Shown here: in pieces, positions 1 to 64,000 of the stretch
Position numbering within the stretch: the stretch's first letter is position 1
How the letters are laid out: each line of letters starts with the position of its first letter
From: a virus
Strand: one strand, 5' to 3'
IMG/VR virus record: IMGVR_UViG_3300028569_000020
Span: 1 to 64,000 of that record
Length of the DNA stretch: 64,000 nucleotides
Translations under genes and position numbers: made by a program
Notes under the pieces: model-generated
Databases searched by the model: none
Seen by the model: only the letters and a program-made list of their open reading frames with translations
What the model was told of the DNA's origin: nothing

Positions 1-99
1 GAAGGTATCTTTCAGAAGAAATTCGAATGGTTTGTAAACCTTCGTACTTCTGGCGGTATTGATACTGTGCCTTTCTTCAGTTCTATGCGTCTGGCATAA
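1..99 (+). CDS. C-terminal end of an unidentified protein (5' truncated)
   Basis: Frame 1 is open from the first base to a TAA at 97-99 and gives 32 residues ending in FFSSMRLA. The codons are richer in C and G than in the small genes that follow, and a strong intrinsic terminator comes 9 bases after the stop, which suggests a well-expressed gene or the last gene of an operon. I do not recognise the family from this tail. The fragment contains no diagnostic motif, so no function is assigned. Confidence 0.7.
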   Translation, partial: EGIFQKKFEWFVNLRTSGGIDTVPFFSSMRLA

Positions 100-107
100 C
101 TTAAATT

Positions 108-145
108 CTGAAGATTCTAAGTTTTTTTAGAATCTTCAGTTTTTT
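108..145 (+). terminator. Strong rho-independent terminator
   Basis: A perfect 13-bp inverted repeat (108-120 with 127-139, arm CTGAAGATTCTAA) is separated by a 6-base loop and followed directly by six T residues (140-145). It ends transcription of the truncated upstream gene and separates it from the small early-type genes downstream. Confidence 0.93.
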
Positions 146-188
146 AAATATCTTCAACTTCTTAAAAACTACAACTTTTAAGTTTTAA

Positions 189-222
189 AGAAAAAAAGGG
201 TTTTTAGAAAAAAAGGTTTTTT
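189..222. repeat. Short tandem A/G-T repeat
   Basis: Two adjacent 17-base units, each AG, seven A, two or three G and five or six T, fill 189-205 and 206-222. They lie in a 170-base non-coding stretch (100-269) that otherwise holds only the terminator and A+T-rich sequence, with a TATAAT hexamer at 232-237. No good -35 accompanies that hexamer. Confidence 0.6.
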
Positions 223-269
223 AGTTTTATTTATAATTATAAATTTAAATTTCTCATTTAACTAAACAA

Positions 270-416
270 ATGAATTTTGAATCAGAGATCAAGGAGCTAG
301 ACTATCAAGCAACAGAGGATATCTTCTTAGAAGAAGATCTCAATGAATATGATGATTCATCAACTGCTTATTATAATCAGTTAATAAGTGAATGTATATT
401 ACCTATTACTAGGTAA
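270..416 (+). CDS. Small acidic protein, 48 aa
   Basis: The ORF runs from ATG (270) to TAA (414-416). The product is strongly acidic, with Glu and Asp clusters around residues 16-29, and has no membrane segment or metal-binding motif. The leader has no Shine-Dalgarno sequence but is A/C-rich just before the ATG (actaaaca), the same leader style as the cassette genes from 1600 onward. It is one of a run of four tiny genes leading into an ArdA-like antirestriction gene, so an early role against the host is a reasonable guess from context only. Family not recognised. Confidence 0.5.
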   Translation: MNFESEIKELDYQATEDIFLEEDLNEYDDSSTAYYNQLISECILPITR

Positions 417-461
417 TACTTAATTCATTCAACAAACCAACTTTCATTCAACAAACAAATC

Positions 462-614
462 ATGGCTTCATTATCTGCTTCAATCATTCTCAATCTATTA
501 GATAAGGCAACTACTTCGAGAGAAGTAGTTACTATTCTAGATACTCTAGAGTATCACTTAGGTGACACTACTGAGAGTATCACTCAACCTAACCTAGAAT
601 CTATACAATTCTAG
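462..614 (+). CDS. Small hypothetical protein, 50 aa
   Basis: The ORF runs from ATG (462) to TAG (612-614). The predicted protein is mostly helical (a Leu/Ile-rich first half, then LDTLEYHLGD). The leader contains CAACAAACAAAT directly before the start and no Shine-Dalgarno sequence, which matches the A/C-rich leaders of the downstream cassettes. The coding sequence contains internal near-repeats of the type agtatcact (around 549 and 578). No family recognised; it is probably a real gene because start, leader and spacing fit its neighbours. Confidence 0.5.
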   Translation: MASLSASIILNLLDKATTSREVVTILDTLEYHLGDTTESITQPNLESIQF

Positions 615-701
615 GTTGAGTGTGCCAGTCTGTAGACTGTCTACTATTCAACCATTCTCCCCCCTCAGGGGTTATGCTTAGCAAGTCAACCAAACAAAGC
701 A

Positions 702-827
702 ATGCCCGACACGCTCAACTTCACTGGTGACACTATCACCTATCTAGGTTTCATAGGTGTCACTTCAACCCTGATCATTCTGGTTTCAGTGTTTCGTTCC
801 TTCTACAACTCACCACTGAACAAATAA
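702..827 (+). CDS. Small single-pass membrane protein, 41 aa
   Basis: The ORF runs from ATG (702) to TAA (825-827). Residues about 13-32 (ITYLGFIGVTSTLIILVSVF) form one hydrophobic segment followed by Arg and a short polar tail, so the protein is likely to sit in the inner membrane. Upstream are a CCCCTcAGGGG inverted repeat, a TATGCTTAG sequence resembling the cassette -10 boxes (TATGCTACAAT) and an A/C-rich leader (caaccaaacaaagca). The stop overlaps the next start (TAATG). Small phage membrane proteins of this kind often act on the host envelope or in exclusion, but nothing here shows the role. Confidence 0.5.
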   Translation: MPDTLNFTGDTITYLGFIGVTSTLIILVSVFRSFYNSPLNK

Positions 828-985
828 TGAATTGCCCTGATAATGAAACCTTTGAATTAGCAATCAAGTTACACAACAAACTTCGATATCTTTCAGGAGG
901 TAATGAGAATGATCAGGATTTAGTTTCTCTTCTAGATTGTCTTATTCAAGATCAAAGAATCAACCTTATCACTCAAACAAAATGA
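827..985 (+). CDS. Small hypothetical protein, 52 aa
   Basis: The ATG at 827 overlaps the stop of the membrane-protein gene by one base. The TGA at 983-985 overlaps the ATG of the antirestriction gene in an ATGA junction. This double overlap indicates translational coupling and is the main support for the gene. The protein has two likely helices (FELAIKLHNKLRYL and LVSLLDCLIQDQ). No family recognised. Coupling suggests it is made together with the ArdA-like protein. Confidence 0.55.
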   Translation: MNCPDNETFELAIKLHNKLRYLSGGNENDQDLVSLLDCLIQDQRINLITQTK

Positions 986-1410
986 CTCAAACTGTTTACA
1001 CTGACGCCATTATTATTGACACTTTGTGTCAGGCAACTCGTGATTACTTAGAGGAGAATTGTGAGGAGGGTAGTTATGCTTTAGATGATGCTCTAGAGTT
1101 TATAGCAACTCATGGCGAAGAAAATCTAGTTAACTACTATGATGATTATATCATTATGGCAGAGAAGATTGGTTACGATGTTGTTGATGCCTTTATAAGT
1201 ATCAACGATATTAGTAATGTTAACTACGCTCAAGATTCCTTTGTTGGTTGTTACTCTAGCGGTGCTGCTTTCGCTGAAAAATATTACTGGCACAATGAAA
1301 CTCATCCTGTGCCAAGTTATATAATTGTTGATTGGGAGGCAACATGGGAGAGCAACATGCGATATGATTTTGATTATATAAACGGTTACGTGTTTGATAG
1401 TAACTGGTAG
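982..1410 (+). CDS. ArdA-like antirestriction protein, 142 aa
   Basis: ArdA proteins are acidic DNA mimics that inhibit type I restriction-modification enzymes when foreign DNA enters a cell. The product here is acidic throughout. Its second half carries the pattern typical of the family: a GCYSSGAAFAEKYYW stretch (about residues 90-104), a P-S-Y-I-I-V-D-W-E-A segment corresponding to the usual IDYEA element (about 114-123), and an Arg/Asp/Tyr-rich segment ending in GYVF. I chose ATG 982 over an in-frame ATG at 937 because 982 forms an ATGA overlap with the preceding gene, while 937 would overlap it by almost 50 bases. A terminator-like hairpin follows at 1474. The family assignment rests on pattern only. 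Confidence 0.65.
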   Translation: MTQTVYTDAIIIDTLCQATRDYLEENCEEGSYALDDALEFIATHGEENLVNYYDDYIIMAEKIGYDVVDAFISINDISNVNYAQDSFVGCYSSGAAFAEKYYWHNETHPVPSYIIVDWEATWESNMRYDFDYINGYVFDSNW

Positions 1411-1473
1411 TTACTAAGTAACATTTAGCAAGGGGCGGCAGCGGCCGCTCCTCTCTCCCTTCCCTCCCCTCCC

Positions 1474-1507
1474 GCCCTCTAGGTTACAGACCCTAGAGGG
1501 CATTTTG
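1474..1507 (+). terminator. Probable terminator after the ArdA-like gene
   Basis: A perfect 10-bp stem (GCCCTCTAGG at 1474-1483 with CCTAGAGGGC at 1492-1501) is followed by a short T-rich stretch (attttg). It lies downstream of a C/T-only tract and separates the antirestriction operon from the cassette array. Confidence 0.7.
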
Positions 1508-1515
1508 TTGATTTA

Positions 1516-1600
1516 GTAGACAGTTGCTACGCTGTCTACCTTTACCCCATAGATCCGCTGCTGACCCTGTATAATTAAAGAGTAAACAAGGGAAACCAAA
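1516..1600 (+). promoter_or_regulatory. First cassette promoter module (hairpin plus TATAAT)
   Basis: The module holds an 8-bp hairpin (GTAGACAG 1516-1523 with CTGTCTAC 1532-1539), then TGACCCTGTATAATTAAA at 1562-1579 with a perfect -10 TATAAT at 1570-1575, then an A-rich leader with AAGGG before the ATG at 1601. The hexamer 17 bases upstream does not resemble TTGACA. The TGACC..TATAATTAAA core recurs before most of the next 12 genes. Confidence 0.6.
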
Positions 1601-1744
1601 ATGTGGGATGAGATCCAAGACTGTGCAGGCGAGATTTTTGATTTCGATCAGTGGATCGATGAGATCGCCTCAGATCCCGAGTTCATCGCTCAGGTTGAGG
1701 CATCCAACGCCCAGTTTGACCTGGAGGTGGCACAGTTGCCCTAG
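1601..1744 (+). CDS. Cassette gene 1: acidic protein, 47 aa
   Basis: The ORF runs from ATG (1601) to TAG (1742-1744). The product is very acidic (many Asp and Glu, no Lys or Arg) and rich in aromatic residues (MWDEIQ, FDFDQWIDEI), so a DNA-mimic or an inhibitor that binds a basic host protein would be plausible, but this is inference. The promoter module upstream has the best -10 of the shared-box series (TATAAT). Codon use is G+C-rich compared with the structural genes. A longer ORF in another frame (1608-1979) crosses this gene and the next promoter; I rejected it because the promoter and leader geometry clearly defines this start. Confidence 0.6.
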   Translation: MWDEIQDCAGEIFDFDQWIDEIASDPEFIAQVEASNAQFDLEVAQLP

Positions 1745-1754
1745 TGGCACAGTC

Positions 1755-1814
1755 AGGGGCAATGGATGCCCCTCTGACCCTGTAGAATTAAAACAACAAA
1801 CAACCAGAGACCAA
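1755..1814 (+). promoter_or_regulatory. Cassette module: stem-loop, TAGAAT box, A/C-rich leader
   Basis: Stem AGGGGCA (1755-1761) pairs with TGCCCCT (1767-1773). Two bases later comes TGACCCTGTAGAATTAAAAC (1775-1794) with a -10-like TAGAAT at 1783-1788, then an A/C-rich leader ending in CCAGAGACCAA before the ATG. There is no T-tract after the stem and no TTGACA-like -35. Confidence 0.65.
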
Positions 1815-1979
1815 ATGACTCGCCTCCTTGCCTATCTGCTGATCTCAGGAATCACTCTCGGGGTTTCCCTCTCGGCAGTTAATAGCACCAACCAAATGAT
1901 TAAGGTATTAAACCAGAGGCAAACCGCCCAGTGTGACAGTCTAAACGCTGTCACTCCTGGCAGTTGCGTTATGCCTTGA
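1815..1979 (+). CDS. Cassette gene 2: small membrane or exported protein, 54 aa
   Basis: The ORF runs from ATG (1815) to TGA (1977-1979). The N-terminus MTRLLAYLLISGITLGVSLS is a signal-like or membrane segment with one Arg in front; the rest is polar and has two Cys (residues 40 and 51) that could form a disulphide outside the cytoplasm. The stop codon lies inside the promoter box of the next cassette (ccTTGACCCTG), so the two units are packed as closely as possible. Family not recognised. Confidence 0.6.
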   Translation: MTRLLAYLLISGITLGVSLSAVNSTNQMIKVLNQRQTAQCDSLNAVTPGSCVMP

Positions 1980-2016
1980 CCCTGTAGAATTAAAACAACC
2001 AAACAAAGGAAACCAA
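1977..2016 (+). promoter_or_regulatory. Cassette module without stem-loop
   Basis: TGACCCTGTAGAATTAAAAC lies at 1977-1996, identical to the preceding module, with TAGAAT at 1985-1990. Its first three bases are the TGA stop of the upstream gene. The leader contains AAAGGA nine bases before the ATG, a usable ribosome-binding site. Confidence 0.6.
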
Positions 2017-2181
2017 ATGACCCGCCTCTTGACCGTTCGCTGCCCCTCTGCTCCTTGGGAGAATGACACTGTGCCCGCTGATCAGGCATGGGATCTATGC
2101 TACGACCTCTCAATTGAATTTGGTTGCGCTCGCATCCTAGACGGTGAGCAGATCATCGGTGAATATCTAGACGGTCGCTAG
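2017..2181 (+). CDS. Cassette gene 3: hypothetical protein, 54 aa
   Basis: The ORF runs from ATG (2017) to TAG (2179-2181), preceded by AAAGGA and a shared promoter box. The product begins MTRLLTVRCPSAPWEND and ends with the doubled phrase LDGEQIIGEYLDGR. It is soluble and acidic, and no family is recognised. Its first five residues match those of cassette gene 2 (MTRLL), and the DNA also matches around the start (ATGACtCGCCTC versus ATGACcCGCCTC), so the shared module may extend into the first codons. Confidence 0.6.
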   Translation: MTRLLTVRCPSAPWENDTVPADQAWDLCYDLSIEFGCARILDGEQIIGEYLDGR

Positions 2182-2193
2182 ACTGTCACACAC

Positions 2194-2252
2194 AGGGGCA
2201 GAGGATGCCCCTCTACCATGCTACAATTAAACCACAAACAAAGGGAAACCAA
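2194..2252 (+). promoter_or_regulatory. Cassette module: stem-loop plus TACAAT box
   Basis: AGGGGCA (2194-2200) pairs with TGCCCCT (2206-2212) around a 5-base loop. TATGC-type variant box follows: ccATGCTACAATTAAAC with TACAAT at 2222-2227. The leader carries AAAGGGAAACCAA before the ATG. Confidence 0.65.
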
Positions 2253-2498
2253 ATGGCAACCGCAACGATGACCGAGACCGAGACCTTCAACGGTTGGGCA
2301 AACTGGGCAACTTGGAATGTAGCATTGTGGTTACAGAATGATGAGGCAATGTATAAGGTTGCTAGGCAATATGATCGCTACGATGCACTCATCCCACGCC
2401 TTGAGTATGCCTTCGGTCAGATGACCCCAGACGGTGCCCGTTGGATGGATCCAACTATAGATACCGATGAGTTGGATGAGATGCTCACCGATATGTAG
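2253..2498 (+). CDS. Cassette gene 4: NWxTWN-type phage protein, 81 aa
   Basis: The ORF runs from ATG (2253) to TAG (2496-2498). Residues about 12-32 (NGWANWATWNVALWLQNDEA) carry the N-[YW]-x-T-W-N-V-A-L-W-[IL]-x-N-D pattern that I know from a family of small proteins of unknown function common in phages, including cyanophages. The remainder is helical and acidic, ending TDELDEMLTDM. This is the one array member with a clearly widespread family signature, which suggests that the cassettes carry genuine phage genes and not random ORFs. No biochemical function is known to me. A good ribosome-binding site (AAAGGGA) precedes it. Confidence 0.7.
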   Translation: MATATMTETETFNGWANWATWNVALWLQNDEAMYKVARQYDRYDALIPRLEYAFGQMTPDGARWMDPTIDTDELDEMLTDM

Positions 2499-2508
2499 AT
2501 TATACTCT

Positions 2509-2530
2509 AGAGGGGCATTGCTGCCCCTCT
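2509..2530 (+). other. Intercassette stem-loop
   Basis: A perfect 9-bp stem, AGAGGGGCA (2509-2517) with TGCCCCTCT (2522-2530), closes a 4-base loop (ttgc). It is the longest hairpin of its type in the array. No TAGAAT box follows before the next ATG at 2556, so this junction kept only the stem-loop half of the module. There is no T-tract, so it is not a classical terminator. Confidence 0.7.
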
Positions 2531-2555
2531 CACTGTTAACCACTGCCCTCACTAA

Positions 2556-2711
2556 ATGAGATTTAGAAAACGCAAGATCGCCTTAGCTATCATCGGTTTC
2601 ATGATGTTTGGGCCTGGCGTGTTAACCGTCCTAGCACTGATCAAATATCTAGATCGTTTTGATGTGCCTGCAGGCGGACTGTCACCAGATGACCCCAACC
2701 TCTCCCTCTGA
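2556..2711 (+). CDS. Cassette gene 5: small membrane protein, 51 aa
   Basis: The ORF runs from ATG (2556) to TGA (2709-2711). A basic N-terminus (MRFRKRK) precedes a hydrophobic segment of about 20 residues (IALAIIGFMMFGPGVLTVLA, residues 8-27), then a polar tail. The positive-inside rule places the N-terminus in the cytoplasm. The gene has no promoter box of its own and no Shine-Dalgarno sequence; it may be read from the upstream cassette. Its TGA stop is also the start of the next TGACCCTGTAGAAT box. Family not recognised. Confidence 0.55.
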   Translation: MRFRKRKIALAIIGFMMFGPGVLTVLALIKYLDRFDVPAGGLSPDDPNLSL

Positions 2712-2745
2712 CCCTGTAGAATTAAACCACAAACAACCAGAGACC
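2709..2745 (+). promoter_or_regulatory. Cassette module: TAGAAT box and leader
   Basis: TGACCCTGTAGAATTAAAC lies at 2709-2727 with TAGAAT at 2717-2722, followed by CACAAACAACCAGAGACC and the ATG. The box overlaps the stop codon of the preceding gene, and no stem-loop is present. Confidence 0.6.
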
Positions 2746-2946
2746 ATGCTTCCAATCAACTCTAAGTTCAGTGCCTGCGCTCGTAAGGTTACAGGCAACC
2801 CCTTAAGGGGCACTGTGGGGGTGACCTTTACTAGCAGCGATAAAGTTTATCGCTTCACTGGGGTTTCCCGCCGTGCCATTCTAGGCGCTGTCATTCTCCC
2901 CCCCGCTAGTGTAGGCAAGTGGATCAATCGCCACTGTTTCGCCTGA
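2746..2946 (+). CDS. Cassette gene 6: KTSC-like small basic protein, 66 aa
   Basis: The ORF runs from ATG (2746) to TGA (2944-2946). The C-terminal half, with DKVYRFTGVSRRAI followed by PPASVGKWINRH, resembles the KTSC domain pattern (Y-x-Y-x-G-V-P..., then A-x-S-x-G-x-x-[FW]-N). KTSC domains are small and occur in phage and bacterial proteins, sometimes fused to nucleic-acid enzymes; their function is not well defined. The protein is basic, unlike most of its neighbours. The assignment is tentative because only short matches are visible. Confidence 0.55.
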   Translation: MLPINSKFSACARKVTGNPLRGTVGVTFTSSDKVYRFTGVSRRAILGAVILPPASVGKWINRHCFA

Positions 2947-2993
2947 GGGGCACGGTTGCCATGCTACAATTAAACAACAAACAACCCCAGACC
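2947..2993 (+). promoter_or_regulatory. Cassette module: weak stem and TACAAT box
   Basis: A reduced stem (GGCA 2949-2952 with TGCC 2957-2960) is followed by ATGCTACAATTAAAC with TACAAT at 2965-2970 and the leader AACAAACAACCCCAGACC. The leader has no Shine-Dalgarno sequence. Confidence 0.6.
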
Positions 2994-3170
2994 ATGCCAA
3001 ACGTTTCCCGCTCCTACCGTGCCAAAACAACCTCATCCTATGCCCTACATCGCCGCTGGATTGAGCAGGATATGGATCAGCAGGATGCCGATATAATGAG
3101 AGTATATGATCGGGCACAATACTATGCCGAGCAGGACGGTTGCCACACTGGCACAGACAGCGATGCCTAG
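2994..3170 (+). CDS. Cassette gene 7: hypothetical protein, 58 aa
   Basis: The ORF runs from ATG (2994) to TAG (3168-3170). A basic N-terminal part (SRSYRAK, LHRRWIEQDM) is followed by an acidic, Gln/Asp-rich helix (DQQDADIMRVYDRAQYYAEQ). The charge split could suit nucleic-acid or protein binding, but no family is recognised. It starts without a Shine-Dalgarno sequence behind an A/C-rich leader. Confidence 0.55.
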   Translation: MPNVSRSYRAKTTSSYALHRRWIEQDMDQQDADIMRVYDRAQYYAEQDGCHTGTDSDA

Positions 3171-3177
3171 TCGCTGC

Positions 3178-3215
3178 TGACCGTCTAGAATTAAAACAAC
3201 AAAGCAACCCAACCA
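3178..3215 (+). promoter_or_regulatory. Cassette module: TGACCGTCTAGAAT box
   Basis: TGACCGTCTAGAATTAAAAC lies at 3178-3197 with TAGAAT at 3186-3191; this GTC variant of the box recurs at 3433 and 4003. The leader AACAAAGCAACCCAACCA has no Shine-Dalgarno sequence and there is no stem-loop. Confidence 0.6.
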
Positions 3216-3395
3216 ATGCAAATCGAAGTTCGCTACCAGACTCCTTACCCCGCCGCTGGATTGACTGAGGAGTGGCGCTCACAATTCTTTTCCACCCTGC
3301 CTGAGGCAGAGCGGATGGTCAAGTTCTACAAATCCTGTGGATCACCTGCCCACATTGCCCCTAGCAGTTTGGCACAATTCGCCCACCTCGCCTAG
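3216..3395 (+). CDS. Cassette gene 8: hypothetical protein, 59 aa
   Basis: The ORF runs from ATG (3216) to TAG (3393-3395). It starts with a beta-like stretch (MQIEVRYQTPYPAAG) and continues with a helix rich in Glu, Phe and Met (LPEAERMVKFYKSCG). The phrase TLPEAERMVKFYKS resembles the small sensor-like or coordinate-handling folds seen in many phage genes, but I cannot name a family. The start is defined by the upstream TAGAAT box and leader. Confidence 0.55.
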   Translation: MQIEVRYQTPYPAAGLTEEWRSQFFSTLPEAERMVKFYKSCGSPAHIAPSSLAQFAHLA

Positions 3396-3405
3396 TGGCA
3401 CAAGC

Positions 3406-3462
3406 GAGGGGCACCCCGCCCCTCTGACCGTCTAGAATTAAAACAACAAACAACCAGAGACC
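3406..3462 (+). promoter_or_regulatory. Cassette module: stem-loop plus TAGAAT box
   Basis: Stem GAGGGGC (3406-3412) pairs with GCCCCTC (3418-3424). TGACCGTCTAGAATTAAAAC follows at 3425-3444 (TAGAAT 3433-3438), then AACAAACAACCAGAGACC and the ATG. The leader matches that of the 1755 module in its last 18 bases up to the ATG context. Confidence 0.65.
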
Positions 3463-3687
3463 ATGATCACCGAAAACGACCTTCTCCAAGCTTGGGCCGA
3501 TGCCACCGCTCACCTGACCCCAGAGGAGCGGGAGGCCGTAGGCAAGGCAACCCCAGAGCAATGGATGGCAGCAATGGCAGGATGCGTTAACGATCCCGAT
3601 TTCTGGCAGAGAATGGGCGCTGCCTTTATCGAGGGAGTGGCGAAGGGGTTCGCTGATTGGGCAGCTGATTGGGCAGCGAACAGGTAA
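3463..3687 (+). CDS. Cassette gene 9: helical protein, 74 aa
   Basis: The ORF runs from ATG (3463) to TAA (3685-3687). The product is almost entirely helical and Ala-rich (LLQAWADATAHLTPEEREAV, then FADWAADWAANR at the C-terminus). A doubled ADWAADWAA near the end forms an amphipathic tail. It is acidic overall and contains no metal-binding motif. Family not recognised. It is one of the larger members of the array and has a complete module upstream. Confidence 0.6.
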   Translation: MITENDLLQAWADATAHLTPEEREAVGKATPEQWMAAMAGCVNDPDFWQRMGAAFIEGVAKGFADWAADWAANR

Positions 3688-3701
3688 GGCACTGGCACAC
3701 T

Positions 3702-3756
3702 GGGGCCAAATGCCCCCTCTGACCCTGTAGACTAACCAAGTAAACAAACAAACCAA
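3702..3756 (+). promoter_or_regulatory. Divergent cassette module
   Basis: GGGGC (3702-3706) pairs with GCCCC (3712-3716). The box has drifted to TGACCCTGTAGACTAACC (TAGACT at 3728-3733), and the leader is AAGTAAACAAACAAACCAA with no Shine-Dalgarno sequence. Confidence 0.55.
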
Positions 3757-3960
3757 ATGATCACAACCAATTTCTCAGATCTGACCGCCAACGAGGCAAG
3801 GCAGGCAATCTACAATCTCACCTGCATCTATAGTTGGGAGACCATTGGCAGCGAGATGATCAGCCGCATGAGTGGCGATGAGGCCCGCTCCTTTGTTGAA
3901 GATTTCACCAACCTCTACACCTGCGATATAGATGAGGATGATGATGAGGGTGCCAATTAA
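3757..3960 (+). CDS. Cassette gene 10: acidic protein, 67 aa
   Basis: The ORF runs from ATG (3757) to TAA (3958-3960). It starts MITTNFSDLTANEARQAIYN, continues with a helix, and ends with a highly acidic tail (CDIDEDDDEGAN). The tail might mimic nucleic acid or help solubility. It shares the MIT start with cassette gene 9 (MITEND), again suggesting that similarity between cassettes extends over the start codon. Family not recognised. Confidence 0.6.
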   Translation: MITTNFSDLTANEARQAIYNLTCIYSWETIGSEMISRMSGDEARSFVEDFTNLYTCDIDEDDDEGAN

Positions 3961-3976
3961 GGCACTGGCACAATCG

Positions 3977-4036
3977 GGGGCAGAGGTTGCCCCTTGACCG
4001 TCTAGAATTAAACCACAAACAAAGGAGAGATCCCAA
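3977..4036 (+). promoter_or_regulatory. Cassette module with strong ribosome-binding site
   Basis: GGGGCA (3977-3982) pairs with TGCCCC (3988-3993). TTGACCGTCTAGAATTAAAC follows with TAGAAT at 4003-4008. The leader contains AAAGGAGAG about 10 bases before the ATG, the best Shine-Dalgarno match in the array. Confidence 0.65.
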
Positions 4037-4207
4037 ATGACCCGCTTCACTTCCAACCCTTACGAGCAGCAGATCCTCGCTAAGGGTCGCGACCTGCCCA
4101 CCGCTGCTGCTCCTGCACAGCAATTCCCTAAGACCATCTACGGTCGCACCTTTGAGACTAAGGCAGACTACGATGAGGCAATCGCTGATTTCCTAAACGG
4201 AAACTAG
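4037..4207 (+). CDS. Cassette gene 11: hypothetical protein, 56 aa
   Basis: The ORF runs from ATG (4037) to TAG (4205-4207). The product starts MTRFTSNPYEQQILAKGRDL, has an Ala/Pro linker (PTAAAPAQQFP) and a C-terminal part (YGRTFETKADYDEAIADFL) that looks like a small helical hairpin. It has the strongest ribosome-binding site of the array and may therefore be the best translated member. Family not recognised. Confidence 0.6.
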   Translation: MTRFTSNPYEQQILAKGRDLPTAAAPAQQFPKTIYGRTFETKADYDEAIADFLNGN

Positions 4208-4240
4208 GGGCACCCCTACGGGGGGGCACCCCTACGGGGG
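4207..4240. repeat. Two tandem copies of GGGGCACCCCTACGG
   Basis: The unit GGGGCACCCCTACGG is present twice in direct succession between the stop of cassette gene 11 and the next promoter. Each copy contains a CCCC/GGGG inverted repeat. A third, related piece (acccctacggggg) occurs at 4474-4487 before cassette gene 13. Confidence 0.75.
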
Positions 4241-4247
4241 GGCGGGG

Positions 4248-4276
4248 TTGACACCTGCCCCTTTACCCCGTATAAT
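4248..4276 (+). promoter_or_regulatory. Perfect sigma70 consensus promoter
   Basis: TTGACA (4248-4253), a 17-base spacer and TATAAT (4271-4276) match the bacterial housekeeping consensus at every position. It lies 30 bases before the ATG of cassette gene 12. It is the only array promoter with a recognisable -35, and its -10 and TTAA extension align with the TAGAATTAAA boxes of the other modules. Confidence 0.88.
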
Positions 4277-4306
4277 TTAAGAGTACCAAACCAAAGTAAC
4301 CCACCA

Positions 4307-4474
4307 ATGACCGCAACCTTCACCATCGCCACCAAGTTCCTAGAGTTGACCACCTTTGAATTGGAGGAGTGGTTATGGGTAGGCACCACCTCCCTGGAAG
4401 AGGAGCGGGCAATCTGTAAGGAACTGGCAACCCGTGCCAAGCGTAGGCAAGCGATGGAAGATTTCCTCTGGTGA
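4307..4474 (+). CDS. Cassette gene 12: hypothetical protein, 55 aa
   Basis: The ORF runs from ATG (4307) to TGA (4472-4474). The product is Glu/Thr-rich at the start (TFTIATKFLELTTFELEEWL) and basic near the end (TRAKRRQAMEDFLW). The N-terminal half, ELTTFELEEWLWVGTTSLEEER, is strongly acidic. It has a perfect sigma70 promoter but no Shine-Dalgarno sequence (leader accaaagtaacccacca). Expression would be immediate on infection because the host polymerase can read this promoter unaided. Family not recognised. Confidence 0.6.
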   Translation: MTATFTIATKFLELTTFELEEWLWVGTTSLEEERAICKELATRAKRRQAMEDFLW

Positions 4475-4538
4475 CCCCTACGGGGGCCCCCTCGGGGGTA
4501 TGCTACAATTAAACAGTAATCAACCAACCTCAGACCTA
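4475..4538 (+). promoter_or_regulatory. Last cassette module
   Basis: G/C-rich inverted repeats (ccctacgggggccccctcggggg) precede TATGCTACAATTAAAC with TACAAT at 4504-4509. The leader (agtaatcaaccaacctcagaccta) has no Shine-Dalgarno sequence. Confidence 0.55.
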
Positions 4539-4745
4539 ATGACCAACCTGCCAATCTCCCCATGCTCAGACCTTGCCACCAGAGAACTCAAGTGGTTGTG
4601 GCAATCTGATCAGTTGAAGAATTACGCTTCCCGCCCCTCTATGTTTATTCACTGGGGTGTGCCTGCCTACATCATCGCCGCCCAGTGTGCTGAGGTTCAC
4701 GCTGATGAGGTGGCACCCTGCCCTATCAGTGGGTGGCGTTACTGA
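4539..4745 (+). CDS. Cassette gene 13: hypothetical protein, 68 aa
   Basis: The ORF runs from ATG (4539) to TGA (4743-4745). The product contains LATRELKWLWQSDQLKNYAS, a partly hydrophobic segment (FIHWGVPAYIIAAQCAEVHADEV) and three Cys and two His residues (C9, C50, C61; H38, H54) without a standard metal-binding spacing. It is the last member of the array. A UUCG-capped hairpin follows, after which base composition drops sharply to A+T-rich. Family not recognised. Confidence 0.6.
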   Translation: MTNLPISPCSDLATRELKWLWQSDQLKNYASRPSMFIHWGVPAYIIAAQCAEVHADEVAPCPISGWRY

Positions 4746-4762
4746 GGGCGCCGCGACGGTCG

Positions 4763-4778
4763 CTGCCCTTCGGGGCAG
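4763..4778 (+). other. UUCG-tetraloop hairpin closing the array
   Basis: CTGCCC (4763-4768), loop TTCG, GGGCAG (4773-4778): the C(UUCG)G cap is exceptionally stable in RNA. TTGACTGTATATTATAACG follows immediately, without a T-tract, so it could be a processing or stabilising structure, or a weak terminator. Confidence 0.65.
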
Positions 4779-4805
4779 TTGACTGTATATTATAACGATA
4801 TCGTG

Positions 4806-4979
4806 ATGGTGCCGAGCGCCGAGCGAAAAGTCGTGGGTCCCTCCAACCTACAAACCTTTGAAAACGCTCAAGTGATTTCGAATACATATAAAAAAATTTC
4901 CGCCAGAAAAAACAGACAAAAAAACCTGAATGAAATAGATAGATATATAAGTTACCTCGCAGGTATTCTAAGTGAATAA
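4806..4979 (+). CDS. Hypothetical protein, 57 aa
   Basis: I chose ATG 4806; in-frame TTG 4779 and GTG 4803 are alternatives, but 4779 overlaps the hairpin. The stop is 4977-4979. The product is basic (KKISARKNRQKN) with a helical C-terminus. It straddles the composition boundary: its first codons are G+C-rich and the rest A+T-rich. It overlaps the next ORF by 8 bases. Family not recognised. Confidence 0.45.
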   Translation: MVPSAERKVVGPSNLQTFENAQVISNTYKKISARKNRQKNLNEIDRYISYLAGILSE

Positions 4980-5226
4980 AGAAGAATTATATAATATTGC
5001 TGATCAGGTAGGATTTACTGAATACTTGCTAGTAGCTCAAGAATTTGAAAGAGTAGAGTGCGAAAAAATTTGCAAATCATTTGCTATGAATGAGAAGCGA
5101 ATCGAGGTTGCTGCTGCATTAAATAGAGCAGCAGATTTAATTCGTTTACGTAGCGAGTTTGGAAACATCAATTTACCAGAAAGAAATACACCAAAAGATT
5201 TTATAACTTATATTGAGGATAAGTAG
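4972..5226 (+). CDS. Hypothetical helical protein, 84 aa
   Basis: The start is GTG at 4972, overlapping the preceding stop by 8 bases, so translation is probably coupled; no ATG is available in frame near the beginning. The protein is predicted to be helical with alternating charged residues (EFERVECEKICKSFAMNEKR) and an Ala/Leu/Arg-rich middle (AAALNRAADLIRLRSEF). It belongs to the A+T-rich small-gene block between the cassette array and the baseplate operon. Family not recognised. Confidence 0.6.
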   Translation: MNKEELYNIADQVGFTEYLLVAQEFERVECEKICKSFAMNEKRIEVAAALNRAADLIRLRSEFGNINLPERNTPKDFITYIEDK

Positions 5227-5227
5227 A

Positions 5228-5554
5228 ATGAATAGTTACATTTTAAGAGCAGACAATCCTTCTAAACTATCGAATACCCTTTATGTGTATTACACTGGTG
5301 ATGGATGGGATACAAGTATGGAAAAAGTGATTTATTATTTTAAAAGAGAGGATGCTGAGGAGGCATTAAATTTAGTAAATAGTATTGCATTAAACATCAC
5401 CGTTGAAGAGGTCACTAAAGACGGTCCAAAGGTTGATGCAGTAGATGGTGATGATGATGGTTTGGTTGAGGACGGCACAGTATTTGAGCGCCCGATTGAA
5501 GTAAAAACAGTAAAGAAGAGAGCATATACTAAAAAGAAAGATATTAATAAATAA
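5228..5554 (+). CDS. Hypothetical protein, 108 aa
   Basis: The first in-frame ATG is at 5228, two bases after the upstream stop. The N-terminal half is beta-rich with YILRADNPSK and YYTGDGWD, followed by a helix (EDAEEALNLVNS). The C-terminal third is acidic (DAVDGDDDGLVEDG), and the protein ends in a Lys-rich tail (VKKRAYTKKKDINK). The layout, a compact domain with a charged tail, is common in small phage regulators, but no family is recognised. Confidence 0.65.
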   Translation: MNSYILRADNPSKLSNTLYVYYTGDGWDTSMEKVIYYFKREDAEEALNLVNSIALNITVEEVTKDGPKVDAVDGDDDGLVEDGTVFERPIEVKTVKKRAYTKKKDINK

Positions 5555-5570
5555 TTCAAAAATCACCATT

Positions 5571-5729
5571 ATGAAATACGTTACCACAATTGAATATGAC
5601 GATGGAAATGACGAGTATATGTTACCGATACCTGAAGAGCTGTTAACAGCTTTAGGATGGGTTGAGGGTGATAATTTAAAATGGGAGTATGCAGACGATT
5701 CTATTTTGCTGAGTAAAACAAATGACTGA
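5571..5729 (+). CDS. AbrB/MazE-like small protein, 52 aa
   Basis: The ORF runs from ATG (5571) to TGA (5727-5729). The segment LPIPEELLTALGWVEGDNL, followed by alternating hydrophobic and charged residues (KWEYADDSILLSK), matches the swapped-hairpin AbrB/SpoVT/MazE pattern: P-[IL]-P-x-E-[IL]-[LC]-x-x-L-G-[WL]-x-x-G-D. Such proteins bind DNA as dimers or act as antitoxins; single-domain phage copies are usually of unknown target. It overlaps the next gene by 8 bases. No toxin gene is evident beside it. Confidence 0.65.
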   Translation: MKYVTTIEYDDGNDEYMLPIPEELLTALGWVEGDNLKWEYADDSILLSKTND

Positions 5730-6042
5730 ATTCGGATATAAGATTGTTGATAAAAATGGAAATATAGTAGAAGATAAGACGTTTGAAGATTTTGATTCAG
5801 TAGCAGACTATATGTTAGATGCAGCTGACAAGTGGTATTCTGGGTTACAGGATCCTAGTGATGTTATGAGTTTACAAAGAAGAGAAAATGGCACTGTAGT
5901 TTTTGAAGACACTAATAGTTTTGGAATTGAAAATGATGCACTTAGAAACCACGGATCAGAAGATACAGAAGTTGTTGATGTTACTGCAACAACAGGAGAA
6001 TCGGATTCAGTATTTGGAGAAACGTATAGCGAAGATTCCTGA
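5722..6042 (+). CDS. Acidic hypothetical protein, 106 aa
   Basis: The ATG at 5722 overlaps the AbrB-like gene by 8 bases. The N-terminus has alternating strand and turn (FGYKIVDKNGNIVEDKTFED) and a helix (SVADYMLDAADKWYSGL). The C-terminal third is low-complexity and acidic, and that part overlaps a second ORF in another frame that has clear coiled-coil character, so the tail composition may be constrained by the overlap. Family not recognised. Confidence 0.6.
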   Translation: MTEFGYKIVDKNGNIVEDKTFEDFDSVADYMLDAADKWYSGLQDPSDVMSLQRRENGTVVFEDTNSFGIENDALRNHGSEDTEVVDVTATTGESDSVFGETYSEDS

Positions 6043-6193
6043 TCCGTTTTCAATTAGTTATAGACCACCTGGTGAAAACTATAAGAGTCTTCCCGATGCG
6101 TTAGATGCAGTATGCAATCGACTAAATAATTTGGAAGAAAAGACAAGAGAAGCGAAAGTATGCCACCAGCGTCTAGAATGCAAGACAAAGTAG
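5936..6193 (+). CDS. Short coiled-coil protein overlapping its neighbours, 85 aa
   Basis: The frame is open from upstream; ATG 5936 (or 5933, or 5903) is the likely start, with GGA a few bases before. The N-terminal half is a heptad-type coiled coil (TTDQKIQKLLMLLQQQENRI and the following YLEKRI), and the C-terminal half (PDALDAVCNRLNNLEEK) is again helical. It overlaps the preceding gene by about 107 bases and the PAAR gene by 34 bases. Its position directly before the PAAR protein suggests a tail or baseplate role; T4 has small genes at the corresponding place (5.1-5.3). The start is uncertain. Confidence 0.55.
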   Translation: MHLETTDQKIQKLLMLLQQQENRIQYLEKRIAKIPDPFSISYRPPGENYKSLPDALDAVCNRLNNLEEKTREAKVCHQRLECKTK

Positions 6194-6471
6194 CTACTGG
6201 GCATGGGTGTGATGTTACAACAACCATCCTTGAAGGGTCTCCTAACGTCATTATAGAAGGTCTTGGCGCTGCATATCAAGGTGCTGCATTAACACCTCAT
6301 ACTATTACAAATCCAGCGCCATTACCAGCGCCACCGTGTATACCACACACAGCAAAAGTTAATGTTGGTAGTAGCACAGTAAAGGTAAATGGAAAAGCTT
6401 TAGCACGAGTTGGTGATTCTGCAGATGCTGGTAGCATTATAGCTGGCGCAAAGAAAGTATTAGCAAAATGA
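6160..6471 (+). CDS. PAAR-domain spike-tip protein (T4 gp5.4-like), 103 aa
   Basis: PAAR proteins form the sharp cone that caps the central spike of contractile tails (T4 gp5.4) and bind one metal ion at the tip. The sequence starts MPPASRMQDKVATGHGCD and contains the short glycine-separated strands usual for the family, such as NVIIEGLGAAYQG and KVNVGSSTVKVNGKALARVGD. His and Cys residues that could hold the metal are present (H15, C17, H47, C60, H63). The gene lies two small genes before gp25/gp6, comparable to the 5.4 position upstream of gene 6 in T4. Its stop overlaps the next start (ATGA). Confidence 0.85.
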   Translation: MPPASRMQDKVATGHGCDVTTTILEGSPNVIIEGLGAAYQGAALTPHTITNPAPLPAPPCIPHTAKVNVGSSTVKVNGKALARVGDSADAGSIIAGAKKVLAK

Positions 6472-6854
6472 AAGAAGTAGAAATTCATATAAATGAATGG
6501 ATTGAGAAAATTTCTAAGTTGCAATCAGAATTAAATGGTTTTTCGATTTTCCCGTATGCAAAATCTGCGAAATATACTATCATTCATTGTAGAGTAGAAG
6601 ATATTATACCAGTTGAAGATTACGACGTTGTTTTTTATGTTGTTGAAGATTATCTAGATTTGCAATCTATTCAATATTGGGTAAACTTTTACAATGAATT
6701 GTATACTCAATACATATTTTTGGAAGACCATGCAGATTATGACACTTATATCAATAATATTCAAACAAACAATGGTAAGTATAATTTAATTTTAATGCAA
6801 GATTTACAGAAATTACGAAATCGGGATAGCAACCCCGTAAAAAGTTCTGTTTAA
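6468..6854 (+). CDS. Hypothetical protein, 128 aa
   Basis: The ATG at 6468 overlaps the PAAR gene stop by 4 bases. The protein is acidic and aromatic-rich (VVFYVVEDYLDLQSIQYWVN, then YTQYIFLEDHADYDTYINN), has no signal or membrane segment and ends with a basic RNRDSNPVKSSV. Its place between the spike tip and gp25 makes a baseplate or hub-assembly role possible. Family not recognised. Confidence 0.65.
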   Translation: MKEVEIHINEWIEKISKLQSELNGFSIFPYAKSAKYTIIHCRVEDIIPVEDYDVVFYVVEDYLDLQSIQYWVNFYNELYTQYIFLEDHADYDTYINNIQTNNGKYNLILMQDLQKLRNRDSNPVKSSV

Positions 6855-6872
6855 CTTTTACGAGAAAAACAG

Positions 6873-7070
6873 ATGGCAAAAAAACAGATTCCTGACAACG
6901 TACCTTCGATGATGTCTGAAGATTTTGGCACCACAGTATTAATTACTGATCCAAGGTCTGACGCTTTACTAGAAAGATCACGCAAAATGAAATATATGAA
7001 ACCTCCGAATCGTTTAGAAAAATGGTGTGGTGGCAAAGGTGGCTTCGATGATTATGCCGAGTGGTTATAA
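6873..7070 (+). CDS. Small basic hypothetical protein, 65 aa
   Basis: The ORF runs from ATG (6873) to TAA (7068-7070). It starts MAKKQIPDNVPSMMSEDFGT, includes TDPRSDALLERSRKMKYMKP and ends RLEKWCGGKGGFDDYAEWL. The well-ordered, non-repetitive sequence and the lack of overlap support a real gene. It is the last gene before the late promoter of the gp25-gp6 operon. Family not recognised. Confidence 0.6.
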   Translation: MAKKQIPDNVPSMMSEDFGTTVLITDPRSDALLERSRKMKYMKPPNRLEKWCGGKGGFDDYAEWL

Positions 7071-7093
7071 TCGCGTCTCCGTCATATATGTGT

Positions 7094-7101
7094 GATAAAT
7101 A
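7094..7101 (+). promoter_or_regulatory. T4-type late promoter (GATAAATA)
   Basis: The octamer GATAAATA differs from the T4 late consensus TATAAATA only at the first base and lies 24 bases before the gp25 start. It would be read by host polymerase carrying the phage late sigma gp55. Confidence 0.7.
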
Positions 7102-7124
7102 TAGTAGACTTATAGTGGTATTTA

Positions 7125-7523
7125 ATGTCCACATTTCAAACTTTTAAAGATATAAGTGTAGCATTTGGTGCTCACCCAAACACAAAAGATTTAGTTGTGG
7201 TTAAAAACGAAACTGCTATTAAAAACGCCTTACAAAATTTAATTTTGACAAAAAGAGGCGAAAGACCTTTTAATTCAAATTTAGGTAGTAGAGTAACTGA
7301 GTTACTTTTTGATTTACTAGATTATGGTACTGCTGCTTCTATAAGAGACGAAATTATTTTATTAGTTAATGATTATGAGCCTCGTGTAAATCTATTAGAT
7401 GTTATTGTCACACCCGATGATAGTAACAATGCTTTTGAAGTTTATATAGAATTTGAAATTATTGGTAGAGAAATTGAAGGGGCACCTACGTCAACAGAAT
7501 TTCTTTTAAAGAGAACGAGATAA
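7125..7523 (+). CDS. 25: Baseplate wedge subunit gp25, 132 aa
   Basis: gp25 is a small wedge protein that joins the gp6 ring to the tail tube and starts sheath assembly; it resembles a lysozyme-like GPW/gp25 fold. The characteristic core is visible: KNALQNLILTKRGERPFNSN (the T-x-x-G-E-R-P-[FM]-x-P/S-x-x-G motif, residues about 27-46), LGSRVTELLFDLLDY after it, then RDEIILLVNDYEPRV (the E-P-R-V motif, about residues 70-86). The length matches the T4 protein (132 aa). It is the first gene of the late operon containing gp6 and the giant wedge protein, three bases before gp6. Confidence 0.95.
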   Translation: MSTFQTFKDISVAFGAHPNTKDLVVVKNETAIKNALQNLILTKRGERPFNSNLGSRVTELLFDLLDYGTAASIRDEIILLVNDYEPRVNLLDVIVTPDDSNNAFEVYIEFEIIGREIEGAPTSTEFLLKRTR

Positions 7524-7526
7524 TCA

Positions 7527-9338
7527 ATGCCATATTCGCAGTTAAATCAATTAGATTTTAACAATATAAAAAATTCGCTCAAAGAGTATTTGAGAGCGAA
7601 TTCAGAATTTAGCGACTATGATTTTGAAGGTAGTGCTTTAAGTAACTTATTGGATATTTTAGCTTATAATACTTATTATACTGCATTCAATACAAACATG
7701 GTAGCAAACGAGATGTTTCTCGATTCTGCTACACTAAGAGATAATGTTGTTGCAATCGCCAAGCAATTAGGATATAGACCAAAATCTGCTACTGCATCAC
7801 AAGCAACGTTAAGTTTGAAACTTAATTATACTTCACCAAACAAACCAAACACTGCGATTATACGTAGAGGTAAGGCATTTACATCATTTTTTGATAATTC
7901 AGTATATCAGTATTCATTATTAGATGATGTAAGAACACCAGTTAATAATGGAGTTGCATTTTTTGAAAACGTGACCGTTTATTCTGGCACTATTGTTACT
8001 GATTACCATACAGTGCAGTCAGTATTAAGAAATCAAAAGTTTCTATTAAAAAATCAAAATATTGATACTACTACTATTAGAATAAAAATATTTAAATCTT
8101 TTCAATCTTCATCGTTTGAGTTATATGATTATGTAGAAAATATTTTAAATGTAAATCCAAATAGTAGAGTTTTCTTTCTAACCGAAATTGAAGATGAAAA
8201 TTACGAAATTAAATTTGGCGATGGCGTATTTGGAAGAAAATTACTGGATGGTGAATATATAGAAATTTCATATCTGACTACTTCAGGACCAGAAACAAAT
8301 GGCGCAAGAGTATTTTCTTTTAATGGAGTAGTAGAAGATTTAGAAACTACAAATAACAGTTTAAATGCATATAGTATCAGTCTTGGAGAAATTATTCTTA
8401 TTTCCGCTTCTTCTGGTGGGGAATATTCAGAAAATTTAGAAAGAATTAAGTTTAATGCGGCAAAAAATTACGCAACTCAAGATAGAGCAGTAACAAGTGA
8501 AGATTACAAAGCAATTGTGCGCAATTTATATCCATCTGTAGCGGATATTACAGCCTTTGGCGGTGAAGAAGATGATCCACCCGAGTATGGCGTGGTTAAA
8601 ATTGTAATCAAACCAAAATATTCTACTACGTTGTCTTCATTTACTAAAAATGATCTAGAAAAGAAGCTGAAAAAGTATTCGGTTGCTTCGGTAACTCCAA
8701 AAATTGTAGATCCTTCAATATTATATGTTGAATTAACTTCTAGAGTATTCTACGATACAAACAAAACTACATATAAACCCGATAAAATTCTTTCATCTGT
8801 TATTAAAAATATTGAAGATTATATTGTTTTGTCGGATACAGAAAAATTTGATGGTAAATTTAGATATAGTAAATTTGTCGGTGTGATTGATGATGCAGAA
8901 ACATCTATCAAATCAAACTTAACTACCATTATGTTAAGAAAAGATTTTTATCCAGCAATTAACTCTAAATTTTATTATGAAATTTGTTACAAAAATCCAT
9001 TTTTAATCGATGACTTACCTGTAATAAGTAGTAGTGGATTTATTGTAAGAGAATTTTCTCAATATACTGTTTATATTGAAGATAGACAAGGTAAAATGAT
9101 ACTTTACAGATTAGATAGTATTACAGGTGAAAAAATTGTCATGAATCCTAATCTAGGTAGTGTTGATTATGCAAAAGGTGAAATAATGATGAATAATCTG
9201 ATTATATTGAAAGGATCGTTTCCTGATGAAAAAATAGAAATTAGAGTAAAACCAGCTTTAAACGATATTGTATCTTCCAGAGAAATGTTTCTGGATGTTG
9301 ATATTACTAACAGCAAATTCACTATTATTCAAGAGTAA
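7527..9338 (+). CDS. 6: Baseplate wedge subunit gp6, 603 aa
   Basis: gp6 forms the inner ring of the baseplate; its dimers link neighbouring wedges. The N-terminus PYSQLNQLDFNNIKNSLKEY, followed by a DYDFEGSALSNLLDILAYNT stretch (residues about 29-48) and MFLDSATLRDNVVAIAKQLG, is characteristic of T4-type gp6. The middle has FGDGVFGRKLLDGEYI (about 230-245) and TSEDYKAIVRNLYPSVADI (about 322-340), the usual baseplate J-like elements. Length is close to T4 gp6 (660 aa). The gene follows gp25 by 3 bases and precedes the gp7-like gene by 4 bases. Confidence 0.94.
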   Translation: MPYSQLNQLDFNNIKNSLKEYLRANSEFSDYDFEGSALSNLLDILAYNTYYTAFNTNMVANEMFLDSATLRDNVVAIAKQLGYRPKSATASQATLSLKLNYTSPNKPNTAIIRRGKAFTSFFDNSVYQYSLLDDVRTPVNNGVAFFENVTVYSGTIVTDYHTVQSVLRNQKFLLKNQNIDTTTIRIKIFKSFQSSSFELYDYVENILNVNPNSRVFFLTEIEDENYEIKFGDGVFGRKLLDGEYIEISYLTTSGPETNGARVFSFNGVVEDLETTNNSLNAYSISLGEIILISASSGGEYSENLERIKFNAAKNYATQDRAVTSEDYKAIVRNLYPSVADITAFGGEEDDPPEYGVVKIVIKPKYSTTLSSFTKNDLEKKLKKYSVASVTPKIVDPSILYVELTSRVFYDTNKTTYKPDKILSSVIKNIEDYIVLSDTEKFDGKFRYSKFVGVIDDAETSIKSNLTTIMLRKDFYPAINSKFYYEICYKNPFLIDDLPVISSSGFIVREFSQYTVYIEDRQGKMILYRLDSITGEKIVMNPNLGSVDYAKGEIMMNNLIILKGSFPDEKIEIRVKPALNDIVSSREMFLDVDITNSKFTIIQE

Positions 9339-9342
9339 TTAG

Positions 9343-12300
9343 ATGGCAACCATTCAAAAAAGAATTTCCACACTAGTTAATCAACAACTACCCGAATTTA
9401 TTTCAGGTGAATATCCAAAATTTGCTTCGTTCTTGCAAAAATATTATGAGCAATTAGAATTAACTGGACAACCACTTGATATTATTCAAAATTTAACAAA
9501 ATATAATGATATCGATACTTATGAAAAAGATATATTATCAGAATATACTACATTAACATCAAATATTTCTGCTACTGCGTCTACAATCCAAGTAGCAGAT
9601 ACATATGCATTTCCAGAAACAAATGGATATGTAATGATTAATGATGAGATTATTTTTTATGCTTCAAAAACATCTACTTCTTTTTTAAATTGTAAAAGAA
9701 ATCTTAGTGGCACAACTAAGTTGGGCGATTTGTATAACGCTTCTGTTTATAAAACAGTAACAACACACGATCTAACTACAGGATTTCAACATCTAGTTGG
9801 CGAGCAAGCTTTTAATATTAGTAATTTGTTTTTATATGCTTTCGTAAAAAATTATGAATCTGAATATCTAGCATCTTTTCCAGAAGAATCATTAAAACCA
9901 GAAGTAGATAAAAGAACTTTAATCAAAAACATCAAACAATTCTATAGAGCAAAAGGAACAGACCAATCTATTGAATTTATTTTCAATTCTATAGTTGCAC
10001 AAGATTCTTCTGATATTCCATCAATTTATTATCCAAAAGATAATACTCTTAAGACTTCTACTTCAAATTGGATTAATAAGTATGCGTTAAAAGTAAAAAT
10101 TATTTCACAAATTGACCCAAATGACACTCCGTTACTTATTGGACAAAAGTTAATTCAAGAAGAAGATATTTACAATCCAAAAGTTAAAAATAATTTTGGA
10201 GTTATTGATAATGTGGTATTTGTTGGTAACTATGATGGAGAAAGCATATATGAAATAGTAATATCACCAAATAGTGTTGTTGGAGAATTTCAAGTTGCGC
10301 AAAAATCTTTTCTAACAAAACGACTTTTGCCTGGTGACACAAATAATAGTAGAATTAATGTATTTTCTACTACTGGTTGGAAAAATACACAAGGAAAACT
10401 TTTAATCGGTAACGAAATTTTTACATTTAAAGATAAAACAGTAAACCAATTTGAGATTGAGACAAGAGGAGGAAATGGAGATTATCCAATTAATACTCCA
10501 GTTTATAACTATGCTTCATTGAGCACTGAGGCAATTATTAACGGCGTTTCACGAAAAATTAAATTTTTAGCATTGGGTGTTTTATATAACATTAACGTTT
10601 CTTCTGGAGTGCCGTTTTCAAGTGAAGGAGATGTTGTGCAAATTGGTGATTCTGGGTTTGAGACCAGAAATCCAATAATTTACAACAAAACTTTATCTTC
10701 TGTTAGATGGAAATTGAATAATAGTGTATCTACTAGTAATATCAGTGGATTGAATAATGTATTAACCGATGTAGCAGCAATATATGAAGACGAGCAATAT
10801 TATTACATTGCTTCATCAGGATATCCTTCATATAATATTGGAAATTTTACAAATATTAGTTTAAAGGATCAAAAACACTTAAAATTAATTAAAAAGCATC
10901 CAACAAGAACAACAGAAATATACAAATCTAGCACAAGAGATGTAGGAGTATTTTTAAATGGTGTAGTTGCTTATGGATATAAAGATTATGATACAATTTA
11001 TGATTCTAATAATAATATTGTAGATAATGATATTGTTTACGGTGGAGTTGTTTCGGTTGATGTTATTAATAAAGGAAAAGGATATCTAACGCCACCATAT
11101 GTTTTAATTTCTGGTGATAAAGGAGCGATAGCAAAAGCAATTTTATCTGGTGAAGTATTAGATAGAATTGAAATTATTTCTTCTGGAGAAAAATATGAAT
11201 CAAATCCACAAATAACTATTACTTCAGGTAGAGGAGCACAGGTTAGTGCTGTGGTAACACTAGACAAAGTAACTAAGTTAGTGATTGATAATCCAGGAGA
11301 ATATTATTCTTCTCCTCCAACAATCATTATTAGTGATGCTATAAACAGAGGTAAGCTTGCTGAATATAAGGCAGTTATATCCACAGATGGAAAATTAATT
11401 GATACTATCAAAATAAGTGAAGGTAAATTTTATTCACAAGAAAATATTAAAATTTTTGTAGTTTCTGTGGGCACAGATGCAACTGCAAATGCTTTTGTAA
11501 AAAGATGGAAAATTAATAGATTTGAAAAATTGAAAAATGTATTGGATTCTAATTATGGATACTATTTCGAAAATATTGAAAAATCATTCGGTAATGGATA
11601 TGCTCATTTGGGGAGTCCAGTAGAATTAAGAAATCAATTAGGAGATACAACTTCAAATGAACATTCGCCAATTTTAGGATATGCATATGATGGAAATCCA
11701 ATCTATGGACCATATGCATATTTTAATCCTTTAGACCCATCTTCTAATATAAAACGGATGGCAACCAGCTATCGTTTAAAAACAGATAGAATTAACGGTC
11801 CAGCAATTTCGGCGTATTCTTTAGGATATTTTATAGAAGATTACAGATATCAACATAGATTTGGAGATTTGGATGATAATAACGGAAGATATTGTATAAC
11901 CCCCGATTATCCCAATGGTGTTTATGCATATTTTATTACTATAAATCAAAGCAATATTCCTGTATTCCCTTATATTATTGGAGACACTTATTATGCAATT
12001 CCAGTAGAATCAAACTATGCAAATAAAATTCAACATACGAATTTGCCTTCTAATACTAAAAGATTGAGAACTGCATTAATGCCAAAAAATGGCGTCAATG
12101 CTCAAACAATTATTGAAACTACAAAAGAAGGAAATGTAACATCATCGATAATAGAATCTTCAAATAATATTTTTTCTGTTGGATCTTCTATTATAATAGA
12201 TAATTCAAATACAGGGGGTAATGAGGTATCAGCTGAAGTTTCTTCAATAAAAGGAGAAACTATTGCATCTATAGAATCAAATCAAACTAAAGCAATTTTA

Positions 12301-15300
12301 ATTGAGTCTAAAAAACCAGTATATTTTTTCAATAGATCAATTATAACACAGGATGGCACAAATGCTTCTGGAGAAGTAGTTGGTGATATTTTTTCATCTA
12401 ATAACTTCGTATTGCGAAATACTACAGGTGTTTTTAATACAGTTAGCAAATTAAATTCCAATATTACTGTATTGAATCTAATTGTAGATACAGAATCGTT
12501 TTATACTAAAGATGCAATAATTAAATTTACTAATGGCAAAGAAGTAACAGTAATTAGTATTCAGAGCGGATTTTTAAAAGTAGCATCCAATCCGTTTATA
12601 AATGGAGACGCAATTGTTTTTCCACAAACAATAAATGGAATTCTAGCAAATACCATATACTATGTTACAAACTCTTCTTCCAATCAATTTAAAATTTCTA
12701 CCACTCAAACTGGCGCTCCATTAATTCTTCAAGATTTTTCTTCTTTTGGTGTTGTTGCATCTAGTGAGATTGCAAGGGGAGAAATTTTAGAGACAGTTTC
12801 TGGTGGTAATACAGTAAGAGTAAAAGTAACAGATGGAAATTTTATAGTAAGTCCACTATATTATTTAAAAACAAGTAAGATTGATGACACAGTTGGAAGT
12901 AGAGTGTTTAAAATAGACGAATTAAGTAAAAATGTTGAAATTAACTCCATAAATCAACAAATAGCTTTAGTTAATACTAACAGCGAACACAAATTAACAG
13001 AAAATGATAGTGTAATCATTGATATTAATCCAAACGACGCAATTACTACTACTAATTACTATGTTAGAAAAAGAATTTATCAAACGGTAAAACTTGTCGC
13101 ACCTTCAAGTACAACATTTATATCAGACAACGGTATCGGAGTAATTAAAAGATTAAATGGTGGAAAGGATTATGCTAATGCTGGTAGTGCCGTATATTCT
13201 AATGTAGAATTAGTATTTGCCGATCAAGCAAGATTAAGAAATAAAAATGGCATCGTAGTATCTTCTAATGCTTTTATTGGATCTACAGGAGCACCAGGAA
13301 ACGCTAGAGCAAACATTACAGTTACTAATGGTGTTGTATCAGAAAATGGAGTTAGTATAGTTGGTAAGGGCAGTGGGTATCAGATAGGAGATATTCTCAC
13401 TGTATCTAATACTGATTTACAAAGATTATCAGGATCCTTGAGTCAATCTTTCTTATATTTGGAAGTTACTCATGTTGGATTAGGGAAAACACAAACAAAG
13501 TTAATTGTTGACAGTGCTTTTGGTATTTCTAATGGTGATGTATTAAAAATAAACAACGAATTAATTTTAGTCAATTCAATTTTAAACAATGTAATTACTG
13601 TTACTAGAGGAATTCAAAATACAACAGCAACTAATCATTTTATAAATTCTCCTGTATCATTAAATAATGCTAGGTATAATTTTATTGTTGGAAATCGGAT
13701 TGGGACATCATCTGGAGATGCAATTATTAATTATTATGATTCGCAAAGCCAAGAATTAACGGTAATTTTTGATATAAATCAAAATTTAGAATCTATTAAT
13801 CAATTAACATTTACTACAAATTTTTCTGATACTAGTAGTCCAACAAAAGTAGTTAAGATAGATTCCGTAGTAAAGAAAGCAAATTATAAATTTGAATTTT
13901 CTAAATTTAATTCTACTGGTCCTTGGATTAAAAATCCAATAATAGATATTCAGCAATATTATAAGTATAAATTTATAACTAACGATTCTTCTTTATCTGG
14001 ATCTTTTCTAGAATTTTCGCCAAGCAATAATAAAAATATAATCACTACAGAAGTCATAAAAGGATCATTCCTGCCAGGATCTGGATCTGAATCCAATTCA
14101 TTTATTTCTGTAAAATTTGGTTTCGGAGATGCATCTCCTCTCAATAATTACACACAGAAGAAAAATTTAGATTTCAATAATTATTTTTATTACGATAAAG
14201 CAGGAATAGTAGATTCTGAAAATAGTTACTTGTCTGTTATCAATGACCCTTTACAGGGAGAAAAGACAGTATCTTATGTATCTTCAAATTCGTTTGCCTA
14301 TAATTTAGACAGATTGCCAGAATATGACGCTACTGGCACTTATAATTATACTACTACGTCTATTTCTGCAATTGGTGTAATTAATAACCTACGTATCACG
14401 AATACTGGAAGAGCATATAAAAAATTACCAACAATTTATGGATCGCAAGTTTCTCCAATTTTTGAATGTATACCAAATGTAAATTTCGACAGTGAAACTG
14501 GAAAAATTTTATCGGTTAGTGTAAATATTTCTGGCAGCGGATATTCTAAACCAGCCGCATTTTTATTAAATGAAAAAAATTCTCCTGAATTTCAAATTGT
14601 TAAAGGAGTAGGTGGTAAAATAGTTGCTATTTTAATAAAAGATAATAATATTACATTTAGTAAAAAACCAATAATGTTTATTATTGAAACTGACATAGTT
14701 GGATATCTAGGAAGTAATACTATTGGTATTCCAAAAAATATTAAAATTGATTATAATGGATCTAATTATTATGACGATTATTCAATATTACCCGATTACA
14801 AATCCCATCAAATTTTACAAATTTCAAATTTCGTCGAAAATTGTTTTTTGAATGGAGAAATAGTAAAGCAATTTGAAAATAATTTCTTAATTGCAGAAGG
14901 AAGAATTGCAGTGGATGGATATAGAAATAAAATTAATATTTTAAAATTAACTGATGTTAAAGGAGAGTTTAAACAAAATCTTTTAATTATTGGACAATCA
15001 AAGAAGAATACCGCATTAATTTCTGATGTTTTTTACAGTGTATTATCACCAGAAATTAAATCATATTATGATAATGCAGGATATTACGACACAGATAGCG
15101 GAAAATTATCAACCGCAGATCAGAAGCTTACAGATGCATATTTTTATCAAGATTATTCATATGTAGTCAAATCAAAATCTCCTATTAATATTTGGAAAAA
15201 ACTTGTAGAGCAAACAGTACACCCATCTGGGTTTAAAATGTTTGGTGAAGTGTTGATTAATGCTACAGCATCAACACAAATGCCAGAAAAGCAAAAGATT

Positions 15301-18300
15301 TTATCAAACGTTAGTATATTACAATTGTGGGATGAAAAATCTAACAGAGCAACCATCGAAAGCACTAGATACCAAACTACACAAACAGTAGTTTCTGTAA
15401 AAGATACTAACGTAAGAAGAGGTAAAGGATCTGTATTTGCATCTTCGATTGATACTTCAGAAACTCTTGCATATACATTTACGCTTCAACAACCATTTAA
15501 TGGAGATTTTAATCAATCTGGCAACAGAGTTGGCACAAAAACATTTAATATGATTGTTCCTGGACTAGGACCATTAAATGTTAATAACGTCAATAATTTA
15601 ATCATTACACTTGATGGTATTTTACAAGAACCTAATAAATCATTTACTATTTCTGGATCTTCAATTACTTTTGCTCAAGCACCATTAGGTAGCAGAACAG
15701 CAAATAATCAAAATATTGAAGCACAAAAATTTATCGGAAGAATTGTAAGATTTAAAAATGATTCTTTCAATGCGCAATATTTTAAAAAAATAAAAAATAT
15801 TGAAAGTAATTTTGATAGTAAACTTACCAGATTTCCCTTATATTATGAAGATGGCACAAATGCTATTTTAGACGCTAAAGAAAATCTAATAGTATCTCTG
15901 GACGGTGTTTTGCAGGAAAATAAAATGACACCATTAATTCCTGCAACTTCTTCTTACTATATTGATAGAAGCAAAACTCCAAATGAAATAGTTTTTATCG
16001 CTCCACCAACAAAATTAAATAATGACAATTATCAGAAATTTTTTGCTTACAGTGTGGGTAATTATGAAAGACTAGAAATAGACGAAAAGTTATTCACTGG
16101 AAAAAGAAAAGGTCCTTTTGTTCTTCGTAGTGTGTTAGGTAAACGCACGATTAATATTGATTCTGATAGAAATATTCTTTTGTTTAGAGAAGGAATATTA
16201 CAACTAAGGAATAGGGATTACATTATTACGGGGGCAAACATTATTTTTTCAGAAGCTCTCGTTGTCGGGCAAAAAATAAATATTCTTTATTTGTATGGTA
16301 GAGAAACTACTCCAAAATTAACGTTTCATAATTTTGAAGATAACAAATTTTTTAACACAATAAAAATTGTTGTGAATCAAAATGTGACAGCAAAAGATAT
16401 TCTTGGAAAAACTACAATATATCAAGGAAATTCAATTTCTTCTTGGGAATGTGTTGGAGAAATTACATCGTTTAAGCCAACAAACAACATCGCAACTTTT
16501 ACTATAAGACAACAAAATTCTTTATTTCAAAATAATAAAGATTTGAAAATTATTGGAAATGGATCAGAAATTGTTATCCCATTCAATCAAATTATTTCTA
16601 TTTCTGAATTTGATGAAAATGATGAAAAAAATGATTTGGTTTATCGATATAAATCTAATTTTTCAAATTTAAATTCAGGAGATTTAATTAAAATTGATGG
16701 AGAAAGAGATTATAGATCTATTTTAGAAATTCCTGAATTCGTCAATAAAAGAGGACACAGACCACAAGATTTAATTGAAAATAATCATTATGGATTAGTA
16801 AATGTAACTCAATATAATGGTATTATAGACGGTGTTGGGTTAAACGTTATTGCCAATATATCTAATGGAAAAATTTCTTCTTTAATATGGAATAATCGTA
16901 AATACGAAGAATACGCGGTTAGAACATTTGATGGAATTATTATAGCAAACCCAATTTATAGTAGGAGTGGATTTGTAGAATTAACTACGCCAAATTTAAT
17001 TAGATTGCGTAATAATACTACTTTAAATGTAATTAATGATAACGCAGCAATTGTAAATTATAATGAAGTTTCTATTCAACCCAATGCATTTGGTTATAAG
17101 GAAACTCCACAATTAGTCTTTGTACCTCAACCACAAAGAGATGTATATGGAAATATAACTGGACCAGTTGCTGGTGGTGGTGCATCTGGATTTGTTATAA
17201 TGGATAAAGGAGAGATTATTGATGTAATTCTTTCTAGTGTAGGAAGTGGATATTTAACGCCGCCTAAGATTTATGTGACGAGAGGGTATGACATTTATAA
17301 ACTTCCAGAAAATCTCATTAGATCTACCACTGATTTTACATTATCTCCAAAAATTACTTTTGATACTACTATCACAAGAGTAATTACAGTTATTCAATCA
17401 CCGTTTATTTTACCAGAAATACAAACAATTTCTGAAGTAAGATGTAAGTATGATTCTATTATACCAACTAAAATTATTACGCCAAAATCAGATGCGGTAA
17501 CAATAGAAAAAATAAACCATAATATAATTTCTATTATTACATTAGAAGCTCCAGAAGTTATTTCTATTACTAATGTATCATCTTTTAAATCATCAATATT
17601 TGTAATTCCTCCTGTAGTTACGAGTATAGTATCTTTAGTAAAAACTAGTGTCAATATTATAGAGTTTGGATCAATTGATACTTATCAAACTAAATTGAGT
17701 AATTCTAAATACAATTTTGATAAATTAGGAAATAAATTTGAAGTTTACGAAAATATTAAATTTTTGACAGATTTTGGTGCTGGAAATATTAATCAACAAA
17801 ATACATTAGAGATGATAGACACACATTATCCAACAATAACTTTAGGAGATTTTTCTGATGGATATGCATCTTCGACTGGTATTAATGGTGGAGTGTGGGA
17901 TTTAACATGGCCATCAATTTATGAATATGGCGCATTTTTAGACAGCTCTTTATCTGTAGCATCAGTAGGTGGTTATGATAATATTACTTCATTCCTTGGA
18001 CAAAATAATCTTGTCTTAATTTCTGGCGTATATACGATAACGGTAAATGTTGCTTTAAACGGAATAGTTACTTTAGTTAGTGTATCTCCTGGAGCACCTT
18101 CTGGTCTTTATATTACTTCTGGAGGTACACGGTTTATCTATAATCTCGCAGATACTATTGTTTATATACCAGATGCTTCTCGCTTTCCTTCAACAGGAAA
18201 ACTACTTATTGGAAACGAAATAGTCACTTATACTGGTAAACTATCTGATCGTTTTCTTGGTGTTACTCGTGGAGCAGAAAATACGATTATACAATCACAT

Positions 18301-18333
18301 AATCCAGGTGATTATCTGAGAAGTTTATTATAA
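9343..18333 (+). CDS. Giant gp7-position baseplate protein with YHYH domain, 2996 aa
   Basis: The gene occupies the gene-7 position between gp6 and gp8 but is almost three times the length of T4 gp7 (1032 aa). The N-terminus (MATIQKRISTLVNQQLPEF, residues 1-240, including TLIKNIKQFYRAKGTDQS) is the conserved part in cyanophages. A YHYH domain is visible at about 770-890 (PILGYAYDGNPIYGPYAY, then DYRYQHRFGDLDDNNGRY). The rest is a chain of beta-rich modules: G-x-G-Y-x-x-x-P repeats around 575, 612, 648, 1730 and 2631, and a GKLLIGNEI-type module at about 75-135, 340-395, 1386-1445 and 2940-2996. No coiled coil or membrane segment is present. It probably forms the wedge arm plus outward-facing decorations; assigning it as gp7 rests on synteny. 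Confidence 0.8.
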   Translation: MATIQKRISTLVNQQLPEFISGEYPKFASFLQKYYEQLELTGQPLDIIQNLTKYNDIDTYEKDILSEYTTLTSNISATASTIQVADTYAFPETNGYVMINDEIIFYASKTSTSFLNCKRNLSGTTKLGDLYNASVYKTVTTHDLTTGFQHLVGEQAFNISNLFLYAFVKNYESEYLASFPEESLKPEVDKRTLIKNIKQFYRAKGTDQSIEFIFNSIVAQDSSDIPSIYYPKDNTLKTSTSNWINKYALKVKIISQIDPNDTPLLIGQKLIQEEDIYNPKVKNNFGVIDNVVFVGNYDGESIYEIVISPNSVVGEFQVAQKSFLTKRLLPGDTNNSRINVFSTTGWKNTQGKLLIGNEIFTFKDKTVNQFEIETRGGNGDYPINTPVYNYASLSTEAIINGVSRKIKFLALGVLYNINVSSGVPFSSEGDVVQIGDSGFETRNPIIYNKTLSSVRWKLNNSVSTSNISGLNNVLTDVAAIYEDEQYYYIASSGYPSYNIGNFTNISLKDQKHLKLIKKHPTRTTEIYKSSTRDVGVFLNGVVAYGYKDYDTIYDSNNNIVDNDIVYGGVVSVDVINKGKGYLTPPYVLISGDKGAIAKAILSGEVLDRIEIISSGEKYESNPQITITSGRGAQVSAVVTLDKVTKLVIDNPGEYYSSPPTIIISDAINRGKLAEYKAVISTDGKLIDTIKISEGKFYSQENIKIFVVSVGTDATANAFVKRWKINRFEKLKNVLDSNYGYYFENIEKSFGNGYAHLGSPVELRNQLGDTTSNEHSPILGYAYDGNPIYGPYAYFNPLDPSSNIKRMATSYRLKTDRINGPAISAYSLGYFIEDYRYQHRFGDLDDNNGRYCITPDYPNGVYAYFITINQSNIPVFPYIIGDTYYAIPVESNYANKIQHTNLPSNTKRLRTALMPKNGVNAQTIIETTKEGNVTSSIIESSNNIFSVGSSIIIDNSNTGGNEVSAEVSSIKGETIASIESNQTKAILIESKKPVYFFNRSIITQDGTNASGEVVGDIFSSNNFVLRNTTGVFNTVSKLNSNITVLNLIVDTESFYTKDAIIKFTNGKEVTVISIQSGFLKVASNPFINGDAIVFPQTINGILANTIYYVTNSSSNQFKISTTQTGAPLILQDFSSFGVVASSEIARGEILETVSGGNTVRVKVTDGNFIVSPLYYLKTSKIDDTVGSRVFKIDELSKNVEINSINQQIALVNTNSEHKLTENDSVIIDINPNDAITTTNYYVRKRIYQTVKLVAPSSTTFISDNGIGVIKRLNGGKDYANAGSAVYSNVELVFADQARLRNKNGIVVSSNAFIGSTGAPGNARANITVTNGVVSENGVSIVGKGSGYQIGDILTVSNTDLQRLSGSLSQSFLYLEVTHVGLGKTQTKLIVDSAFGISNGDVLKINNELILVNSILNNVITVTRGIQNTTATNHFINSPVSLNNARYNFIVGNRIGTSSGDAIINYYDSQSQELTVIFDINQNLESINQLTFTTNFSDTSSPTKVVKIDSVVKKANYKFEFSKFNSTGPWIKNPIIDIQQYYKYKFITNDSSLSGSFLEFSPSNNKNIITTEVIKGSFLPGSGSESNSFISVKFGFGDASPLNNYTQKKNLDFNNYFYYDKAGIVDSENSYLSVINDPLQGEKTVSYVSSNSFAYNLDRLPEYDATGTYNYTTTSISAIGVINNLRITNTGRAYKKLPTIYGSQVSPIFECIPNVNFDSETGKILSVSVNISGSGYSKPAAFLLNEKNSPEFQIVKGVGGKIVAILIKDNNITFSKKPIMFIIETDIVGYLGSNTIGIPKNIKIDYNGSNYYDDYSILPDYKSHQILQISNFVENCFLNGEIVKQFENNFLIAEGRIAVDGYRNKINILKLTDVKGEFKQNLLIIGQSKKNTALISDVFYSVLSPEIKSYYDNAGYYDTDSGKLSTADQKLTDAYFYQDYSYVVKSKSPINIWKKLVEQTVHPSGFKMFGEVLINATASTQMPEKQKILSNVSILQLWDEKSNRATIESTRYQTTQTVVSVKDTNVRRGKGSVFASSIDTSETLAYTFTLQQPFNGDFNQSGNRVGTKTFNMIVPGLGPLNVNNVNNLIITLDGILQEPNKSFTISGSSITFAQAPLGSRTANNQNIEAQKFIGRIVRFKNDSFNAQYFKKIKNIESNFDSKLTRFPLYYEDGTNAILDAKENLIVSLDGVLQENKMTPLIPATSSYYIDRSKTPNEIVFIAPPTKLNNDNYQKFFAYSVGNYERLEIDEKLFTGKRKGPFVLRSVLGKRTINIDSDRNILLFREGILQLRNRDYIITGANIIFSEALVVGQKINILYLYGRETTPKLTFHNFEDNKFFNTIKIVVNQNVTAKDILGKTTIYQGNSISSWECVGEITSFKPTNNIATFTIRQQNSLFQNNKDLKIIGNGSEIVIPFNQIISISEFDENDEKNDLVYRYKSNFSNLNSGDLIKIDGERDYRSILEIPEFVNKRGHRPQDLIENNHYGLVNVTQYNGIIDGVGLNVIANISNGKISSLIWNNRKYEEYAVRTFDGIIIANPIYSRSGFVELTTPNLIRLRNNTTLNVINDNAAIVNYNEVSIQPNAFGYKETPQLVFVPQPQRDVYGNITGPVAGGGASGFVIMDKGEIIDVILSSVGSGYLTPPKIYVTRGYDIYKLPENLIRSTTDFTLSPKITFDTTITRVITVIQSPFILPEIQTISEVRCKYDSIIPTKIITPKSDAVTIEKINHNIISIITLEAPEVISITNVSSFKSSIFVIPPVVTSIVSLVKTSVNIIEFGSIDTYQTKLSNSKYNFDKLGNKFEVYENIKFLTDFGAGNINQQNTLEMIDTHYPTITLGDFSDGYASSTGINGGVWDLTWPSIYEYGAFLDSSLSVASVGGYDNITSFLGQNNLVLISGVYTITVNVALNGIVTLVSVSPGAPSGLYITSGGTRFIYNLADTIVYIPDASRFPSTGKLLIGNEIVTYTGKLSDRFLGVTRGAENTIIQSHNPGDYLRSLL

Positions 18334-18337
18334 TCAG

Positions 18338-18351
18338 TATAAATATAAATA
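18338..18351 (+). promoter_or_regulatory. Two overlapping late promoters (TATAAATATAAATA)
   Basis: Two perfect T4 late octamers overlap by two bases (18338-18345 and 18344-18351), 34 bases before the gp8 start. A strong AAGGAAAG ribosome-binding site precedes the ATG. Confidence 0.88.
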
Positions 18352-18384
18352 ACTCAGAATTAAAGTATCAACTAAGGAAAGACT

Positions 18385-20295
18385 ATGGCAGCTATTATTT
18401 CCGAGAAATTCAGAATTTTTAATGCAAAACAGTTTCTAGAATCTTTATCGGAAGGGGCTACTGGAACTGAAGCTACTTCTTCTGATAGAACAAAATCTTA
18501 TTTCTTTGTGGGAAGACCACAAAAATGGTCCGCATATTTAGAGATATATGCAGTAGTCGGCTCTTTTCAGGTTGGAGAGCAAATTTATGTTACTGGATCT
18601 GGAATTACTCTAGCAAATTCTTCATTTAAAGCTACAGTAGAAGCAGTTTACCCAAACAATATACTTGTTTCAAACGTATTTCCTAATATTGCTGCAATTC
18701 CTGGAATTGGAAGTCAGATAAAAGGAAATACTTCAAACGCAACTGCAACTGCTGCTGTGTATCGTTATGCAACAGATGAAATTCCTCTAAGACCAGCCGA
18801 TAACCAAGAAGAAGATCAAAGTATTCATGATGATATGATTGCTTTGAAAAGAATTAGTCCAGAACAAGTTAGATCAGTTGTAAGAAGATATAATTGGAAT
18901 CCAACAACAAACCCAAAGTTTGACATGTGGAAACCAGATTATTCTTATGCAAAATTAGCAGCGGTTGATCCAGATGGAAGTGGATCAGCTACTGCTGCTC
19001 AAAGTATATCAAATGCAAGATTTTATCTTGCAAATGAAAATTATGAAGTTTTTAAATGTCTTTACAACGGGCAAAGCGTTGCAAACCCAAGCGGAACAAA
19101 TGCAGCATTGCAACCAAAAATAAATCCAGGACCAACTGGAGAAGGCACATATGATGCAGCAACAGGAATTTTTACAGAATATCCAGTAGTATCTTCTAAT
19201 GGATATGTTTGGAAATACATGTATACTATTCCAACTAATGATGTTATTAGATTCTTATCTACCGACTTTATGCCGATTGTGCAAAATTCTACGGTGCAAA
19301 CACTAGCTGCATCACAATCTGGATCTATTACTGCAATTATTTTAACAAATTCTGGATCTAATTTACCTGCTAGCGCAACATTATATGCAGCAATCTTAGG
19401 AAACGGCACTGGTGGCAGAGTTAGAATTGAAACAACTTCTTCTGGCACCATCAGTGATGTATTTCTATGTAATAGTACTGCTGGATCTAGAGTTAATATT
19501 TCTGGACTTGGATATACCTATGCAAATATTATTTTAAAAAATGGATATTTGTTTGGAAACCCAGATCTTACAAATCCAATTACAATATCGTCAACTGCTA
19601 GCGGTGCTGTTGATGTTATTATTCCTTGTAAAGGCGGACATGGATCAAATCCTATTGATGAATTATTTGGAAAAAGAATAATGGCAAATATTCGCCTTAC
19701 TTTTTCCGAAGGACAAGGTGATTTCCCAGTAGATAATGATTTTAGAAGAATTGGAATCGTTACAGATCCAAGACTACCAGCACCGTCAACTGATTTTGCT
19801 ACTGCAGATACTTTAAGCGCATTATATGCTTTAAAATTAAATAATGTTTCTGGATCATTTCAACCAGACGAAGTTATTAAACAAGAAATTTCTGCTGGTA
19901 AATTTGCAATCGGCGCTGTCGTTTCTTGGGTTTTTGATGAAGTGCCAGCTGGGCAAACTCCATCTTCTGGTGTGTTGAAATATTTCCAAACTCCAGAATT
20001 ACATACAGATAATGGTGTTGTAAATTCTTTTGTTTCAGATGCTTCTAAATTAGTAACGGGGCAAACTTCCTTAATTACTGGTGCAGTGGAAGTAAACTTT
20101 TCGTCTTTAGTTGATCCAGACGGTAGTGGTCCTTTACTAACTCCTGGTGCTTTATTGGGAATGATATTCACCAACGGTTTAGCAACTCCAGAAGTTGCAA
20201 AATATACTGGTGATATTATTTACGTTGAAAACAGAAGACTTATCACAAGAGCACCCGATCAAATAGAAGACATTAAATTAGTAATCGAATTCTGA
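18385..20295 (+). CDS. 8: Baseplate wedge subunit gp8, 636 aa
   Basis: gp8 is a wedge protein that binds gp7 and gp10 in T4. The N-terminus ISEKFRIFNAKQFLESLSEG, followed by SSDRTKSYFFVGRPQKW, is the conserved start of cyanophage gp8 proteins. At about 145-180 DDMIALKRISPEQVRSVVRR and YNWNPTTNPKFDMWKPDYSY match the core of the family, and SNGYVWKYMYTIPTND lies at about 271-286. It is nearly twice the length of T4 gp8 (334 aa); the extra length lies in Gly/Ser-rich beta sequence after residue 300. Two overlapping late promoters precede it, so it can be transcribed independently of the giant upstream gene. Confidence 0.9.
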   Translation: MAAIISEKFRIFNAKQFLESLSEGATGTEATSSDRTKSYFFVGRPQKWSAYLEIYAVVGSFQVGEQIYVTGSGITLANSSFKATVEAVYPNNILVSNVFPNIAAIPGIGSQIKGNTSNATATAAVYRYATDEIPLRPADNQEEDQSIHDDMIALKRISPEQVRSVVRRYNWNPTTNPKFDMWKPDYSYAKLAAVDPDGSGSATAAQSISNARFYLANENYEVFKCLYNGQSVANPSGTNAALQPKINPGPTGEGTYDAATGIFTEYPVVSSNGYVWKYMYTIPTNDVIRFLSTDFMPIVQNSTVQTLAASQSGSITAIILTNSGSNLPASATLYAAILGNGTGGRVRIETTSSGTISDVFLCNSTAGSRVNISGLGYTYANIILKNGYLFGNPDLTNPITISSTASGAVDVIIPCKGGHGSNPIDELFGKRIMANIRLTFSEGQGDFPVDNDFRRIGIVTDPRLPAPSTDFATADTLSALYALKLNNVSGSFQPDEVIKQEISAGKFAIGAVVSWVFDEVPAGQTPSSGVLKYFQTPELHTDNGVVNSFVSDASKLVTGQTSLITGAVEVNFSSLVDPDGSGPLLTPGALLGMIFTNGLATPEVAKYTGDIIYVENRRLITRAPDQIEDIKLVIEF

Positions 20296-20337
20296 GTTTT
20301 GTCTACACGGTATAATATAAACTTCAAATGAATAGAA

Positions 20338-23300
20338 ATGCCACAAAAGATTAATCTAAACACTAAAGAATATAATGACGATTTCGAATCGTCTAAAAAT
20401 TTCTATAAGGTAATTTTTAGACCAGGATATTCTATTCAAACGAGAGAATTGACCACACTACAGTCAATTCTCCAAAATCAAATTGAACAATTTGGAAAAT
20501 ATCAATTTAAACAAGGGCAACAAATAATTCCAGGTGAAATATCATTTAATAATAAACTACCATACGTAAAATTATCTTCTGTTTCTGAAGTTGCTGAAAA
20601 TGTGGGAGGAGAAATAAAATTCAATAAGTATGATATTAAAAATTTAATTGGTTTAACTTTAACTGGATTAAATTCTAATGTGCAAGCTATTGTAGTAGAA
20701 ACAAATTATGCATCAGAAACAGAATCAGATACAATTTATGTAAACTACATTAGTAGTGGTGACAGTAGTGAGAAAACTTTTCGTCAGGGAGAAGAATTAG
20801 AAGTAAATATTGCAAATAGTCCCAGATTAGTAGTTGGCACTGATAGTAGTTCTTTACCAAGTAAAATTATAACAATAAATCCAGATACTCTTGCTGCAAC
20901 AGAAATTGCAAGTACAGCAATGGGATTTGCATCTGCAGTACAGGTTGTAACGGGAATTTATTTTGTAAATGGATTCTTTGTGCAAAACGAAGAATCTCTT
21001 TTGGTTGTTGACAAATATAATACGCAACCTTCTAAAAAAATTGGATTTGTAATTTTAGAAGAAATCGTGACTCCAGAAAAAGACGCTTCATTATATGATA
21101 ATGCTAGAGGATTTTCTAACTTTACTGCGCCTGGAGCACATCGTTTAAAAATTGATTTAAAATTACAAGCATATGATTTAGATGAATTAACGGACGATAA
21201 TTTTATTGAGTTATTGACTTTAAGATTAGGAATAAAACAAAATAAAGTAACCAAAAAAGGTTATAATGAAGTTGAAGAAACTTTAGCAAGAAGAACTTAT
21301 GACGAATCTGGTGACTATGTTGTAGATAATTTTCCAGTAGAGATTAGAGAATATTTACAAAAAGGCGAAAATCAAGGAATTTATCCACTCAGAGTAGATG
21401 GAAAAGTTGGTCCAGATGAATTTACAGAATTAGAAGCAGAGACAAAAATTCTTGCTGGATTAGGATCTGGAAAATCTTATGTAAGAGGATATGAAATTGC
21501 AAACAAGGAAACAAAATTTATTAAGGTAGATAAAGCGAGAGATTCGTTAGTTAAAGAAAACAACAGAATTAAAACTTATGGATTGCCTTCATTTAATATT
21601 ACCAATGTTTATGGCACTATTCCATTAAATAATGAAGGCGAGCAATTAACAGCATACCCAACTGTTTATTTCTCGTCAGTATTTAATGACGGATATCTTG
21701 GATACAATGGAGATTATGTAACTAGAAAAACTTTATCTAGAAGATCACAAACATTAAAATCTTTAGCGAAAACAAATTTATTTCATGATTATGCAATAAA
21801 AACAATTTATGTAAAAGCAAAAGCACCATCAGCAGATTTTAGTTTTATCTTAGGGCAAAAATTATATTATGTTGCTAATTTAGGTCAAAATTTAGCATTA
21901 ACATCTGTAGATTATGTTGAAGTAATTGCATATTCTGTTGTTGAAAGAATAACAGATTTGGGTGGTGGCGATCTTTATTTAGAATTAACCGTTTTAGGTA
22001 ACAAACGAGATTTGCATGATAAATTTTTAGAATATGATGATGCCGATTTTATACCATCAGCATTGCCATCTACTGGAGCAACTGTTGATGTAAAAAGAAA
22101 ACAATTATTTTATAAAACGTTAAGTAGCGCCACAGACAATGGAGGATTCAATGCACAGAATTATTATTGGCAAGCAACGGGTGCTCAAATAGCAGTAGAT
22201 AAAATTGAATATGAAATGAGAGTAGTCAACACTACTAATACTTATGTTGGAAAAGTAACAACTTTAACTCCACATGGATTGTCAGCTGGTAGTGCTGTGA
22301 CAATATCTAATGCTCTTCCTAGTGTTTATAATGTTTCTGGAGCAATTGTATCTAATGCAACAAGCAATTATTTTGAATATCAATTATCAGGAAATCCAAA
22401 TTCAATTGCATCTGGTCCTATTAGTTTAACTGTGCCGCTATCTTCGGTAAATGCAATTCTACCATTTGGAGAAATTGTAGATTACAGTGATACTATTATT
22501 CCTTTAATTGGTTTTGCAAAACCAAAAAATATTTCTTTAGTTGAAAGAGGCAGTGGATTCAATCAACAAACAGATAGAATTATTTCTAAAGGAAGAGATT
22601 CTTTAGGAAATGTAAAATACAATAGTATTTTTAATTTAGAATATTTCAATCCTATTTTCTTTACAAAAATTATTACAGAAACTAAAATTAATAATGGATT
22701 TAGTGCTGGACAATATGTTGTTGGATCAAGCAGTGGAGCATATGCTGTAATTGAAGGCACAGGAGATTCCACATATAGTTCTTCAAATATAATATTTGTT
22801 AAGATGCTATCTGGAAATTTTATTTCTGGAGAGACGATAGCAGATGAATCTGGAAATAGCATTGAAATAGCCAAAGAAAATACACTATCTCATTTTATTG
22901 TTACTAAACGAGGTAGTGGTTATTCACAGTCAAACGTAGGTATATCAACTAAACCAATTTCTATAAATGGTAAAGCAATTGATGTTTCTGCAATTAAACC
23001 ACAATTAGTTGCTGGTAAAGTTATTAAGATTTCTATACTTAATAAAAAATTATTATCAGAAGAATTTGTTTCTCCTCCTTCTATTATTGTAAATAGTGAT
23101 TCTACTCCAACTCAAGCAGCGGTTATAAAATCTGTTTTATTCAAAAATGTAATTACTACGTACACGAATGAAAACGTAAAATCATTATACTCTGAGTTTG
23201 GTGATGGAGCAGTAAATAAATTTACGGCAGATGTAGAAACTTTTGCTGAAAAGTTTTCCACAAGTAAAAATGTAACAAATTTAACTTTTTCTGGTGGAAA

Positions 23301-26300
23301 AGGAGAAAAAGTATTATTCTGCCTTTCCTTTTCTGGAAATCCAGCAAATGATTTGATGCCTGGTGACATTATTGAATATGTGGACACTACTAATGTTGTG
23401 CGAAGAAATTTTGTAGAGTTAGTAACATCTTCTTCTGGACTATCAAGAGGATTGATATATCTAGATACTGCATTAAAACAACAAGTTTCTGGGTCAATCG
23501 TTGTAAGAAAGCGAGCAAAAATCACAAATCCTCCTAATTCATCATTGTTGTTTCCAATTGGGTTTAAATCACCAAAAACATTAATTCAAGATAGCGATAA
23601 TACTAGATTCAAATATTATGTGAGAAGAGATTTTATTACTATTTCTTCTACTTCTGGAGGAAAAATTACATTTTCTGCACAATTAAAATTTGGCACTCAA
23701 CGATTTGTTGAATTTAACGAAAACAATTTTCTATTAACAATTTTAAATAAAGGAAATTCAAACACTGGATTAGAAAATGGCGATGTAATGTATATTACTG
23801 GCGATCAAGTAACTGAGTTATCTACTGGTGGAGTTGCTATTACATTAGATAATTTAATCTTTAGATCTGATGCATCAACAGCTTCTAATGTAATTTTAAA
23901 ATTATCAGCAACAATTGAAATAGATAAAGCATCTCCAAAAACAAAAAACGCTATTAGAAACAAAAGAATTGTCGTTATCTCAAGTGGTGATAAAATAATT
24001 CCTTTTAGAGGATATGATTACGATGAGCAAACAGCGGATATAATTTCATATGCAGATGCATTTGGCGTTTACGGTGATAAAATTAAAGTTTTTGAAGGAT
24101 CTCAATCTAGCCCCCCTATTTTAGATGATCAAAATAATGTGCTTGATGGTTTTGATATTACAAATAGATTTACTTTTGATGATGGTCAAAGAGATACATT
24201 CTACGATGTTTCTCGATTAATATTGAAGCCTGGATATGTTTCACCAACAGGTCAGGTGGTTATTGTTTTTGATTATTTTGAGCATTCACAGGGAGATTTT
24301 TCAATTATTGATTCTTATACATTAACAGGCACACCAATAAGTGATATTCCTGTTTTCAACTCTCCTGTTTTAGGAAAAGTTTCTTTGGGAGATGTAATTG
24401 ATTTCAGACCAAAAGTTGATGTTAATACTATTATATCAGGATTTCAAAACAAAACATTATTACTTTCTGGAGAATCAATCGGATTTAATGGATCTGGTGG
24501 TATTCCATCTGCATCTTTAGCGCACGACAATATTTTAGAATCTTCTATTATCTTCAACAGTCAACAATACTTAGACAGAATAGACGGAATTTTCTTAAAC
24601 AAAAAAGGAGAATTTGTTGTAAAAAAAGGAAATTCTTCATTGAATCCATCTAAACCAGAAACACCAGATGATTCAATGGCATTATATTATTTGTTTTTAC
24701 CTGCGTATACCAAAAGTGTTGCAGATGTTAGAGTAACATCAGTTGATAATAGAAGATATACAATGCGTGATATTGGAAAATTAGAAAAACGTGTTGAAAG
24801 ATTAGAATACTACACCACAATGAGTATTTTAGAGCAACAAACTTTTAACATGCAAATCAAAGATGATATTGGATTAGATAGATTTAAATCTGGTATTGTT
24901 GTAGATACTTTCGAAAATCATGCAATTGGTAATTTATCATCTCTAGATTATAGATGCTCTATTGATACACAACAATCAATTTTAAGACCAAGATCAATAG
25001 AAGATTCTTATGCACTGGTTGAATTCAATTCAACCAATCAAGAAAGAGCGACCGATGGATATCAGATAACTGGTAACGTAATCACATTACCGTATACAGC
25101 ACAATCAGTAATTCAAAATAAATTTGCTACTAGTGGTGGAGAAATAAATCCAAATCCATTTGTAGTTGTGCAGTATGTTGGTGATTTGTCTATTTCGCCA
25201 AACATAGATCACTGGTATGATATTAAACAAACTCCATCTATTCTTAATAATGATACCAAAGTATTTTCTGTATTTTTATCCAAGTCAGATTCAAGAGAAG
25301 GATATTCTAGTTTAAATAATTTTTATCTAACTAATTGGATAGGCACAAATAGATCTTTTTATAATGTTAGCTCTTTAAATGAAGTAACTTCTAATACCAA
25401 CACCACAATATTGCCAGCAACACTTGCTACAAGCTCAAATATTAGTCCGCAAAATAATGAAATTGGTAAAGGAATACAAAGTGTAAATAACGGATCTAAG
25501 GTGGTCTCATCTTCAATTCAATTATATACTAGATCCAAAGAAATTAAATTCTTAATCAGGAGATTAAAACCAAATACTAGATATTATGCATTTATAGATG
25601 GTAGAGATGTTAGTAGGTGGATTGCTCAGGATACTAGATTCACTGGCATTCCAGGCAATTCAGTTGGAGTTTTTGGAGCAAATATTTCTGGCAACGCTAT
25701 TTCGTCTGATGTAAATGGAGATGCTAGTGGTATTTTAATTTTCCCAGCTGGTTATGCTCCAGTGCAGAATGCATCTTGGACTGGCGACATTAATACCGTT
25801 GTGTATGATAATGCAAAAGATTCTATAAAATTAAATTTTTCCACAGGAATTAAAACTATCAGATTTACTACGAGTGATGACGACAAAAACGATTCTACTG
25901 TAGATAGTTTTGCAGAATGCAAATACTATCCAACTGGTATTTTTCCGAATCAACCTGCGTCAATTATATCTACGATTCCTTCCTATTTTAAAGCGCCAGA
26001 AGGAATTCAATTCATTGATAATGCATCAACGCAATCAAAACCAAGTCCATTATCACAAACTTTTAAAGTAGAAAATTACGAAGGGGGAATGTTTGTCACT
26101 GGTGTTGATTTATTCATTTCTAAGAAAAGTGATACATTACCGATTAGAATTTATTTAACAGATACAAATAGTGGCAAACCTGGAAACTATATTATACCAG
26201 GCACAGAAGTTGTTAAACTGCCTGACACCTATTTAAAAATTACAGTCAGCGCAACTTTAAATCTTACCATAGGAGAGACAATTTCTGGAGGTACATCAGG

Positions 26301-28863
26301 AGTTAAAGGAATTATAAAAGAAGTTGTAGATAAAAATGGTATAAAATTATCACCAACTTTACAAAAAACAGTTGTTTTAACCAATGACCAAGTATATACT
26401 TTAGTATTATCTAATTACATAAGTCCTTCTGGTAATCCATTTAAAGCAGGCGAAAATTTAGTTATACAAACGTTAATTGATTTTAATAATAAAAACAATG
26501 CTAAGTTGAGCGTATCAATTTGTAAAGATTCAGGAAGAATTTCTAAACTGCTTGTTACTGACTATGGAGAAGGATATGATTCTGCTACTTTAATTATTCA
26601 AAGTCCACAATTACCAGGAGGAAGTAGCGCATTAGGAAATGTTTCTATTTCTAAAGGAGAAGTTTTCGAATCAAATATTATTCTTACTGGATCTGGATAT
26701 ACCGATACTCCTGCTATTATTTTACGACCAAATGGGTCTATAAGCAGAGAAGCGGTAATCATACCAGTATTAGAAATTGATACTCCATCTGTAAGAATGG
26801 GAGTTTCTGTAGACCCCAATGATGGAGTTACTTCTCCTTCTATATCACCAACTACATTTATTTTTGAAAATCCAATTTATCTACAAAACAATACTGATTA
26901 TTCTTTATCAATCGAAACGGATTCAACCAACTATAAAATTTGGGCATCAAAACTTGGAGAAAAAGATGTATCAACTTCTCAAGTTATTACTCAGCAACCA
27001 GCATTAGGATCTGTATTTAAATCACAGAATGTTGATACATGGACAGAAGATTTAAGTCAAGATATTAAATTTACATTATACAGAGCTGTATTTACTAAAG
27101 ATACACCAGCAACGGTGAAGTTGACAAATGAAAGTTTAGGATATGAAATCATAGAAACAAATTCTATAGAAACTGATGCATCATCAAATGATTCTGCAGA
27201 TTCTTTATTGTTTAAAAATAACAACCGTGTAATCAGAGTTTTACATCAAAAAAATGGATTTGAAGATTCTGGAAAATCATACGTTTCTTTTAAACAAGTA
27301 AATACTGTTGGCGGGATTGAAGGAGAAGAATTCAATACTAATTTATTTCAAGTATCAAATAGCGGACTTGAATATTATAATATTCTATCTGATCTAGGTG
27401 CTGGGTCTTCTAATTCTGGAGGTGGCACAAATATTCTAGCATCATACAATAGAAAATATGAAAAATTATATCCACAGGTCGGATATTTATCGTTTACAAA
27501 TACACCGTTTAATACTGAGGTAAAAACTACAAATATTATTCCGATTGATAGTATAAACGAAAATTATAATTCTTATTCACAATCTTCATACGAAAAAACA
27601 TTTTTGAATGAAGAGCATTATTTTACAAACCAAAAAGTTATTGCTTCTGTCTTTAATGAAATCAAAAATAGTGCATCAATATTAGGAGAAAAAAAATCGT
27701 TAGTTTATAAATTTACATTTAATACTACTGTTGATAATTTATCTCCAGCTATTGATTTGAGATCTTCTTCTGTAAAATTAATTTCTTCTGTTGTTGATAG
27801 AGGAGATGGTAAACAAACAAGATATGGAAGAAGAAATAAAATATTAAAGTTTTATCCTGTTTATAAATTCGCAGTTTCGAATTTACCAGTAAATTCTACT
27901 GGTCAGGCAATATTGCCAACAACGGGGCAAAGTGTAGTTGGAAATATTAGCAAAACTAGAGGAGATGTGATTAAAGTTTCTAGTAGCACAATTTATGTAA
28001 AAATTAAAAATAATGGATTATATGAAGCAGGAGAAGGATTGACCTTTGGTATTCAAAATCTTGGTAGTGCATCGGTATCTCCAAATGGATTAACTGAAGT
28101 ATTATCTAATTTTACAGTTGGCACTGATGTTGCTGTTTATAGAGAAGATTTAATTAATAAATTTACTACAAAAATTTATGCTAAAATTCTTTCTTGGGAC
28201 ACAACTAAAAAAGAATTAACTGTATTGGAAGAGAAAGCACCAATTAATAATGATTACACCTCGTATGCAGAAGGATCTATTTTTGGAAGATCCTCTGTAA
28301 ACAACGGAGCAAATCAATTACCTGATATCATTCGTGTTTTTGATAAATTATGGCACCAAAACATTGCTCCGCAGAGCTCAATTGATAATAATGAATCTGT
28401 GCCTGGTTTTGTAGAAGTTTCTTCTATATCATATTCAACTGGAATTCTATATGTCTCTGACATTAATTCGAAGAATAGCTCTGCTTTATCTAAATATGTG
28501 ACTAAAGAAATTACCTTAGAAAATCCAGCAACAAGTATTGATGTTAGATTAACTGCTAATCTTGCACGACAAGATGATATTGAAGTTTATTTCAAAACGA
28601 AACCAGTAAATTCGCAAAATATTTTTGACAATACTGAATGGATTGCTTTTAATACTACTGGGTATCCCGATGTTGATGTAGCTCCATCAAACGAAGTTGC
28701 CATTGCTGGATTGTTTGAAAGTCAATCCTCATATAAAGAGCATAAGTATAGTGTGTCGAATGTTAGTGAATTTTCATCTTTCGCTATTAAAATTGTATTA
28801 AAAGCATCTAATCCATGTTATATACCAAAAATACAAGATGCTAGAGTGGTAGCAGCATTCTGA
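20338..28863 (+). CDS. Giant DUF4815-type baseplate/tail structural protein, 2841 aa
   Basis: The N-terminus (INLNTKEYNDDFESSKNFYK, FRPGYSIQTRELTTLQSILQ, then QFGKYQFKQGQQIIPG) is the signature of the cyanophage structural family with a DUF4815 domain. A second conserved part is the coiled segment at about residues 1465-1515 (MRDIGKLEKRVERLEYYTTM, then FENHAIGNLSS). C-terminal to this are beta-rich modules, among them G-x-G-Y repeats (about 2071 and 2116) and a lectin-like LSQTFKVENYEGGMFVTGVD stretch (about 1906-1925). It sits where T4 has genes 9 and 10, so it may replace the gp9/gp10 fibre-attachment parts; this is inference. A TATAAT hexamer lies at 20311 in the short leader, without a clear -35. 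Its stop overlaps the next start by one base. Confidence 0.82.
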   Translation: MPQKINLNTKEYNDDFESSKNFYKVIFRPGYSIQTRELTTLQSILQNQIEQFGKYQFKQGQQIIPGEISFNNKLPYVKLSSVSEVAENVGGEIKFNKYDIKNLIGLTLTGLNSNVQAIVVETNYASETESDTIYVNYISSGDSSEKTFRQGEELEVNIANSPRLVVGTDSSSLPSKIITINPDTLAATEIASTAMGFASAVQVVTGIYFVNGFFVQNEESLLVVDKYNTQPSKKIGFVILEEIVTPEKDASLYDNARGFSNFTAPGAHRLKIDLKLQAYDLDELTDDNFIELLTLRLGIKQNKVTKKGYNEVEETLARRTYDESGDYVVDNFPVEIREYLQKGENQGIYPLRVDGKVGPDEFTELEAETKILAGLGSGKSYVRGYEIANKETKFIKVDKARDSLVKENNRIKTYGLPSFNITNVYGTIPLNNEGEQLTAYPTVYFSSVFNDGYLGYNGDYVTRKTLSRRSQTLKSLAKTNLFHDYAIKTIYVKAKAPSADFSFILGQKLYYVANLGQNLALTSVDYVEVIAYSVVERITDLGGGDLYLELTVLGNKRDLHDKFLEYDDADFIPSALPSTGATVDVKRKQLFYKTLSSATDNGGFNAQNYYWQATGAQIAVDKIEYEMRVVNTTNTYVGKVTTLTPHGLSAGSAVTISNALPSVYNVSGAIVSNATSNYFEYQLSGNPNSIASGPISLTVPLSSVNAILPFGEIVDYSDTIIPLIGFAKPKNISLVERGSGFNQQTDRIISKGRDSLGNVKYNSIFNLEYFNPIFFTKIITETKINNGFSAGQYVVGSSSGAYAVIEGTGDSTYSSSNIIFVKMLSGNFISGETIADESGNSIEIAKENTLSHFIVTKRGSGYSQSNVGISTKPISINGKAIDVSAIKPQLVAGKVIKISILNKKLLSEEFVSPPSIIVNSDSTPTQAAVIKSVLFKNVITTYTNENVKSLYSEFGDGAVNKFTADVETFAEKFSTSKNVTNLTFSGGKGEKVLFCLSFSGNPANDLMPGDIIEYVDTTNVVRRNFVELVTSSSGLSRGLIYLDTALKQQVSGSIVVRKRAKITNPPNSSLLFPIGFKSPKTLIQDSDNTRFKYYVRRDFITISSTSGGKITFSAQLKFGTQRFVEFNENNFLLTILNKGNSNTGLENGDVMYITGDQVTELSTGGVAITLDNLIFRSDASTASNVILKLSATIEIDKASPKTKNAIRNKRIVVISSGDKIIPFRGYDYDEQTADIISYADAFGVYGDKIKVFEGSQSSPPILDDQNNVLDGFDITNRFTFDDGQRDTFYDVSRLILKPGYVSPTGQVVIVFDYFEHSQGDFSIIDSYTLTGTPISDIPVFNSPVLGKVSLGDVIDFRPKVDVNTIISGFQNKTLLLSGESIGFNGSGGIPSASLAHDNILESSIIFNSQQYLDRIDGIFLNKKGEFVVKKGNSSLNPSKPETPDDSMALYYLFLPAYTKSVADVRVTSVDNRRYTMRDIGKLEKRVERLEYYTTMSILEQQTFNMQIKDDIGLDRFKSGIVVDTFENHAIGNLSSLDYRCSIDTQQSILRPRSIEDSYALVEFNSTNQERATDGYQITGNVITLPYTAQSVIQNKFATSGGEINPNPFVVVQYVGDLSISPNIDHWYDIKQTPSILNNDTKVFSVFLSKSDSREGYSSLNNFYLTNWIGTNRSFYNVSSLNEVTSNTNTTILPATLATSSNISPQNNEIGKGIQSVNNGSKVVSSSIQLYTRSKEIKFLIRRLKPNTRYYAFIDGRDVSRWIAQDTRFTGIPGNSVGVFGANISGNAISSDVNGDASGILIFPAGYAPVQNASWTGDINTVVYDNAKDSIKLNFSTGIKTIRFTTSDDDKNDSTVDSFAECKYYPTGIFPNQPASIISTIPSYFKAPEGIQFIDNASTQSKPSPLSQTFKVENYEGGMFVTGVDLFISKKSDTLPIRIYLTDTNSGKPGNYIIPGTEVVKLPDTYLKITVSATLNLTIGETISGGTSGVKGIIKEVVDKNGIKLSPTLQKTVVLTNDQVYTLVLSNYISPSGNPFKAGENLVIQTLIDFNNKNNAKLSVSICKDSGRISKLLVTDYGEGYDSATLIIQSPQLPGGSSALGNVSISKGEVFESNIILTGSGYTDTPAIILRPNGSISREAVIIPVLEIDTPSVRMGVSVDPNDGVTSPSISPTTFIFENPIYLQNNTDYSLSIETDSTNYKIWASKLGEKDVSTSQVITQQPALGSVFKSQNVDTWTEDLSQDIKFTLYRAVFTKDTPATVKLTNESLGYEIIETNSIETDASSNDSADSLLFKNNNRVIRVLHQKNGFEDSGKSYVSFKQVNTVGGIEGEEFNTNLFQVSNSGLEYYNILSDLGAGSSNSGGGTNILASYNRKYEKLYPQVGYLSFTNTPFNTEVKTTNIIPIDSINENYNSYSQSSYEKTFLNEEHYFTNQKVIASVFNEIKNSASILGEKKSLVYKFTFNTTVDNLSPAIDLRSSSVKLISSVVDRGDGKQTRYGRRNKILKFYPVYKFAVSNLPVNSTGQAILPTTGQSVVGNISKTRGDVIKVSSSTIYVKIKNNGLYEAGEGLTFGIQNLGSASVSPNGLTEVLSNFTVGTDVAVYREDLINKFTTKIYAKILSWDTTKKELTVLEEKAPINNDYTSYAEGSIFGRSSVNNGANQLPDIIRVFDKLWHQNIAPQSSIDNNESVPGFVEVSSISYSTGILYVSDINSKNSSALSKYVTKEITLENPATSIDVRLTANLARQDDIEVYFKTKPVNSQNIFDNTEWIAFNTTGYPDVDVAPSNEVAIAGLFESQSSYKEHKYSVSNVSEFSSFAIKIVLKASNPCYIPKIQDARVVAAF

Positions 28864-29075
28864 TGAATAACTATTCTAAAGTATATGGTCACGAAGATTT
28901 GTATCGTGATAATTTTACTGGTGCTATCATAAATACAGATAAAAGTTTATTAGATAAAACAAAAAAATCTAAATCTGCTAGTGAAATTATTAAAACATTA
29001 CGAGACGATGTAGATAATTTACAAAGTGATATTTCAGAAATTAAAAATCTTTTACGAGAAATAGTTGGTAAGTAA
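28863..29075 (+). CDS. Small coiled-coil protein, 70 aa
   Basis: The ATG shares its A with the preceding TGA stop (TGATG), and its own stop overlaps the next start (TAATG), so it is translationally coupled on both sides. The first half is polar (NNYSKVYGHEDLYRDNFTGA); the second is a heptad coiled coil (IIKTLRDDVDNLQSDISEIK). Small helical proteins between fibre genes often serve as trimerisation or attachment factors, but no family is recognised. Confidence 0.7.
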   Translation: MNNYSKVYGHEDLYRDNFTGAIINTDKSLLDKTKKSKSASEIIKTLRDDVDNLQSDISEIKNLLREIVGK

Positions 29076-32000
29076 TGGCACTAAGAAACGTTTCAAAAAG
29101 TTATACATTTGAGCAACAGAGACAAGAGATTAATTCTCTATCTACTGATGTAGGCGATATTAGTCAACTTGTTAGTGGATTGCCAAATATAGTATCAGCA
29201 ATTAATCAAATTTCTCTTGCTGGAGATGATGGAGGATCTTTACTCGGTGGTGATTTACCACCTACTTCAGCTGATGGAGCAAATGGAGACTTTTATTTAG
29301 ATACAAATACTAAAAATTTATACGGTCCAAAAATTGCAGGATCTTGGCCAGCAACAACTATTTCTATTTCAGAACAAATTCTTTCTGGTGTTGTTGCGCC
29401 ACTAAGTAATCAAGGTAAACTTAATGATTATTTTTTCAATAGTGTAACAAAAGAATTATACGGACCAAAAACTGTTGGTGGTTGGGGCGCACCAACTTTA
29501 ATAGGAGAAGCAGATTACAGTAACGTTTTATACGTTAAACCAAACGGTAATGATATCAAAGATGGTAAGACTCCATCTAAGGCATTCAAGACGATCAAAG
29601 CTGCCGCTAGAGCTGCTTCTGCACTCGATGGCAACACGACCATCAGGGTCTCTACAGGCACGTATTACGAAGACAATCCAATATATCTTCCAAAAGGAAC
29701 TTCAATTGTTGGCGACAACTTAAGAGAAACTATAATTATTCCAAAAAATGAAGGAAGAGATATTTTTTGGATAACGTCTGGTTGTTATATTAATTACTTG
29801 GTTATTGAAGATAACCTACTTGGCGGTAAAGGATTTTTAGAAACTGAGCAATCAGACAACAGATCTTTATCAGCAACAGACACTACCTTCAAAGTTTTGC
29901 CTGGGCATACTTTATCAAGAGTAGATGGAATTTATGGGGATGGCGCAAATGTAATTGAATTTTTAAAAACAACAATTATTAATGAAGCATATGCTGCATT
30001 AATTGCGCAATTTCCATCATTTACAGTAGTAGATGCAACAAAATGTAAACGCGATATCGGATATGTGGTTGATGCAATTGTTGCTGATTTACGCTCGGGT
30101 GGAAATGTAGCGTCAGTTAAAGCTGGTCTTTCTTATAGAGATGCTGTAACAGGATACTTAATATCTAATGGTGTTGTTAACGAAGAAATAGAAACTATAT
30201 ACGCTTTTACTCAAGTTGCAGCAATAGCAAATATAAAAATATTAACTATACCTACTGGATTTATTGCTGCGGGATATCCAACTATTATTCAAGATCTTGC
30301 TGGATATCCAGAATGCTCAAAAGTTCAGGCTGCAATTAATACTTTAACAAATATTATTACTAATATTATAAGAGGAGAAGATGCTCCACAATTTAATTCT
30401 GGTCCTGGATTTATACTTTTAGATCAAGAATGGATGAAAGTAGTTGATTTTAACACAACTACTGGCGAATTTATAGTTGTTAGAGCACAGGCAAATCCAA
30501 TAACAGGAGAATCAACTCTTGCGTCGAAGCATATAACTGGTGGTTTTATTTCTCAAAATGGATTTGCTTGGAGATATGCAGTAGCATATCCAGATCAAAA
30601 TGGTATTCCTGGTAAAGGAAGAATCAATTTAACAGTAGGAAGTAGTATTGTTACTGGAAATTTATCAACAAGATTTTTAACTGAAATCCAAGTTGGTTGG
30701 TATATTAAAGTAGCAAACAATAATTACAAAGTAATCAATATATCATCAAATGATCAATTAACATTAGACGCTCCGATAAGTAGCGGAAATGGTGCTTTAC
30801 TATCAATTTATAAAATCATTCCACCAAAGGAAAGAATTTTCTTATCACCGTATACACAAAACTGCTCCTGCATATCAAAATTAGGTAGAGCAGTTTTTGA
30901 TCCAGTTACTCAAACATATGACGCAACTAAAACTAGAGCTGGAGGTTTATTAGCAGATGGCGCTCAGTTAGATTCAAATAGTCCGTTAGAATCTATGGTC
31001 GTTGATGCATTTACACAAGTTGTATTTGGATCTATTGGATTCCACATGAAAAATGATGCTTACTCTCAATTAGTATCTGTTTTCCAAGTTTTTGGAAGTG
31101 TTGGTGTGCTTTGCGAGTCTGGTGGTTACGCTTCAATTACAAACTCAGCCACAAATTTTGGTTTTGAAGGATTAAAAGCAGTTGGATTTTCTGATAATGT
31201 ATTGCCAATATTTGCTAATGGACGAGTTTCAGCAATACAAAATATTACAAAAACTGATATAAACCAAGCGCCAAGTGAAATTATTAGTACCACTTTTTCT
31301 TCTGCTGCAGGAAACACAAAAGTAAGAGTTAGTATTGAAGTTTCTATTAATAATATTAGTAAATTTGAAAGAGGGCAAGCGGTAACTATTTCTGAGCATA
31401 TTTCTACGCCAGTAATTAATGGAGTGTCACGAATTATTGATACAGTAGATTTTCAAAGTAATATAATTACTTTCGTTTTGGATACAGCGTGGAATAGTAA
31501 TTACGTAAATACTTCTGGTACAAGCACAGGTCAGATTATAATTGCTAGCGGATCAGTATTTACAAAAGTTAGTGTAACTGGATATCAAGCGCCGCCAATT
31601 CCAAATTTTATTATAAAAATTCCTGGACTTGGATTAGATCCAAATCAAAATCAACAAACTGTAGGAGAATTAATTTCATATACTCCTGGAGTAAATACAG
31701 AATTCACTACCAATTTTCCACTATCAAATGCACAAGTTGCGGCAGTAGCAAATAATGCGCAAATTGAATTATTTGCACCATCTTCAGTAAACAGTTCTGG
31801 ACATACTTTTGAATATGTTGGATCTGGTATTAATTATACTGCTTTTCCACAAAACGGTGGAATAAATATTCCCCGTACTCAAAGTGTAGAAGTTAATTCA
31901 GGAAAATGTTATGTAAGTGCTACAGATCAAAGTGGCAACTTTAGTGTAGGCCCATTTTTTAATGTTGACCTAAAAAGCGGAAAAGTTACATTTTCTGGAT

Positions 32001-34012
32001 CTGTTGCTCTGGGAGTGTTAGATTCTTTGCAACTTAAAGGATCACCTGGAGTACCTATTTTTAAATTTTCCCCTGATAATAATTTAGGCGGAGCAACTGG
32101 ATCGGCAGATACGGTTTTACCAACACAAAAAGCAGTAAGAGATTATATCAGTAAATCTTCTGTATTAGGAAACTTTGTTGGTTTAAACAAAGGTACTGCT
32201 CAAATACCTGGATTGATAGTACAATTAGATTCAACTGGTAAGATTGATGTTTCTCAATTACCAGCTGCACAACAATTTGTAGTATATACTATAGAAACAG
32301 AAATTGAAAGACTACAAGATTATATTCCTATTTCAAATAAAACATTAGTATCAAATACTACATTTACTATAACTTTAAATAGTGTTATCGGTCTAACGGA
32401 TGGACTTTTACTATCAGGAAATAATATACCGACAAACACAAGAATTAGTATTGGTGGAATTGATGTAGTAAATAAAGTAATTACGGTTAATCAATCATTA
32501 CCAACTTTGAGTGTTGGACAAAATATTGGGTTTATTGGCAACGCAATAAAAGCTGGCGATATAGCAATTCAAAAAAATGAAATAGATGGTAATCCAAATA
32601 CAGTTTTACAGACTTGGATTTCTACTGGTTTACCAGCGACAGATCCTAATAATTGGGAATTGTTGTCATTAAACCAATTAGATGCTGTCGCAATTGTATC
32701 TGGTATTATTTCTCCATCTAGATTAGGAACAGGAACTCCTAATGAAGATACGTATTTAAGTGGTATTAGTAAATATACTCCAGTTGTAAAAGGTATTTCG
32801 CTACCAGCAAATTCAGCAATTACTGCATCTGGCAACAAGGAAATTATAAAAAAAATTGGAGTCGCAAAAAATATTTCTTCTGCCACTTGGAATTCATCAA
32901 CCAATAAAATTACTTTCAATACTACAACTTCACATCTATTAAATAATAATGATGTAGTAGAAGTTGAAGTTATTCAACCAGATACTTTTAATGGCACATA
33001 TACAGTAACAATTATTGATACAGATACATTTACTGTTAACAAAACAACAAATCCTGGTAGTTATCTTGGTGGTGGTCAAGTAACATATGGAGAATTACAA
33101 CAAAGCGGATTTGTTGAATTAAATGTGCAGTCAGCTTCATATTCATCAGGTCAAACTACAGGATCTAGTTCTATTGGAGTAGCAAGATATAAGTTTAGTC
33201 TTTTTGATATCAATCCACAAAATGTGATTGATTTAAAAGAAAAAAGTATTACACTTGGTAAATTACAAAATATTGTTCCTCGATCTATTTTAGGAAACGT
33301 AGGAAATACAGCATCAAACCCCGACGAAATACTTATCGGTGTTGGTATATCTGGTGTAACTACTTTCAAAATTACTTTAAATGCAAATAGGTATCAAGTC
33401 ACAGATTCAAACATTTCACAAAATTTGGGAGTATTGCCTGATTTACAAATGATTCCTGGAAAGGAATATGTTTTTGATTTGGGTGATATAACTGGGCATC
33501 CATTTAATATTGTTACTTCGCCTGGAGCAATCGGTGCTAATCTATACACAACTGGTGTAGTTGGTAATGGCAACACATCAAATAGTATTGTAACCTTTAC
33601 GGTGCCACAAAATGTTCCACCGTTTTTATACTATCAATCAGGAATTAATGCTGATAATTATGGTATATTAAAAGTAGTAAAGATTTCTGATACTTTAGAA
33701 GTAGTAAATTCAACATCTTCTGCTACTATAACTTTAGATAGTTTTGGTGTTACTAACATAAACACAGCAAAATATCTTATTCAAATTAAAAATAATGTAA
33801 ATAATTATTTTCACTCAACCGAATTAATGTTATTACACGATGGTAATGATGTTTATCTATCAGAATATTCTACAATACACAACAATAGATTACTTGGTGC
33901 ATTCAGTGCAGATATTTTTAGTGGTAACGTTAGATTACGTTACACCCCAGCATTTGATGGTAATGATTATTTAAACAATATCATTATTCAAAAAAACTAC
34001 GTAATTAGTTGA
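29075..34012 (+). CDS. Tail fibre protein with beta-helix and cupredoxin-like remnant, 1645 aa
   Basis: Domains in order: a helical N-terminus (1-50); two DGANGDFYLDTNTKNLYGPK-type short repeats (about 66-140); a pectin-lyase-like beta-helix start at about 152 (KPNGNDIKDGKTPSKAFKTI) with GTYYEDNPIYLPKGTSIVGD; a conserved module at about 944-1030 (CYVSATDQSGNFSVGPFFNV, ending VLPTQKAVRDYIS); a cupredoxin-like segment at about 1430-1535 (GDITGHPFNIVTS, VPQNVPPFLYYQ); and a C-terminal domain of about 105 residues that is also found at the end of the protein at 37367. In the cupredoxin-like segment the usual C-x-x-H-x-x-M ligands are replaced, so metal binding looks lost. Probably a host-contacting fibre. 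Confidence 0.82.
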   Translation: MALRNVSKSYTFEQQRQEINSLSTDVGDISQLVSGLPNIVSAINQISLAGDDGGSLLGGDLPPTSADGANGDFYLDTNTKNLYGPKIAGSWPATTISISEQILSGVVAPLSNQGKLNDYFFNSVTKELYGPKTVGGWGAPTLIGEADYSNVLYVKPNGNDIKDGKTPSKAFKTIKAAARAASALDGNTTIRVSTGTYYEDNPIYLPKGTSIVGDNLRETIIIPKNEGRDIFWITSGCYINYLVIEDNLLGGKGFLETEQSDNRSLSATDTTFKVLPGHTLSRVDGIYGDGANVIEFLKTTIINEAYAALIAQFPSFTVVDATKCKRDIGYVVDAIVADLRSGGNVASVKAGLSYRDAVTGYLISNGVVNEEIETIYAFTQVAAIANIKILTIPTGFIAAGYPTIIQDLAGYPECSKVQAAINTLTNIITNIIRGEDAPQFNSGPGFILLDQEWMKVVDFNTTTGEFIVVRAQANPITGESTLASKHITGGFISQNGFAWRYAVAYPDQNGIPGKGRINLTVGSSIVTGNLSTRFLTEIQVGWYIKVANNNYKVINISSNDQLTLDAPISSGNGALLSIYKIIPPKERIFLSPYTQNCSCISKLGRAVFDPVTQTYDATKTRAGGLLADGAQLDSNSPLESMVVDAFTQVVFGSIGFHMKNDAYSQLVSVFQVFGSVGVLCESGGYASITNSATNFGFEGLKAVGFSDNVLPIFANGRVSAIQNITKTDINQAPSEIISTTFSSAAGNTKVRVSIEVSINNISKFERGQAVTISEHISTPVINGVSRIIDTVDFQSNIITFVLDTAWNSNYVNTSGTSTGQIIIASGSVFTKVSVTGYQAPPIPNFIIKIPGLGLDPNQNQQTVGELISYTPGVNTEFTTNFPLSNAQVAAVANNAQIELFAPSSVNSSGHTFEYVGSGINYTAFPQNGGINIPRTQSVEVNSGKCYVSATDQSGNFSVGPFFNVDLKSGKVTFSGSVALGVLDSLQLKGSPGVPIFKFSPDNNLGGATGSADTVLPTQKAVRDYISKSSVLGNFVGLNKGTAQIPGLIVQLDSTGKIDVSQLPAAQQFVVYTIETEIERLQDYIPISNKTLVSNTTFTITLNSVIGLTDGLLLSGNNIPTNTRISIGGIDVVNKVITVNQSLPTLSVGQNIGFIGNAIKAGDIAIQKNEIDGNPNTVLQTWISTGLPATDPNNWELLSLNQLDAVAIVSGIISPSRLGTGTPNEDTYLSGISKYTPVVKGISLPANSAITASGNKEIIKKIGVAKNISSATWNSSTNKITFNTTTSHLLNNNDVVEVEVIQPDTFNGTYTVTIIDTDTFTVNKTTNPGSYLGGGQVTYGELQQSGFVELNVQSASYSSGQTTGSSSIGVARYKFSLFDINPQNVIDLKEKSITLGKLQNIVPRSILGNVGNTASNPDEILIGVGISGVTTFKITLNANRYQVTDSNISQNLGVLPDLQMIPGKEYVFDLGDITGHPFNIVTSPGAIGANLYTTGVVGNGNTSNSIVTFTVPQNVPPFLYYQSGINADNYGILKVVKISDTLEVVNSTSSATITLDSFGVTNINTAKYLIQIKNNVNNYFHSTELMLLHDGNDVYLSEYSTIHNNRLLGAFSADIFSGNVRLRYTPAFDGNDYLNNIIIQKNYVIS

Positions 34013-34024
34013 CAAGTGTGCTAT

Positions 34025-34032
34025 AATAAATA
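34025..34032 (+). promoter_or_regulatory. Late promoter (AATAAATA)
   Basis: AATAAATA, one base off the TATAAATA consensus, lies 24 bases before the ATG of the small coiled-coil gene at 34056. A TATAAT hexamer overlaps it at 34022, but no -35 at the right distance supports a sigma70 promoter here. Confidence 0.6.
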
Positions 34033-34055
34033 TACCGTGTTGTTATTAAAAACCT

Positions 34056-34262
34056 ATGGACACTACTGCATTGAAAGAAAATTTTGATAATCAATTAAAA
34101 GAAATTGACGAAAAACTGACTCAAATTCAAAGTGAATTAAACAAAGCGCAAGAGTATAAATTAAAACTTCAAGGAGGTTTAGAAACTCTTGAATTATTAG
34201 AAAAACAAACTGAAGAATCAGAAATTGAAGATCTAGGTGATTTACCAGAAGAGACAATTTAA
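34056..34262 (+). CDS. Coiled-coil protein, 68 aa
   Basis: Almost the whole protein is one coiled coil (NFDNQLKEIDEKLTQIQSEL, then KAQEYKLKLQGGLETLELLE), with an acidic tail (SEIEDLGDLPEETI). It is a monocistronic unit: a late promoter lies upstream and a strong terminator downstream. A role as a fibre chaperone or trimerisation factor is plausible from context. Family not recognised. Confidence 0.75.
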   Translation: MDTTALKENFDNQLKEIDEKLTQIQSELNKAQEYKLKLQGGLETLELLEKQTEESEIEDLGDLPEETI

Positions 34263-34272
34263 CATTAATGAT

Positions 34273-34305
34273 ACCCCTCGTATAAATAAATGCGAGGGGT
34301 TTTTT
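34273..34305 (+). terminator. Intrinsic terminator with a late promoter in its loop
   Basis: ACCCCTCG (34273-34280) pairs with CGAGGGGT (34293-34300), followed by a T-run to 34305. The 12-base loop contains TATAAATA (34281-34288), a perfect T4 late octamer placed correctly for the gene starting at 34319. The element can therefore end the upstream transcript and start the next one. Confidence 0.88.
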
Positions 34306-34318
34306 GTGGGAAAAATTA

Positions 34319-34651
34319 ATGGCGGCTATTCCTATTAACTTAGTAGTGGAGCAAAAAGCAGACTTTGAAGCAACATTTAATATTACTTCTGTAAACAATG
34401 TAGCTTTAAATTTAACTGGTTACACTGCAGAGTCTAAAATTAAAAAACATTATTCTTCAACTAGTGTAAATAACTTTGGTGTTACGTTTTTAAGTAGGCT
34501 CGATGGGAAGTTAAAACTATCTATGAGTAGTTTTGCTACTAGTCTTCTAAAACCAGGAAGATATTCATATGATATTTTAATTATTTCTTCTGGTGGTGTA
34601 AAAACTAGAGTTGTAGAAGGGCAAGTAACAGTAACTCCTGGTATTAGTTAA
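34319..34651 (+). CDS. BppU-N-like tail structural protein, 110 aa
   Basis: I chose ATG 34319 and not the in-frame TTG at 34304, which lies in the terminator T-run. The pattern VEQKADFEATFNI, LNLTGYTAESKIKKHYSS, DGKLKLSMSSFATSLLKPGRYSYD and then VKTRVVEGQVTVTPG is that of small immunoglobulin-like phage domains resembling the BppU N-terminal domain, where a fibre or receptor-binding protein docks to the baseplate. In cyanophages such proteins lie between fibre genes. It probably acts as a connector; function inferred. Confidence 0.65.
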   Translation: MAAIPINLVVEQKADFEATFNITSVNNVALNLTGYTAESKIKKHYSSTSVNNFGVTFLSRLDGKLKLSMSSFATSLLKPGRYSYDILIISSGGVKTRVVEGQVTVTPGIS

Positions 34652-34992
34652 TGGCAGAAGAATTTCAAGTTTCTATGAGTTATAATAATGTTACTAGCGT
34701 TACATTAGAATCATCAACAAACACACAAGTATCAACTTCATATATCGTGGCAGATAACTTAGATGATTTAGGTAATGTAGATACTTCTGCATTAGATAAA
34801 ATAGGAAATAGCACTAACCATTATGTTATGGTATATGACGGCGTTGCAAAAAAATATAAATTTGTAAATCCAGATGTTGTTTTATCTTCTGCAGCTACCG
34901 AACCTACTCAACCTGGATTACCTCAAGATTTTATAAATGAATTAGATATAGTGATGGACAATAAAGTAAATCTTGATGGTGGAACGTTTTAA
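34651..34992 (+). CDS. Small fibre-associated protein, 113 aa
   Basis: The ATG at 34651 overlaps the preceding stop (TAATG). The sequence is Ser/Thr/Asn-rich and beta-like (VTSVTLESSTNTQVSTSYIV). It continues with DHYVMVYDG-like text (residues 53-61, NHYVMVYDG) and ends LDGGTF. The same DGGTF ending closes the 498-aa fibre protein just downstream, which suggests a shared C-terminal signal or module. Role unknown, probably structural. Confidence 0.7.
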   Translation: MAEEFQVSMSYNNVTSVTLESSTNTQVSTSYIVADNLDDLGNVDTSALDKIGNSTNHYVMVYDGVAKKYKFVNPDVVLSSAATEPTQPGLPQDFINELDIVMDNKVNLDGGTF

Positions 34993-35003
34993 TTATTCTG
35001 TTT

Positions 35004-35011
35004 AATAAATA
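35004..35011 (+). promoter_or_regulatory. Late promoter (AATAAATA)
   Basis: AATAAATA lies 32 bases before the fibre gene at 35043; an AGGA ribosome-binding site precedes the ATG. Confidence 0.65.
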
Positions 35012-35042
35012 GTAAAAGAAATAGTATCGATAGGATATTTAA

Positions 35043-36539
35043 ATGGCAGCACCAACAATTAAATTCAAAAGGGGCTTGCAAGCAAATTTGCCTGCGTTGG
35101 CAGCTGGAGAACCAGCATTCGTAAGCGATGAATATAATTTTTACTTGGGTCTAGATGGCAACGCTAACACTAACAAATTTTTTGGTAGTTCTAGATATTG
35201 GGTAAAAGAGACTGCTTCGGTTGGGCAGTCTGTTAAATTGCACTCAAAAACTGGTGCTGGCGGCGGCGGCAGTGTTTTATTAAAAGCTCCAGATACATCA
35301 GCAGTAGATACTACATATACTCTTCCTGCTGCTCCTACAGAAAATTATTTTCTCAAAACTAATGCTAGTGGAGTCCTTACGTGGGCAGAAGTTGTAAGTA
35401 ACTTAACTATTGCAGCTGATAGTGGCACAGCGGATAGTGTCAACACAGGAGAAACTATTACGTTTACTGGTGGAGAAGGTATTGATACCTCAGTAACAAA
35501 TAACGTAATTACTATTGCTGCAGAGTTAGCAACTAGTGCGAATGCTGGTGTTGCTACTTTCTCTGCCACAGACTTTCTGGTTACTGCTGGAGATGTAACT
35601 CTTGTACACGAAGCAGTTCAAGATATCGTTGGTGCCATGGTGGTCTCCAACTCCGAATCTGGTATTTCTGTAACATATGATGATCCTAATCATAAGTTAG
35701 ATTTCAACGTTGCTGATTTTACCGTTACTCTTGCTGGTGATTTGAGTGGTAGCGTAACTATCACCGATCTTGCCAGTGGCACTCTAACAGCAACAATCGT
35801 AGCAAATTCAGTTGCTCTTGGCACTGATACAACTGGTCAATACGCTTCTACAATTAGTGGTGGATCTGGATTAACCGCAACAGATGCGGGTGCTGATGAT
35901 GCCACTGCTTACACAATTGCGGTTGGTGCTGGTGAAGGTATTACAGTTAATGCTGATGACGTTGCTTTAAAGAACGGCACCAACTTAGTAAATAATACTG
36001 TAATCGGTTGGGACGATACTAATAATCAATTAGTAAACTCACCAGTTACTTACAGTAGTAACGATGTTGCGATTGCTGGTGACTTAACTGTTACTGGTAA
36101 CGATATTAAATCAAGTGGTGGCACAACTGCCCTGACTCTTTCTGGAGCAAACGTAACAGTCGCTGGTAATCTCACGGTTTCTGGTAGCACAACTACTGTT
36201 AACTCAACCATCACAACATTTGATGACCCTGTTTTAGAATTGGGTTTGGTTTCTGGTAGTGCGCCTACGACGGCAACCTCAATTGACCTTGGTTTGAGAT
36301 TCCACTATTATGATTCTTCTGCTAAGACATCTTCGATGTTTTGGGATGGAAACGCTGGATTTATCTTTGTAGATGCTACAACGGAAGCTGCTGGACCACA
36401 ACTAACAGGCACGTTGGCACATGTCCAACTAAAAGGTCTTTGGATGGGTGCTTACGGCACCGCAACCAATCAAGTTTTGAATAATAACAGCGGCACCTTC
36501 GAGTTAATCAATACACTCGTTGATGGCGGTACATTCTAA
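35043..36539 (+). CDS. Tail fibre protein with Mtd-like N-terminus, 498 aa
   Basis: The N-terminus (TIKFKRGLQANLPALAAGEP, AFVSDEYNFYLGLDGN) follows the pattern K/R-R-G-x..L..GE..[VL]..D...[FL]..G..G, which is found in Mtd-type receptor-binding proteins. The body is low-complexity beta sequence rich in Gly, Thr and Asn, with fibre modules such as GGEGIDTSVTNNVITIAAEL (about 140-159). Near the C-terminus a module starting NLTVSGSTTTVNSTITTFDD (about 377-396) is shared with two other fibre proteins of this window. It ends VDGGTF. Codon use is somewhat richer in C and G than in the giant proteins. Probably a virion fibre or whisker. Confidence 0.8.
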   Translation: MAAPTIKFKRGLQANLPALAAGEPAFVSDEYNFYLGLDGNANTNKFFGSSRYWVKETASVGQSVKLHSKTGAGGGGSVLLKAPDTSAVDTTYTLPAAPTENYFLKTNASGVLTWAEVVSNLTIAADSGTADSVNTGETITFTGGEGIDTSVTNNVITIAAELATSANAGVATFSATDFLVTAGDVTLVHEAVQDIVGAMVVSNSESGISVTYDDPNHKLDFNVADFTVTLAGDLSGSVTITDLASGTLTATIVANSVALGTDTTGQYASTISGGSGLTATDAGADDATAYTIAVGAGEGITVNADDVALKNGTNLVNNTVIGWDDTNNQLVNSPVTYSSNDVAIAGDLTVTGNDIKSSGGTTALTLSGANVTVAGNLTVSGSTTTVNSTITTFDDPVLELGLVSGSAPTTATSIDLGLRFHYYDSSAKTSSMFWDGNAGFIFVDATTEAAGPQLTGTLAHVQLKGLWMGAYGTATNQVLNNNSGTFELINTLVDGGTF

Positions 36540-36555
36540 ATATAAAGAGTAAATT

Positions 36556-36777
36556 ATGTCAAATGATGTTGAGATTGATTACGCTTCATTAATTCAAGTT
36601 TATCAAAAACGATTATCGGATTCGATACAACAAAATATTATTCTGGAGACTAGAGGTAATATTCTAACACAGACAGTAAATTCTCTCAGAGAAAAAATTA
36701 CCGAGTTAGAAGAAAGTAAATCCACTAGTACAACGAAGAAAAAAACAGTAAATACTGTTTCAGAAGACTTTACATAA
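36556..36777 (+). CDS. Short coiled-coil protein, 73 aa
   Basis: The ORF runs from ATG (36556) to TAA (36775-36777). The main part is a helix with heptad features (YQKRLSDSIQQNIILETRGN, then TQTVNSLREKITELEESKS) followed by a Thr/Lys-rich tail. It lies between two fibre genes and resembles in kind, not in sequence, the small coiled-coil genes at 28863 and 34056. Possibly a fibre assembly helper. Confidence 0.7.
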   Translation: MSNDVEIDYASLIQVYQKRLSDSIQQNIILETRGNILTQTVNSLREKITELEESKSTSTTKKKTVNTVSEDFT

Positions 36778-36818
36778 AGTCTGCCCTCCGCTAAATAGCA
36801 CCACTGAGAGGAAGCCAT

Positions 36819-37349
36819 ATGGCAGCACCTAAAATTAGAATTAAACGTACTGCTGTACCTGGGAAACTTCCTGAGGTGGGGCAGCTTGACTTAGGTGAAC
36901 TAGCCATTAATACTTTTGAAGGTAAGTTATTCCTCAAGAAAAATCGTGATGGCGTAGAATCGATTATTGATGTTGGCGGTGCTACTAGTCTCGCTGGCAA
37001 TAGTGGCGAATTTCAATTCAATAATAATGGAGCATATGGTGCGTCAACCAATTTGTCTTGGGATGGATATTATGTAACTGCGACTAATTTAAAACTATTG
37101 GGCACTCTGACTGCTAGTGGCAGCACAGGGTCAGCGGGTAATGTTCTAGCAACAACAGGAGCTGGAGTTCAATGGGTTGAGATTCCTGGTCTTGCTTTGT
37201 TTCCGACTGGCGATTACAATGCCAACTCAAATCCTAATAATCCGCTTGAAAACACAGTGGATGCTTTTGGTATATCTACAATTGCGTTTTGGGATTGTAT
37301 GGGACCAGAAGGCAAAATATATCAAGTTGATTTAGAAACTACAGTATAA
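36819..37349 (+). CDS. Short tail fibre protein with Mtd-like N-terminus, 176 aa
   Basis: The start MAAPKIRIKRTAVPGKLPEV with LDLGELAINTFEGKLFLKKN (about 24-43) is the same R-x-x..P..GEL..N...G.LF.K pattern as in the neighbouring fibres. The middle (GNSGEFQFNNNGAYGASTNL) and LKLLGTLTASGSTGSAGNVL are typical fibre-shaft modules. It ends in a compact part with FPTGDYNANSNPNNPLENTV and a Trp/Cys/Met stretch (IAFWDCMGPEG). GAGAGGAAG provides a strong ribosome-binding site. Probably a short fibre or fibre adaptor. Confidence 0.75.
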   Translation: MAAPKIRIKRTAVPGKLPEVGQLDLGELAINTFEGKLFLKKNRDGVESIIDVGGATSLAGNSGEFQFNNNGAYGASTNLSWDGYYVTATNLKLLGTLTASGSTGSAGNVLATTGAGVQWVEIPGLALFPTGDYNANSNPNNPLENTVDAFGISTIAFWDCMGPEGKIYQVDLETTV

Positions 37350-37366
37350 TATTATAGGAAAAAATA

Positions 37367-38839
37367 ATGGCAACCCAAGTACAGTTTAGAAGAGGCACGG
37401 CAACACAAAATAATAATTTTACTGGTGTTGCTGGAGAGTTATCAGTAAATTTAAGTAACTATTCTCTTCGTCTGCACGATGGTGTAACTGCTGGTGGTTA
37501 TGAAATAGCACGGGCAAATATGTCCAACGCAAATTTCGGAGCGACTGTTTTACCTTCCAGCAATACTACTTACAATCTTGGATCTGCTTCATTTAAATTT
37601 GCTAATATTTTTTCACAAACATTTACTGGTGCTTTAGTTGGCAATGCTGATAGCGCAACTAAATTAATAACAGCAAGAAATATTAACGGTGTTGCTTTTG
37701 ATGGCACCCAAAACATCACCATCGAAGCAGCAATTGATAAAACTCTTACTATCGGTAATGGATTATCGGGCACACTATTTGATGGTAGTGCTGATGTAAC
37801 GGTTGCTATTAAAAATGGAGATAATCTTTCACAAAATAAATTAACGAAGTGGAATGATACAGATAATCAATTTACTAATTCTATTATTGATGATGATGGT
37901 GCTTTAGCAACTGTATCTGGCAACTTAACTATTACTGGAAATTTGCTTGTTAGTGGTCTTACTACTACTATTAGCACAACTGATTTAGCAGTTACTGATA
38001 AGGTAATTATTATTGGCAGCGGCACCACAACAGCAGCAGCTGCTGATGGATCTGGTTTTAATATTGGCACCACTGGCGTAACACTGACATATAATCATGG
38101 TTATACTTCGTGGTCATCAACGGAAAGTTGGAATCTTGTTGAAGGAAAAACTTATAAGATTAATGGCACTACTGTAATAGGGTCAACTGCCCTTGGTAGT
38201 AATATTGTTTCATCCAGTCTAACATCGGTAGGAACAATCACAACAGGAGTTTGGAATGCTACGATAGTATCTCCTACCTATGGTGGCACAGGAGTAAATA
38301 ACGGCACTAAAACGATTACTCTTGGGGGTGATTTTACTCATAGCGGTGCTCATACTTTAGGATTAACAACCATCGCAAATACCAGTTTAACTTTACCAAC
38401 AACTGGCACTCTTGCTACTTTAAATAATGTAGAAACTTTAACAAATAAAACTTTAGATAATCCAACTTTATTGAATCCAACATTAGGAAATGCTGCTGTA
38501 ACTACAGTATTACTTAATGAAGTTGCTGTTTATGCGTCCGCTGCAAACACTACAACAGCAACAACGCAATACACTATTCTTCCTCTTTCTGCGACTACAT
38601 ACTCTTCAGTGGAATATTTGATTCAAGCAAAATCTGGAAGCAACACACACGTATCAAAACTTCTTTTGATACACAACGGCACTGACGTAACAATAACTGA
38701 GCAAAATAGTTTAACATCTGATGTATACTTAGCATCATATTCAGCTGATATTAATTCTACCAATATTCGTCTTTTAGTTACACCAGCATCAGCAACTGCT
38801 ACTACTGTCAAAGTAGTAGCAACTGCTATTAAATCATAA
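37367..38839 (+). CDS. Tail fibre protein with Mtd-like N-terminus, 490 aa
   Basis: The N-terminus MATQVQFRRGTATQNNNFTG, with GELSVNLSNYSLRLHDG, is the clearest Mtd-N-like pattern in the window (QFRRGTA..., GEL.V....LRLHDG). The middle carries the shuffled module LLVSGLTTTISTTDLAVTDK, followed by LGSNIVSSSLTSVGTI. The C-terminal 110 residues (from VLLNEVAVYASAANT, including VEYLIQAKSGSNTHVSKLLL and YSADINSTNIRLLVTPA) match the C-terminal domain of the 1645-aa fibre. A receptor-contacting role is likely; family known by pattern only. Confidence 0.8.
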   Translation: MATQVQFRRGTATQNNNFTGVAGELSVNLSNYSLRLHDGVTAGGYEIARANMSNANFGATVLPSSNTTYNLGSASFKFANIFSQTFTGALVGNADSATKLITARNINGVAFDGTQNITIEAAIDKTLTIGNGLSGTLFDGSADVTVAIKNGDNLSQNKLTKWNDTDNQFTNSIIDDDGALATVSGNLTITGNLLVSGLTTTISTTDLAVTDKVIIIGSGTTTAAAADGSGFNIGTTGVTLTYNHGYTSWSSTESWNLVEGKTYKINGTTVIGSTALGSNIVSSSLTSVGTITTGVWNATIVSPTYGGTGVNNGTKTITLGGDFTHSGAHTLGLTTIANTSLTLPTTGTLATLNNVETLTNKTLDNPTLLNPTLGNAAVTTVLLNEVAVYASAANTTTATTQYTILPLSATTYSSVEYLIQAKSGSNTHVSKLLLIHNGTDVTITEQNSLTSDVYLASYSADINSTNIRLLVTPASATATTVKVVATAIKS

Positions 38840-38842
38840 ATA
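38835..38842 (+). promoter_or_regulatory. Late promoter (CATAAATA)
   Basis: CATAAATA overlaps the end of the 490-aa fibre gene and lies 33 bases before the ATG at 38875, which has GGGGAGAG as ribosome-binding site. Confidence 0.65.
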
Positions 38843-38874
38843 TTTCTAACACTATACGGGGAGAGTGATCCGTT

Positions 38875-39603
38875 ATGGCTACGTACAACAAAGAATTTAC
38901 CGTAAAAAACGGGCTGGTTGTTGAAAATAACAACGCAGTAAAATTAAGCACCAATGTAGGCACACTTAGATTTGTGTCTCTTAAAGCTCCATCCAGTTTA
39001 ACTGGAAATTATACACTAACATTTCCAGTTGATGATGGCGCAGCAAATGAGATGCTCATTACCGATGGTAATGGTATACTTTCTTGGGGAAAAGTTAATA
39101 CCATTAACATGTTACCTAACTCGGTAACTCCAACAATTTTAGAAAATACTGGAGATTTTATAATAAATTCTTTAAGTTTAAATAGAATAAAAGCAACTGG
39201 TGATATCATTATTGACCCAAATAATGATAACGGCGTTACGGGTATAGTGGAGATTAAAGGAGATCTTATTGTTAGAGGCAGTAATAATATTTCTGCAGGA
39301 GCAAGTTATAATATAGAGACACAAGATTTTTTAGCACAAGTATCAGGTAGATACCTTGTAAACACATCAGTATATTCAGAAGATATTACTGTAACTTTAC
39401 CCGTATCTCCTAATGTAGGAAATACTATTTCTTTTGCCGACACGGCAAATACATGGGACGCTTATAATGTTATTTTAGATGCAGGGTTAGGCAAAACATT
39501 TCAAGATAAAACTGGCGATGTAGATAGCCCATATATTTTAGACGTTGCTGGTGTTGCGGTAACAATTGTTTGGACAGGATCATTGTGGAAAGTATTTGCA
39601 TAA
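38875..39603 (+). CDS. Tail fibre-like structural protein, 242 aa
   Basis: The N-terminus (YNKEFTVKNGLVVENNNAVK) is a common cyanophage fibre start. It is followed by LTFPVDDGAANEMLITDGNG and ILSWGKV, a fibre-shaft element also seen (as TLPAAPTENYFLKTNASGVL) in the 498-aa protein. The C-terminus (YSEDITVTLPVSPNVGNTIS, FADTANTWDAYNVILDAG) resembles a small head domain of the kind that folds the tip of a fibre. The gene has its own late promoter. Probably virion-associated. Confidence 0.75.
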   Translation: MATYNKEFTVKNGLVVENNNAVKLSTNVGTLRFVSLKAPSSLTGNYTLTFPVDDGAANEMLITDGNGILSWGKVNTINMLPNSVTPTILENTGDFIINSLSLNRIKATGDIIIDPNNDNGVTGIVEIKGDLIVRGSNNISAGASYNIETQDFLAQVSGRYLVNTSVYSEDITVTLPVSPNVGNTISFADTANTWDAYNVILDAGLGKTFQDKTGDVDSPYILDVAGVAVTIVWTGSLWKVFA

Positions 39604-39615
39604 GTAAAAAATTAT

Positions 39616-39641
39616 TATAAATACTTTTGACAATATAAATA
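39616..39641 (+). promoter_or_regulatory. Two late promoters (TATAAATA twice)
   Basis: Perfect TATAAATA octamers lie at 39616-39623 and 39634-39641, 53 and 35 bases before the ATG at 39676. Such doubling is also seen before gp8. Confidence 0.8.
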
Positions 39642-39675
39642 AAATTGATTTAGATAACTCATACTGGGGTTTTAG

Positions 39676-40341
39676 ATGGCACTTTATTTAAGTGAATCAC
39701 AATCAAGTAGTTCTGGCGGTGGAGGTGGAAGTATGTATTCATACTTCAATACTTCAAATCGATTTACTTTTCATGCGCTTTCAAGAAATTCTGATGGTAT
39801 GTTGGTTTACACCAAAACAAACACAGCGGATACAGATTCTATTGACGTTTTTAACGTTGATGGTACGCAACAATTAGATCTTATGAATGCAATTGACAAT
39901 GTAGTTGAGGTCGGTGCTGTACAATCATTATCATTCATATCTGGTGGTATTCCAGTTGATACTGATGCTAATGTTACTTATACAGTGCTTGATTTAACAG
40001 GTAATGCAGATGGAGAAGGATTAAATTCTGGTGGTGGGGTAGGATTAAACTTATTAATCACTAGAAATTCATTAGGATTGATTTCAAACATTGAAATTCA
40101 TAATCGTGGCGCTTTTTTCAGTCCAAATGAAACGGTAACTGTTTCATCTTCTAAAATTAATGACGTTACAGATTTAACTATTCAAGTTAAGACAATCGTT
40201 AAATCTTTCAGTAATGATGAAAACAATGATAAATACCAACAGTATAAGTTTGATGCAAGAAAGATAACATATTTCGTTGATGACGAAGGTTATTTTGTTG
40301 CTAGATTTGGCACTTACGATTATACTGTAGGACCAAAATAA
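39676..40341 (+). CDS. Hypothetical structural protein, 221 aa
   Basis: The protein starts MALYLSESQSSSSGGGGGSM, a Ser/Gly linker-like N-terminus, then has FSFHA-type aromatic text (NRFTFHALSRNSDGMLVYTK). A beta-rich middle contains a G-x-F-F-S-P-N-E-T-V-T-V element (about 155-166) related to the G-x-G-Y repeats of the baseplate proteins. The C-terminus (KYQQYKFDARKITYFVDDEG) looks well folded. It is placed among fibre genes and under two late promoters, so it is probably a virion protein. Confidence 0.7.
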   Translation: MALYLSESQSSSSGGGGGSMYSYFNTSNRFTFHALSRNSDGMLVYTKTNTADTDSIDVFNVDGTQQLDLMNAIDNVVEVGAVQSLSFISGGIPVDTDANVTYTVLDLTGNADGEGLNSGGGVGLNLLITRNSLGLISNIEIHNRGAFFSPNETVTVSSSKINDVTDLTIQVKTIVKSFSNDENNDKYQQYKFDARKITYFVDDEGYFVARFGTYDYTVGPK

Positions 40342-40401
40342 TTGCCAATCTTGGCACAAACGTTTTTCTATCCAACACGGATTCAATAAGGGAATTAAAA
40401 A

Positions 40402-43400
40402 ATGGCTGATTTTAGACTAGGTAGATTAAAATTTAACTGGAGAGGTTCATGGGCATCTTCTACTGCCTATGTAATTGACGACATTATTTCCTTTAAGGGA
40501 AATACCTACGTCTGTGTCGTTAATCACACATCGGCATCATCTCAAACATCCTGGGCATCCACAGATTTAAATATTGCCACACCAAGATGGCAGTTGCATG
40601 TCCCTGGTGTACGGATAATGGGATTGTGGACAGCAAATACATTTTATGCAGTAAATGATTTGATTAGTTACGGAGCAAATCAATATCTTTGTGTTACTAA
40701 CCATACATCAGCTGCAAACGAAACTTTATTCTATTCAAATATATCCAACTGGTCTCTTTATACTTCGGGAATAACGTATAAAGGAGATTGGAATTCTAGT
40801 GTGTGGTACAAATTGAATGATATAGTTAAATACGGCAATACTTTATATTTAACCATATCATCTCACACATCAGGAATTTCGTTTGATTTAACAAAATTTG
40901 GTATTTACTTAGAATCTATTAAATTTGAAGATACTTGGAATGGTGGTGGAGAATATCAACCAGGAGATATTGTAACCTTTGGTGGTTATGCTTACATTGC
41001 AAAAACTATTAACACTAATAGGCAACCAAATATCTATAATGTATCTACTGCTCCAGGTGGAGGACCCGCTATAGCAGATTGGAATATTGTAACAACTGGT
41101 TTTGACACCAAAGGAGAATACAATAATTCTTCAATCTATGTTCCTGGTGATCTTGTGCAATTTGGTGGCAACACTTATGTAAAAATTGCTACTGGTGCAG
41201 CTGGTGTTTATCCAACAAACACTGCTGCATGGGATCAAGTTGGCCGAGGTTTAAATTGGAGAGGTCCATGGACTTCGAGCGCAATATATCAAGTTAATGA
41301 TGTCGTTTCTAAATCTTCTGCTAGTTGGGTTAACTTAACTGCTCACAATACTAACATCGATCCAGTTGCTGACGGTGGTGCTAATTGGCAAGCAGTTGCT
41401 CAAGGAGAATCAACATTAACTCTGCAAGATCCTGGAGATATTCTTTATAGAAATGCTGCTGGTGCTAACGTTAATTTGCCAATCGGCACAAACGGAAAAA
41501 TTTTAACTGTATCGGCAACTGGTTTACCAAATTGGGAAAGAAATAATTCATGTGCTAATGTTTTTTACGTAGCAACTGATGGTGTAGATAGTGCATCATA
41601 TGGTAAAAATATTTCTAAACCATGGTCAACTTTAAGATATGCATTATCACAACTTCCAGTAGGAAATACACATAATGTAAATACAGTTTATGTTAAGTCT
41701 GGTACTTATGCAGAGCAACTTCCATTAATAGTACCTCCATATACTTCCATTATTGGAGATGACCTTCGTTCTACAATTATCAAACCGATTGCAACTGGAG
41801 TAGCATACACAACTCCTTTAGCGGTTACTCGTGTTGACGCTAATACATTTACAGTTAATTCTGGACCTTCAAATTATACTGGTGCACACACATTTGTAAG
41901 TGCAATCACAAATGGTATAACAAGAGGTGCTGGTACAGCAGCTGCTGTTTCTGGCACAATTACTGCATTGAATGCAACTTACAATCCAACATCTGGTCTT
42001 GTAGCAATTACATCAACTGCACACGGATTAGTAACTGGAAATACCGCATTATTTGCTCCAGATTGCTTAGTATTCAAATGTGCTCGTGATAATTACACAG
42101 CAAATCATAGTTATCCATCATCTACTGGTATGTCACTTGACTCAGTGCCAGTTGAAAATAGATTCTCTACTATGTTTTATGTTTCAGAATCTACTATTCT
42201 GAGAGATTTGGTTATGACAGGAATGGAAGGATTCACTCCTGCAGGAGGAGTAGATGCTCCTGATATTACTCAAGCAATTGTCAGAGGTGTATTCTTACGA
42301 CTTAATCCTAATGTGCCAATTACTGGCAAATCACCATATATTTCACAATGCTCTGCATTCTCTGGTAGACCAGCAGGAAGCGCAACATATTGCACAGGCG
42401 GTGTCGGAGCAATTATCGACAAATCTGTCTATGGATCTGATGTATCAAACGGATCAATGCTGTTTGATTCCTTTACTCAATTCAATGATTTGGGAGTAGG
42501 ATTCTGGTGTAAAGATCAAGGTAATGCAGAAATTGTTTCTTCCTTCACATATTATTGTCACGTCGGTTATACTTGCACAGGAGGCGGAAGAATTCGCTCT
42601 CTTGTTGGTAATAACTCATGGGGTAACTACGGTGCTGTTGCTTCTGGATTCGATACAACAGAAACTGCAGTTACAGGTACAGTTAGAGGGCAAAGACTTA
42701 ATTTTGTATATGCAGAAAACAGTCCATTATTTAAACAGACTGAGCAAGTTGCTCAAAGCACTTTCGGATCTGCAGATTATGCACTTGCTTTAATTTTATA
42801 TGTGCAGTCGAATTATTTAATTATAGAGCCAATTACAGGTACATTTGCAAATTCTAAACCAATTACAGGAGTTGGCGCAGCAGGTGTTGTTCCTTCTTCA
42901 GCAGTTGCTACAACCGCTGCTGGTGGCGCTACACCTGCTTTAGAAGGTGTTAAGGGTAAAATCTTCCCACTAACTAATCTAGCGGTTGTGGGTGGATCAG
43001 CAGTGCTTCCAAAGATTACTGGCGCTACTAAATTCTTAAATGTATCTGGTGCTTCGCAATATAATGATAGTGGATATTTTGTTATTAAGGAAGTAGTAGA
43101 TTCTTCAACTGCAACGAATATTTTTATCTCTAATCTAAGACAGTTTGATGTGCCTGGTACTCATCCTACTTCGCTTAATATAGCGTCGATGAGTAGATCA
43201 TCTAACGTTGCAACCATTGTTTGCTCTGCATCTCATGGTATGACTACTGGTGACAAAGTTGTTGTTACTATTGCATCTGCTGTTGCTACTGCTAGACAAT
43301 TTGCTACTGGATATGATGCATCAGATAACGGAATTATAAAAGGAATTCTTGGTGGAGTTTTACAAAGAACTACTGTAACCGTTACTACTGGTAATACATT

Positions 43401-45585
43401 TACTTATTCTAATACTGGAAGTGACATTACAATTGCAAGTGGAGATGCTAGACTTACTGATTCTAAGGTTTATAGATCTAATAAAACTGGAGGAAGCACT
43501 CCCTCATTACATTCTGGTGGTGCAGCAGTAGATCTTTATAATGTTTCTTCTCAAACTGGTGTTTTAAACAAAGTTGGTACTTCTGGTCTCGCTGGTGGCG
43601 ATACTGAAGTTTCATTTGATGATGAAACTGGTCCAAATTTTCTTGCTGCCGCATCTGCTGGAGCAAATAACTTTTTACTTATTGATAATGAATTATGTAA
43701 TATTACTGCTGTTGGGGCATCAAGTATTACTATTACAAGAGCTCAACAAGGAACTGCTGCAGCGCAGCACGTTGACGGTAGCATAATTTTCTATGTAACA
43801 AAAACTTCAAACAGCACTACTTTACGAGGTGACGTTGATACGGCAACATTAGATGCTCCGTTATTCTCAATCTCAGGATTTGATGCTAACGACATTGTAA
43901 AAATTGATAATGAATTTTTCCGTGTTACTTCGGTAAATACACCACTGGTTGGTAGAGCAACAATTATTTTCTCTCAACCAAAAAATATTATTACTAATAA
44001 TGGTCAAGGAGTAGAAATTCGTTTGCGCTATTCACAAGTGCGTATGACAGGTCATGACTTCTTGCAAATAGGCACTGGTGGTAAATCTACTACTAATTGG
44101 CCTGGCACACCAATAAATACGCCAATACAAAATAATGAAGTTGTAGAAAATTTCCCTGGAAGATGTTATTATGTTTCATCTGACCAAGATGGTAACTTCC
44201 GAGTTGGTGAATTCTTTACCGTTGAGCAGGCAACAGGTACTGCAACACTTGATGCTACTGCTTTTAACTTAAGCGGTTTGTCTTCATTACGTCTTGGCAC
44301 ATTAGGTGCTGAGTTGGGAGTTTCTATTAATGAATTTTCTTCTGACATACTGTTAGGCGCTGATTTCTCTAGAGATTCTGCGGTGCCAACTCAGCTTGCT
44401 GTTAAAACTTATGTAGACAATCAAACTGGTAGTGGTATCTCAAGACTTGCTCCAAATCTATCTGTTGCTACAGCAGCATCAGTTGGCACTACCGCCACAT
44501 TAACTACTTTTGCTACGCACAATATTTACCAAGGCGATATTGTTGTAATATCAGGAGCAGCTCAAGCAAATTATAATGGAACGTTTACAGTAACGGCAAT
44601 CAATGTTGGTGCTAAGACAATTACATATACCATGTCTGGTAGTGCTTTGTCTCCTGCCACAGGAACCATTAACATAGAAAGAAAACAAAAAGTAGTTTCT
44701 GATCTTAATATTGTTGGTGAATTTAATATTAGACCAACTTGGAATACTGCTTCTAGCACTCAAGCATTATTAATTGATGCAACTAACACACTATCAGGTG
44801 CTGGCACTACATTAATTGACGCTAAAGTTGGTGGCACAAGTAAATTCTTTGTTGACAAAGATGGAAATGTTACCGCTGGTGGTAGTTTAACTGTTGCTGG
44901 CACGACAACTACTATTAATTCAACTGATTTATCAATTACAGATAAAATAATTATTGTTGCAAGTGGAGCAACAAATGCTTCTACAGCAAATGATTCTGGA
45001 TTACAACTTGGATCAAGCAACTTAAGTTTCAAATTTGATAATGCAAACAGCAAATGGAATCTACCAAACGCTGGATTAAATATAGGAGGTACGTTAGAAA
45101 TTAGCGGCACCTCTGTATTATCATCTTCAACACTTGGATCTGGTATTCTTAATTCATCACTTACAAGTATTGGCACTTTATCTACATTAAATGTAACAGG
45201 TAATTCTAAGATTGCGTCTGTAACAGAAAAAACTGAGATTAGAGCTGCTAGTCAGAGTGGCACTCAAACATATAGTTATAATGATGCTGCTATTTTCTAT
45301 CATCCTTCAGTTGGTGGAAATATTACTGTAGCACTAACTAACATTCCAACTGATGCTTCTAAATCACATTCTGTTGCAATTGTCTTTACCCAAGGTGGCA
45401 CTGCATATAACATTTCTACTGCGGTTGGTGTAAATGGAGCATCGATTACTTGTAAATGGAGCGATGCTCTGCAACCAACAGGCACTGCTAGTAGATCAGA
45501 TGTTTGGAATTTTACAATTATCAACACAAGTACAACTGCCACACCTAGTTACACTGTGATTGGATCAAAATCCACTTTTGGTTAA
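40402..45585 (+). CDS. Tail fibre protein with carbohydrate-binding-like repeats and beta-helix, 1727 aa
   Basis: Residues 13-340 hold six repeats of the form W-x-x-x-x-x-Y-x-x-x-D-[IV]-[IV]-x-[FY]-x-G-x-x-Y (for example WASSTAYVIDDIISFKGNTY), the pattern of CBM5/12-type carbohydrate-binding modules. A pectin-lyase-like beta-helix starts at about 386 (ATDGVDSASYGKNISKPWST, ending in SIIGDDLRSTIIKP). At 1255-1345 lies CYYVSSDQDGNFRVGEFFTV, ending VPTQLAVKTYVDN, shared with the 1645-aa fibre. At about 1496-1600 the LTVAGTTTTINSTDLSITDK module is shared with two smaller fibres. The unique C-terminus may be the receptor-facing tip. The architecture suggests binding, and perhaps degradation, of cell-surface polysaccharide; no catalytic residue can be assigned by eye. 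Confidence 0.82.
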   Translation: MADFRLGRLKFNWRGSWASSTAYVIDDIISFKGNTYVCVVNHTSASSQTSWASTDLNIATPRWQLHVPGVRIMGLWTANTFYAVNDLISYGANQYLCVTNHTSAANETLFYSNISNWSLYTSGITYKGDWNSSVWYKLNDIVKYGNTLYLTISSHTSGISFDLTKFGIYLESIKFEDTWNGGGEYQPGDIVTFGGYAYIAKTINTNRQPNIYNVSTAPGGGPAIADWNIVTTGFDTKGEYNNSSIYVPGDLVQFGGNTYVKIATGAAGVYPTNTAAWDQVGRGLNWRGPWTSSAIYQVNDVVSKSSASWVNLTAHNTNIDPVADGGANWQAVAQGESTLTLQDPGDILYRNAAGANVNLPIGTNGKILTVSATGLPNWERNNSCANVFYVATDGVDSASYGKNISKPWSTLRYALSQLPVGNTHNVNTVYVKSGTYAEQLPLIVPPYTSIIGDDLRSTIIKPIATGVAYTTPLAVTRVDANTFTVNSGPSNYTGAHTFVSAITNGITRGAGTAAAVSGTITALNATYNPTSGLVAITSTAHGLVTGNTALFAPDCLVFKCARDNYTANHSYPSSTGMSLDSVPVENRFSTMFYVSESTILRDLVMTGMEGFTPAGGVDAPDITQAIVRGVFLRLNPNVPITGKSPYISQCSAFSGRPAGSATYCTGGVGAIIDKSVYGSDVSNGSMLFDSFTQFNDLGVGFWCKDQGNAEIVSSFTYYCHVGYTCTGGGRIRSLVGNNSWGNYGAVASGFDTTETAVTGTVRGQRLNFVYAENSPLFKQTEQVAQSTFGSADYALALILYVQSNYLIIEPITGTFANSKPITGVGAAGVVPSSAVATTAAGGATPALEGVKGKIFPLTNLAVVGGSAVLPKITGATKFLNVSGASQYNDSGYFVIKEVVDSSTATNIFISNLRQFDVPGTHPTSLNIASMSRSSNVATIVCSASHGMTTGDKVVVTIASAVATARQFATGYDASDNGIIKGILGGVLQRTTVTVTTGNTFTYSNTGSDITIASGDARLTDSKVYRSNKTGGSTPSLHSGGAAVDLYNVSSQTGVLNKVGTSGLAGGDTEVSFDDETGPNFLAAASAGANNFLLIDNELCNITAVGASSITITRAQQGTAAAQHVDGSIIFYVTKTSNSTTLRGDVDTATLDAPLFSISGFDANDIVKIDNEFFRVTSVNTPLVGRATIIFSQPKNIITNNGQGVEIRLRYSQVRMTGHDFLQIGTGGKSTTNWPGTPINTPIQNNEVVENFPGRCYYVSSDQDGNFRVGEFFTVEQATGTATLDATAFNLSGLSSLRLGTLGAELGVSINEFSSDILLGADFSRDSAVPTQLAVKTYVDNQTGSGISRLAPNLSVATAASVGTTATLTTFATHNIYQGDIVVISGAAQANYNGTFTVTAINVGAKTITYTMSGSALSPATGTINIERKQKVVSDLNIVGEFNIRPTWNTASSTQALLIDATNTLSGAGTTLIDAKVGGTSKFFVDKDGNVTAGGSLTVAGTTTTINSTDLSITDKIIIVASGATNASTANDSGLQLGSSNLSFKFDNANSKWNLPNAGLNIGGTLEISGTSVLSSSTLGSGILNSSLTSIGTLSTLNVTGNSKIASVTEKTEIRAASQSGTQTYSYNDAAIFYHPSVGGNITVALTNIPTDASKSHSVAIVFTQGGTAYNISTAVGVNGASITCKWSDALQPTGTASRSDVWNFTIINTSTTATPSYTVIGSKSTFG

Positions 45586-45624
45586 TAAACATTCAATATA
45601 ACTACTATACGGAGAAATAAAAAA

Positions 45625-47475
45625 ATGAGCCCTATAATTGGAAGTTTTACGAGCGGAAGAGCTTTTGGTAAATTAAAATCGGGAGGTGGTGGAATTCCAT
45701 CTGAATATTTTTCAGTTAACGGATACAATTTGATTTCTGGAATTAGTGGATCGGTAAATTCAGAATGGGAAAAAGTATATTCTACTCCTGGATCATATAC
45801 ATATCAACACCCACCGACAGCAACTGAAGCATATGTTTTAATTGTTGGTGGCGGTGCAGGTGGCGGAGCATATCATGCAGGTGGTGGGGGAGCAGGTGGA
45901 GTAGTATATGGAAAAATTAATTTAACAGCGGCAGGATCAACTGCAGTTGTAGTTGGAGATAGAGGTAGAGGTGGCCAGCGGGATGGTAATGGTAGTAATG
46001 ATGGAGAGCAAGGAGCAGATAGTCAATTTGGTACTTTTGTTGCTAAGGGTGGTGGTGGCGGTCGGTGGAGATGTACTTCTGTAGACGGTGGATCTGGAGG
46101 TGGTGGAGGACATCACGCAAGTAGTCAATGTGGGCAGAGTGAGAGAATGAGTGTTTCGACTCAACCTTCTTATAGTGGTATGCGTACACTTGGCCATGGT
46201 GGGGGACATGGACAGAATGGCCATGGTGCTGGCGGTGGTGGTGGTGCTGGACGTGCTGGAGATCTTTCTATTACTGGTGGTAGAAATGGTCAAGGTGGAG
46301 CAGGTACTTTCTTATTGGGTAGAGGTATTGCTGGCGGTGGAGGTGGAGGTGCTTACAGTGGACAACTTAACGTTGCCATGCCAGGTGGATCTGGTGGTGG
46401 TGGACATGGAAGAACTGAAAATGTATCAGCAGATCAAGCAACTTCTCATGGTTCTGGGGGTGGCGGAGGTGGTCACACTTCTGGATCTGGTGGATCTGGA
46501 TCTGTTGGATTGGTTGCTATTAAATTACATGCTGGAGAATCGATTGGACAACTAATTTCAAACACATATTTTTCAAATAATGGTTTTAGTTTAGTTAGTG
46601 GCAGTGGAGGAAATGCTACTTATAGAAAAGATTTTACATCTGCATCATCTTTCACATTTACTGCTCCAGATGTTAATGGCACAGCCAGGATCATTTTAGT
46701 TGGTGGAGGTGGTCAATCTGCTGCAGCTCATGCTGGCGGTGGTGGCGGTGGTGGAGTTGTAATAGGAAATTATTCTTTTACAGCAAATCAAAGTATTAAT
46801 GGTATTGTTGGTCCTGGAGGTAGTGCGGGCACATCCTATGGAGGTCCTGGTAATAATGGAGGTAATTCTACATTTGGTATCTGGACTGCTCTAGGTGGTG
46901 GTGGTGGCGACGGAACTAACTCAAGTCAAGGTGCCAACGCTGGTGGTTCTGGAGGAGGTGGAGGTCCTTCTTCTGGTGCTCCTAACAGCGGACATACTGC
47001 TGGAGGTGGATCTAATCAACCTGGACAATCTAATCCTGGAGCATATTATAACTTAGGACATGCGGGAGGTGCAGGTAATATAGTATATGGCGCTCATGCA
47101 TCTGGCGGTGGTGGAGGAGCAGGAGGGCACGGACATATTAGTAATGGAACTGCATCGGGTGGTACTCATTCTAAAGCAAATGCAGACGGTGGAATGGGAT
47201 ATTATTCACCGTTTTTAAATACTCATTGGGGTGGCGGCGGCGGCGGCGGCGGTCATAATGGTAATGCTTGGAATGCAGGCGGAACAGGAGGACTTGGCGG
47301 CGGCGGTGATGGATCAGGTGAGGGTGGCAAAGGTGGTGCAGGTGGTAATAATACAGGAGGAGGTGGAGGTGGATCTGGTCACGGAAGTGGTGATGGATCG
47401 GCATCTGCTGGCGGCAGTGGTGTTTGTATTGTTTTACTACGAGCAGATGCCGTCGCATCTAGGATTCCCGAATAA
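45625..47475 (+). CDS. Glycine-rich adhesin-like tail protein, 616 aa
   Basis: After a short start (SPIIGSFTSGRAFGKLKSG) the protein consists of two related halves. Each starts with a small domain (FSVNGYNLISGISGSVNSEW at about 34, FSNNGFSLVSGSGGNATYRK at about 317) and continues with long glycine-rich runs, including stretches of five to seven Gly. Such runs are typical of polyglycine-II sandwich adhesins, for example the gp38 adhesins of some T-even phages, which bind receptors through variable loops between glycine helices. It lies at the end of the fibre block. CGGAGA is its ribosome-binding site. A host-range-determining adhesin is likely, though the family match is by pattern. Confidence 0.75.
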   Translation: MSPIIGSFTSGRAFGKLKSGGGGIPSEYFSVNGYNLISGISGSVNSEWEKVYSTPGSYTYQHPPTATEAYVLIVGGGAGGGAYHAGGGGAGGVVYGKINLTAAGSTAVVVGDRGRGGQRDGNGSNDGEQGADSQFGTFVAKGGGGGRWRCTSVDGGSGGGGGHHASSQCGQSERMSVSTQPSYSGMRTLGHGGGHGQNGHGAGGGGGAGRAGDLSITGGRNGQGGAGTFLLGRGIAGGGGGGAYSGQLNVAMPGGSGGGGHGRTENVSADQATSHGSGGGGGGHTSGSGGSGSVGLVAIKLHAGESIGQLISNTYFSNNGFSLVSGSGGNATYRKDFTSASSFTFTAPDVNGTARIILVGGGGQSAAAHAGGGGGGGVVIGNYSFTANQSINGIVGPGGSAGTSYGGPGNNGGNSTFGIWTALGGGGGDGTNSSQGANAGGSGGGGGPSSGAPNSGHTAGGGSNQPGQSNPGAYYNLGHAGGAGNIVYGAHASGGGGGAGGHGHISNGTASGGTHSKANADGGMGYYSPFLNTHWGGGGGGGGHNGNAWNAGGTGGLGGGGDGSGEGGKGGAGGNNTGGGGGGSGHGSGDGSASAGGSGVCIVLLRADAVASRIPE

Positions 47476-47504
47476 TTGACAAAAATCAACAGATGTGATA
47501 TAAT
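47476..47504 (+). promoter_or_regulatory. Perfect sigma70 consensus promoter before the oxygenase-halogenase pair
   Basis: TTGACA (47476-47481), a 17-base spacer and TATAAT (47499-47504) match the housekeeping consensus exactly, 24 bases before the oxygenase ATG. It starts right after the stop of the glycine-rich gene. It is a host-type promoter inside a block of late genes. Confidence 0.9.
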
Positions 47505-47528
47505 TTAATTATACATACTACATTTTAT

Positions 47529-48092
47529 ATGATTAAAATAATAGATAATGTAATCTCGTCTAGGTATCGAAATAACATAGAAGCAATTTTTTTTAGTGAT
47601 GATTGTTATTGGAATTTCAATACCAACGTTTCTGGAGATAATAAAACAAAACAAGTTGGATTATCACATCAAATAATATACAATTTTAAACATCACAGCA
47701 AACATGTAGATTTTCTATTACCATTAGTATTCGAAATTTCTGATAAATCAAATGTAAATTTTGATGCTATTCTACAAGCAAGAGCATTTTTGCAACCAGC
47801 TTCTACTTGTGAATATGATAATGATGTTTTTCATGTAGATGTTTTTAGAAATCATATGGTATTTTTATATTATGTAAATGATTCTGACGGCGATACTATC
47901 ATTCTAAATAAAAAATATGGTGACGAGCAACCTTCTTTTCTTGACCGAAATTATAGAAAAGAAGATATCTTGGAAAAGGTAACTCCTAAAAAAGGAAGAG
48001 TTGTAGTCTTTGACGGTCATCACTATCACGCAGCTGGAATACCCCAGACATCACATAGGTGCATTTTAAATTTTAACGTAGTAAAGCATTAA
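47529..48092 (+). CDS. 2-oxoglutarate/Fe(II)-dependent oxygenase, 187 aa
   Basis: These enzymes use Fe(II), O2 and 2-oxoglutarate to hydroxylate proteins or small molecules and are common in cyanophages. The iron-binding H-x-D is visible at H102-D104 (VFHVDVFRNHM), followed by a jelly-roll strand LYYVNDSDGDTIIL. The distal part KKGRVVVFDGHHYHAAG supplies the third ligand (probably H167), and R177 (SHRCILNF) would bind 2-oxoglutarate. The start follows a perfect sigma70 promoter without a clear Shine-Dalgarno sequence. It is followed 90 bases later by the halogenase gene; the pair may modify the same substrate. Substrate unknown. Confidence 0.88.
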   Translation: MIKIIDNVISSRYRNNIEAIFFSDDCYWNFNTNVSGDNKTKQVGLSHQIIYNFKHHSKHVDFLLPLVFEISDKSNVNFDAILQARAFLQPASTCEYDNDVFHVDVFRNHMVFLYYVNDSDGDTIILNKKYGDEQPSFLDRNYRKEDILEKVTPKKGRVVVFDGHHYHAAGIPQTSHRCILNFNVVKH

Positions 48093-48182
48093 ATAATGCA
48101 CAATGTAAATACGTTTTAAATATTAACTATTTTTAATCGTATAAATTATTAATATAACTTCATCATTATTCTGGAGAAAAAT

Positions 48183-49772
48183 ATGGCTTGGAAATCAGAT
48201 AAAATTGTTATTATTGGAGGAGGATCTGCAGGATGGATGAGCGCATCAACATTAGTTAGATTCTTTCCAAATAAAGATATTACGGTTATAGAAAGTCCCG
48301 ATATTCCAACAGTTGGAGTTGGAGAAAGTACTCTAGGATTTATTAGAGCATGGACATCTTCTTTAGGAATTGACGAAAAAGATTTTATGAAGCACACTGA
48401 TGCCTCATATAAATTAAGTATTAAATTTACAGATTTTTATAAAAAAAATTCAGGAGGATTTCATTATCCATTTGGTACTCCACATTTCACTGATAAAAAT
48501 TTTCTTGGATTGCGAGATTGGGATTTAAAAAAACATTATTATCCTGATACTCGAGTACAAGATTATTGTAGAACATTTTTTCCTGCAATGGCTTTGATAG
48601 AAAATAATAAAATTAGTCAAAATGAAGGTGGAGAATTTGGAGCATTTAGATTTGACAATGACGTAGCATATCACTTTGATTCTGTTAAATTTTCAATTTG
48701 GCTACGAGATAATTATGCTTTACCCAGAGGAGTAAAACATATTAAAGCAACAGTTAAAAACGTTGTTACTGATGATAGTGGGGTAAAAGAAGTTATTCTT
48801 GATAGCGGAGATGTAATCACCGCTGATTTATTTGTTGATTGCACTGGATGGAAAAGTATGCTTTTGGGCGATGCTTTAAAAGTTCCTTTCACTTCATATA
48901 ATGATATTATTCCAAATAATAGAGCATGGGCAACTCAGGTGCCTTATATAAATCCAGAAGAAGAAATGGAACCATATACAAATTGCACAGCAATTGATAA
49001 TGGTTGGGTTTGGAATATTCCACTATTTACCAGAATTGGTACAGGATATGTTTATAGCGACAAATATATTTCTAAAGAAGATGCCTTAAATCAATTTAAA
49101 AATCATCTTAAAACTAAGATGACAATTGTTGATGCCAATAGAATTACTGATGATTTAAACTTTAAAGATATTGAAATGAGAATTGGTATTCATGATAGAC
49201 CATGGGAAAAAAATGTAGTTTCTATTGGATTAGCATGTGGATTTATAGAACCATTAGAAAGTAATGGTCTTCTTACAATACACGAATTTTTATTAAAATT
49301 AGTAAAATATTTAAACAGAGAAATTATTTCTCAATGGGATATTGATAGTTATAATACTGGCACAAAAAGATTTTTCAGAACTTTTGCTGAATTTGTTGCT
49401 TTACATTACGCATTAAGTGCAAGAAACGATACTGAATATTGGAATGATGTCACTAGTAAAAGTTTTTCTCCATCTATGGTTGATTTAGTACCTTCAATGG
49501 TAGAAGGATTTGCGGATATGTCATCTAAAAAATTTGATGTTAGCGATTTTAATAATACTGCAGGAATCCATTGTTTAGCTCATGGGATGAGATATGATAC
49601 TATTGATGAATCAGTAATTGCACAATGGTCACATTATAATAAGCACGTAGATTATAAAAAAATAACAGATGAATTAATTCCTATATGGAATAAAGAGCAA
49701 AGACAATGGAAGCGAGAAGCAGAAGATTGTCCCACTGTTTATGAATATTTGAAAAATAATATTCATAATTAA
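48183..49772 (+). CDS. Flavin-dependent halogenase (tryptophan-halogenase family), 529 aa
   Basis: Flavin-dependent halogenases use FADH2, O2 and halide to halogenate aromatic substrates. All hallmark elements are present: the FAD-binding GGGSAGW at residues 12-18; VGVGESTLG at 45-52; a lysine at 77 (DASYKLS) in the position of the catalytic Lys; the W-x-W-x-I-P signature at 275-280 (GWVWNIPL); and GFIEPLESNGL around 353-363, which includes the Glu/Ser pair of the active site. The length is that of family members. A characterised cyanophage relative, VirX1, prefers iodide. GGAG before the ATG is a good ribosome-binding site. A terminator follows directly. The reductase supplying FADH2 is not in the window and may be of host origin. 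Confidence 0.93.
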   Translation: MAWKSDKIVIIGGGSAGWMSASTLVRFFPNKDITVIESPDIPTVGVGESTLGFIRAWTSSLGIDEKDFMKHTDASYKLSIKFTDFYKKNSGGFHYPFGTPHFTDKNFLGLRDWDLKKHYYPDTRVQDYCRTFFPAMALIENNKISQNEGGEFGAFRFDNDVAYHFDSVKFSIWLRDNYALPRGVKHIKATVKNVVTDDSGVKEVILDSGDVITADLFVDCTGWKSMLLGDALKVPFTSYNDIIPNNRAWATQVPYINPEEEMEPYTNCTAIDNGWVWNIPLFTRIGTGYVYSDKYISKEDALNQFKNHLKTKMTIVDANRITDDLNFKDIEMRIGIHDRPWEKNVVSIGLACGFIEPLESNGLLTIHEFLLKLVKYLNREIISQWDIDSYNTGTKRFFRTFAEFVALHYALSARNDTEYWNDVTSKSFSPSMVDLVPSMVEGFADMSSKKFDVSDFNNTAGIHCLAHGMRYDTIDESVIAQWSHYNKHVDYKKITDELIPIWNKEQRQWKREAEDCPTVYEYLKNNIHN

Positions 49773-49776
49773 TTTA

Positions 49777-49812
49777 AAACCCTTCTTATAAATACATAAG
49801 AAGGGTTTTTTT
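49777..49812 (+). terminator. Intrinsic terminator with a late promoter in its loop
   Basis: AAACCCTTCTTA (49777-49788) pairs with TAAGAAGGGTTT (49797-49808), followed by a T-run to 49812. TATAAATA (49787-49794) occupies the loop and the top of the stem. It ends the halogenase unit and starts the neck-terminase late operon at gp13. The same design is seen at 34273. Confidence 0.92.
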
Positions 49813-49818
49813 GTATTC

Positions 49819-50631
49819 ATGTCCAAGTCTCAACCAGCTACAAGAGAAGAGTTGAAAGAATACTGTCTTCGTAGATTGGGAGCTCCTGTTCTGGAAATTA
49901 ACGTTGACGAAGATCAGATTGAAGATCTTATTGATATGTCTTTACAGTATTTTAATGAGCGACATTCTGATGGTGTTGAAAAAATGTTTCTTAAACATAA
50001 ATTCACTGAAGCAGATGTAACAAGATTTCAAACAAGTAATGCTATCACCACTTCTTCAAATGGTGACACATGGGAAGAGCGTAATAATTACTTAGAGGTG
50101 CCAGATCACATTATTGGAGTAGAAAGATTATTCTCGTTTGTTTCTTCTTCTATTCGTGGTGATTTATTTGGTATAGAATATCAAATGTTTCTTAATGATC
50201 TTTATGCATTTGGATCTCTTGATATTTTAAACTATTACATGACAAAATCATATCTAGAAACATTGGATATGGTTTTAAATACTGGGTCTATGATTCAGTT
50301 ACGATATACCAAACGTCAAAATCGTTTGTATATTGATTACGAGCCTAAAACTATCACCAAAGATAGAATCATTGTTGTTGAATGTTATCGAGCACTCAAC
50401 CCAAATGATTATGTAAAAATATTTAATGATAGTTTTTTAAAACGTTATATTTCTGCACAAATTAAAAAACAATGGGGGCAAAACCTTATCAAATTTAATG
50501 GAGTGCAACTTCCTGGTGGAGTTTCTCTTAATGGAGAAAAATTATACGAAGAAGGAAAAGCGGAAATTGCTGATATTGAAAACAAAATGCAATCGGAATA
50601 TGAATTACCACCAAACTTTTTGACAGGTTAA
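49819..50631 (+). CDS. 13: Neck protein gp13, 270 aa
   Basis: gp13 forms, with gp14, the neck that closes the filled head and receives the tail. The N-terminal segment (TREELKEYCLRRLGAPVLEI, NVDEDQIEDLIDMSLQYFNE) is the conserved start of T4-type gp13. TSNGDTWEERNNYLEVPDHI-like text (TTSSNGDTWEERNNYLEVPD, about 74-93) and FLNDLYAFGS follow. Slightly shorter than T4 gp13 (309 aa). The late promoter in the upstream terminator lies 25 bases before the start, so the transcript has a very short leader and no obvious Shine-Dalgarno sequence. It is followed by gp14 after one base. Confidence 0.93.
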   Translation: MSKSQPATREELKEYCLRRLGAPVLEINVDEDQIEDLIDMSLQYFNERHSDGVEKMFLKHKFTEADVTRFQTSNAITTSSNGDTWEERNNYLEVPDHIIGVERLFSFVSSSIRGDLFGIEYQMFLNDLYAFGSLDILNYYMTKSYLETLDMVLNTGSMIQLRYTKRQNRLYIDYEPKTITKDRIIVVECYRALNPNDYVKIFNDSFLKRYISAQIKKQWGQNLIKFNGVQLPGGVSLNGEKLYEEGKAEIADIENKMQSEYELPPNFLTG

Positions 50632-50632
50632 T

Positions 50633-51547
50633 ATGGCAAAAAGTGTATATTTTCCACAACACGGTGGAATATCTCCAGAGCAAACTTTAATACAAGATTT
50701 AGTTGATGAGCAATTAAAATTATTTGGTGCTGAGGTTTTTTATATTCCTCGCCAAATGCTCATTGATAGATCTTTAGGAGACGTAGTGATGTCTCGATTT
50801 AAAGAAGCATATTTAATTGAAATGTATCTTGTAAACGTAGAAGGTTTTGGTGCACAATCAGAATTTATTTCTAAGTTTGGTTTACGAGTTACAGATGAGA
50901 TTACGTTTATTGTTTCACAACGTCGTTGGGAAGATGTAGTAAGTAAATCAATTACTTTGAAAGTGCCACCAAGACCAAATGAAGGAGATTTAATTTATTA
51001 TTCTTTAACTGATGATTTTTATGAAATCAAATTTGTAGAAAGAGAATCACCATTCTACCAGTTAGGAAAAATTTATTATTTTACGATGACAGCTGAAATT
51101 TATGAAGCAGGTAACGCAATATTTGAAACAGGAAATGCAAATCTTGATAGCATTAGTAAAAGTAATCAAGATGCATATCTATTCCCAGTATATTTAAAAG
51201 TTAATGGTACAGGCAATTACAACATACAAGAAAAAGTTAATCAAACATATACACCACCAAATTCGCTTACTCCTGTTACAGTAACAGCTACTGTTGCTGA
51301 TTGGGAACCAGCACAACGGTTATTGAAACTAACATATATAAATGGTAATCTAGCACCCAATGTGAGTTTGATCGGACAAACCAGTGGTGCTACACATGTC
51401 GTTGATAGTTTCTCTACAATCGATATAGAATTAGAAAACAATGATTTTGCACAAAATAAATACTTTGAAGATTCGGCAGACGATCTCATTGATTTCGAGG
51501 AAGGAAATCCGTTTGGTGAATTTGGAGATATCGGAGGATCATTCTAA
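50633..51547 (+). CDS. 14: Neck protein gp14, 304 aa
   Basis: gp14 completes the neck together with gp13. The N-terminus (SVYFPQHGGISPEQTLIQDL, then LFGAEVFYIPRQMLIDRSLG) and the FIVSQRRWEDVVSKS stretch (about 91-106), followed by PRPNEGDLIYYSLTDDFYEI, are characteristic of the family. The C-terminal part, with a linker-like TYTPPNSLTPVTVTATVADW and an acidic end (DSADDLIDFEEGNPFGEFGD), is longer than in T4 (256 aa). Gene order 13-14-15 agrees with T4, and the stop overlaps the gp15 start. Confidence 0.93.
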   Translation: MAKSVYFPQHGGISPEQTLIQDLVDEQLKLFGAEVFYIPRQMLIDRSLGDVVMSRFKEAYLIEMYLVNVEGFGAQSEFISKFGLRVTDEITFIVSQRRWEDVVSKSITLKVPPRPNEGDLIYYSLTDDFYEIKFVERESPFYQLGKIYYFTMTAEIYEAGNAIFETGNANLDSISKSNQDAYLFPVYLKVNGTGNYNIQEKVNQTYTPPNSLTPVTVTATVADWEPAQRLLKLTYINGNLAPNVSLIGQTSGATHVVDSFSTIDIELENNDFAQNKYFEDSADDLIDFEEGNPFGEFGDIGGSF

Positions 51548-52347
51548 TGTTAGGTAATCATTTTTATCATTCATGCATTAAAAAAACAGTTGTTGGATTT
51601 GGCACACTGTTTAATAATATTCAAATAATTAAAAGAGATCCACAATCTGGTGTGGAAATAGAGCGTCAAAAAGTTGCTATTGCTTATGGTCCAAAAAATA
51701 AATATCTTGCTAGATTAGAGCAAAATGCAGATGTAGGTCGTAAAGTTGGTATTACATTACCAAGAATTTCTTTTGAAATGACTTCAATAAATTATGATCC
51801 ATCTAGAAAAACAAGTCCAATTTTAAAATATTTAAAAGAATCTGGATCTAGCACTGGAGTAAAAACACAATATATGCCAGTGCCTTATAATATTGGATTT
51901 CAGTTAGGCATTATATCAAAATCACAAGACGATGCTTTACAAATTATAGAACAAATTTTACCATACTTTCAACCATCTTTTAATATCAGTATTGAGATGA
52001 TTCCAGAAATGGATGAAAGTAGAGATATTGCTTATGTATTAAATTCTATTAATTATGATGATGAATATGAAGACGACTTTTTAGTAAGACGAAGCATAGT
52101 ATACACTTTAGAATTTACAGCAAAAAGTTATCTTTACGGTCCAGTTGTTAATGCTGATATTATTCGCAAAGCAATTGTTGATACTTCACTTGGTAATTTA
52201 GCAGTACATAAACGATCTATAAGATATACAGTAGAGCCAGAAGCATTAACAGATATTAATAATGATGGCACAATAAACAATACTGATACTTTATTGCTTA
52301 CTCCAGATGATGACTTTGGATTTAATGAGGGTATAACATTGTTATGA
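51547..52347 (+). CDS. 15: Tail sheath stabilizer gp15, 266 aa
   Basis: gp15 forms the hexameric ring at the top of the tail and joins it to the neck. Conserved elements: GNHFYHSCIKKTVVGFGTLF at the N-terminus, ITLPRISFEMTSINYDPSRK (about 74-93), and MPVPYNIGFQLGIISKSQDD (about 116-135). The length matches T4 gp15 (272 aa). It shares one base with gp14 and overlaps gp16 by 4 bases (ATGA), so the group is translated as a coupled set. Confidence 0.94.
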   Translation: MLGNHFYHSCIKKTVVGFGTLFNNIQIIKRDPQSGVEIERQKVAIAYGPKNKYLARLEQNADVGRKVGITLPRISFEMTSINYDPSRKTSPILKYLKESGSSTGVKTQYMPVPYNIGFQLGIISKSQDDALQIIEQILPYFQPSFNISIEMIPEMDESRDIAYVLNSINYDDEYEDDFLVRRSIVYTLEFTAKSYLYGPVVNADIIRKAIVDTSLGNLAVHKRSIRYTVEPEALTDINNDGTINNTDTLLLTPDDDFGFNEGITLL

Positions 52348-52748
52348 GTAAATTTAATAATAACATGGAAGAGATCTTTGATATAGAAACAGCAAAATTA
52401 GATGAAAAAATTATACCCATCACTACAGAAAACCATGATATAGAAAAAGATTATAATTATACAAGAGGAGAGTTGTATAACCTTCTCAGCAAGGGTCAGG
52501 AAGCGGTGCAAGGCGCATTGGAGGTTGCACAAGAATCAGGGCACCCAAGAGCGTATGAGGTTGCTGTAAACGCTATAAAGCAAGTATCAGACATAGCTGA
52601 TAAATTAATCGATCTACAACAGAAGATGAAAAATTTAAACAAAGATGAATCTAAAAAAAGTCCAACTTCTGTAACTAACAATGCAATTTTTCTAGGAAGC
52701 ACAGCAGACCTTCAACAAATGCTGAAGCGAGGAAAGGTAGAAGAATAA
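52344..52748 (+). CDS. 16: Small terminase subunit gp16, 134 aa
   Basis: The small terminase binds viral DNA and regulates the large subunit during packaging. The protein is helical with a central coiled coil (YNYTRGELYNLLSKGQEAVQ, LEVAQESGHPRAYEVAVNAI, then VSDIADKLIDLQQKMKNLNK). This GHPRAYEV element is typical of T4-type gp16. It is a little shorter than the T4 protein (164 aa). In T4 genes 16 and 17 are adjacent, while here four small genes lie between them. Confidence 0.92.
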   Translation: MSKFNNNMEEIFDIETAKLDEKIIPITTENHDIEKDYNYTRGELYNLLSKGQEAVQGALEVAQESGHPRAYEVAVNAIKQVSDIADKLIDLQQKMKNLNKDESKKSPTSVTNNAIFLGSTADLQQMLKRGKVEE

Positions 52749-52750
52749 AT
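52743..52750 (+). promoter_or_regulatory. Late promoter (AATAAATA) overlapping the end of gp16
   Basis: AATAAATA begins in the last codons of gp16 and lies 22 bases before the next ATG (52772), which has AAGG as ribosome-binding site. It can drive the small genes and gp17. Confidence 0.7.
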
Positions 52751-52771
52751 ATAACATAAAAGGTATATCAT

Positions 52772-53047
52772 ATGAGACTTAAAATTTTAGGAACGGAAGT
52801 AGCTCTTCCAACATCTGCTGGCACTGCGATTACTGTAGGCGGAGCAACAGAAGTTCGTTTAATGCACGATGCTCAAGGTAATACAGCTCACTTAGTTACT
52901 ATCACTGATGGCGAAGCTTCTCCAACAACAGTAGCAACATTTAGCATGTCTCCAGCAGAGACATTGGTTATTCGTAAATTACCAACACAAAAAATATTTG
53001 CTTCTAATGATGATGTAAGAGCTGTCGCTGTTTCTTATCAGGGATGA
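52772..53047 (+). CDS. Small beta-rich structural-type protein, 91 aa
   Basis: The sequence is compact and beta-rich: MRLKILGTEVALPTSAGTAI, VRLMHDAQGNTAHLVTI, FSMSPAETLVIRKLPTQKIF and AVAVSYQG. The pattern suggests a small sandwich fold, perhaps a head decoration or stabilising protein; related genes are common at this place in cyanophages. It has its own late promoter and its stop overlaps the next start (ATGA). Function is inferred from position only. Confidence 0.72.
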   Translation: MRLKILGTEVALPTSAGTAITVGGATEVRLMHDAQGNTAHLVTITDGEASPTTVATFSMSPAETLVIRKLPTQKIFASNDDVRAVAVSYQG

Positions 53048-53112
53048 AAACTTTTACTGAGTTACGAGAGCATCTCAACGCATACGAAACTTCCATGGAA
53101 TTGTTAATATGA
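53044..53112 (+). CDS. Micro-ORF, 22 aa
   Basis: The ATG overlaps the preceding stop (ATGA at 53044-53047), and the TGA (53110-53112) overlaps the next ATG in another ATGA junction. The peptide MKTFTELREHLNAYETSMEL is amphipathic and helical. Two overlapped junctions support real translation or at least ribosome shuttling through the interval. Confidence 0.45.
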   Translation: MKTFTELREHLNAYETSMELLI

Positions 53113-53198
53113 CTAATATATTAATTACTGCGATTTCTTTATACGCAATTATTTTTACATCAATATACTGGGCTTTATCAGAAGCTTACATTAAATAA
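53109..53198 (+). CDS. Micro-ORF encoding a membrane peptide, 29 aa
   Basis: The ORF runs from ATG (53109) to TAA (53196-53198). The peptide MTNILITAISLYAIIFTSIY forms one hydrophobic helix followed by a short polar tail (WALSEAYIK). It is coupled to the preceding micro-ORF by ATGA and lies two bases before the following gene. Single-helix phage peptides can act on the host membrane, but there is no direct evidence of function. Confidence 0.5.
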   Translation: MTNILITAISLYAIIFTSIYWALSEAYIK

Positions 53199-53199
53199 T

Positions 53200-53439
53200 A
53201 TGAACACTAAACAATGCTCTAAATGTGGTGCTTGCTGGATGGGAGGTCAACATTATTGGTCTGGCACTGGTAAACTTGGCAATGAAACAGAATTAGCATC
53301 ATTGGTATGTGACATGGTTAATTCAGATGAATGTATTAACCCAGCAAAAGGCACTACAACTGGTGATGGATGGGCAAAAAGATTCGAAGCATTAGAATCA
53401 TTTGAAAGAGATATGGAGAAATTAAAAGATTATGAATGA
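53200..53439 (+). CDS. Cysteine-rich small protein, 79 aa
   Basis: The N-terminus (MNTKQCSKCGACWMGGQHYW) has C6-x2-C9-x2-C12, and C37 and C45 follow, so metal binding (zinc or iron-sulphur) is plausible. The C-terminus is a helix (WAKRFEALESFERDMEKLKD). It overlaps the gp17 start by 8 bases. I recognise similar short Cys-rich proteins in cyanophages but no named family. Confidence 0.7.
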   Translation: MNTKQCSKCGACWMGGQHYWSGTGKLGNETELASLVCDMVNSDECINPAKGTTTGDGWAKRFEALESFERDMEKLKDYE

Positions 53440-55096
53440 CGCAGTTTATTTGGGTAATCCAAATTTAAAAAAAGCAAACACATCAATTAACTTTACAAAA
53501 AAACAAATACAAGAGTTTATTAAATGTAAAGATAATCCAGTGTATTTTGCTAGAGAATATATGAAAATTGTTTCTCTTGATGAAGGTCTTGTACCATTTA
53601 AACTGTATGACTTTCAAGAAAAGTTAATTGATAATTTTCATAATAATAGATTTAATATTGCAAAGTTGCCTAGACAAACGGGAAAATCAACTACAGTTAT
53701 TTCTTATCTATTACATTATGCATTGTTTAATGACAATGTAAAGATTGCGATTCTAGCAAACAAGGCAGAAACTTCTAGAGAATTATTATCTCGTTTGCAA
53801 CTAGCATACGAGAATCTTCCTAAGTGGATGCAAATGGGAGTTTTAGAATGGAATAAAGGATCTATGCAGTTAGAAAATAATAGTAAAATTATTGCTGCTT
53901 CAACATCTTCTAGCGCCGTTAGAGGAAACTCATTTAATATTATCTTTCTTGATGAGTTTGCGTTTATTCCAAATCATATTGCAGAGCAATTCTTTAGCTC
54001 TGTGTATCCTACTATCTCATCTGGTAAGACCACAAAAGTTATTATTATTTCTACCCCACAGGGTATGAATATGTTTTACAAGTTATGGCACGATGCAGAG
54101 CGTGGCAAAAATGGTTACGTGCCTCTGGAAGTGCACTGGTCTCAAGTGCCTGGTAGAGATGCAGCTTGGAAAGAAGAAACAATTAGAAACACTTCTGCTC
54201 GTCAATTTACTCAAGAATTCGAATGCGAATTTTTAGGGTCAGTTGATACTCTTATATCTGCTGCTAAGTTACGGTCTATGGTTTTTGAAGATCCCATACA
54301 AGATAATAGTAAGGGTCTTAAAGTATACGAAAAAGTAATTGCAGAAAAAGATTACATCATAACAGTTGATGTATCTCGTGGTACATGCAATGATTACTCC
54401 GCTTTTGTTGTATTTGATATCACTACTTTGCCTTGGAAAATAGTTGCTAAGTATAGAAATAATGAAATTAAACCAATTTTATTTCCTAACATTATAGATC
54501 AAGTTGCTCGCAATTATAACAAAGCATATATTCTTATTGAGATAAACGACATTGGAGAACAAGTTGGTAATATTCTTCACTACGATTTAGAATATCCAAA
54601 TGTATTAATGTGCGCTATGCGTGGTAGAGCAGGTCAGATTGTAGGTCAAGGATTCTCTGGCACTAAATCTCAACTAGGTTTGAAGATGTCTAAGGTGACT
54701 AAAAAAATTGGATGCTCTAATTTAAAAACCTTGATTGAAGATGATAAGTTAATAATCACGGATTACGAAATCATTAGTGAGTTAACTACATTCATTCAAA
54801 AAAATCAATCTTTTGAAGCAGATGACGGTCACAATGATGACTTAGTAATGTGTTTAGTTATATTTGCATGGTTAGCAGTGCAACCGTATTTCAAAGAAAT
54901 GACTGATAATGATGTCAGGAAAAGAATATATGATGATCAAGCAAATCAAATAGAACAAGATATGGCACCATTTGGATTTGTTTCGAATGGATTAGAAGAA
55001 TTAGAATCTAAATTTGTTGATGAAAATGGAGATGTTTGGCATCTAGATGAATACGGAGATGTAGCTACAGACGTATCATATATGATGAATTACTGA
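53432..55096 (+). CDS. 17: Large terminase subunit gp17, 554 aa
   Basis: gp17 is the DNA-packaging ATPase and headful nuclease. Walker A is RQTGKST at residues 81-87 and Walker B IIFLDEF at 170-176 with the catalytic Glu at 175; a coupling motif (IIISTPQGMNMF) follows at about 204-215. The C-terminal RNase H-like nuclease has its acidic residues at D313 (TVDVSRG), E370/D373 (LIEINDIG) and D469/D470 (DGHNDDL). The length agrees with the T4 family (610 aa). The start overlaps the Cys-rich gene by 8 bases. Confidence 0.97.
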   Translation: MNDAVYLGNPNLKKANTSINFTKKQIQEFIKCKDNPVYFAREYMKIVSLDEGLVPFKLYDFQEKLIDNFHNNRFNIAKLPRQTGKSTTVISYLLHYALFNDNVKIAILANKAETSRELLSRLQLAYENLPKWMQMGVLEWNKGSMQLENNSKIIAASTSSSAVRGNSFNIIFLDEFAFIPNHIAEQFFSSVYPTISSGKTTKVIIISTPQGMNMFYKLWHDAERGKNGYVPLEVHWSQVPGRDAAWKEETIRNTSARQFTQEFECEFLGSVDTLISAAKLRSMVFEDPIQDNSKGLKVYEKVIAEKDYIITVDVSRGTCNDYSAFVVFDITTLPWKIVAKYRNNEIKPILFPNIIDQVARNYNKAYILIEINDIGEQVGNILHYDLEYPNVLMCAMRGRAGQIVGQGFSGTKSQLGLKMSKVTKKIGCSNLKTLIEDDKLIITDYEIISELTTFIQKNQSFEADDGHNDDLVMCLVIFAWLAVQPYFKEMTDNDVRKRIYDDQANQIEQDMAPFGFVSNGLEELESKFVDENGDVWHLDEYGDVATDVSYMMNY

Positions 55097-55323
55097 TGGA
55101 CTTAGAAGATCAAGTTTCTTTATCACATTTACTTTTTAAAGAAAGAAAATGTAGTATTTGCAGGGAAGTTAAAGATTTATTATCAGATTATTATCCTATT
55201 CGTAAGTTAAAAAGACATTTACCATCTTCATATTCTTACGAATGTAAGTCATGTGCAGCGCAAAGAATTATATCATTACGAAATGGACAGTATCTTCCTG
55301 AAGAAAGATATCCTAACTGGTAA
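55096..55323 (+). CDS. Small zinc-ribbon-like protein, 75 aa
   Basis: The ATG shares one base with the gp17 stop. Two Cys pairs, C19-x2-C22 (RKCSICREV) and C50-x2-C53 (YECKSCAAQ), with a basic loop (YYPIRKLKRHLPSSY) suggest one zinc-binding site of the ribbon or HNH-associated type. The His and Asn residues needed for an HNH nuclease are not present. It lies between terminase and sheath genes. Function unknown. Confidence 0.7.
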   Translation: MDLEDQVSLSHLLFKERKCSICREVKDLLSDYYPIRKLKRHLPSSYSYECKSCAAQRIISLRNGQYLPEERYPNW

Positions 55324-55372
55324 TGTTCGTGCATAGTTCGTGCAAATTTTACTGTTTTGAAATCATCTTTTT

Positions 55373-55380
55373 AATAAATA
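55373..55380 (+). promoter_or_regulatory. Late promoter (AATAAATA) before gp18
   Basis: AATAAATA lies 38 bases before the sheath gene; GGGAGA is the ribosome-binding site. Confidence 0.72.
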
Positions 55381-55417
55381 TTTGTAGATCAAAAATGATT
55401 TCTATAGGGAGATAAAT

Positions 55418-57076
55418 ATGGCTGGTCAAGTATCACCTGGAATTGTATTAAGAGAACGTGATTTAACTAACTCAGTAGCAGTAGCTACTCAAGCAAATAC
55501 TGCTGCTATTGTTGGCGTCTTTGAAAAAGGACCAGTAAATGTAATTACCTCAATAACATCAGAAAAGCAATTAGTCGATACATTCGGCAGACCAAATTCA
55601 AATAATTTTGAAGATTGGTATGTTGCATCAACATTTTTAAGTTACGGTGGACAACTTCAAGTAGTTAGAGTAGCAGATTCAGCATTAAAAAATGCTGTTA
55701 CTGACTATGATACACAAGCTCCAAATGCTCCACTAATTACTTCTTTCTCTGATTTTGAAGCACAGAAAGGAACAACAACATATAAATTTGCTGCTCGCAC
55801 TGCTGGCACTTGGGGCAGTTCGCTTAAGGTATCTATTATTGATGGTAGTGTATCGTCAACCGCTTATGCGACTGCAACATATCATGGAATTTCTAAATGG
55901 TCTTCTATTGCAGCAAGACCAACAGATACAGATACTTGCCACGTTGTGGTTGTTGATGAAGGCGGTGTTATTACAGGTACCCCAGGCACATTATTAGAAA
56001 GTTTTATATTTACTTCTAGAGTTGCAACTGCAGTAAACACAGAAGGAGAAACAAACTTTTATCCTAATGTAATTAATAGAAGATCAAGATATGTTTTTGC
56101 TGACGAAACGGTTGCCGCAGGTGATTTAGATTTCTCTTTAGATGGAGGAGCAGACGGATATCAAGCAGCAACTTCTGCTTTAGAAGCAGCATATGCAAAA
56201 TTTGAAAATGTTGAAGATATCACAATCGATTTTATTCTTGGTGGTGGTAGTATTTCTTACGGAGCAACACCAGGAGATGCAACAAAAACTAAAGCATTAA
56301 AGGCAATTTCAATTGCTGCAAACAGAAAAGACTGTGTTGCTTTCATCTCACCTTATAGATCATTTGTTAGTTTGTCAGATTCTTCTGCACAAAAAGATGC
56401 AATCATTGCATACTTCAGTAATATAACTAGCACTTCATACGCAGTGTTTGATAGTGGATATAAGTATATCTACGACCGTTACAATGATGTATATCGTTAT
56501 ATTCCTTGTAACGGAGATGTTGCTGGATTGTGTGTGCAAACATCAGCAACTCTTGAAGATTGGTTTTCACCAGCTGGACTTCAAAGAGGAAATTTAAGAA
56601 ATGCTATTAAACTAGCATACACTCCATCTAAAACTGATAGAGACGAATTATATCAAAACAGAATTAATCCAATCACATCATTTCCTGGTCAAGGAATTGT
56701 GTTGTTTGGTGACAAAACTGCTCTTGGTACTCCAAGTGCTTTTGATAGAATTAACGTGCGTCGTTTATTCCTTGCGCTTGAAAGAAGAATTGGATCTGTT
56801 GCAAAAACAGTATTGTTTGAATTAAACGATGAGACCACAAGAAATTCATTCTTTACTACTGTCAACACTTACATGACTGAAGTACAAGCAAAACGTGGTG
56901 TTACTGATTATTTGGTTGTTTGTGATGATACAAACAACACACCAGATGTAATTGATAGAAATGAATTTGTTGCTGAAATTTATGTAAAACCATCAAGATC
57001 AATTAACTATATTACTATTACATTTGTTGCTACTAAAACAGGAACTTCATTTGCTGAAGTAACAGGTCAAGTTTAA
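55418..57076 (+). CDS. 18: Tail sheath protein gp18, 552 aa
   Basis: gp18 forms the contractile sheath. The N-terminus (VSPGIVLRERDLTNSVAVAT, then AIVGVFEKGPVNVITSITSE) is the family signature. At about 265-300 lie VEDITIDFILGGGSISYG and the Lys/Ala-rich following segment, and the conserved C-terminal domain includes LRNAIKLAYTPSKTDRDELY, PITSFPGQGIVLFGDKTALG, FDRINVRRLFLALERRIGSV and RGVTDYLVVCDDTNNTPDVI, ending with the AEIYVKPSRSINYITITFVA strand. It is shorter than T4 gp18 (659 aa), as is usual in cyanophages. Followed by gp19, as in T4. Confidence 0.97.
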   Translation: MAGQVSPGIVLRERDLTNSVAVATQANTAAIVGVFEKGPVNVITSITSEKQLVDTFGRPNSNNFEDWYVASTFLSYGGQLQVVRVADSALKNAVTDYDTQAPNAPLITSFSDFEAQKGTTTYKFAARTAGTWGSSLKVSIIDGSVSSTAYATATYHGISKWSSIAARPTDTDTCHVVVVDEGGVITGTPGTLLESFIFTSRVATAVNTEGETNFYPNVINRRSRYVFADETVAAGDLDFSLDGGADGYQAATSALEAAYAKFENVEDITIDFILGGGSISYGATPGDATKTKALKAISIAANRKDCVAFISPYRSFVSLSDSSAQKDAIIAYFSNITSTSYAVFDSGYKYIYDRYNDVYRYIPCNGDVAGLCVQTSATLEDWFSPAGLQRGNLRNAIKLAYTPSKTDRDELYQNRINPITSFPGQGIVLFGDKTALGTPSAFDRINVRRLFLALERRIGSVAKTVLFELNDETTRNSFFTTVNTYMTEVQAKRGVTDYLVVCDDTNNTPDVIDRNEFVAEIYVKPSRSINYITITFVATKTGTSFAEVTGQV

Positions 57077-57109
57077 ATTTATAAACATCATCACAAAAGG
57101 TAAAAAATA

Positions 57110-57703
57110 ATGGCAATCACTAGTAGCGTAAGTACATTTTTAAACACAGTAAAACAAGGAGTTAAGAATAACTTATTCCTAGTAAGTTTTGCTTATCCAG
57201 GAAGCCTCACTGAAGGAGCAGGTTTAGATACTACAAATTTGCTTTGCAAATCTGCTGCACTTCCAGCTTCAAATTTAGGTGTTATCGAAGTTCCTTTTAG
57301 AGGAAGAACAGTAAAAATTGCAGGAGATAGAACATTTGACACTTGGACTGCTACATTTATTAATGATCGAAATTTTGCAATCCGTCATGGATTTGAAAAA
57401 TGGATGGAAAATATTAATAAACACGAAGGAAATACTGCTGCTGCTTTTCAACCAGATAATGGTCCTACTGGTTACATGGCAGATTTAATAGTCAAACAAT
57501 TAGAAAGAGAAGCCTCAGACGGTGGTGCTGTATTAAGAGAATATTTATTTAAAAGTTGTTTCCCAACTAATATTTCACAAATTGATCTTGCTTATGATAG
57601 TAACGATCAAATTGAAGACTTTACTGTTGAATTCCAAATTCAATATTGGACAGCAGTTAACGGAACAGGGACAACTGTAACGGGCGGCGGAAAAATTGTC
57701 TAA
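57110..57703 (+). CDS. 19: Tail tube protein gp19, 197 aa
   Basis: gp19 polymerises into the inner tail tube. Family elements: NNLFLVSFAYPGSLTEGAGL (about 21-40), LLCKSAALPASNLGVIEVPF (about 44-63), RTVKIAGDRTFDTWTATFIN (about 66-85) and FAIRHGFEKWMENINKHEGN (about 89-108). The length is near that of T4 gp19 (163 aa). AAGG precedes the ATG. Its TAA stop overlaps the late promoter of gp20. Confidence 0.96.
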   Translation: MAITSSVSTFLNTVKQGVKNNLFLVSFAYPGSLTEGAGLDTTNLLCKSAALPASNLGVIEVPFRGRTVKIAGDRTFDTWTATFINDRNFAIRHGFEKWMENINKHEGNTAAAFQPDNGPTGYMADLIVKQLEREASDGGAVLREYLFKSCFPTNISQIDLAYDSNDQIEDFTVEFQIQYWTAVNGTGTTVTGGGKIV

Positions 57704-57709
57704 TAAATA
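57702..57709 (+). promoter_or_regulatory. Late promoter (AATAAATA) overlapping the gp19 stop
   Basis: AATAAATA uses the last two bases of the gp19 stop codon and lies 22 bases before the portal ATG. Confidence 0.7.
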
Positions 57710-57730
57710 GTGTATCAGTAATGTTTTAAA

Positions 57731-59362
57731 ATGAGTCAACTATTTGGATTTTCGATTAACGGGGTTGTTTCAAAACCAAAAGGACAATCCCCAATTCCAC
57801 CAAGTCAAGATGATGGAGTAGCTACAGTTGCTGGTGGTTATTTTGGTCATTATGTAGACATAGAAGGAATAGCGCGTAATGAGTTTGATCTCATTAGGCG
57901 CTATCGTGATATGGCATTGCACCCAGAAGTTGATAGTGCGGTAGATGAAATTGTCAATGAAGCAATTGTGAGTAATGAAAATCAATCATCAGTTTCTATT
58001 GAGTTATCTAATTTAGAAGTTGGTGATGGAATTAAAAATAAAATTAGAACAGAATTTAATTATGTAAAAAAACTTTTAAATTTTGATAAAAAAGGACATG
58101 AAATATTTCGTGGTTGGTATGTTGATGGAAGATCTTATTATCACAAAGTAGTAGATTTAGCAAATCCAAAAGCAGGTATTACTGAATTAAGATTTATTGA
58201 TCCGCTAAAAATTAAAAAAGTAAAACAAAGAATACAAGATAGAGAAAGAAATAGTCAGCAACTATTAAGCAGAGGAGATATAGCACAAACTGCTGATGCT
58301 TATGACTTTGGAGAATTTGTAGAATATTACCTTTACAACCCAAAAGGATTTATTAGCTTTGCTGGTGGACCAGATCCAATGCAAGGTGGTATGAGATTTG
58401 CTGCTGACTCCATTACATTCGCTCCATGTGGATTGATGGATTTAAACAAAAAAATGAATCTTAGTTATCTACACAAATCAATCAAAGCACTCAATCAAAT
58501 ACGTATGATTGAAGATTCTTTGGTTATCTACAGAATGTCTCGTGCTCCAGAAAGAAGAATTTTTTATATTGATGTCGGCAATTTACCTAAAGTAAAAGCA
58601 GAGCAATACTTACGAGAGACAATGAATCGTTATCGTAATAAATTAGTATACGATGCACAAACAGGAGAAATCCGTGATGATAAAAAGCATATGTCAATGC
58701 TTGAAGATTTCTGGTTACCTCGCCGTGAAGGTGGTAGAGGAACTGAAATCACTACATTACCAGGCGGTCAAAATCTTGGTGAACTCAAGGATGTTGAGTA
58801 TTTCAAAAAGAAGCTTTACAACTCACTCAACCTACCACCTTCCCGCCTTACGGATGACAACAAAGGGTTTAATCTTGGTAAGACCACCGAAGTTTTACGG
58901 GATGAATTAAAGTTTAATAAATTTGTCGGTAGACTTCGCAAAAAATTTGCTTTTATTTTTCATGATGTTCTTAGAACACAATTAATCTTAAAAGGAATTA
59001 TCACACCAGAAGACTGGGAAGATATGGAAGAAAACATTCAGTATGATTTTCTTTTTGATAATCATTTTTCTGAATTAAGAGACGCAGAGTTAATGAATAC
59101 TCGTCTTGACATTCTAATGAAAGTAGATCCTTTTGTTGGAAAATATTATTCTATTGAATATGTAAGAAAGCAAATTCTAAGACAATCGGATATAGAATTT
59201 GAAGAAATCGATAAACAAATGAAACTTGATATTGGAAGTGGAATGACTGCTGATCCAATACACACTAATAAAATGAATGCTCAAGCACTTGAAATTTCCG
59301 CAACACCGCCACCACCACCCACAGCACCAAAAGCATCTGTAAGTAGTAGTTCAGATAAATAA
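57731..59362 (+). CDS. 20: Portal protein gp20, 543 aa
   Basis: gp20 forms the dodecameric portal at one vertex of the head. Diagnostic segments: RNEFDLIRRYRDMALHPEVD and SAVDEIVNEAIVSNENQ (about 46-83), FRGWYVDGRSYYHKVVDLAN (about 125-144), SYLHKSIKALNQIRMIEDSL and VIYRMSRAPERRIFYIDVGN (about 239-279), and DVEYFKKKLYNSLNLPPSRL (about 354-373). Length is close to T4 gp20 (524 aa). The Pro-rich C-terminus (ATPPPPPTAPKASVSSSSDK) is variable. A short segment around 58795-58885 uses C- and G-ending codons more than its surroundings. Confidence 0.97.
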   Translation: MSQLFGFSINGVVSKPKGQSPIPPSQDDGVATVAGGYFGHYVDIEGIARNEFDLIRRYRDMALHPEVDSAVDEIVNEAIVSNENQSSVSIELSNLEVGDGIKNKIRTEFNYVKKLLNFDKKGHEIFRGWYVDGRSYYHKVVDLANPKAGITELRFIDPLKIKKVKQRIQDRERNSQQLLSRGDIAQTADAYDFGEFVEYYLYNPKGFISFAGGPDPMQGGMRFAADSITFAPCGLMDLNKKMNLSYLHKSIKALNQIRMIEDSLVIYRMSRAPERRIFYIDVGNLPKVKAEQYLRETMNRYRNKLVYDAQTGEIRDDKKHMSMLEDFWLPRREGGRGTEITTLPGGQNLGELKDVEYFKKKLYNSLNLPPSRLTDDNKGFNLGKTTEVLRDELKFNKFVGRLRKKFAFIFHDVLRTQLILKGIITPEDWEDMEENIQYDFLFDNHFSELRDAELMNTRLDILMKVDPFVGKYYSIEYVRKQILRQSDIEFEEIDKQMKLDIGSGMTADPIHTNKMNAQALEISATPPPPPTAPKASVSSSSDK

Positions 59363-59382
59363 TTATTTAATGGTTAAATCAC

Positions 59383-59577
59383 ATGGAAACTATTGATATT
59401 GTTAATGCTATTGCTTCTGGAAACAAACTAGATGCAATGGATAAAATTAACGATCATTTATATTCAAAAGCATCAGATGCTATGAAATCTTACAAAGAAA
59501 TTTTAGCACAATCTTTCTTCGCTTCTGCTGGAGAAGAATTAGATAACGAAACTCCAGAAGAAGGTAACGAAGAATGA
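59383..59577 (+). CDS. Small acidic protein at the gp67/gp68 position, 64 aa
   Basis: The protein has a helical body (IDIVNAIASGNKLDAMDKIN, then LYSKASDAMKSYKEILAQSF) and an acidic tail (EELDNETPEEGNEE). It lies between portal and prohead protease, where T4 encodes the prohead core proteins gp67 and gp68. The NAIASGNKLDAMDKINDHLY stretch resembles cyanophage prohead core proteins. I judge a scaffold-core role likely from position and acidity. It overlaps gp21 by 4 bases. Confidence 0.65.
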   Translation: METIDIVNAIASGNKLDAMDKINDHLYSKASDAMKSYKEILAQSFFASAGEELDNETPEEGNEE

Positions 59578-60218
59578 AACTAATTACAGAAAGTATCGAA
59601 GATATAGAAGTATTAGTAGAAGAAAAAAACGGTGTTAAAAATCTTTATATTGAAGGAGTATTTCTTCAAGGAGATATTAAAAACCGCAACGGTCGTGTAT
59701 ATCCTTTTGATATATTAGAGAGAGAAGTAAGTAGGTATAACGAGAATTATGTTATTGCTGGTCGTGCTCTTGGTGAATTAGGTCACCCAGATGGTCCTAC
59801 AGTAAACTTAGATAGAGTTTCTCACAAAATTATTTCACTTAAATCAGAAGGCAGTAATTTTATTGGTAAGGCGCAAATTCTTTCTACACCAATGGGAAGT
59901 ATTGCCAAATCTCTTTTGGAGTCTGGTGTTAAGTTAGGAGTTTCTTCTAGAGGGATGGGATCCATGGAAGAAAGAAATGGTGCTAGTTATGTGCGTGATG
60001 ATTTTATGCTAGCAACTGCTGCTGATATTGTGGCTGATCCTTCCGCACCTGATGCCTTTGTGAATGGAATTATGGAAGGAAAAGAATGGGTTTGGGATAA
60101 CGGTTTGTTAAAAGAAGCAAAAGTTGCTAAATACAAGAAGTATATTTCTGAATCTGCTAGGAAAAATATAGAAGAAAAATCACTAAAAGTCTTTGAAGAC
60201 TTTATGTTTAATTTATAA
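59574..60218 (+). CDS. 21: Prohead core scaffold and protease gp21, 214 aa
   Basis: gp21 is a serine protease that cleaves the scaffold and the capsid protein during head maturation. The S21-type active site is visible: His71 in GELGHPDGP, and the Ser in GVSSRGMGS (S124 or S125). IEGVFLQGDIKNRNGRVYPF at about 26-45 is the conserved N-terminal motif, and DDFMLATAADIVADPSAPDA at about 142-161 the conserved strand. The length equals that of T4 gp21 (212 aa). It is coupled to the preceding gene (ATGA). Confidence 0.95.
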   Translation: MKLITESIEDIEVLVEEKNGVKNLYIEGVFLQGDIKNRNGRVYPFDILEREVSRYNENYVIAGRALGELGHPDGPTVNLDRVSHKIISLKSEGSNFIGKAQILSTPMGSIAKSLLESGVKLGVSSRGMGSMEERNGASYVRDDFMLATAADIVADPSAPDAFVNGIMEGKEWVWDNGLLKEAKVAKYKKYISESARKNIEEKSLKVFEDFMFNL

Positions 60219-60222
60219 AATT

Positions 60223-60230
60223 AATAAATA
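60223..60230 (+). promoter_or_regulatory. Late promoter (AATAAATA) before gp22
   Basis: AATAAATA lies 41 bases before the gp22 start; GGGGAAG is the ribosome-binding site. Confidence 0.72.
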
Positions 60231-60270
60231 ATTGTAGAATAATCGTATACCTGTATAGGGGAAGCCAAAG

Positions 60271-61401
60271 ATGTCCGATATGTTAAACGAAAAGTTTGGG
60301 GAATTTATTGCTGAAACTGGTGATCCAATGCCATCAGTTGGAAGTTCTGTTGTACCTGGTAGTGCCACCGCTAGTGGCTACATGAAACCAGTAACAGGTC
60401 AATCAAGCACAGCAGTAAATGCTAATGCTTCAAACGGAAAAGATCCAATGCCAACAGTGCCAACTTCAGTTGTGCCTGGTCAATCAACAGAAGATGATGG
60501 TGGATCTACTTTTGAAAAACCAGAAGGCGAAGATAATCCTGGTGCTAAAGCAGCGTCACACAACAAAAAAGTTGCTGACGGTCATGTAACTCGTGACACT
60601 CATCAAGATCCAATGCCTTCTCTAAAATCATCAGGTTATCAAATTCCAGGTGGACCTAATAATACCAAAGTATTTGGTATGGAAGAAATCGATTATTCAT
60701 CTGATGATGACATCGAAGCTCTCGTAGAAGGAGAAGTAATTTCAGAGACATTCAAAGAAAAAGCAAAAACAATCTTTGAAGCTGCAGTCAAATCAAAAAT
60801 TGCTGAGCAAGTAAATTCAATTCAAGAGCAATACACAAACAGACTTTCGGAAGAAGTAGAAACCATTAAAGTTTCTCTTTCTGGAAAAGTAGATGAAGTC
60901 CTCAACTACGCTATTCAAAATTGGGTAGAAGAAAACGTAGTTGCCATCGATACAGGTCTCAAGCTAGAAATTGCTGAGAACTTTATGAGAGGTCTTAAAT
61001 CAGTTTTTGAAGATAACTATCTCGATATTCCTGATGACAAAATAGATGTTGTCGAATCATTGAATACCGAACTTTGTGAAATGGAGGAGCGCCTGACCGA
61101 ACAGCTTGAGCGCAATATTGAATTACATAATCGTCTTTCTGGATCTAGCAAAACTGTAATTTTAAATCAAATTTCTGAAGGTCTTGCTGATACACAAAAA
61201 GAAAAACTAGCTTCATTAGCAGAAGGTATTGAGTTTGTTTCGGAAGAAAATTTTGTTAAGAAACTTTCAACTCTTAAGGAATCATATTTCCCTAAATCTG
61301 TTACTAAAGAAATAGTAGACGAAACCCCAGTAGATGGTGAAGGTCAAGACCTGTCACCTTCAATGCAGTCCTACATGTCTGCCATTGCTCGCTGGTCATA
61401 A
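60271..61401 (+). CDS. 22: Prohead core scaffold protein gp22, 376 aa
   Basis: gp22 is the main internal scaffold, later degraded by gp21. The C-terminal two thirds, from about residue 150, is the conserved helical part (FKEKAKTIFEAAVKSKIAEQ, YAIQNWVEENVVAIDTGLKL, IAENFMRGLKSVFEDNYLDI), with several L/I-x-E sites suited to gp21 cleavage. The first 130 residues are Gly/Pro/Ser-rich and contain three copies of a D-P-M-P motif (residues 18-30, 58-70 and 113-127), an extension absent from the shorter T4 gp22 (269 aa). Located directly before the capsid gene as in T4. Confidence 0.94.
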   Translation: MSDMLNEKFGEFIAETGDPMPSVGSSVVPGSATASGYMKPVTGQSSTAVNANASNGKDPMPTVPTSVVPGQSTEDDGGSTFEKPEGEDNPGAKAASHNKKVADGHVTRDTHQDPMPSLKSSGYQIPGGPNNTKVFGMEEIDYSSDDDIEALVEGEVISETFKEKAKTIFEAAVKSKIAEQVNSIQEQYTNRLSEEVETIKVSLSGKVDEVLNYAIQNWVEENVVAIDTGLKLEIAENFMRGLKSVFEDNYLDIPDDKIDVVESLNTELCEMEERLTEQLERNIELHNRLSGSSKTVILNQISEGLADTQKEKLASLAEGIEFVSEENFVKKLSTLKESYFPKSVTKEIVDETPVDGEGQDLSPSMQSYMSAIARWS

Positions 61402-61410
61402 CACTGATAA

Positions 61411-61418
61411 TATAAATA
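61411..61418 (+). promoter_or_regulatory. Late promoter (TATAAATA) before gp23
   Basis: A perfect T4 late octamer lies 52 bases before the capsid ATG, which has AGGAG at the ideal spacing. Confidence 0.85.
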
Positions 61419-61469
61419 ATAATAATATTATTAACCCAATTTTTTCCAAACATCCAATAGGAGTTTAAA

Positions 61470-62861
61470 ATGTTTAACGCAGAAATGTTACAGGAAAAGT
61501 GGGCACCTGTTCTCAATCATTCAGGAGTCTCAGAGATTGCTGATAGACACAGAAAAGCTGTTACCGCTGTCCTTTTAGAAAATCAAGAAAAATTCATGCG
61601 TGAAGAGCGCGGCATCCTCAATGAGGTTGGCGTAAACTTTGCAGGCGCAACAAATATGACAGGTGCTGCATCAAACACTGGCGCTATCGCTGGTTTTGAT
61701 CCTGTGCTTATCAGCTTAATCCGCAGAGCAATGCCTAACCTCGTTGCATATGATATCTGTGGCGTACAACCAATGAGCGGTCCTACTGGACTTATCTTCG
61801 CTATGAAAGCGAAGTATGAGAATCAAGGAGGCGAAGAAGCATTCTACAACGAGCCTGATGCAGGTTTCTCTGGTGGATCAGATGCTTCCCAAGGCGCTTA
61901 CGGTGTGCGTAACCAGGCTGGCACTGGCGGAGACATGGAGGGTAACAACCCTGCAGTTCTTAACGATTCTAGCCCTGGCACATATGAGCTCGGATCTAAG
62001 TTAACTCGTGCTCAGTCTGAAGGACTTGGCGAATCTGGCGCCCTCTTCCGTGAGATGGCATTCAGTATCGAAAAGACTTCGGTTACTGCAAAATCAAGAG
62101 CACTCAAGGCAGAATACACTCTAGAGCTTGCACAAGACCTCAAGGCTATTCATGGTCTTGATGCTGAGCAAGAGCTTGCTAACATTCTCTCTTCAGAGAT
62201 TCTTGCCGAAATCAACCGCGAAATTATTCGCACCGTTTATTTCGTTGCTAAGAAAGGTGCTCAGCACAATGTTGCAACTCCTGGTGTATTTGATCTCGAT
62301 GTTGATTCCAACGGTCGTTGGATGGCAGAGAAGTTCAAAGGTCTTCTATTCCAAATTGATCGCGATGCTAATGCTATCGCTCAAGAAACACGTAGAGGTA
62401 AGGGCAACTTCATCATCTGCTCAGCAGACGTTGCTTCCGCTCTTAACTTAACTGGCGCTTTAGATTACGCTCCTGCTCTCAGCACTTCAATGAATGTTGA
62501 TGACACTGGAAACGTATTCGCTGGCACACTCAACGGTCGTGTTAAAGTATACATCGATCCATTCGGTGGTCCTTCATATACTCAAAGTAATGCCTCTAAG
62601 CACTACTACGTGATGGGTTATAAAGGCACCTCACCTTATGACGCTGGACTCTTCTACTGCCCTTACGTGCCCCTTCAGATGGTGCGTAGTATCGGTCAGG
62701 ATACCTTCCAGCCTAAGATCGGATTCAAGACTCGCTATGGCATGGTTGCTAACCCATTCGTTACCGTTGACGGTGCTTTTGGATCTGCTCCTACAGGCGA
62801 GACAATGAATGCAAATTCAAACCAGTACTACAGAAGAGTACAAATCATCAACATCAACTGA
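61470..62861 (+). CDS. 23: Major capsid protein gp23, 463 aa
   Basis: gp23 builds the head shell. Signature segments: NAEMLQEKWAPVLNHSGVSE at the N-terminus, GAIAGFDPVLISLIRRAMPN (about 71-90), VAYDICGVQPMSGPTGLIFA (about 92-111), YTLELAQDLKAIHGLDAEQE (about 216-235) and FIICSADVASALNLTGALDY (about 316-335). A likely gp21 cleavage site is L-N-E at residues 50-52, which would release a propeptide of about 52 residues. Codon use is clearly richer in C-ending codons than in the rest of the window, as expected for the most highly expressed gene. Own late promoter, AGGAG ribosome-binding site and terminator. Confidence 0.98.
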   Translation: MFNAEMLQEKWAPVLNHSGVSEIADRHRKAVTAVLLENQEKFMREERGILNEVGVNFAGATNMTGAASNTGAIAGFDPVLISLIRRAMPNLVAYDICGVQPMSGPTGLIFAMKAKYENQGGEEAFYNEPDAGFSGGSDASQGAYGVRNQAGTGGDMEGNNPAVLNDSSPGTYELGSKLTRAQSEGLGESGALFREMAFSIEKTSVTAKSRALKAEYTLELAQDLKAIHGLDAEQELANILSSEILAEINREIIRTVYFVAKKGAQHNVATPGVFDLDVDSNGRWMAEKFKGLLFQIDRDANAIAQETRRGKGNFIICSADVASALNLTGALDYAPALSTSMNVDDTGNVFAGTLNGRVKVYIDPFGGPSYTQSNASKHYYVMGYKGTSPYDAGLFYCPYVPLQMVRSIGQDTFQPKIGFKTRYGMVANPFVTVDGAFGSAPTGETMNANSNQYYRRVQIININ

Positions 62862-62880
62862 TTCAGTTTGTTGAATTCAA

Positions 62881-62906
62881 AGACTCCCGAAAGGGGGTCT
62901 TTTTTT
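62881..62906 (+). terminator. Intrinsic terminator after gp23
   Basis: AGACTCCC (62881-62888), GAAA loop, GGGGGTCT (62893-62900) with one G-T pair, followed by seven T. The GAAA tetraloop adds stability. Confidence 0.92.
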
Positions 62907-62911
62907 ATGCG

Positions 62912-62919
62912 AATAAATA
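62912..62919 (+). promoter_or_regulatory. Late promoter (AATAAATA) after the gp23 terminator
   Basis: AATAAATA follows the T-run by five bases and lies 14 bases before the next ATG, so terminator and late promoter are again placed back to back. Confidence 0.7.
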
Positions 62920-62932
62920 ATAATAAAAGATT

Positions 62933-63448
62933 ATGGGACAGACTAAGTGGTATTCAGAGCAACCGAAAAATAGAAATTTTCTTGCTCCAGTAGGATTTAA
63001 GATGGAATTAGATCTATTTGTAGGCGTAGATTTTTTCTGTCAACGAGCAAATATTCCTGATATAACATTACCGTATACTGAAGTGCCAACAAGGTTTAGA
63101 AGTTTCCCTATCGCTTCTGCTGGAGGAATACAAACAGGCGATTTAAATTTAACATTTATTATTGATGAAGAATTAAAAAATTATATGACTATTCAAAACT
63201 GGATAAAGAAAAATGGATTATACGAAGAGCATAGTAATTCAGAAGCAGAGTATTCTGGAGGAAGATTAGAAATCACAACAAGTAATTTTAATATTGCTGC
63301 ATATGTTTCATACGAAAATCTTTTTCCAATATCTTTATCTGATGTTAGATTTGATGTATCCGACACAGACGTAGAATACTTTACTGCCGAAGCATCATTT
63401 AAATACACTTCTTTTGAAATTAGAAATAAACGTAATATAAAATTATGA
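62933..63448 (+). CDS. Second tail-tube-like protein (gp19/gp54 superfamily), 171 aa
   Basis: The order of motifs follows that of gp19 in this window: RNFLAPVGFKMELDLFVGVD matches NNLFLVSFAYP, FFCQRANIPDITLPYTEVPT matches LLCKSAALPASNLGVIEVPF, and IQTGDLNLTFIIDEELKNYM matches the TWTATFINDRNFAIRHGF region. T4 has such gp19 relatives (gp54 and gp48) in the baseplate, where they start tube assembly. A role as tube initiator or tail terminator is therefore likely. Confidence in the fold is moderate; the exact T4 counterpart is not settled by sequence inspection. Confidence 0.7.
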   Translation: MGQTKWYSEQPKNRNFLAPVGFKMELDLFVGVDFFCQRANIPDITLPYTEVPTRFRSFPIASAGGIQTGDLNLTFIIDEELKNYMTIQNWIKKNGLYEEHSNSEAEYSGGRLEITTSNFNIAAYVSYENLFPISLSDVRFDVSDTDVEYFTAEASFKYTSFEIRNKRNIKL

Positions 63449-63918
63449 AATTTGATCATTTGAAAACACTTTTTAATCATGTTAAATCAGAATGGCAAGC
63501 AGACTCACATATAGACTTTGAATTTAAAAATAAACAATACTCAGCAGACCTAGCACAAATTTCTTTAGACATTCCTTATCAGCACAACAAATACTTAAAC
63601 TTCTACACAGACTTCTCAACAGAAAAAACGGCACTGGAATTTCAGTATCGCATAAAGTTAAAAGAGAAACGAGAATACTATCAAGGAGAAGCAGACCCAG
63701 AGATATACAAAGAAAAACCTTTTGGGCAATCTATCAAGACCTCAGAAAAAATGAAAGTTTATCTAGAGGCAGACGAAGATTTAATTAATATAGAAATAAA
63801 AATAGAGTTTATTAGTAAGGCTTTATTCTTCTTAGATAATATTCTTAAGATGATATCAAACAGGTCTTTCCAAATCAAAAATGCCATCGAATGGGAAAAA
63901 TTCATCAACGGTAACTAA
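63445..63918 (+). CDS. Hypothetical protein between capsid and uvsW, 157 aa
   Basis: The ATG overlaps the preceding stop by 4 bases and the stop overlaps the uvsW start by one. The protein has an aromatic, charged N-terminus (MKFDHLKTLFNHVKSEWQAD), strands (SADLAQISLDIPYQHNKYLN) and a C-terminal helix (FFLDNILKMISNRSFQIKNA). Its tight coupling and conserved-looking sequence support a real gene. Family not recognised. Confidence 0.7.
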   Translation: MKFDHLKTLFNHVKSEWQADSHIDFEFKNKQYSADLAQISLDIPYQHNKYLNFYTDFSTEKTALEFQYRIKLKEKREYYQGEADPEIYKEKPFGQSIKTSEKMKVYLEADEDLINIEIKIEFISKALFFLDNILKMISNRSFQIKNAIEWEKFINGN

Positions 63919-64000
63919 TGAATAAAATTGTAGTTAAAAAGAAAAACGAAGTCTTTTTACAAATTTCTGCAGATCCTGGAATACACATGGAATTATCAGA
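63918..64000 (+). CDS. uvsW: Start of UvsW-like recombination helicase (3' truncated)
   Basis: The ORF begins at ATG 63918, shares one base with the upstream stop and runs off the window after 27 codons. MNKIVVKKKNEVFLQISADP, with the following GIHMELS, matches the N-terminal pattern of cyanophage UvsW proteins (a short strand with V-K-K-K-N-E-V, then a helix). UvsW is a superfamily 2 helicase that unwinds R-loops and recombination intermediates and helps the switch to late replication. Too little sequence is present to see any helicase motif, so the call leans on the N-terminus and on gene order after gp23. Confidence 0.65.
   Translation, partial: MNKIVVKKKNEVFLQISADPGIHMELS

Follow-up and report, generated by a model that had tools for sequence, protein, structure and literature searches.

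T4-type phages reportedly carry promoter-early stem-loop (PeSL) cassettes, in which a composite of stem-loop and early-type promoter lies between small genes; in a hypervariable region the same element is said to stand before unrelated genes, with gene turnover at the element. The -35 sequence of the T4 early promoter is GTTTAC. Among T4-type cyanophages, the S-PM2 ORFanage and the hyperplastic regions of cyanomyoviruses consist of small genes in poorly conserved order (PMC4503421, PMC2984593), and Puxty et al. (2015) considered PeSL elements too sparse there, in the S-PM2 ORFanage, to support a PeSL mechanism (PMC4503421). For the haloarchaeal tailed virus HGTV-1, the account of Sencilo et al. 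(2013) given in PMC3950731 describes a conserved motif, a TATA-like region with an inverted repeat, before most ORFs in one arm of the genome and suggests shuffling.

The window analysed here is a stretch of 64,000 nucleotides from IMG/VR record IMGVR_UViG_3300028569_000020, which is itself a 94.5-kb fragment. It contains an array (locus W; related loci are numbered L) of 13 co-directed plus-strand ORFs of 47-81 aa at 1601-4745, or 1556-4745 with the first module (Table 1). The phage is T4-type, and the array occupies its hypervariable region, to the left of gp25-gp6; this position, between variable small genes and gp25-gp6, is matched in S-PM2, S-CAM3 and Syn1. Genes for the large terminase, the portal and the major head protein lie on the same contig, and by its gene content and relatives the virus is assigned to the T4-type cyanophages. 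The cyanophage part of the assignment rests on the relatives, because psbA/psbD (PF00124) was not found on the W contig. Since a Megablast search of the W structural genes against named phages gave zero matches, no close isolate exists among these. The array forms a compositional island of 52-60% GC, compared with about 30% in the structural genes. An Rfam search over positions 1-7600 gave no match, and PADLOC recognised none of the ten proteins submitted.

Table 1. Features of the array and its flanks in the window
Feature	Position	Strand	Remarks
Sister module type	636-701	+	CCCCCTCAGGGG hairpin, TTATGCTTAGCAAG box, leader; precedes ORF 702-827; similar copies in L140, L141
ArdA-type anti-restriction gene	982-1410	+	just upstream of array; phrog_36653 anti-restriction protein, E 2.9e-26
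Terminator-like hairpin, canonical intrinsic type	1474-1501	+	followed by ATTTTGTT; divides array from upstream ArdA-like gene; kept in L140, L141
g1 module	1556-1600	+	TGACCCTGTATAATTAAA box 1562-1579, leader; hairpin not convincing
g1	1601-1744	+	47 aa; family in 48 loci
g2 module	1745-1814	+	hairpin 1756-1772, box 1775-1792, leader
g2	1815-1979	+	54 aa; TGA stop doubles as first codon of g3 box
g3 module	1977-2016	+	box 1977-1994, leader; overlaps g2 stop
g3	2017-2181	+	54 aa; 27 loci; phrog_17176 (unknown function)
g4 module	2182-2252	+	hairpin 2195-2211, extended -10 TGCTACAAT 2219-2227, leader
g4	2253-2498	+	81 aa; DUF7249 (NWxTWN); 65 loci
g5 module	2499-2555	+	hairpin 2512-2527 only; promoter box not recognisable
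g5	2556-2711	+	51 aa, hydrophobic; 2 loci, 69% aa identity in L140; TGA stop opens g6 box
g6 module	2709-2745	+	box 2709-2726, leader; without hairpin
g6	2746-2946	+	66 aa; phrog_7365 (unknown function); 17 loci
g7 module	2947-2993	+	short GGCA/TGCC hairpin, extended -10 TGCTACAAT 2962-2970, leader
g7	2994-3170	+	58 aa; present in W, L140, L141, L176; next gene differs in each
g8 module	3158-3215	+	hairpin CAGCGAT-GCCTA-GTCGCTG 3158-3176, box 3178-3195, leader
g8	3216-3395	+	59 aa
g9 module	3396-3462	+	hairpin 3406-3424, box 3425-3442, leader
g9	3463-3687	+	74 aa; 8 loci
g10 module	3688-3756	+	hairpin 3702-3716, TAGACT -10 3728-3733, leader of L140/L141 type
g10	3757-3960	+	67 aa; 5 loci
g11 module	3961-4036	+	hairpin 3977-3993, box 3995-4012, leader
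g11	4037-4207	+	56 aa; phrog_649; 33 loci; 92% aa identity in L140, L141
g12 module, L176 type	4238-4306	+	hairpin; -35 TTGACA 4248-4253 in loop region; -10 TATAAT 4271-4276
g12	4307-4474	+	55 aa
g13 module	4475-4538	+	CCCCCTCGGGGG-type hairpin, extended -10 TGCTACAAT 4501-4509, leader
g13	4539-4745	+	68 aa; 95% aa identity to L176; 42 loci

The first-pass annotation had described one repeated module before 12 of the 13 genes, and this description holds: all genes except g5 are preceded by the box TGACC[CG]T[GC]TAGAATTAAA or by TACAAT, TATAAT or TAGACT, followed by a largely unstructured A/C-rich leader about 18 nt long. With up to three mismatches the box has seven matches in the 64 kb, all of them within the array (0.33 expected; none of 100 shuffled sequences reached seven). 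In 157 modules a -35 element at the correct spacing was observed 35 times (2.0 expected) and an extended -10 (TGn) 61 times (13 expected), and the g12 module, with a 17-nt spacer between its -35 and -10, agrees with the sigma70 consensus at 12 of 12 positions. TTGAC was present in 35 of these modules, whereas exact GTTTAC at a spacing of 15-19 and the late TATAAATA box occurred in none of the 157. Most W modules, being of the TGACC-TAGAAT type, lack a good -35 as well as TGn. The modules carry sigma70-type sequence signals; each box would act as a promoter, and the array would probably be expressed early.

The hairpin, said earlier to be kept in most modules, is indeed found in most: stems of at least 7 bp lie directly 5' of the box of g2, g4, g8, g9, g11 and g12, that of g10 has 5 bp, and g5 has a hairpin but no box. 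The other W hairpins are either short or reach into the gene before them, and a convincing one is lacking at g1 and g6; in the g8 module the loop ends with the stop codon of g7. The pattern GGGGCA-(3-6)-TGCCCC occurs at four places in the 94.5-kb record, every one inside the array. In the larger set, a stem whose end lies 4-14 nt upstream of the -10 was present in 95 of 157 modules (14.8 in shuffles), and module stems were more stable than coding sequence (mean z -1.61 vs -0.28). The modules vary between phages in sequence and geometry; hairpin arms came in 56 versions, and about 30% of modules lacked a stem. The stems showed a strong G-first strand bias in a pair table that covers only modules chosen for pairing and does not measure covariation. 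Canonical intrinsic terminators were considered and rejected as an identity for the array hairpins, whose stems are followed by no T-run; because of this absence a terminator role is at most putative. A terminator scan found three terminator-like sites (3.4 expected), none of which was an array hairpin on the coding strand.

Relatives of the W array genes were collected from 86 distinct loci, 14 of them dense loci picked for similar modules and 72 others; pairs of loci in the comparisons below are not independent. The ORFs proved unrelated to one another, as the first-pass annotation had stated, but they are not ORFans, since 12 families out of the 13 are represented in four or more of the 86 loci, g5 being found in two and g8 and g4 in over 60. 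Of its two family labels, the NWxTWN protein g4 belongs to DUF7249, and no Pfam match backs the KTSC-like label given to g6. The g8 protein has 178 relatives in viral contigs and none among 50,697 phage records; its pN/pS of 0.27 is the only clear value among the array genes, the values above 0.4 for most others being inflated by saturated pairs. The predicted g8 fold (pLDDT 84) had no convincing PDB match. No host source was found, because a search of 84,980 genomes of bacteria and archaea gave no match to the exact box and leader pattern and one weak relative of g8 (39% over 35 residues). A looser leader pattern had many unrelated viral contigs among the matches listed and was not counted as evidence alone. 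The family of the upstream ArdA-type gene is located inside the cassette array in S-PM2, L149 and L207. Pfam ArdA matched 14 of its 27 members (best E 9.7e-6), the window member not being among them, and the model of the ArdA-like protein (pLDDT 88) had no PDB match at E <= 0.001, solved ArdA structures included. The array products may have a host- or defence-directed role.

The check suggested in the first-pass annotation was whether different genes are found behind the same module in relatives, and this is what was observed: shared genes follow other modules and have other neighbours there, and the same module occurs before unrelated genes. The same genes in the same order were not seen in relatives. 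W (g1-g13) and L176 (g3 g7 g4 g8 g11 g13 g12) have nine genes in common and zero direct neighbours in common; L141 has the order g1 g3 g7 g2 g8 g4 g11 and L140 the order g3 g5 g7 g6 g8 g4 g11 g9. The shared genes are nevertheless largely collinear, the longest common order comprising seven of nine for W/L176 and six of nine for W/L141. The proposed shuffling was thus borne out as gene turnover at the array, but not as free shuffling; because order is partly conserved, turnover is mostly gain and loss with some transpositions. Amino acid identity between W and L176 is 95% for g13, 94% for g8 and 87% for g12, compared with 41% for gp6 and 48% for gp25, whereas L158-L160, closest to W by core proteins (gp6 71-78%), have few array genes in common with it, at no more than 56%. 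These comparisons show that cassettes have crossed phage lineages. Cultured S-PM2 has 11 such array genes, 8 of them unannotated, at 21.57-24.80 kb of AJ630128, with the ORFanage (ORFs 017-050) on one side and gp25 on the other. In the marine isolates S-CAM3, Syn1, S-H9-2 and S-SZBM1 the region or the genes are present, with few or no repeated modules.

Only 14 of 293 HSPs between 16 loci cover more than one gene, and 11% (5') and 17% (3') of HSP ends lie deeper than 30 nt within a gene, compared with 47% of positions. The g12 block, about 93% identical in nucleotides to L176, runs from hairpin to hairpin between unrelated flanks, and the g11 block also extends from hairpin to hairpin. The homology blocks are shown to be single genes ending at modules. 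At many junctions homology stops at the ATG and not within the module (about one third on the 5' side). This was seen in an anchored breakpoint test with some circularity, since differing neighbours were a condition of it; the unselected HSP-end test was relied on instead. Upstream similarity was 30% within a locus, 21% for the same gene between loci and 8.6% otherwise, whereas the corresponding values for coding sequence were 0.1%, 46% and 0%. None of 500 permutations reached this signal. The 72 unselected loci showed the same trend more weakly (15.0% within a locus vs 5.3% permuted). In the leader alone, different genes were similar in 18.5% within a locus and 4.2% between loci (10.0% vs 2.9% in unselected loci), and in 13 loci identical 28-nt upstream stretches stand ahead of unrelated genes. 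Homogenisation is weaker in the hairpin part than in box and leader. The comparisons show a "house style", modules following the genome more than the gene.

We put the probability at about 75% that the array is a rack of PeSL-like single-gene expression cassettes recombining at their modules. A cassette would combine a hairpin with a sigma70-type promoter, which has either a consensus -35 within or next to the hairpin or an extended -10, and would continue through an A/C-rich leader into a single tiny ORF. As promoter and start signals would come with each cassette, a gene should work wherever it is inserted, and because every module resembles the others, modules could supply short homology. 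Homologous or homeologous recombination between them, in the recombination-driven replication of T4-type phages in mixed infections, would insert, delete or transpose one gene per event and would homogenise promoter and leader within a genome. This recombination would presumably be carried out by the phage's own machinery. A UvsX/RecA gene is present on the W contig, and a search for a tyrosine recombinase (PF00589) found none in the 94.5-kb record, a fragment, or in eight relatives, among them S-PM2 as well as contigs 193 and 234 kb long, with control genomes positive. We would go only tentatively further, to a self-maintaining, recombinase-free analogue of an integron in which concerted evolution of the modules keeps the array recombinogenic and gives access to a gene pool spanning cyanophages with about 40% core identity. 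GC-biased repair at module hot spots could explain the GC island.

The enriched promoter consensus signals would also be expected of a compact region of independently promoted genes that follow one host sigma consensus and are rearranged by illegitimate recombination, the modules having no role; selection sorting such recombinants would likewise leave junctions between genes. We regard this as unlikely, since the likeness reaches the leader beyond the -10 at the frequencies given above, identical 28-nt stretches precede unrelated genes, and a single sigma consensus does not account for leaders that resemble one another inside one phage yet differ from phage to phage. Common descent in place, through tandem duplication of module plus gene and fast coding divergence, would explain neighbours of the same family (two f49 genes in S-PM2; three f23 and two g13 genes in L251). 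Most neighbours are unrelated, however, the close relatives of each gene are in other phages, often at 80-95% identity, and the coding starts of different genes in one locus are without similarity, which makes duplication a very improbable source of the module likeness. One hairpin per gene, co-directed single-gene cassettes and the G-first bias of the stems would suit an integron-like site-specific system, the hairpin being the folded site of a recombinase. The failure to find a tyrosine recombinase in the 94.5-kb fragment and eight relatives, the diversity of arms, the stemless modules and homology ends that vary between ATG, box and hairpin, with no single fixed cut point, leave this explanation with hardly any credence.

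If the cassette reading is right, the unit of gain and loss of tiny, putatively host-acting phage genes, namely gene plus module, can be read from sequence, and the module, as promoter and homology, would predict where new genes land. The reading would explain why the "ORFan" regions of T4-type cyanophages vary in content and are fixed in place. By means of module-flanked tiny ORFs, candidate genes for host takeover and counter-defence could be listed, the ArdA-type gene among them, and the S-PM2 array makes transcription and recombination testable in an existing laboratory system.

The S-PM2 ORFanage of Puxty et al. lies to the left of the largely unannotated S-PM2 array found here, and the cyanomyovirus hyperplastic region, between g15 and g18, is a different place from the array. 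HGTV-1, in the account of its motif in PMC3950731, differs in having an archaeal promoter, in concerning one genome and in offering no comparative evidence of cassette exchange. With integron arrays the cyanophage arrays share tandem, co-directed single-gene cassettes with one hairpin each; they differ in that no integrase was found, there is no common attC and each cassette has a promoter-like box. In place of an attC with conserved R boxes and promoterless cassettes we found variable arms and own boxes, in a comparison based on the hairpin arms and promoter signals of the modules. The likeness to PeSL is closer: a stem-loop followed by a promoter in intergenic space, a hypervariable region of a T4-type genome, and different genes behind the same element in relatives with junctions at the element. 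The PeSL interpretation of the first-pass annotation is therefore retained as PeSL-like, but not as the coliphage PeSL itself, because the -35 is sigma70 TTGAC, or is replaced by an extended -10, and is not GTTTAC. The arrays further differ from PeSL in belonging to a cyanophage lineage, in having about one module per gene in tandem, in the house style of each phage and in exchange that spans phages sharing about 40% identity in core proteins.

The tiny-gene array lies in a 94.5-kb virus record whose first 64 kb make up the window and which by its gene content belongs to a T4-type phage: the genes of the baseplate wedge protein gp25 and of gp6 are in the window, and those of the large terminase, portal, scaffold and major head protein are further along the contig. 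Megablast against named phages found no close one; the matches of array genes among named phages were cyanophages in every case, and the Synechococcus phages S-PM2, S-CAM3 and Syn1 have tiny-gene clusters in the matching position. The 13 small genes of the first-pass annotation were recovered as ORFs (g1-g13 in order), and its statement that a common module precedes 12 of them was borne out: 12 starts follow a promoter-like box and an A/C-rich leader, most with a hairpin as well. The box reads TGACC[CG]T[GC]TAGAATTAAA, or has a TACAAT, TATAAT or TAGACT version; g5 has the hairpin without the box. Allowing up to three mismatches, the box occurs seven times in 64 kb (0.33 expected), and the GGGGCA/TGCCCC hairpin is found in four places of the whole record, all seven boxes and all four hairpins being inside the array.

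Features of the window around the cassette array (cassette, module plus gene)
Feature	Position	Strand	Remark
Second module type	636-701		CCCCCTC.GGGG hairpin, TTATG.TTAACAAGTCAA box; before genes left of the array
ArdA-type anti-restriction gene	982-1410		Adjoins the array
Cassette array	1556-4745	+	Variable stretch left of gp25-gp6
ORFs g1-g13	1601-4745	+	47-81 aa
Stretch directly 3' of the array	4771-4927		82% identity to 8773-8931 of the related locus L140
gp25	at 7125		Baseplate wedge
gp6	at 7527
Tryptophan halogenase homologue	48183-49772		phrog_2928, E 1e-142; among tail-fibre genes

The second module type has several copies in L140, at about 3580-5660. The stretch directly 3' of the array, partly retained in the related locus L141 (GGGTCCCTC.AACCTACAAA), may be a boundary element or a small ORF. 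The GC content of the array is 52% (GC3 mostly 0.5-0.7) versus 30% in gp6 (GC3 0.18), for which host-like codon use of early genes and GC-biased repair are both possible. The same contrast was seen in L140, L176, L207, L189 and L194.

Relatives came from named phages and from viral contigs, the latter scanned both for patterns and for proteins. Array genes were present in 86 distinct loci and 12 of the 13 families in at least four, the numbers ranging from 65 (g4, the NWxTWN protein DUF7249), 63 (g8), 48 (g1), 42 (g13) and 33 (g11) to 2 (g5). With 178 relatives in viral contigs, g8 had a single weak one in 84,980 genomes of bacteria and archaea, and neither g8 nor g13 had any in 50,697 phage records.

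The proposal that the array is a shuffling platform was supported: the genes recur with other neighbours. The window and L176 have nine genes in common and no common direct neighbours, and g7 is followed by g8 in the window, g2 in L141, g6 in L140 and another family (f55) in L176. The 3' flank of g7 is constant in all four: ...GCCTAG, followed by a short arm and GCTGACC. Order is partly kept. With additional genes interspersed, it is g1 g3 g7 g2 g8 g4 g11 in L141, g3 g5 g7 g6 g8 g4 g11 g9 in L140 and g3 g7 g4 g8 g11 g13 g12 in L176, and the common genes are largely collinear (longest common order 7/9 with L176, 6/9 with L141), so that most turnover is by gain or loss of genes and some by transposition.

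Cassettes and core genes have discordant histories. Relative to L176, amino acid identity is 41% for gp6 and 48% for gp25 but 95% for g13, 94% for g8 and 87% for g12; g11 is 92% identical to its homologues in L140 and L141 and 50% to that in L176. The loci closest in core proteins (L158-L160, gp6 71-78%) have few array genes in common with the window, at 56% identity or less. Thus, the nearest relative differs gene by gene. The g12 homology block shared with L176 runs from hairpin through promoter and leader to the gene and ends at the next hairpin, between unrelated flanks; the g11 block shared with L140 likewise extends from hairpin to hairpin. Of 293 matching segments between 16 loci, only 14 extend beyond a single gene. 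Segments end at a point over 30 nt within a gene in 11% (5') and 17% (3') of cases, versus 47% of array positions; the locus pairs are not independent of one another.

Modules are alike within one phage. In 14 loci picked for similar modules, 30.3% of module pairs before different genes of a locus exceeded the similarity threshold, compared with 20.6% for the same gene between loci and 8.6% for all remaining pairs; the corresponding figures at the start of the coding sequence (first bases) were 0.1%, 46.4% and 0.0%. When locus labels were swapped within families, none of 500 permutations attained the observed value; in the 72 other loci the observed value was 0.150, and permutations averaged 0.053 and reached at most 0.064. 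This house style is visible in the leader alone and weak in the hairpin part; in 13 loci, two to four unrelated genes have an identical 28-nt stretch upstream. In the window, the g12 module is L176-style and that of g10 L140-style, as would be expected of imported cassettes.

Module anatomy was derived from 157 modules of 14 loci. A stem ends 4-14 nt before the -10 box in 95 of them (14.8 in shuffles), mostly at 8-10 nt, with 56 different arm sequences; the folding z is -1.61 versus -0.28 for coding sequence. A -35 element (at least 5/6 match to TTGACA, 16-18 nt spacing) was found in 35 modules (2.0 expected) and an extended -10 TGn in 61 (13 expected), and the promoter-like site of g12 is TTGACA-17-TATAAT. 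The 5' UTR is predicted to be about 18 nt long with 78% A+C, only 25 of 157 modules contain a Shine-Dalgarno-like word, and the TGA of the box doubles as the stop codon of the preceding gene in 17 of 131 modules. No T-run follows the stems, and a terminator role is therefore only putative. The stems are strongly G-first: in 20 distinct sampled hairpins the sixth pair from the loop is G-C in 18, A-T in two and C-G in none, a bias which favours a function tied to one strand over that of a symmetric DNA site.

At the sequence level, modules, gene-sized exchange, house style and promoter signals are established. Each box would act as an early promoter for the host RNA polymerase; alt, modA and modB are absent from cyanomyoviruses, whose early genes are thought to be served by the unmodified host polymerase (PMC2984593). 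Exchange may proceed by the phage recombination system using short homology at the modules. A UvsX-type RecA is encoded on the contig, and no tyrosine recombinase was found in the record or in eight relatives.

A cultured example is S-PM2 (AJ630128), where 11 genes with repeated modules occupy 21,570-24,802, three pairs of unrelated genes having identical 28-nt upstream stretches. The annotation lacks eight of the 11; S-PM2p071 and p074, annotated on the opposite strand, cover three. Few PeSLs (promoter-early stem-loop cassettes) were reported in the S-PM2 ORFanage by Puxty et al. (PMC4503421), but that is a separate stretch of the genome, the array being located between it and gp25. The ArdA-type family is among the array genes in S-PM2, L149 and L207.

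Gene turnover at stem-loop/promoter elements is a principle known from the PeSLs of T4-type phages. It has also been suggested for the haloarchaeal tailed virus HGTV-1 (Sencilo et al. 2013, reported in PMC3950731). As far as the searched literature shows, what is new is the tandem form of this principle in cyanophages, the house style of the modules, the exchange of cassettes by distant lineages, and the S-PM2 array, most of which lacks annotation.
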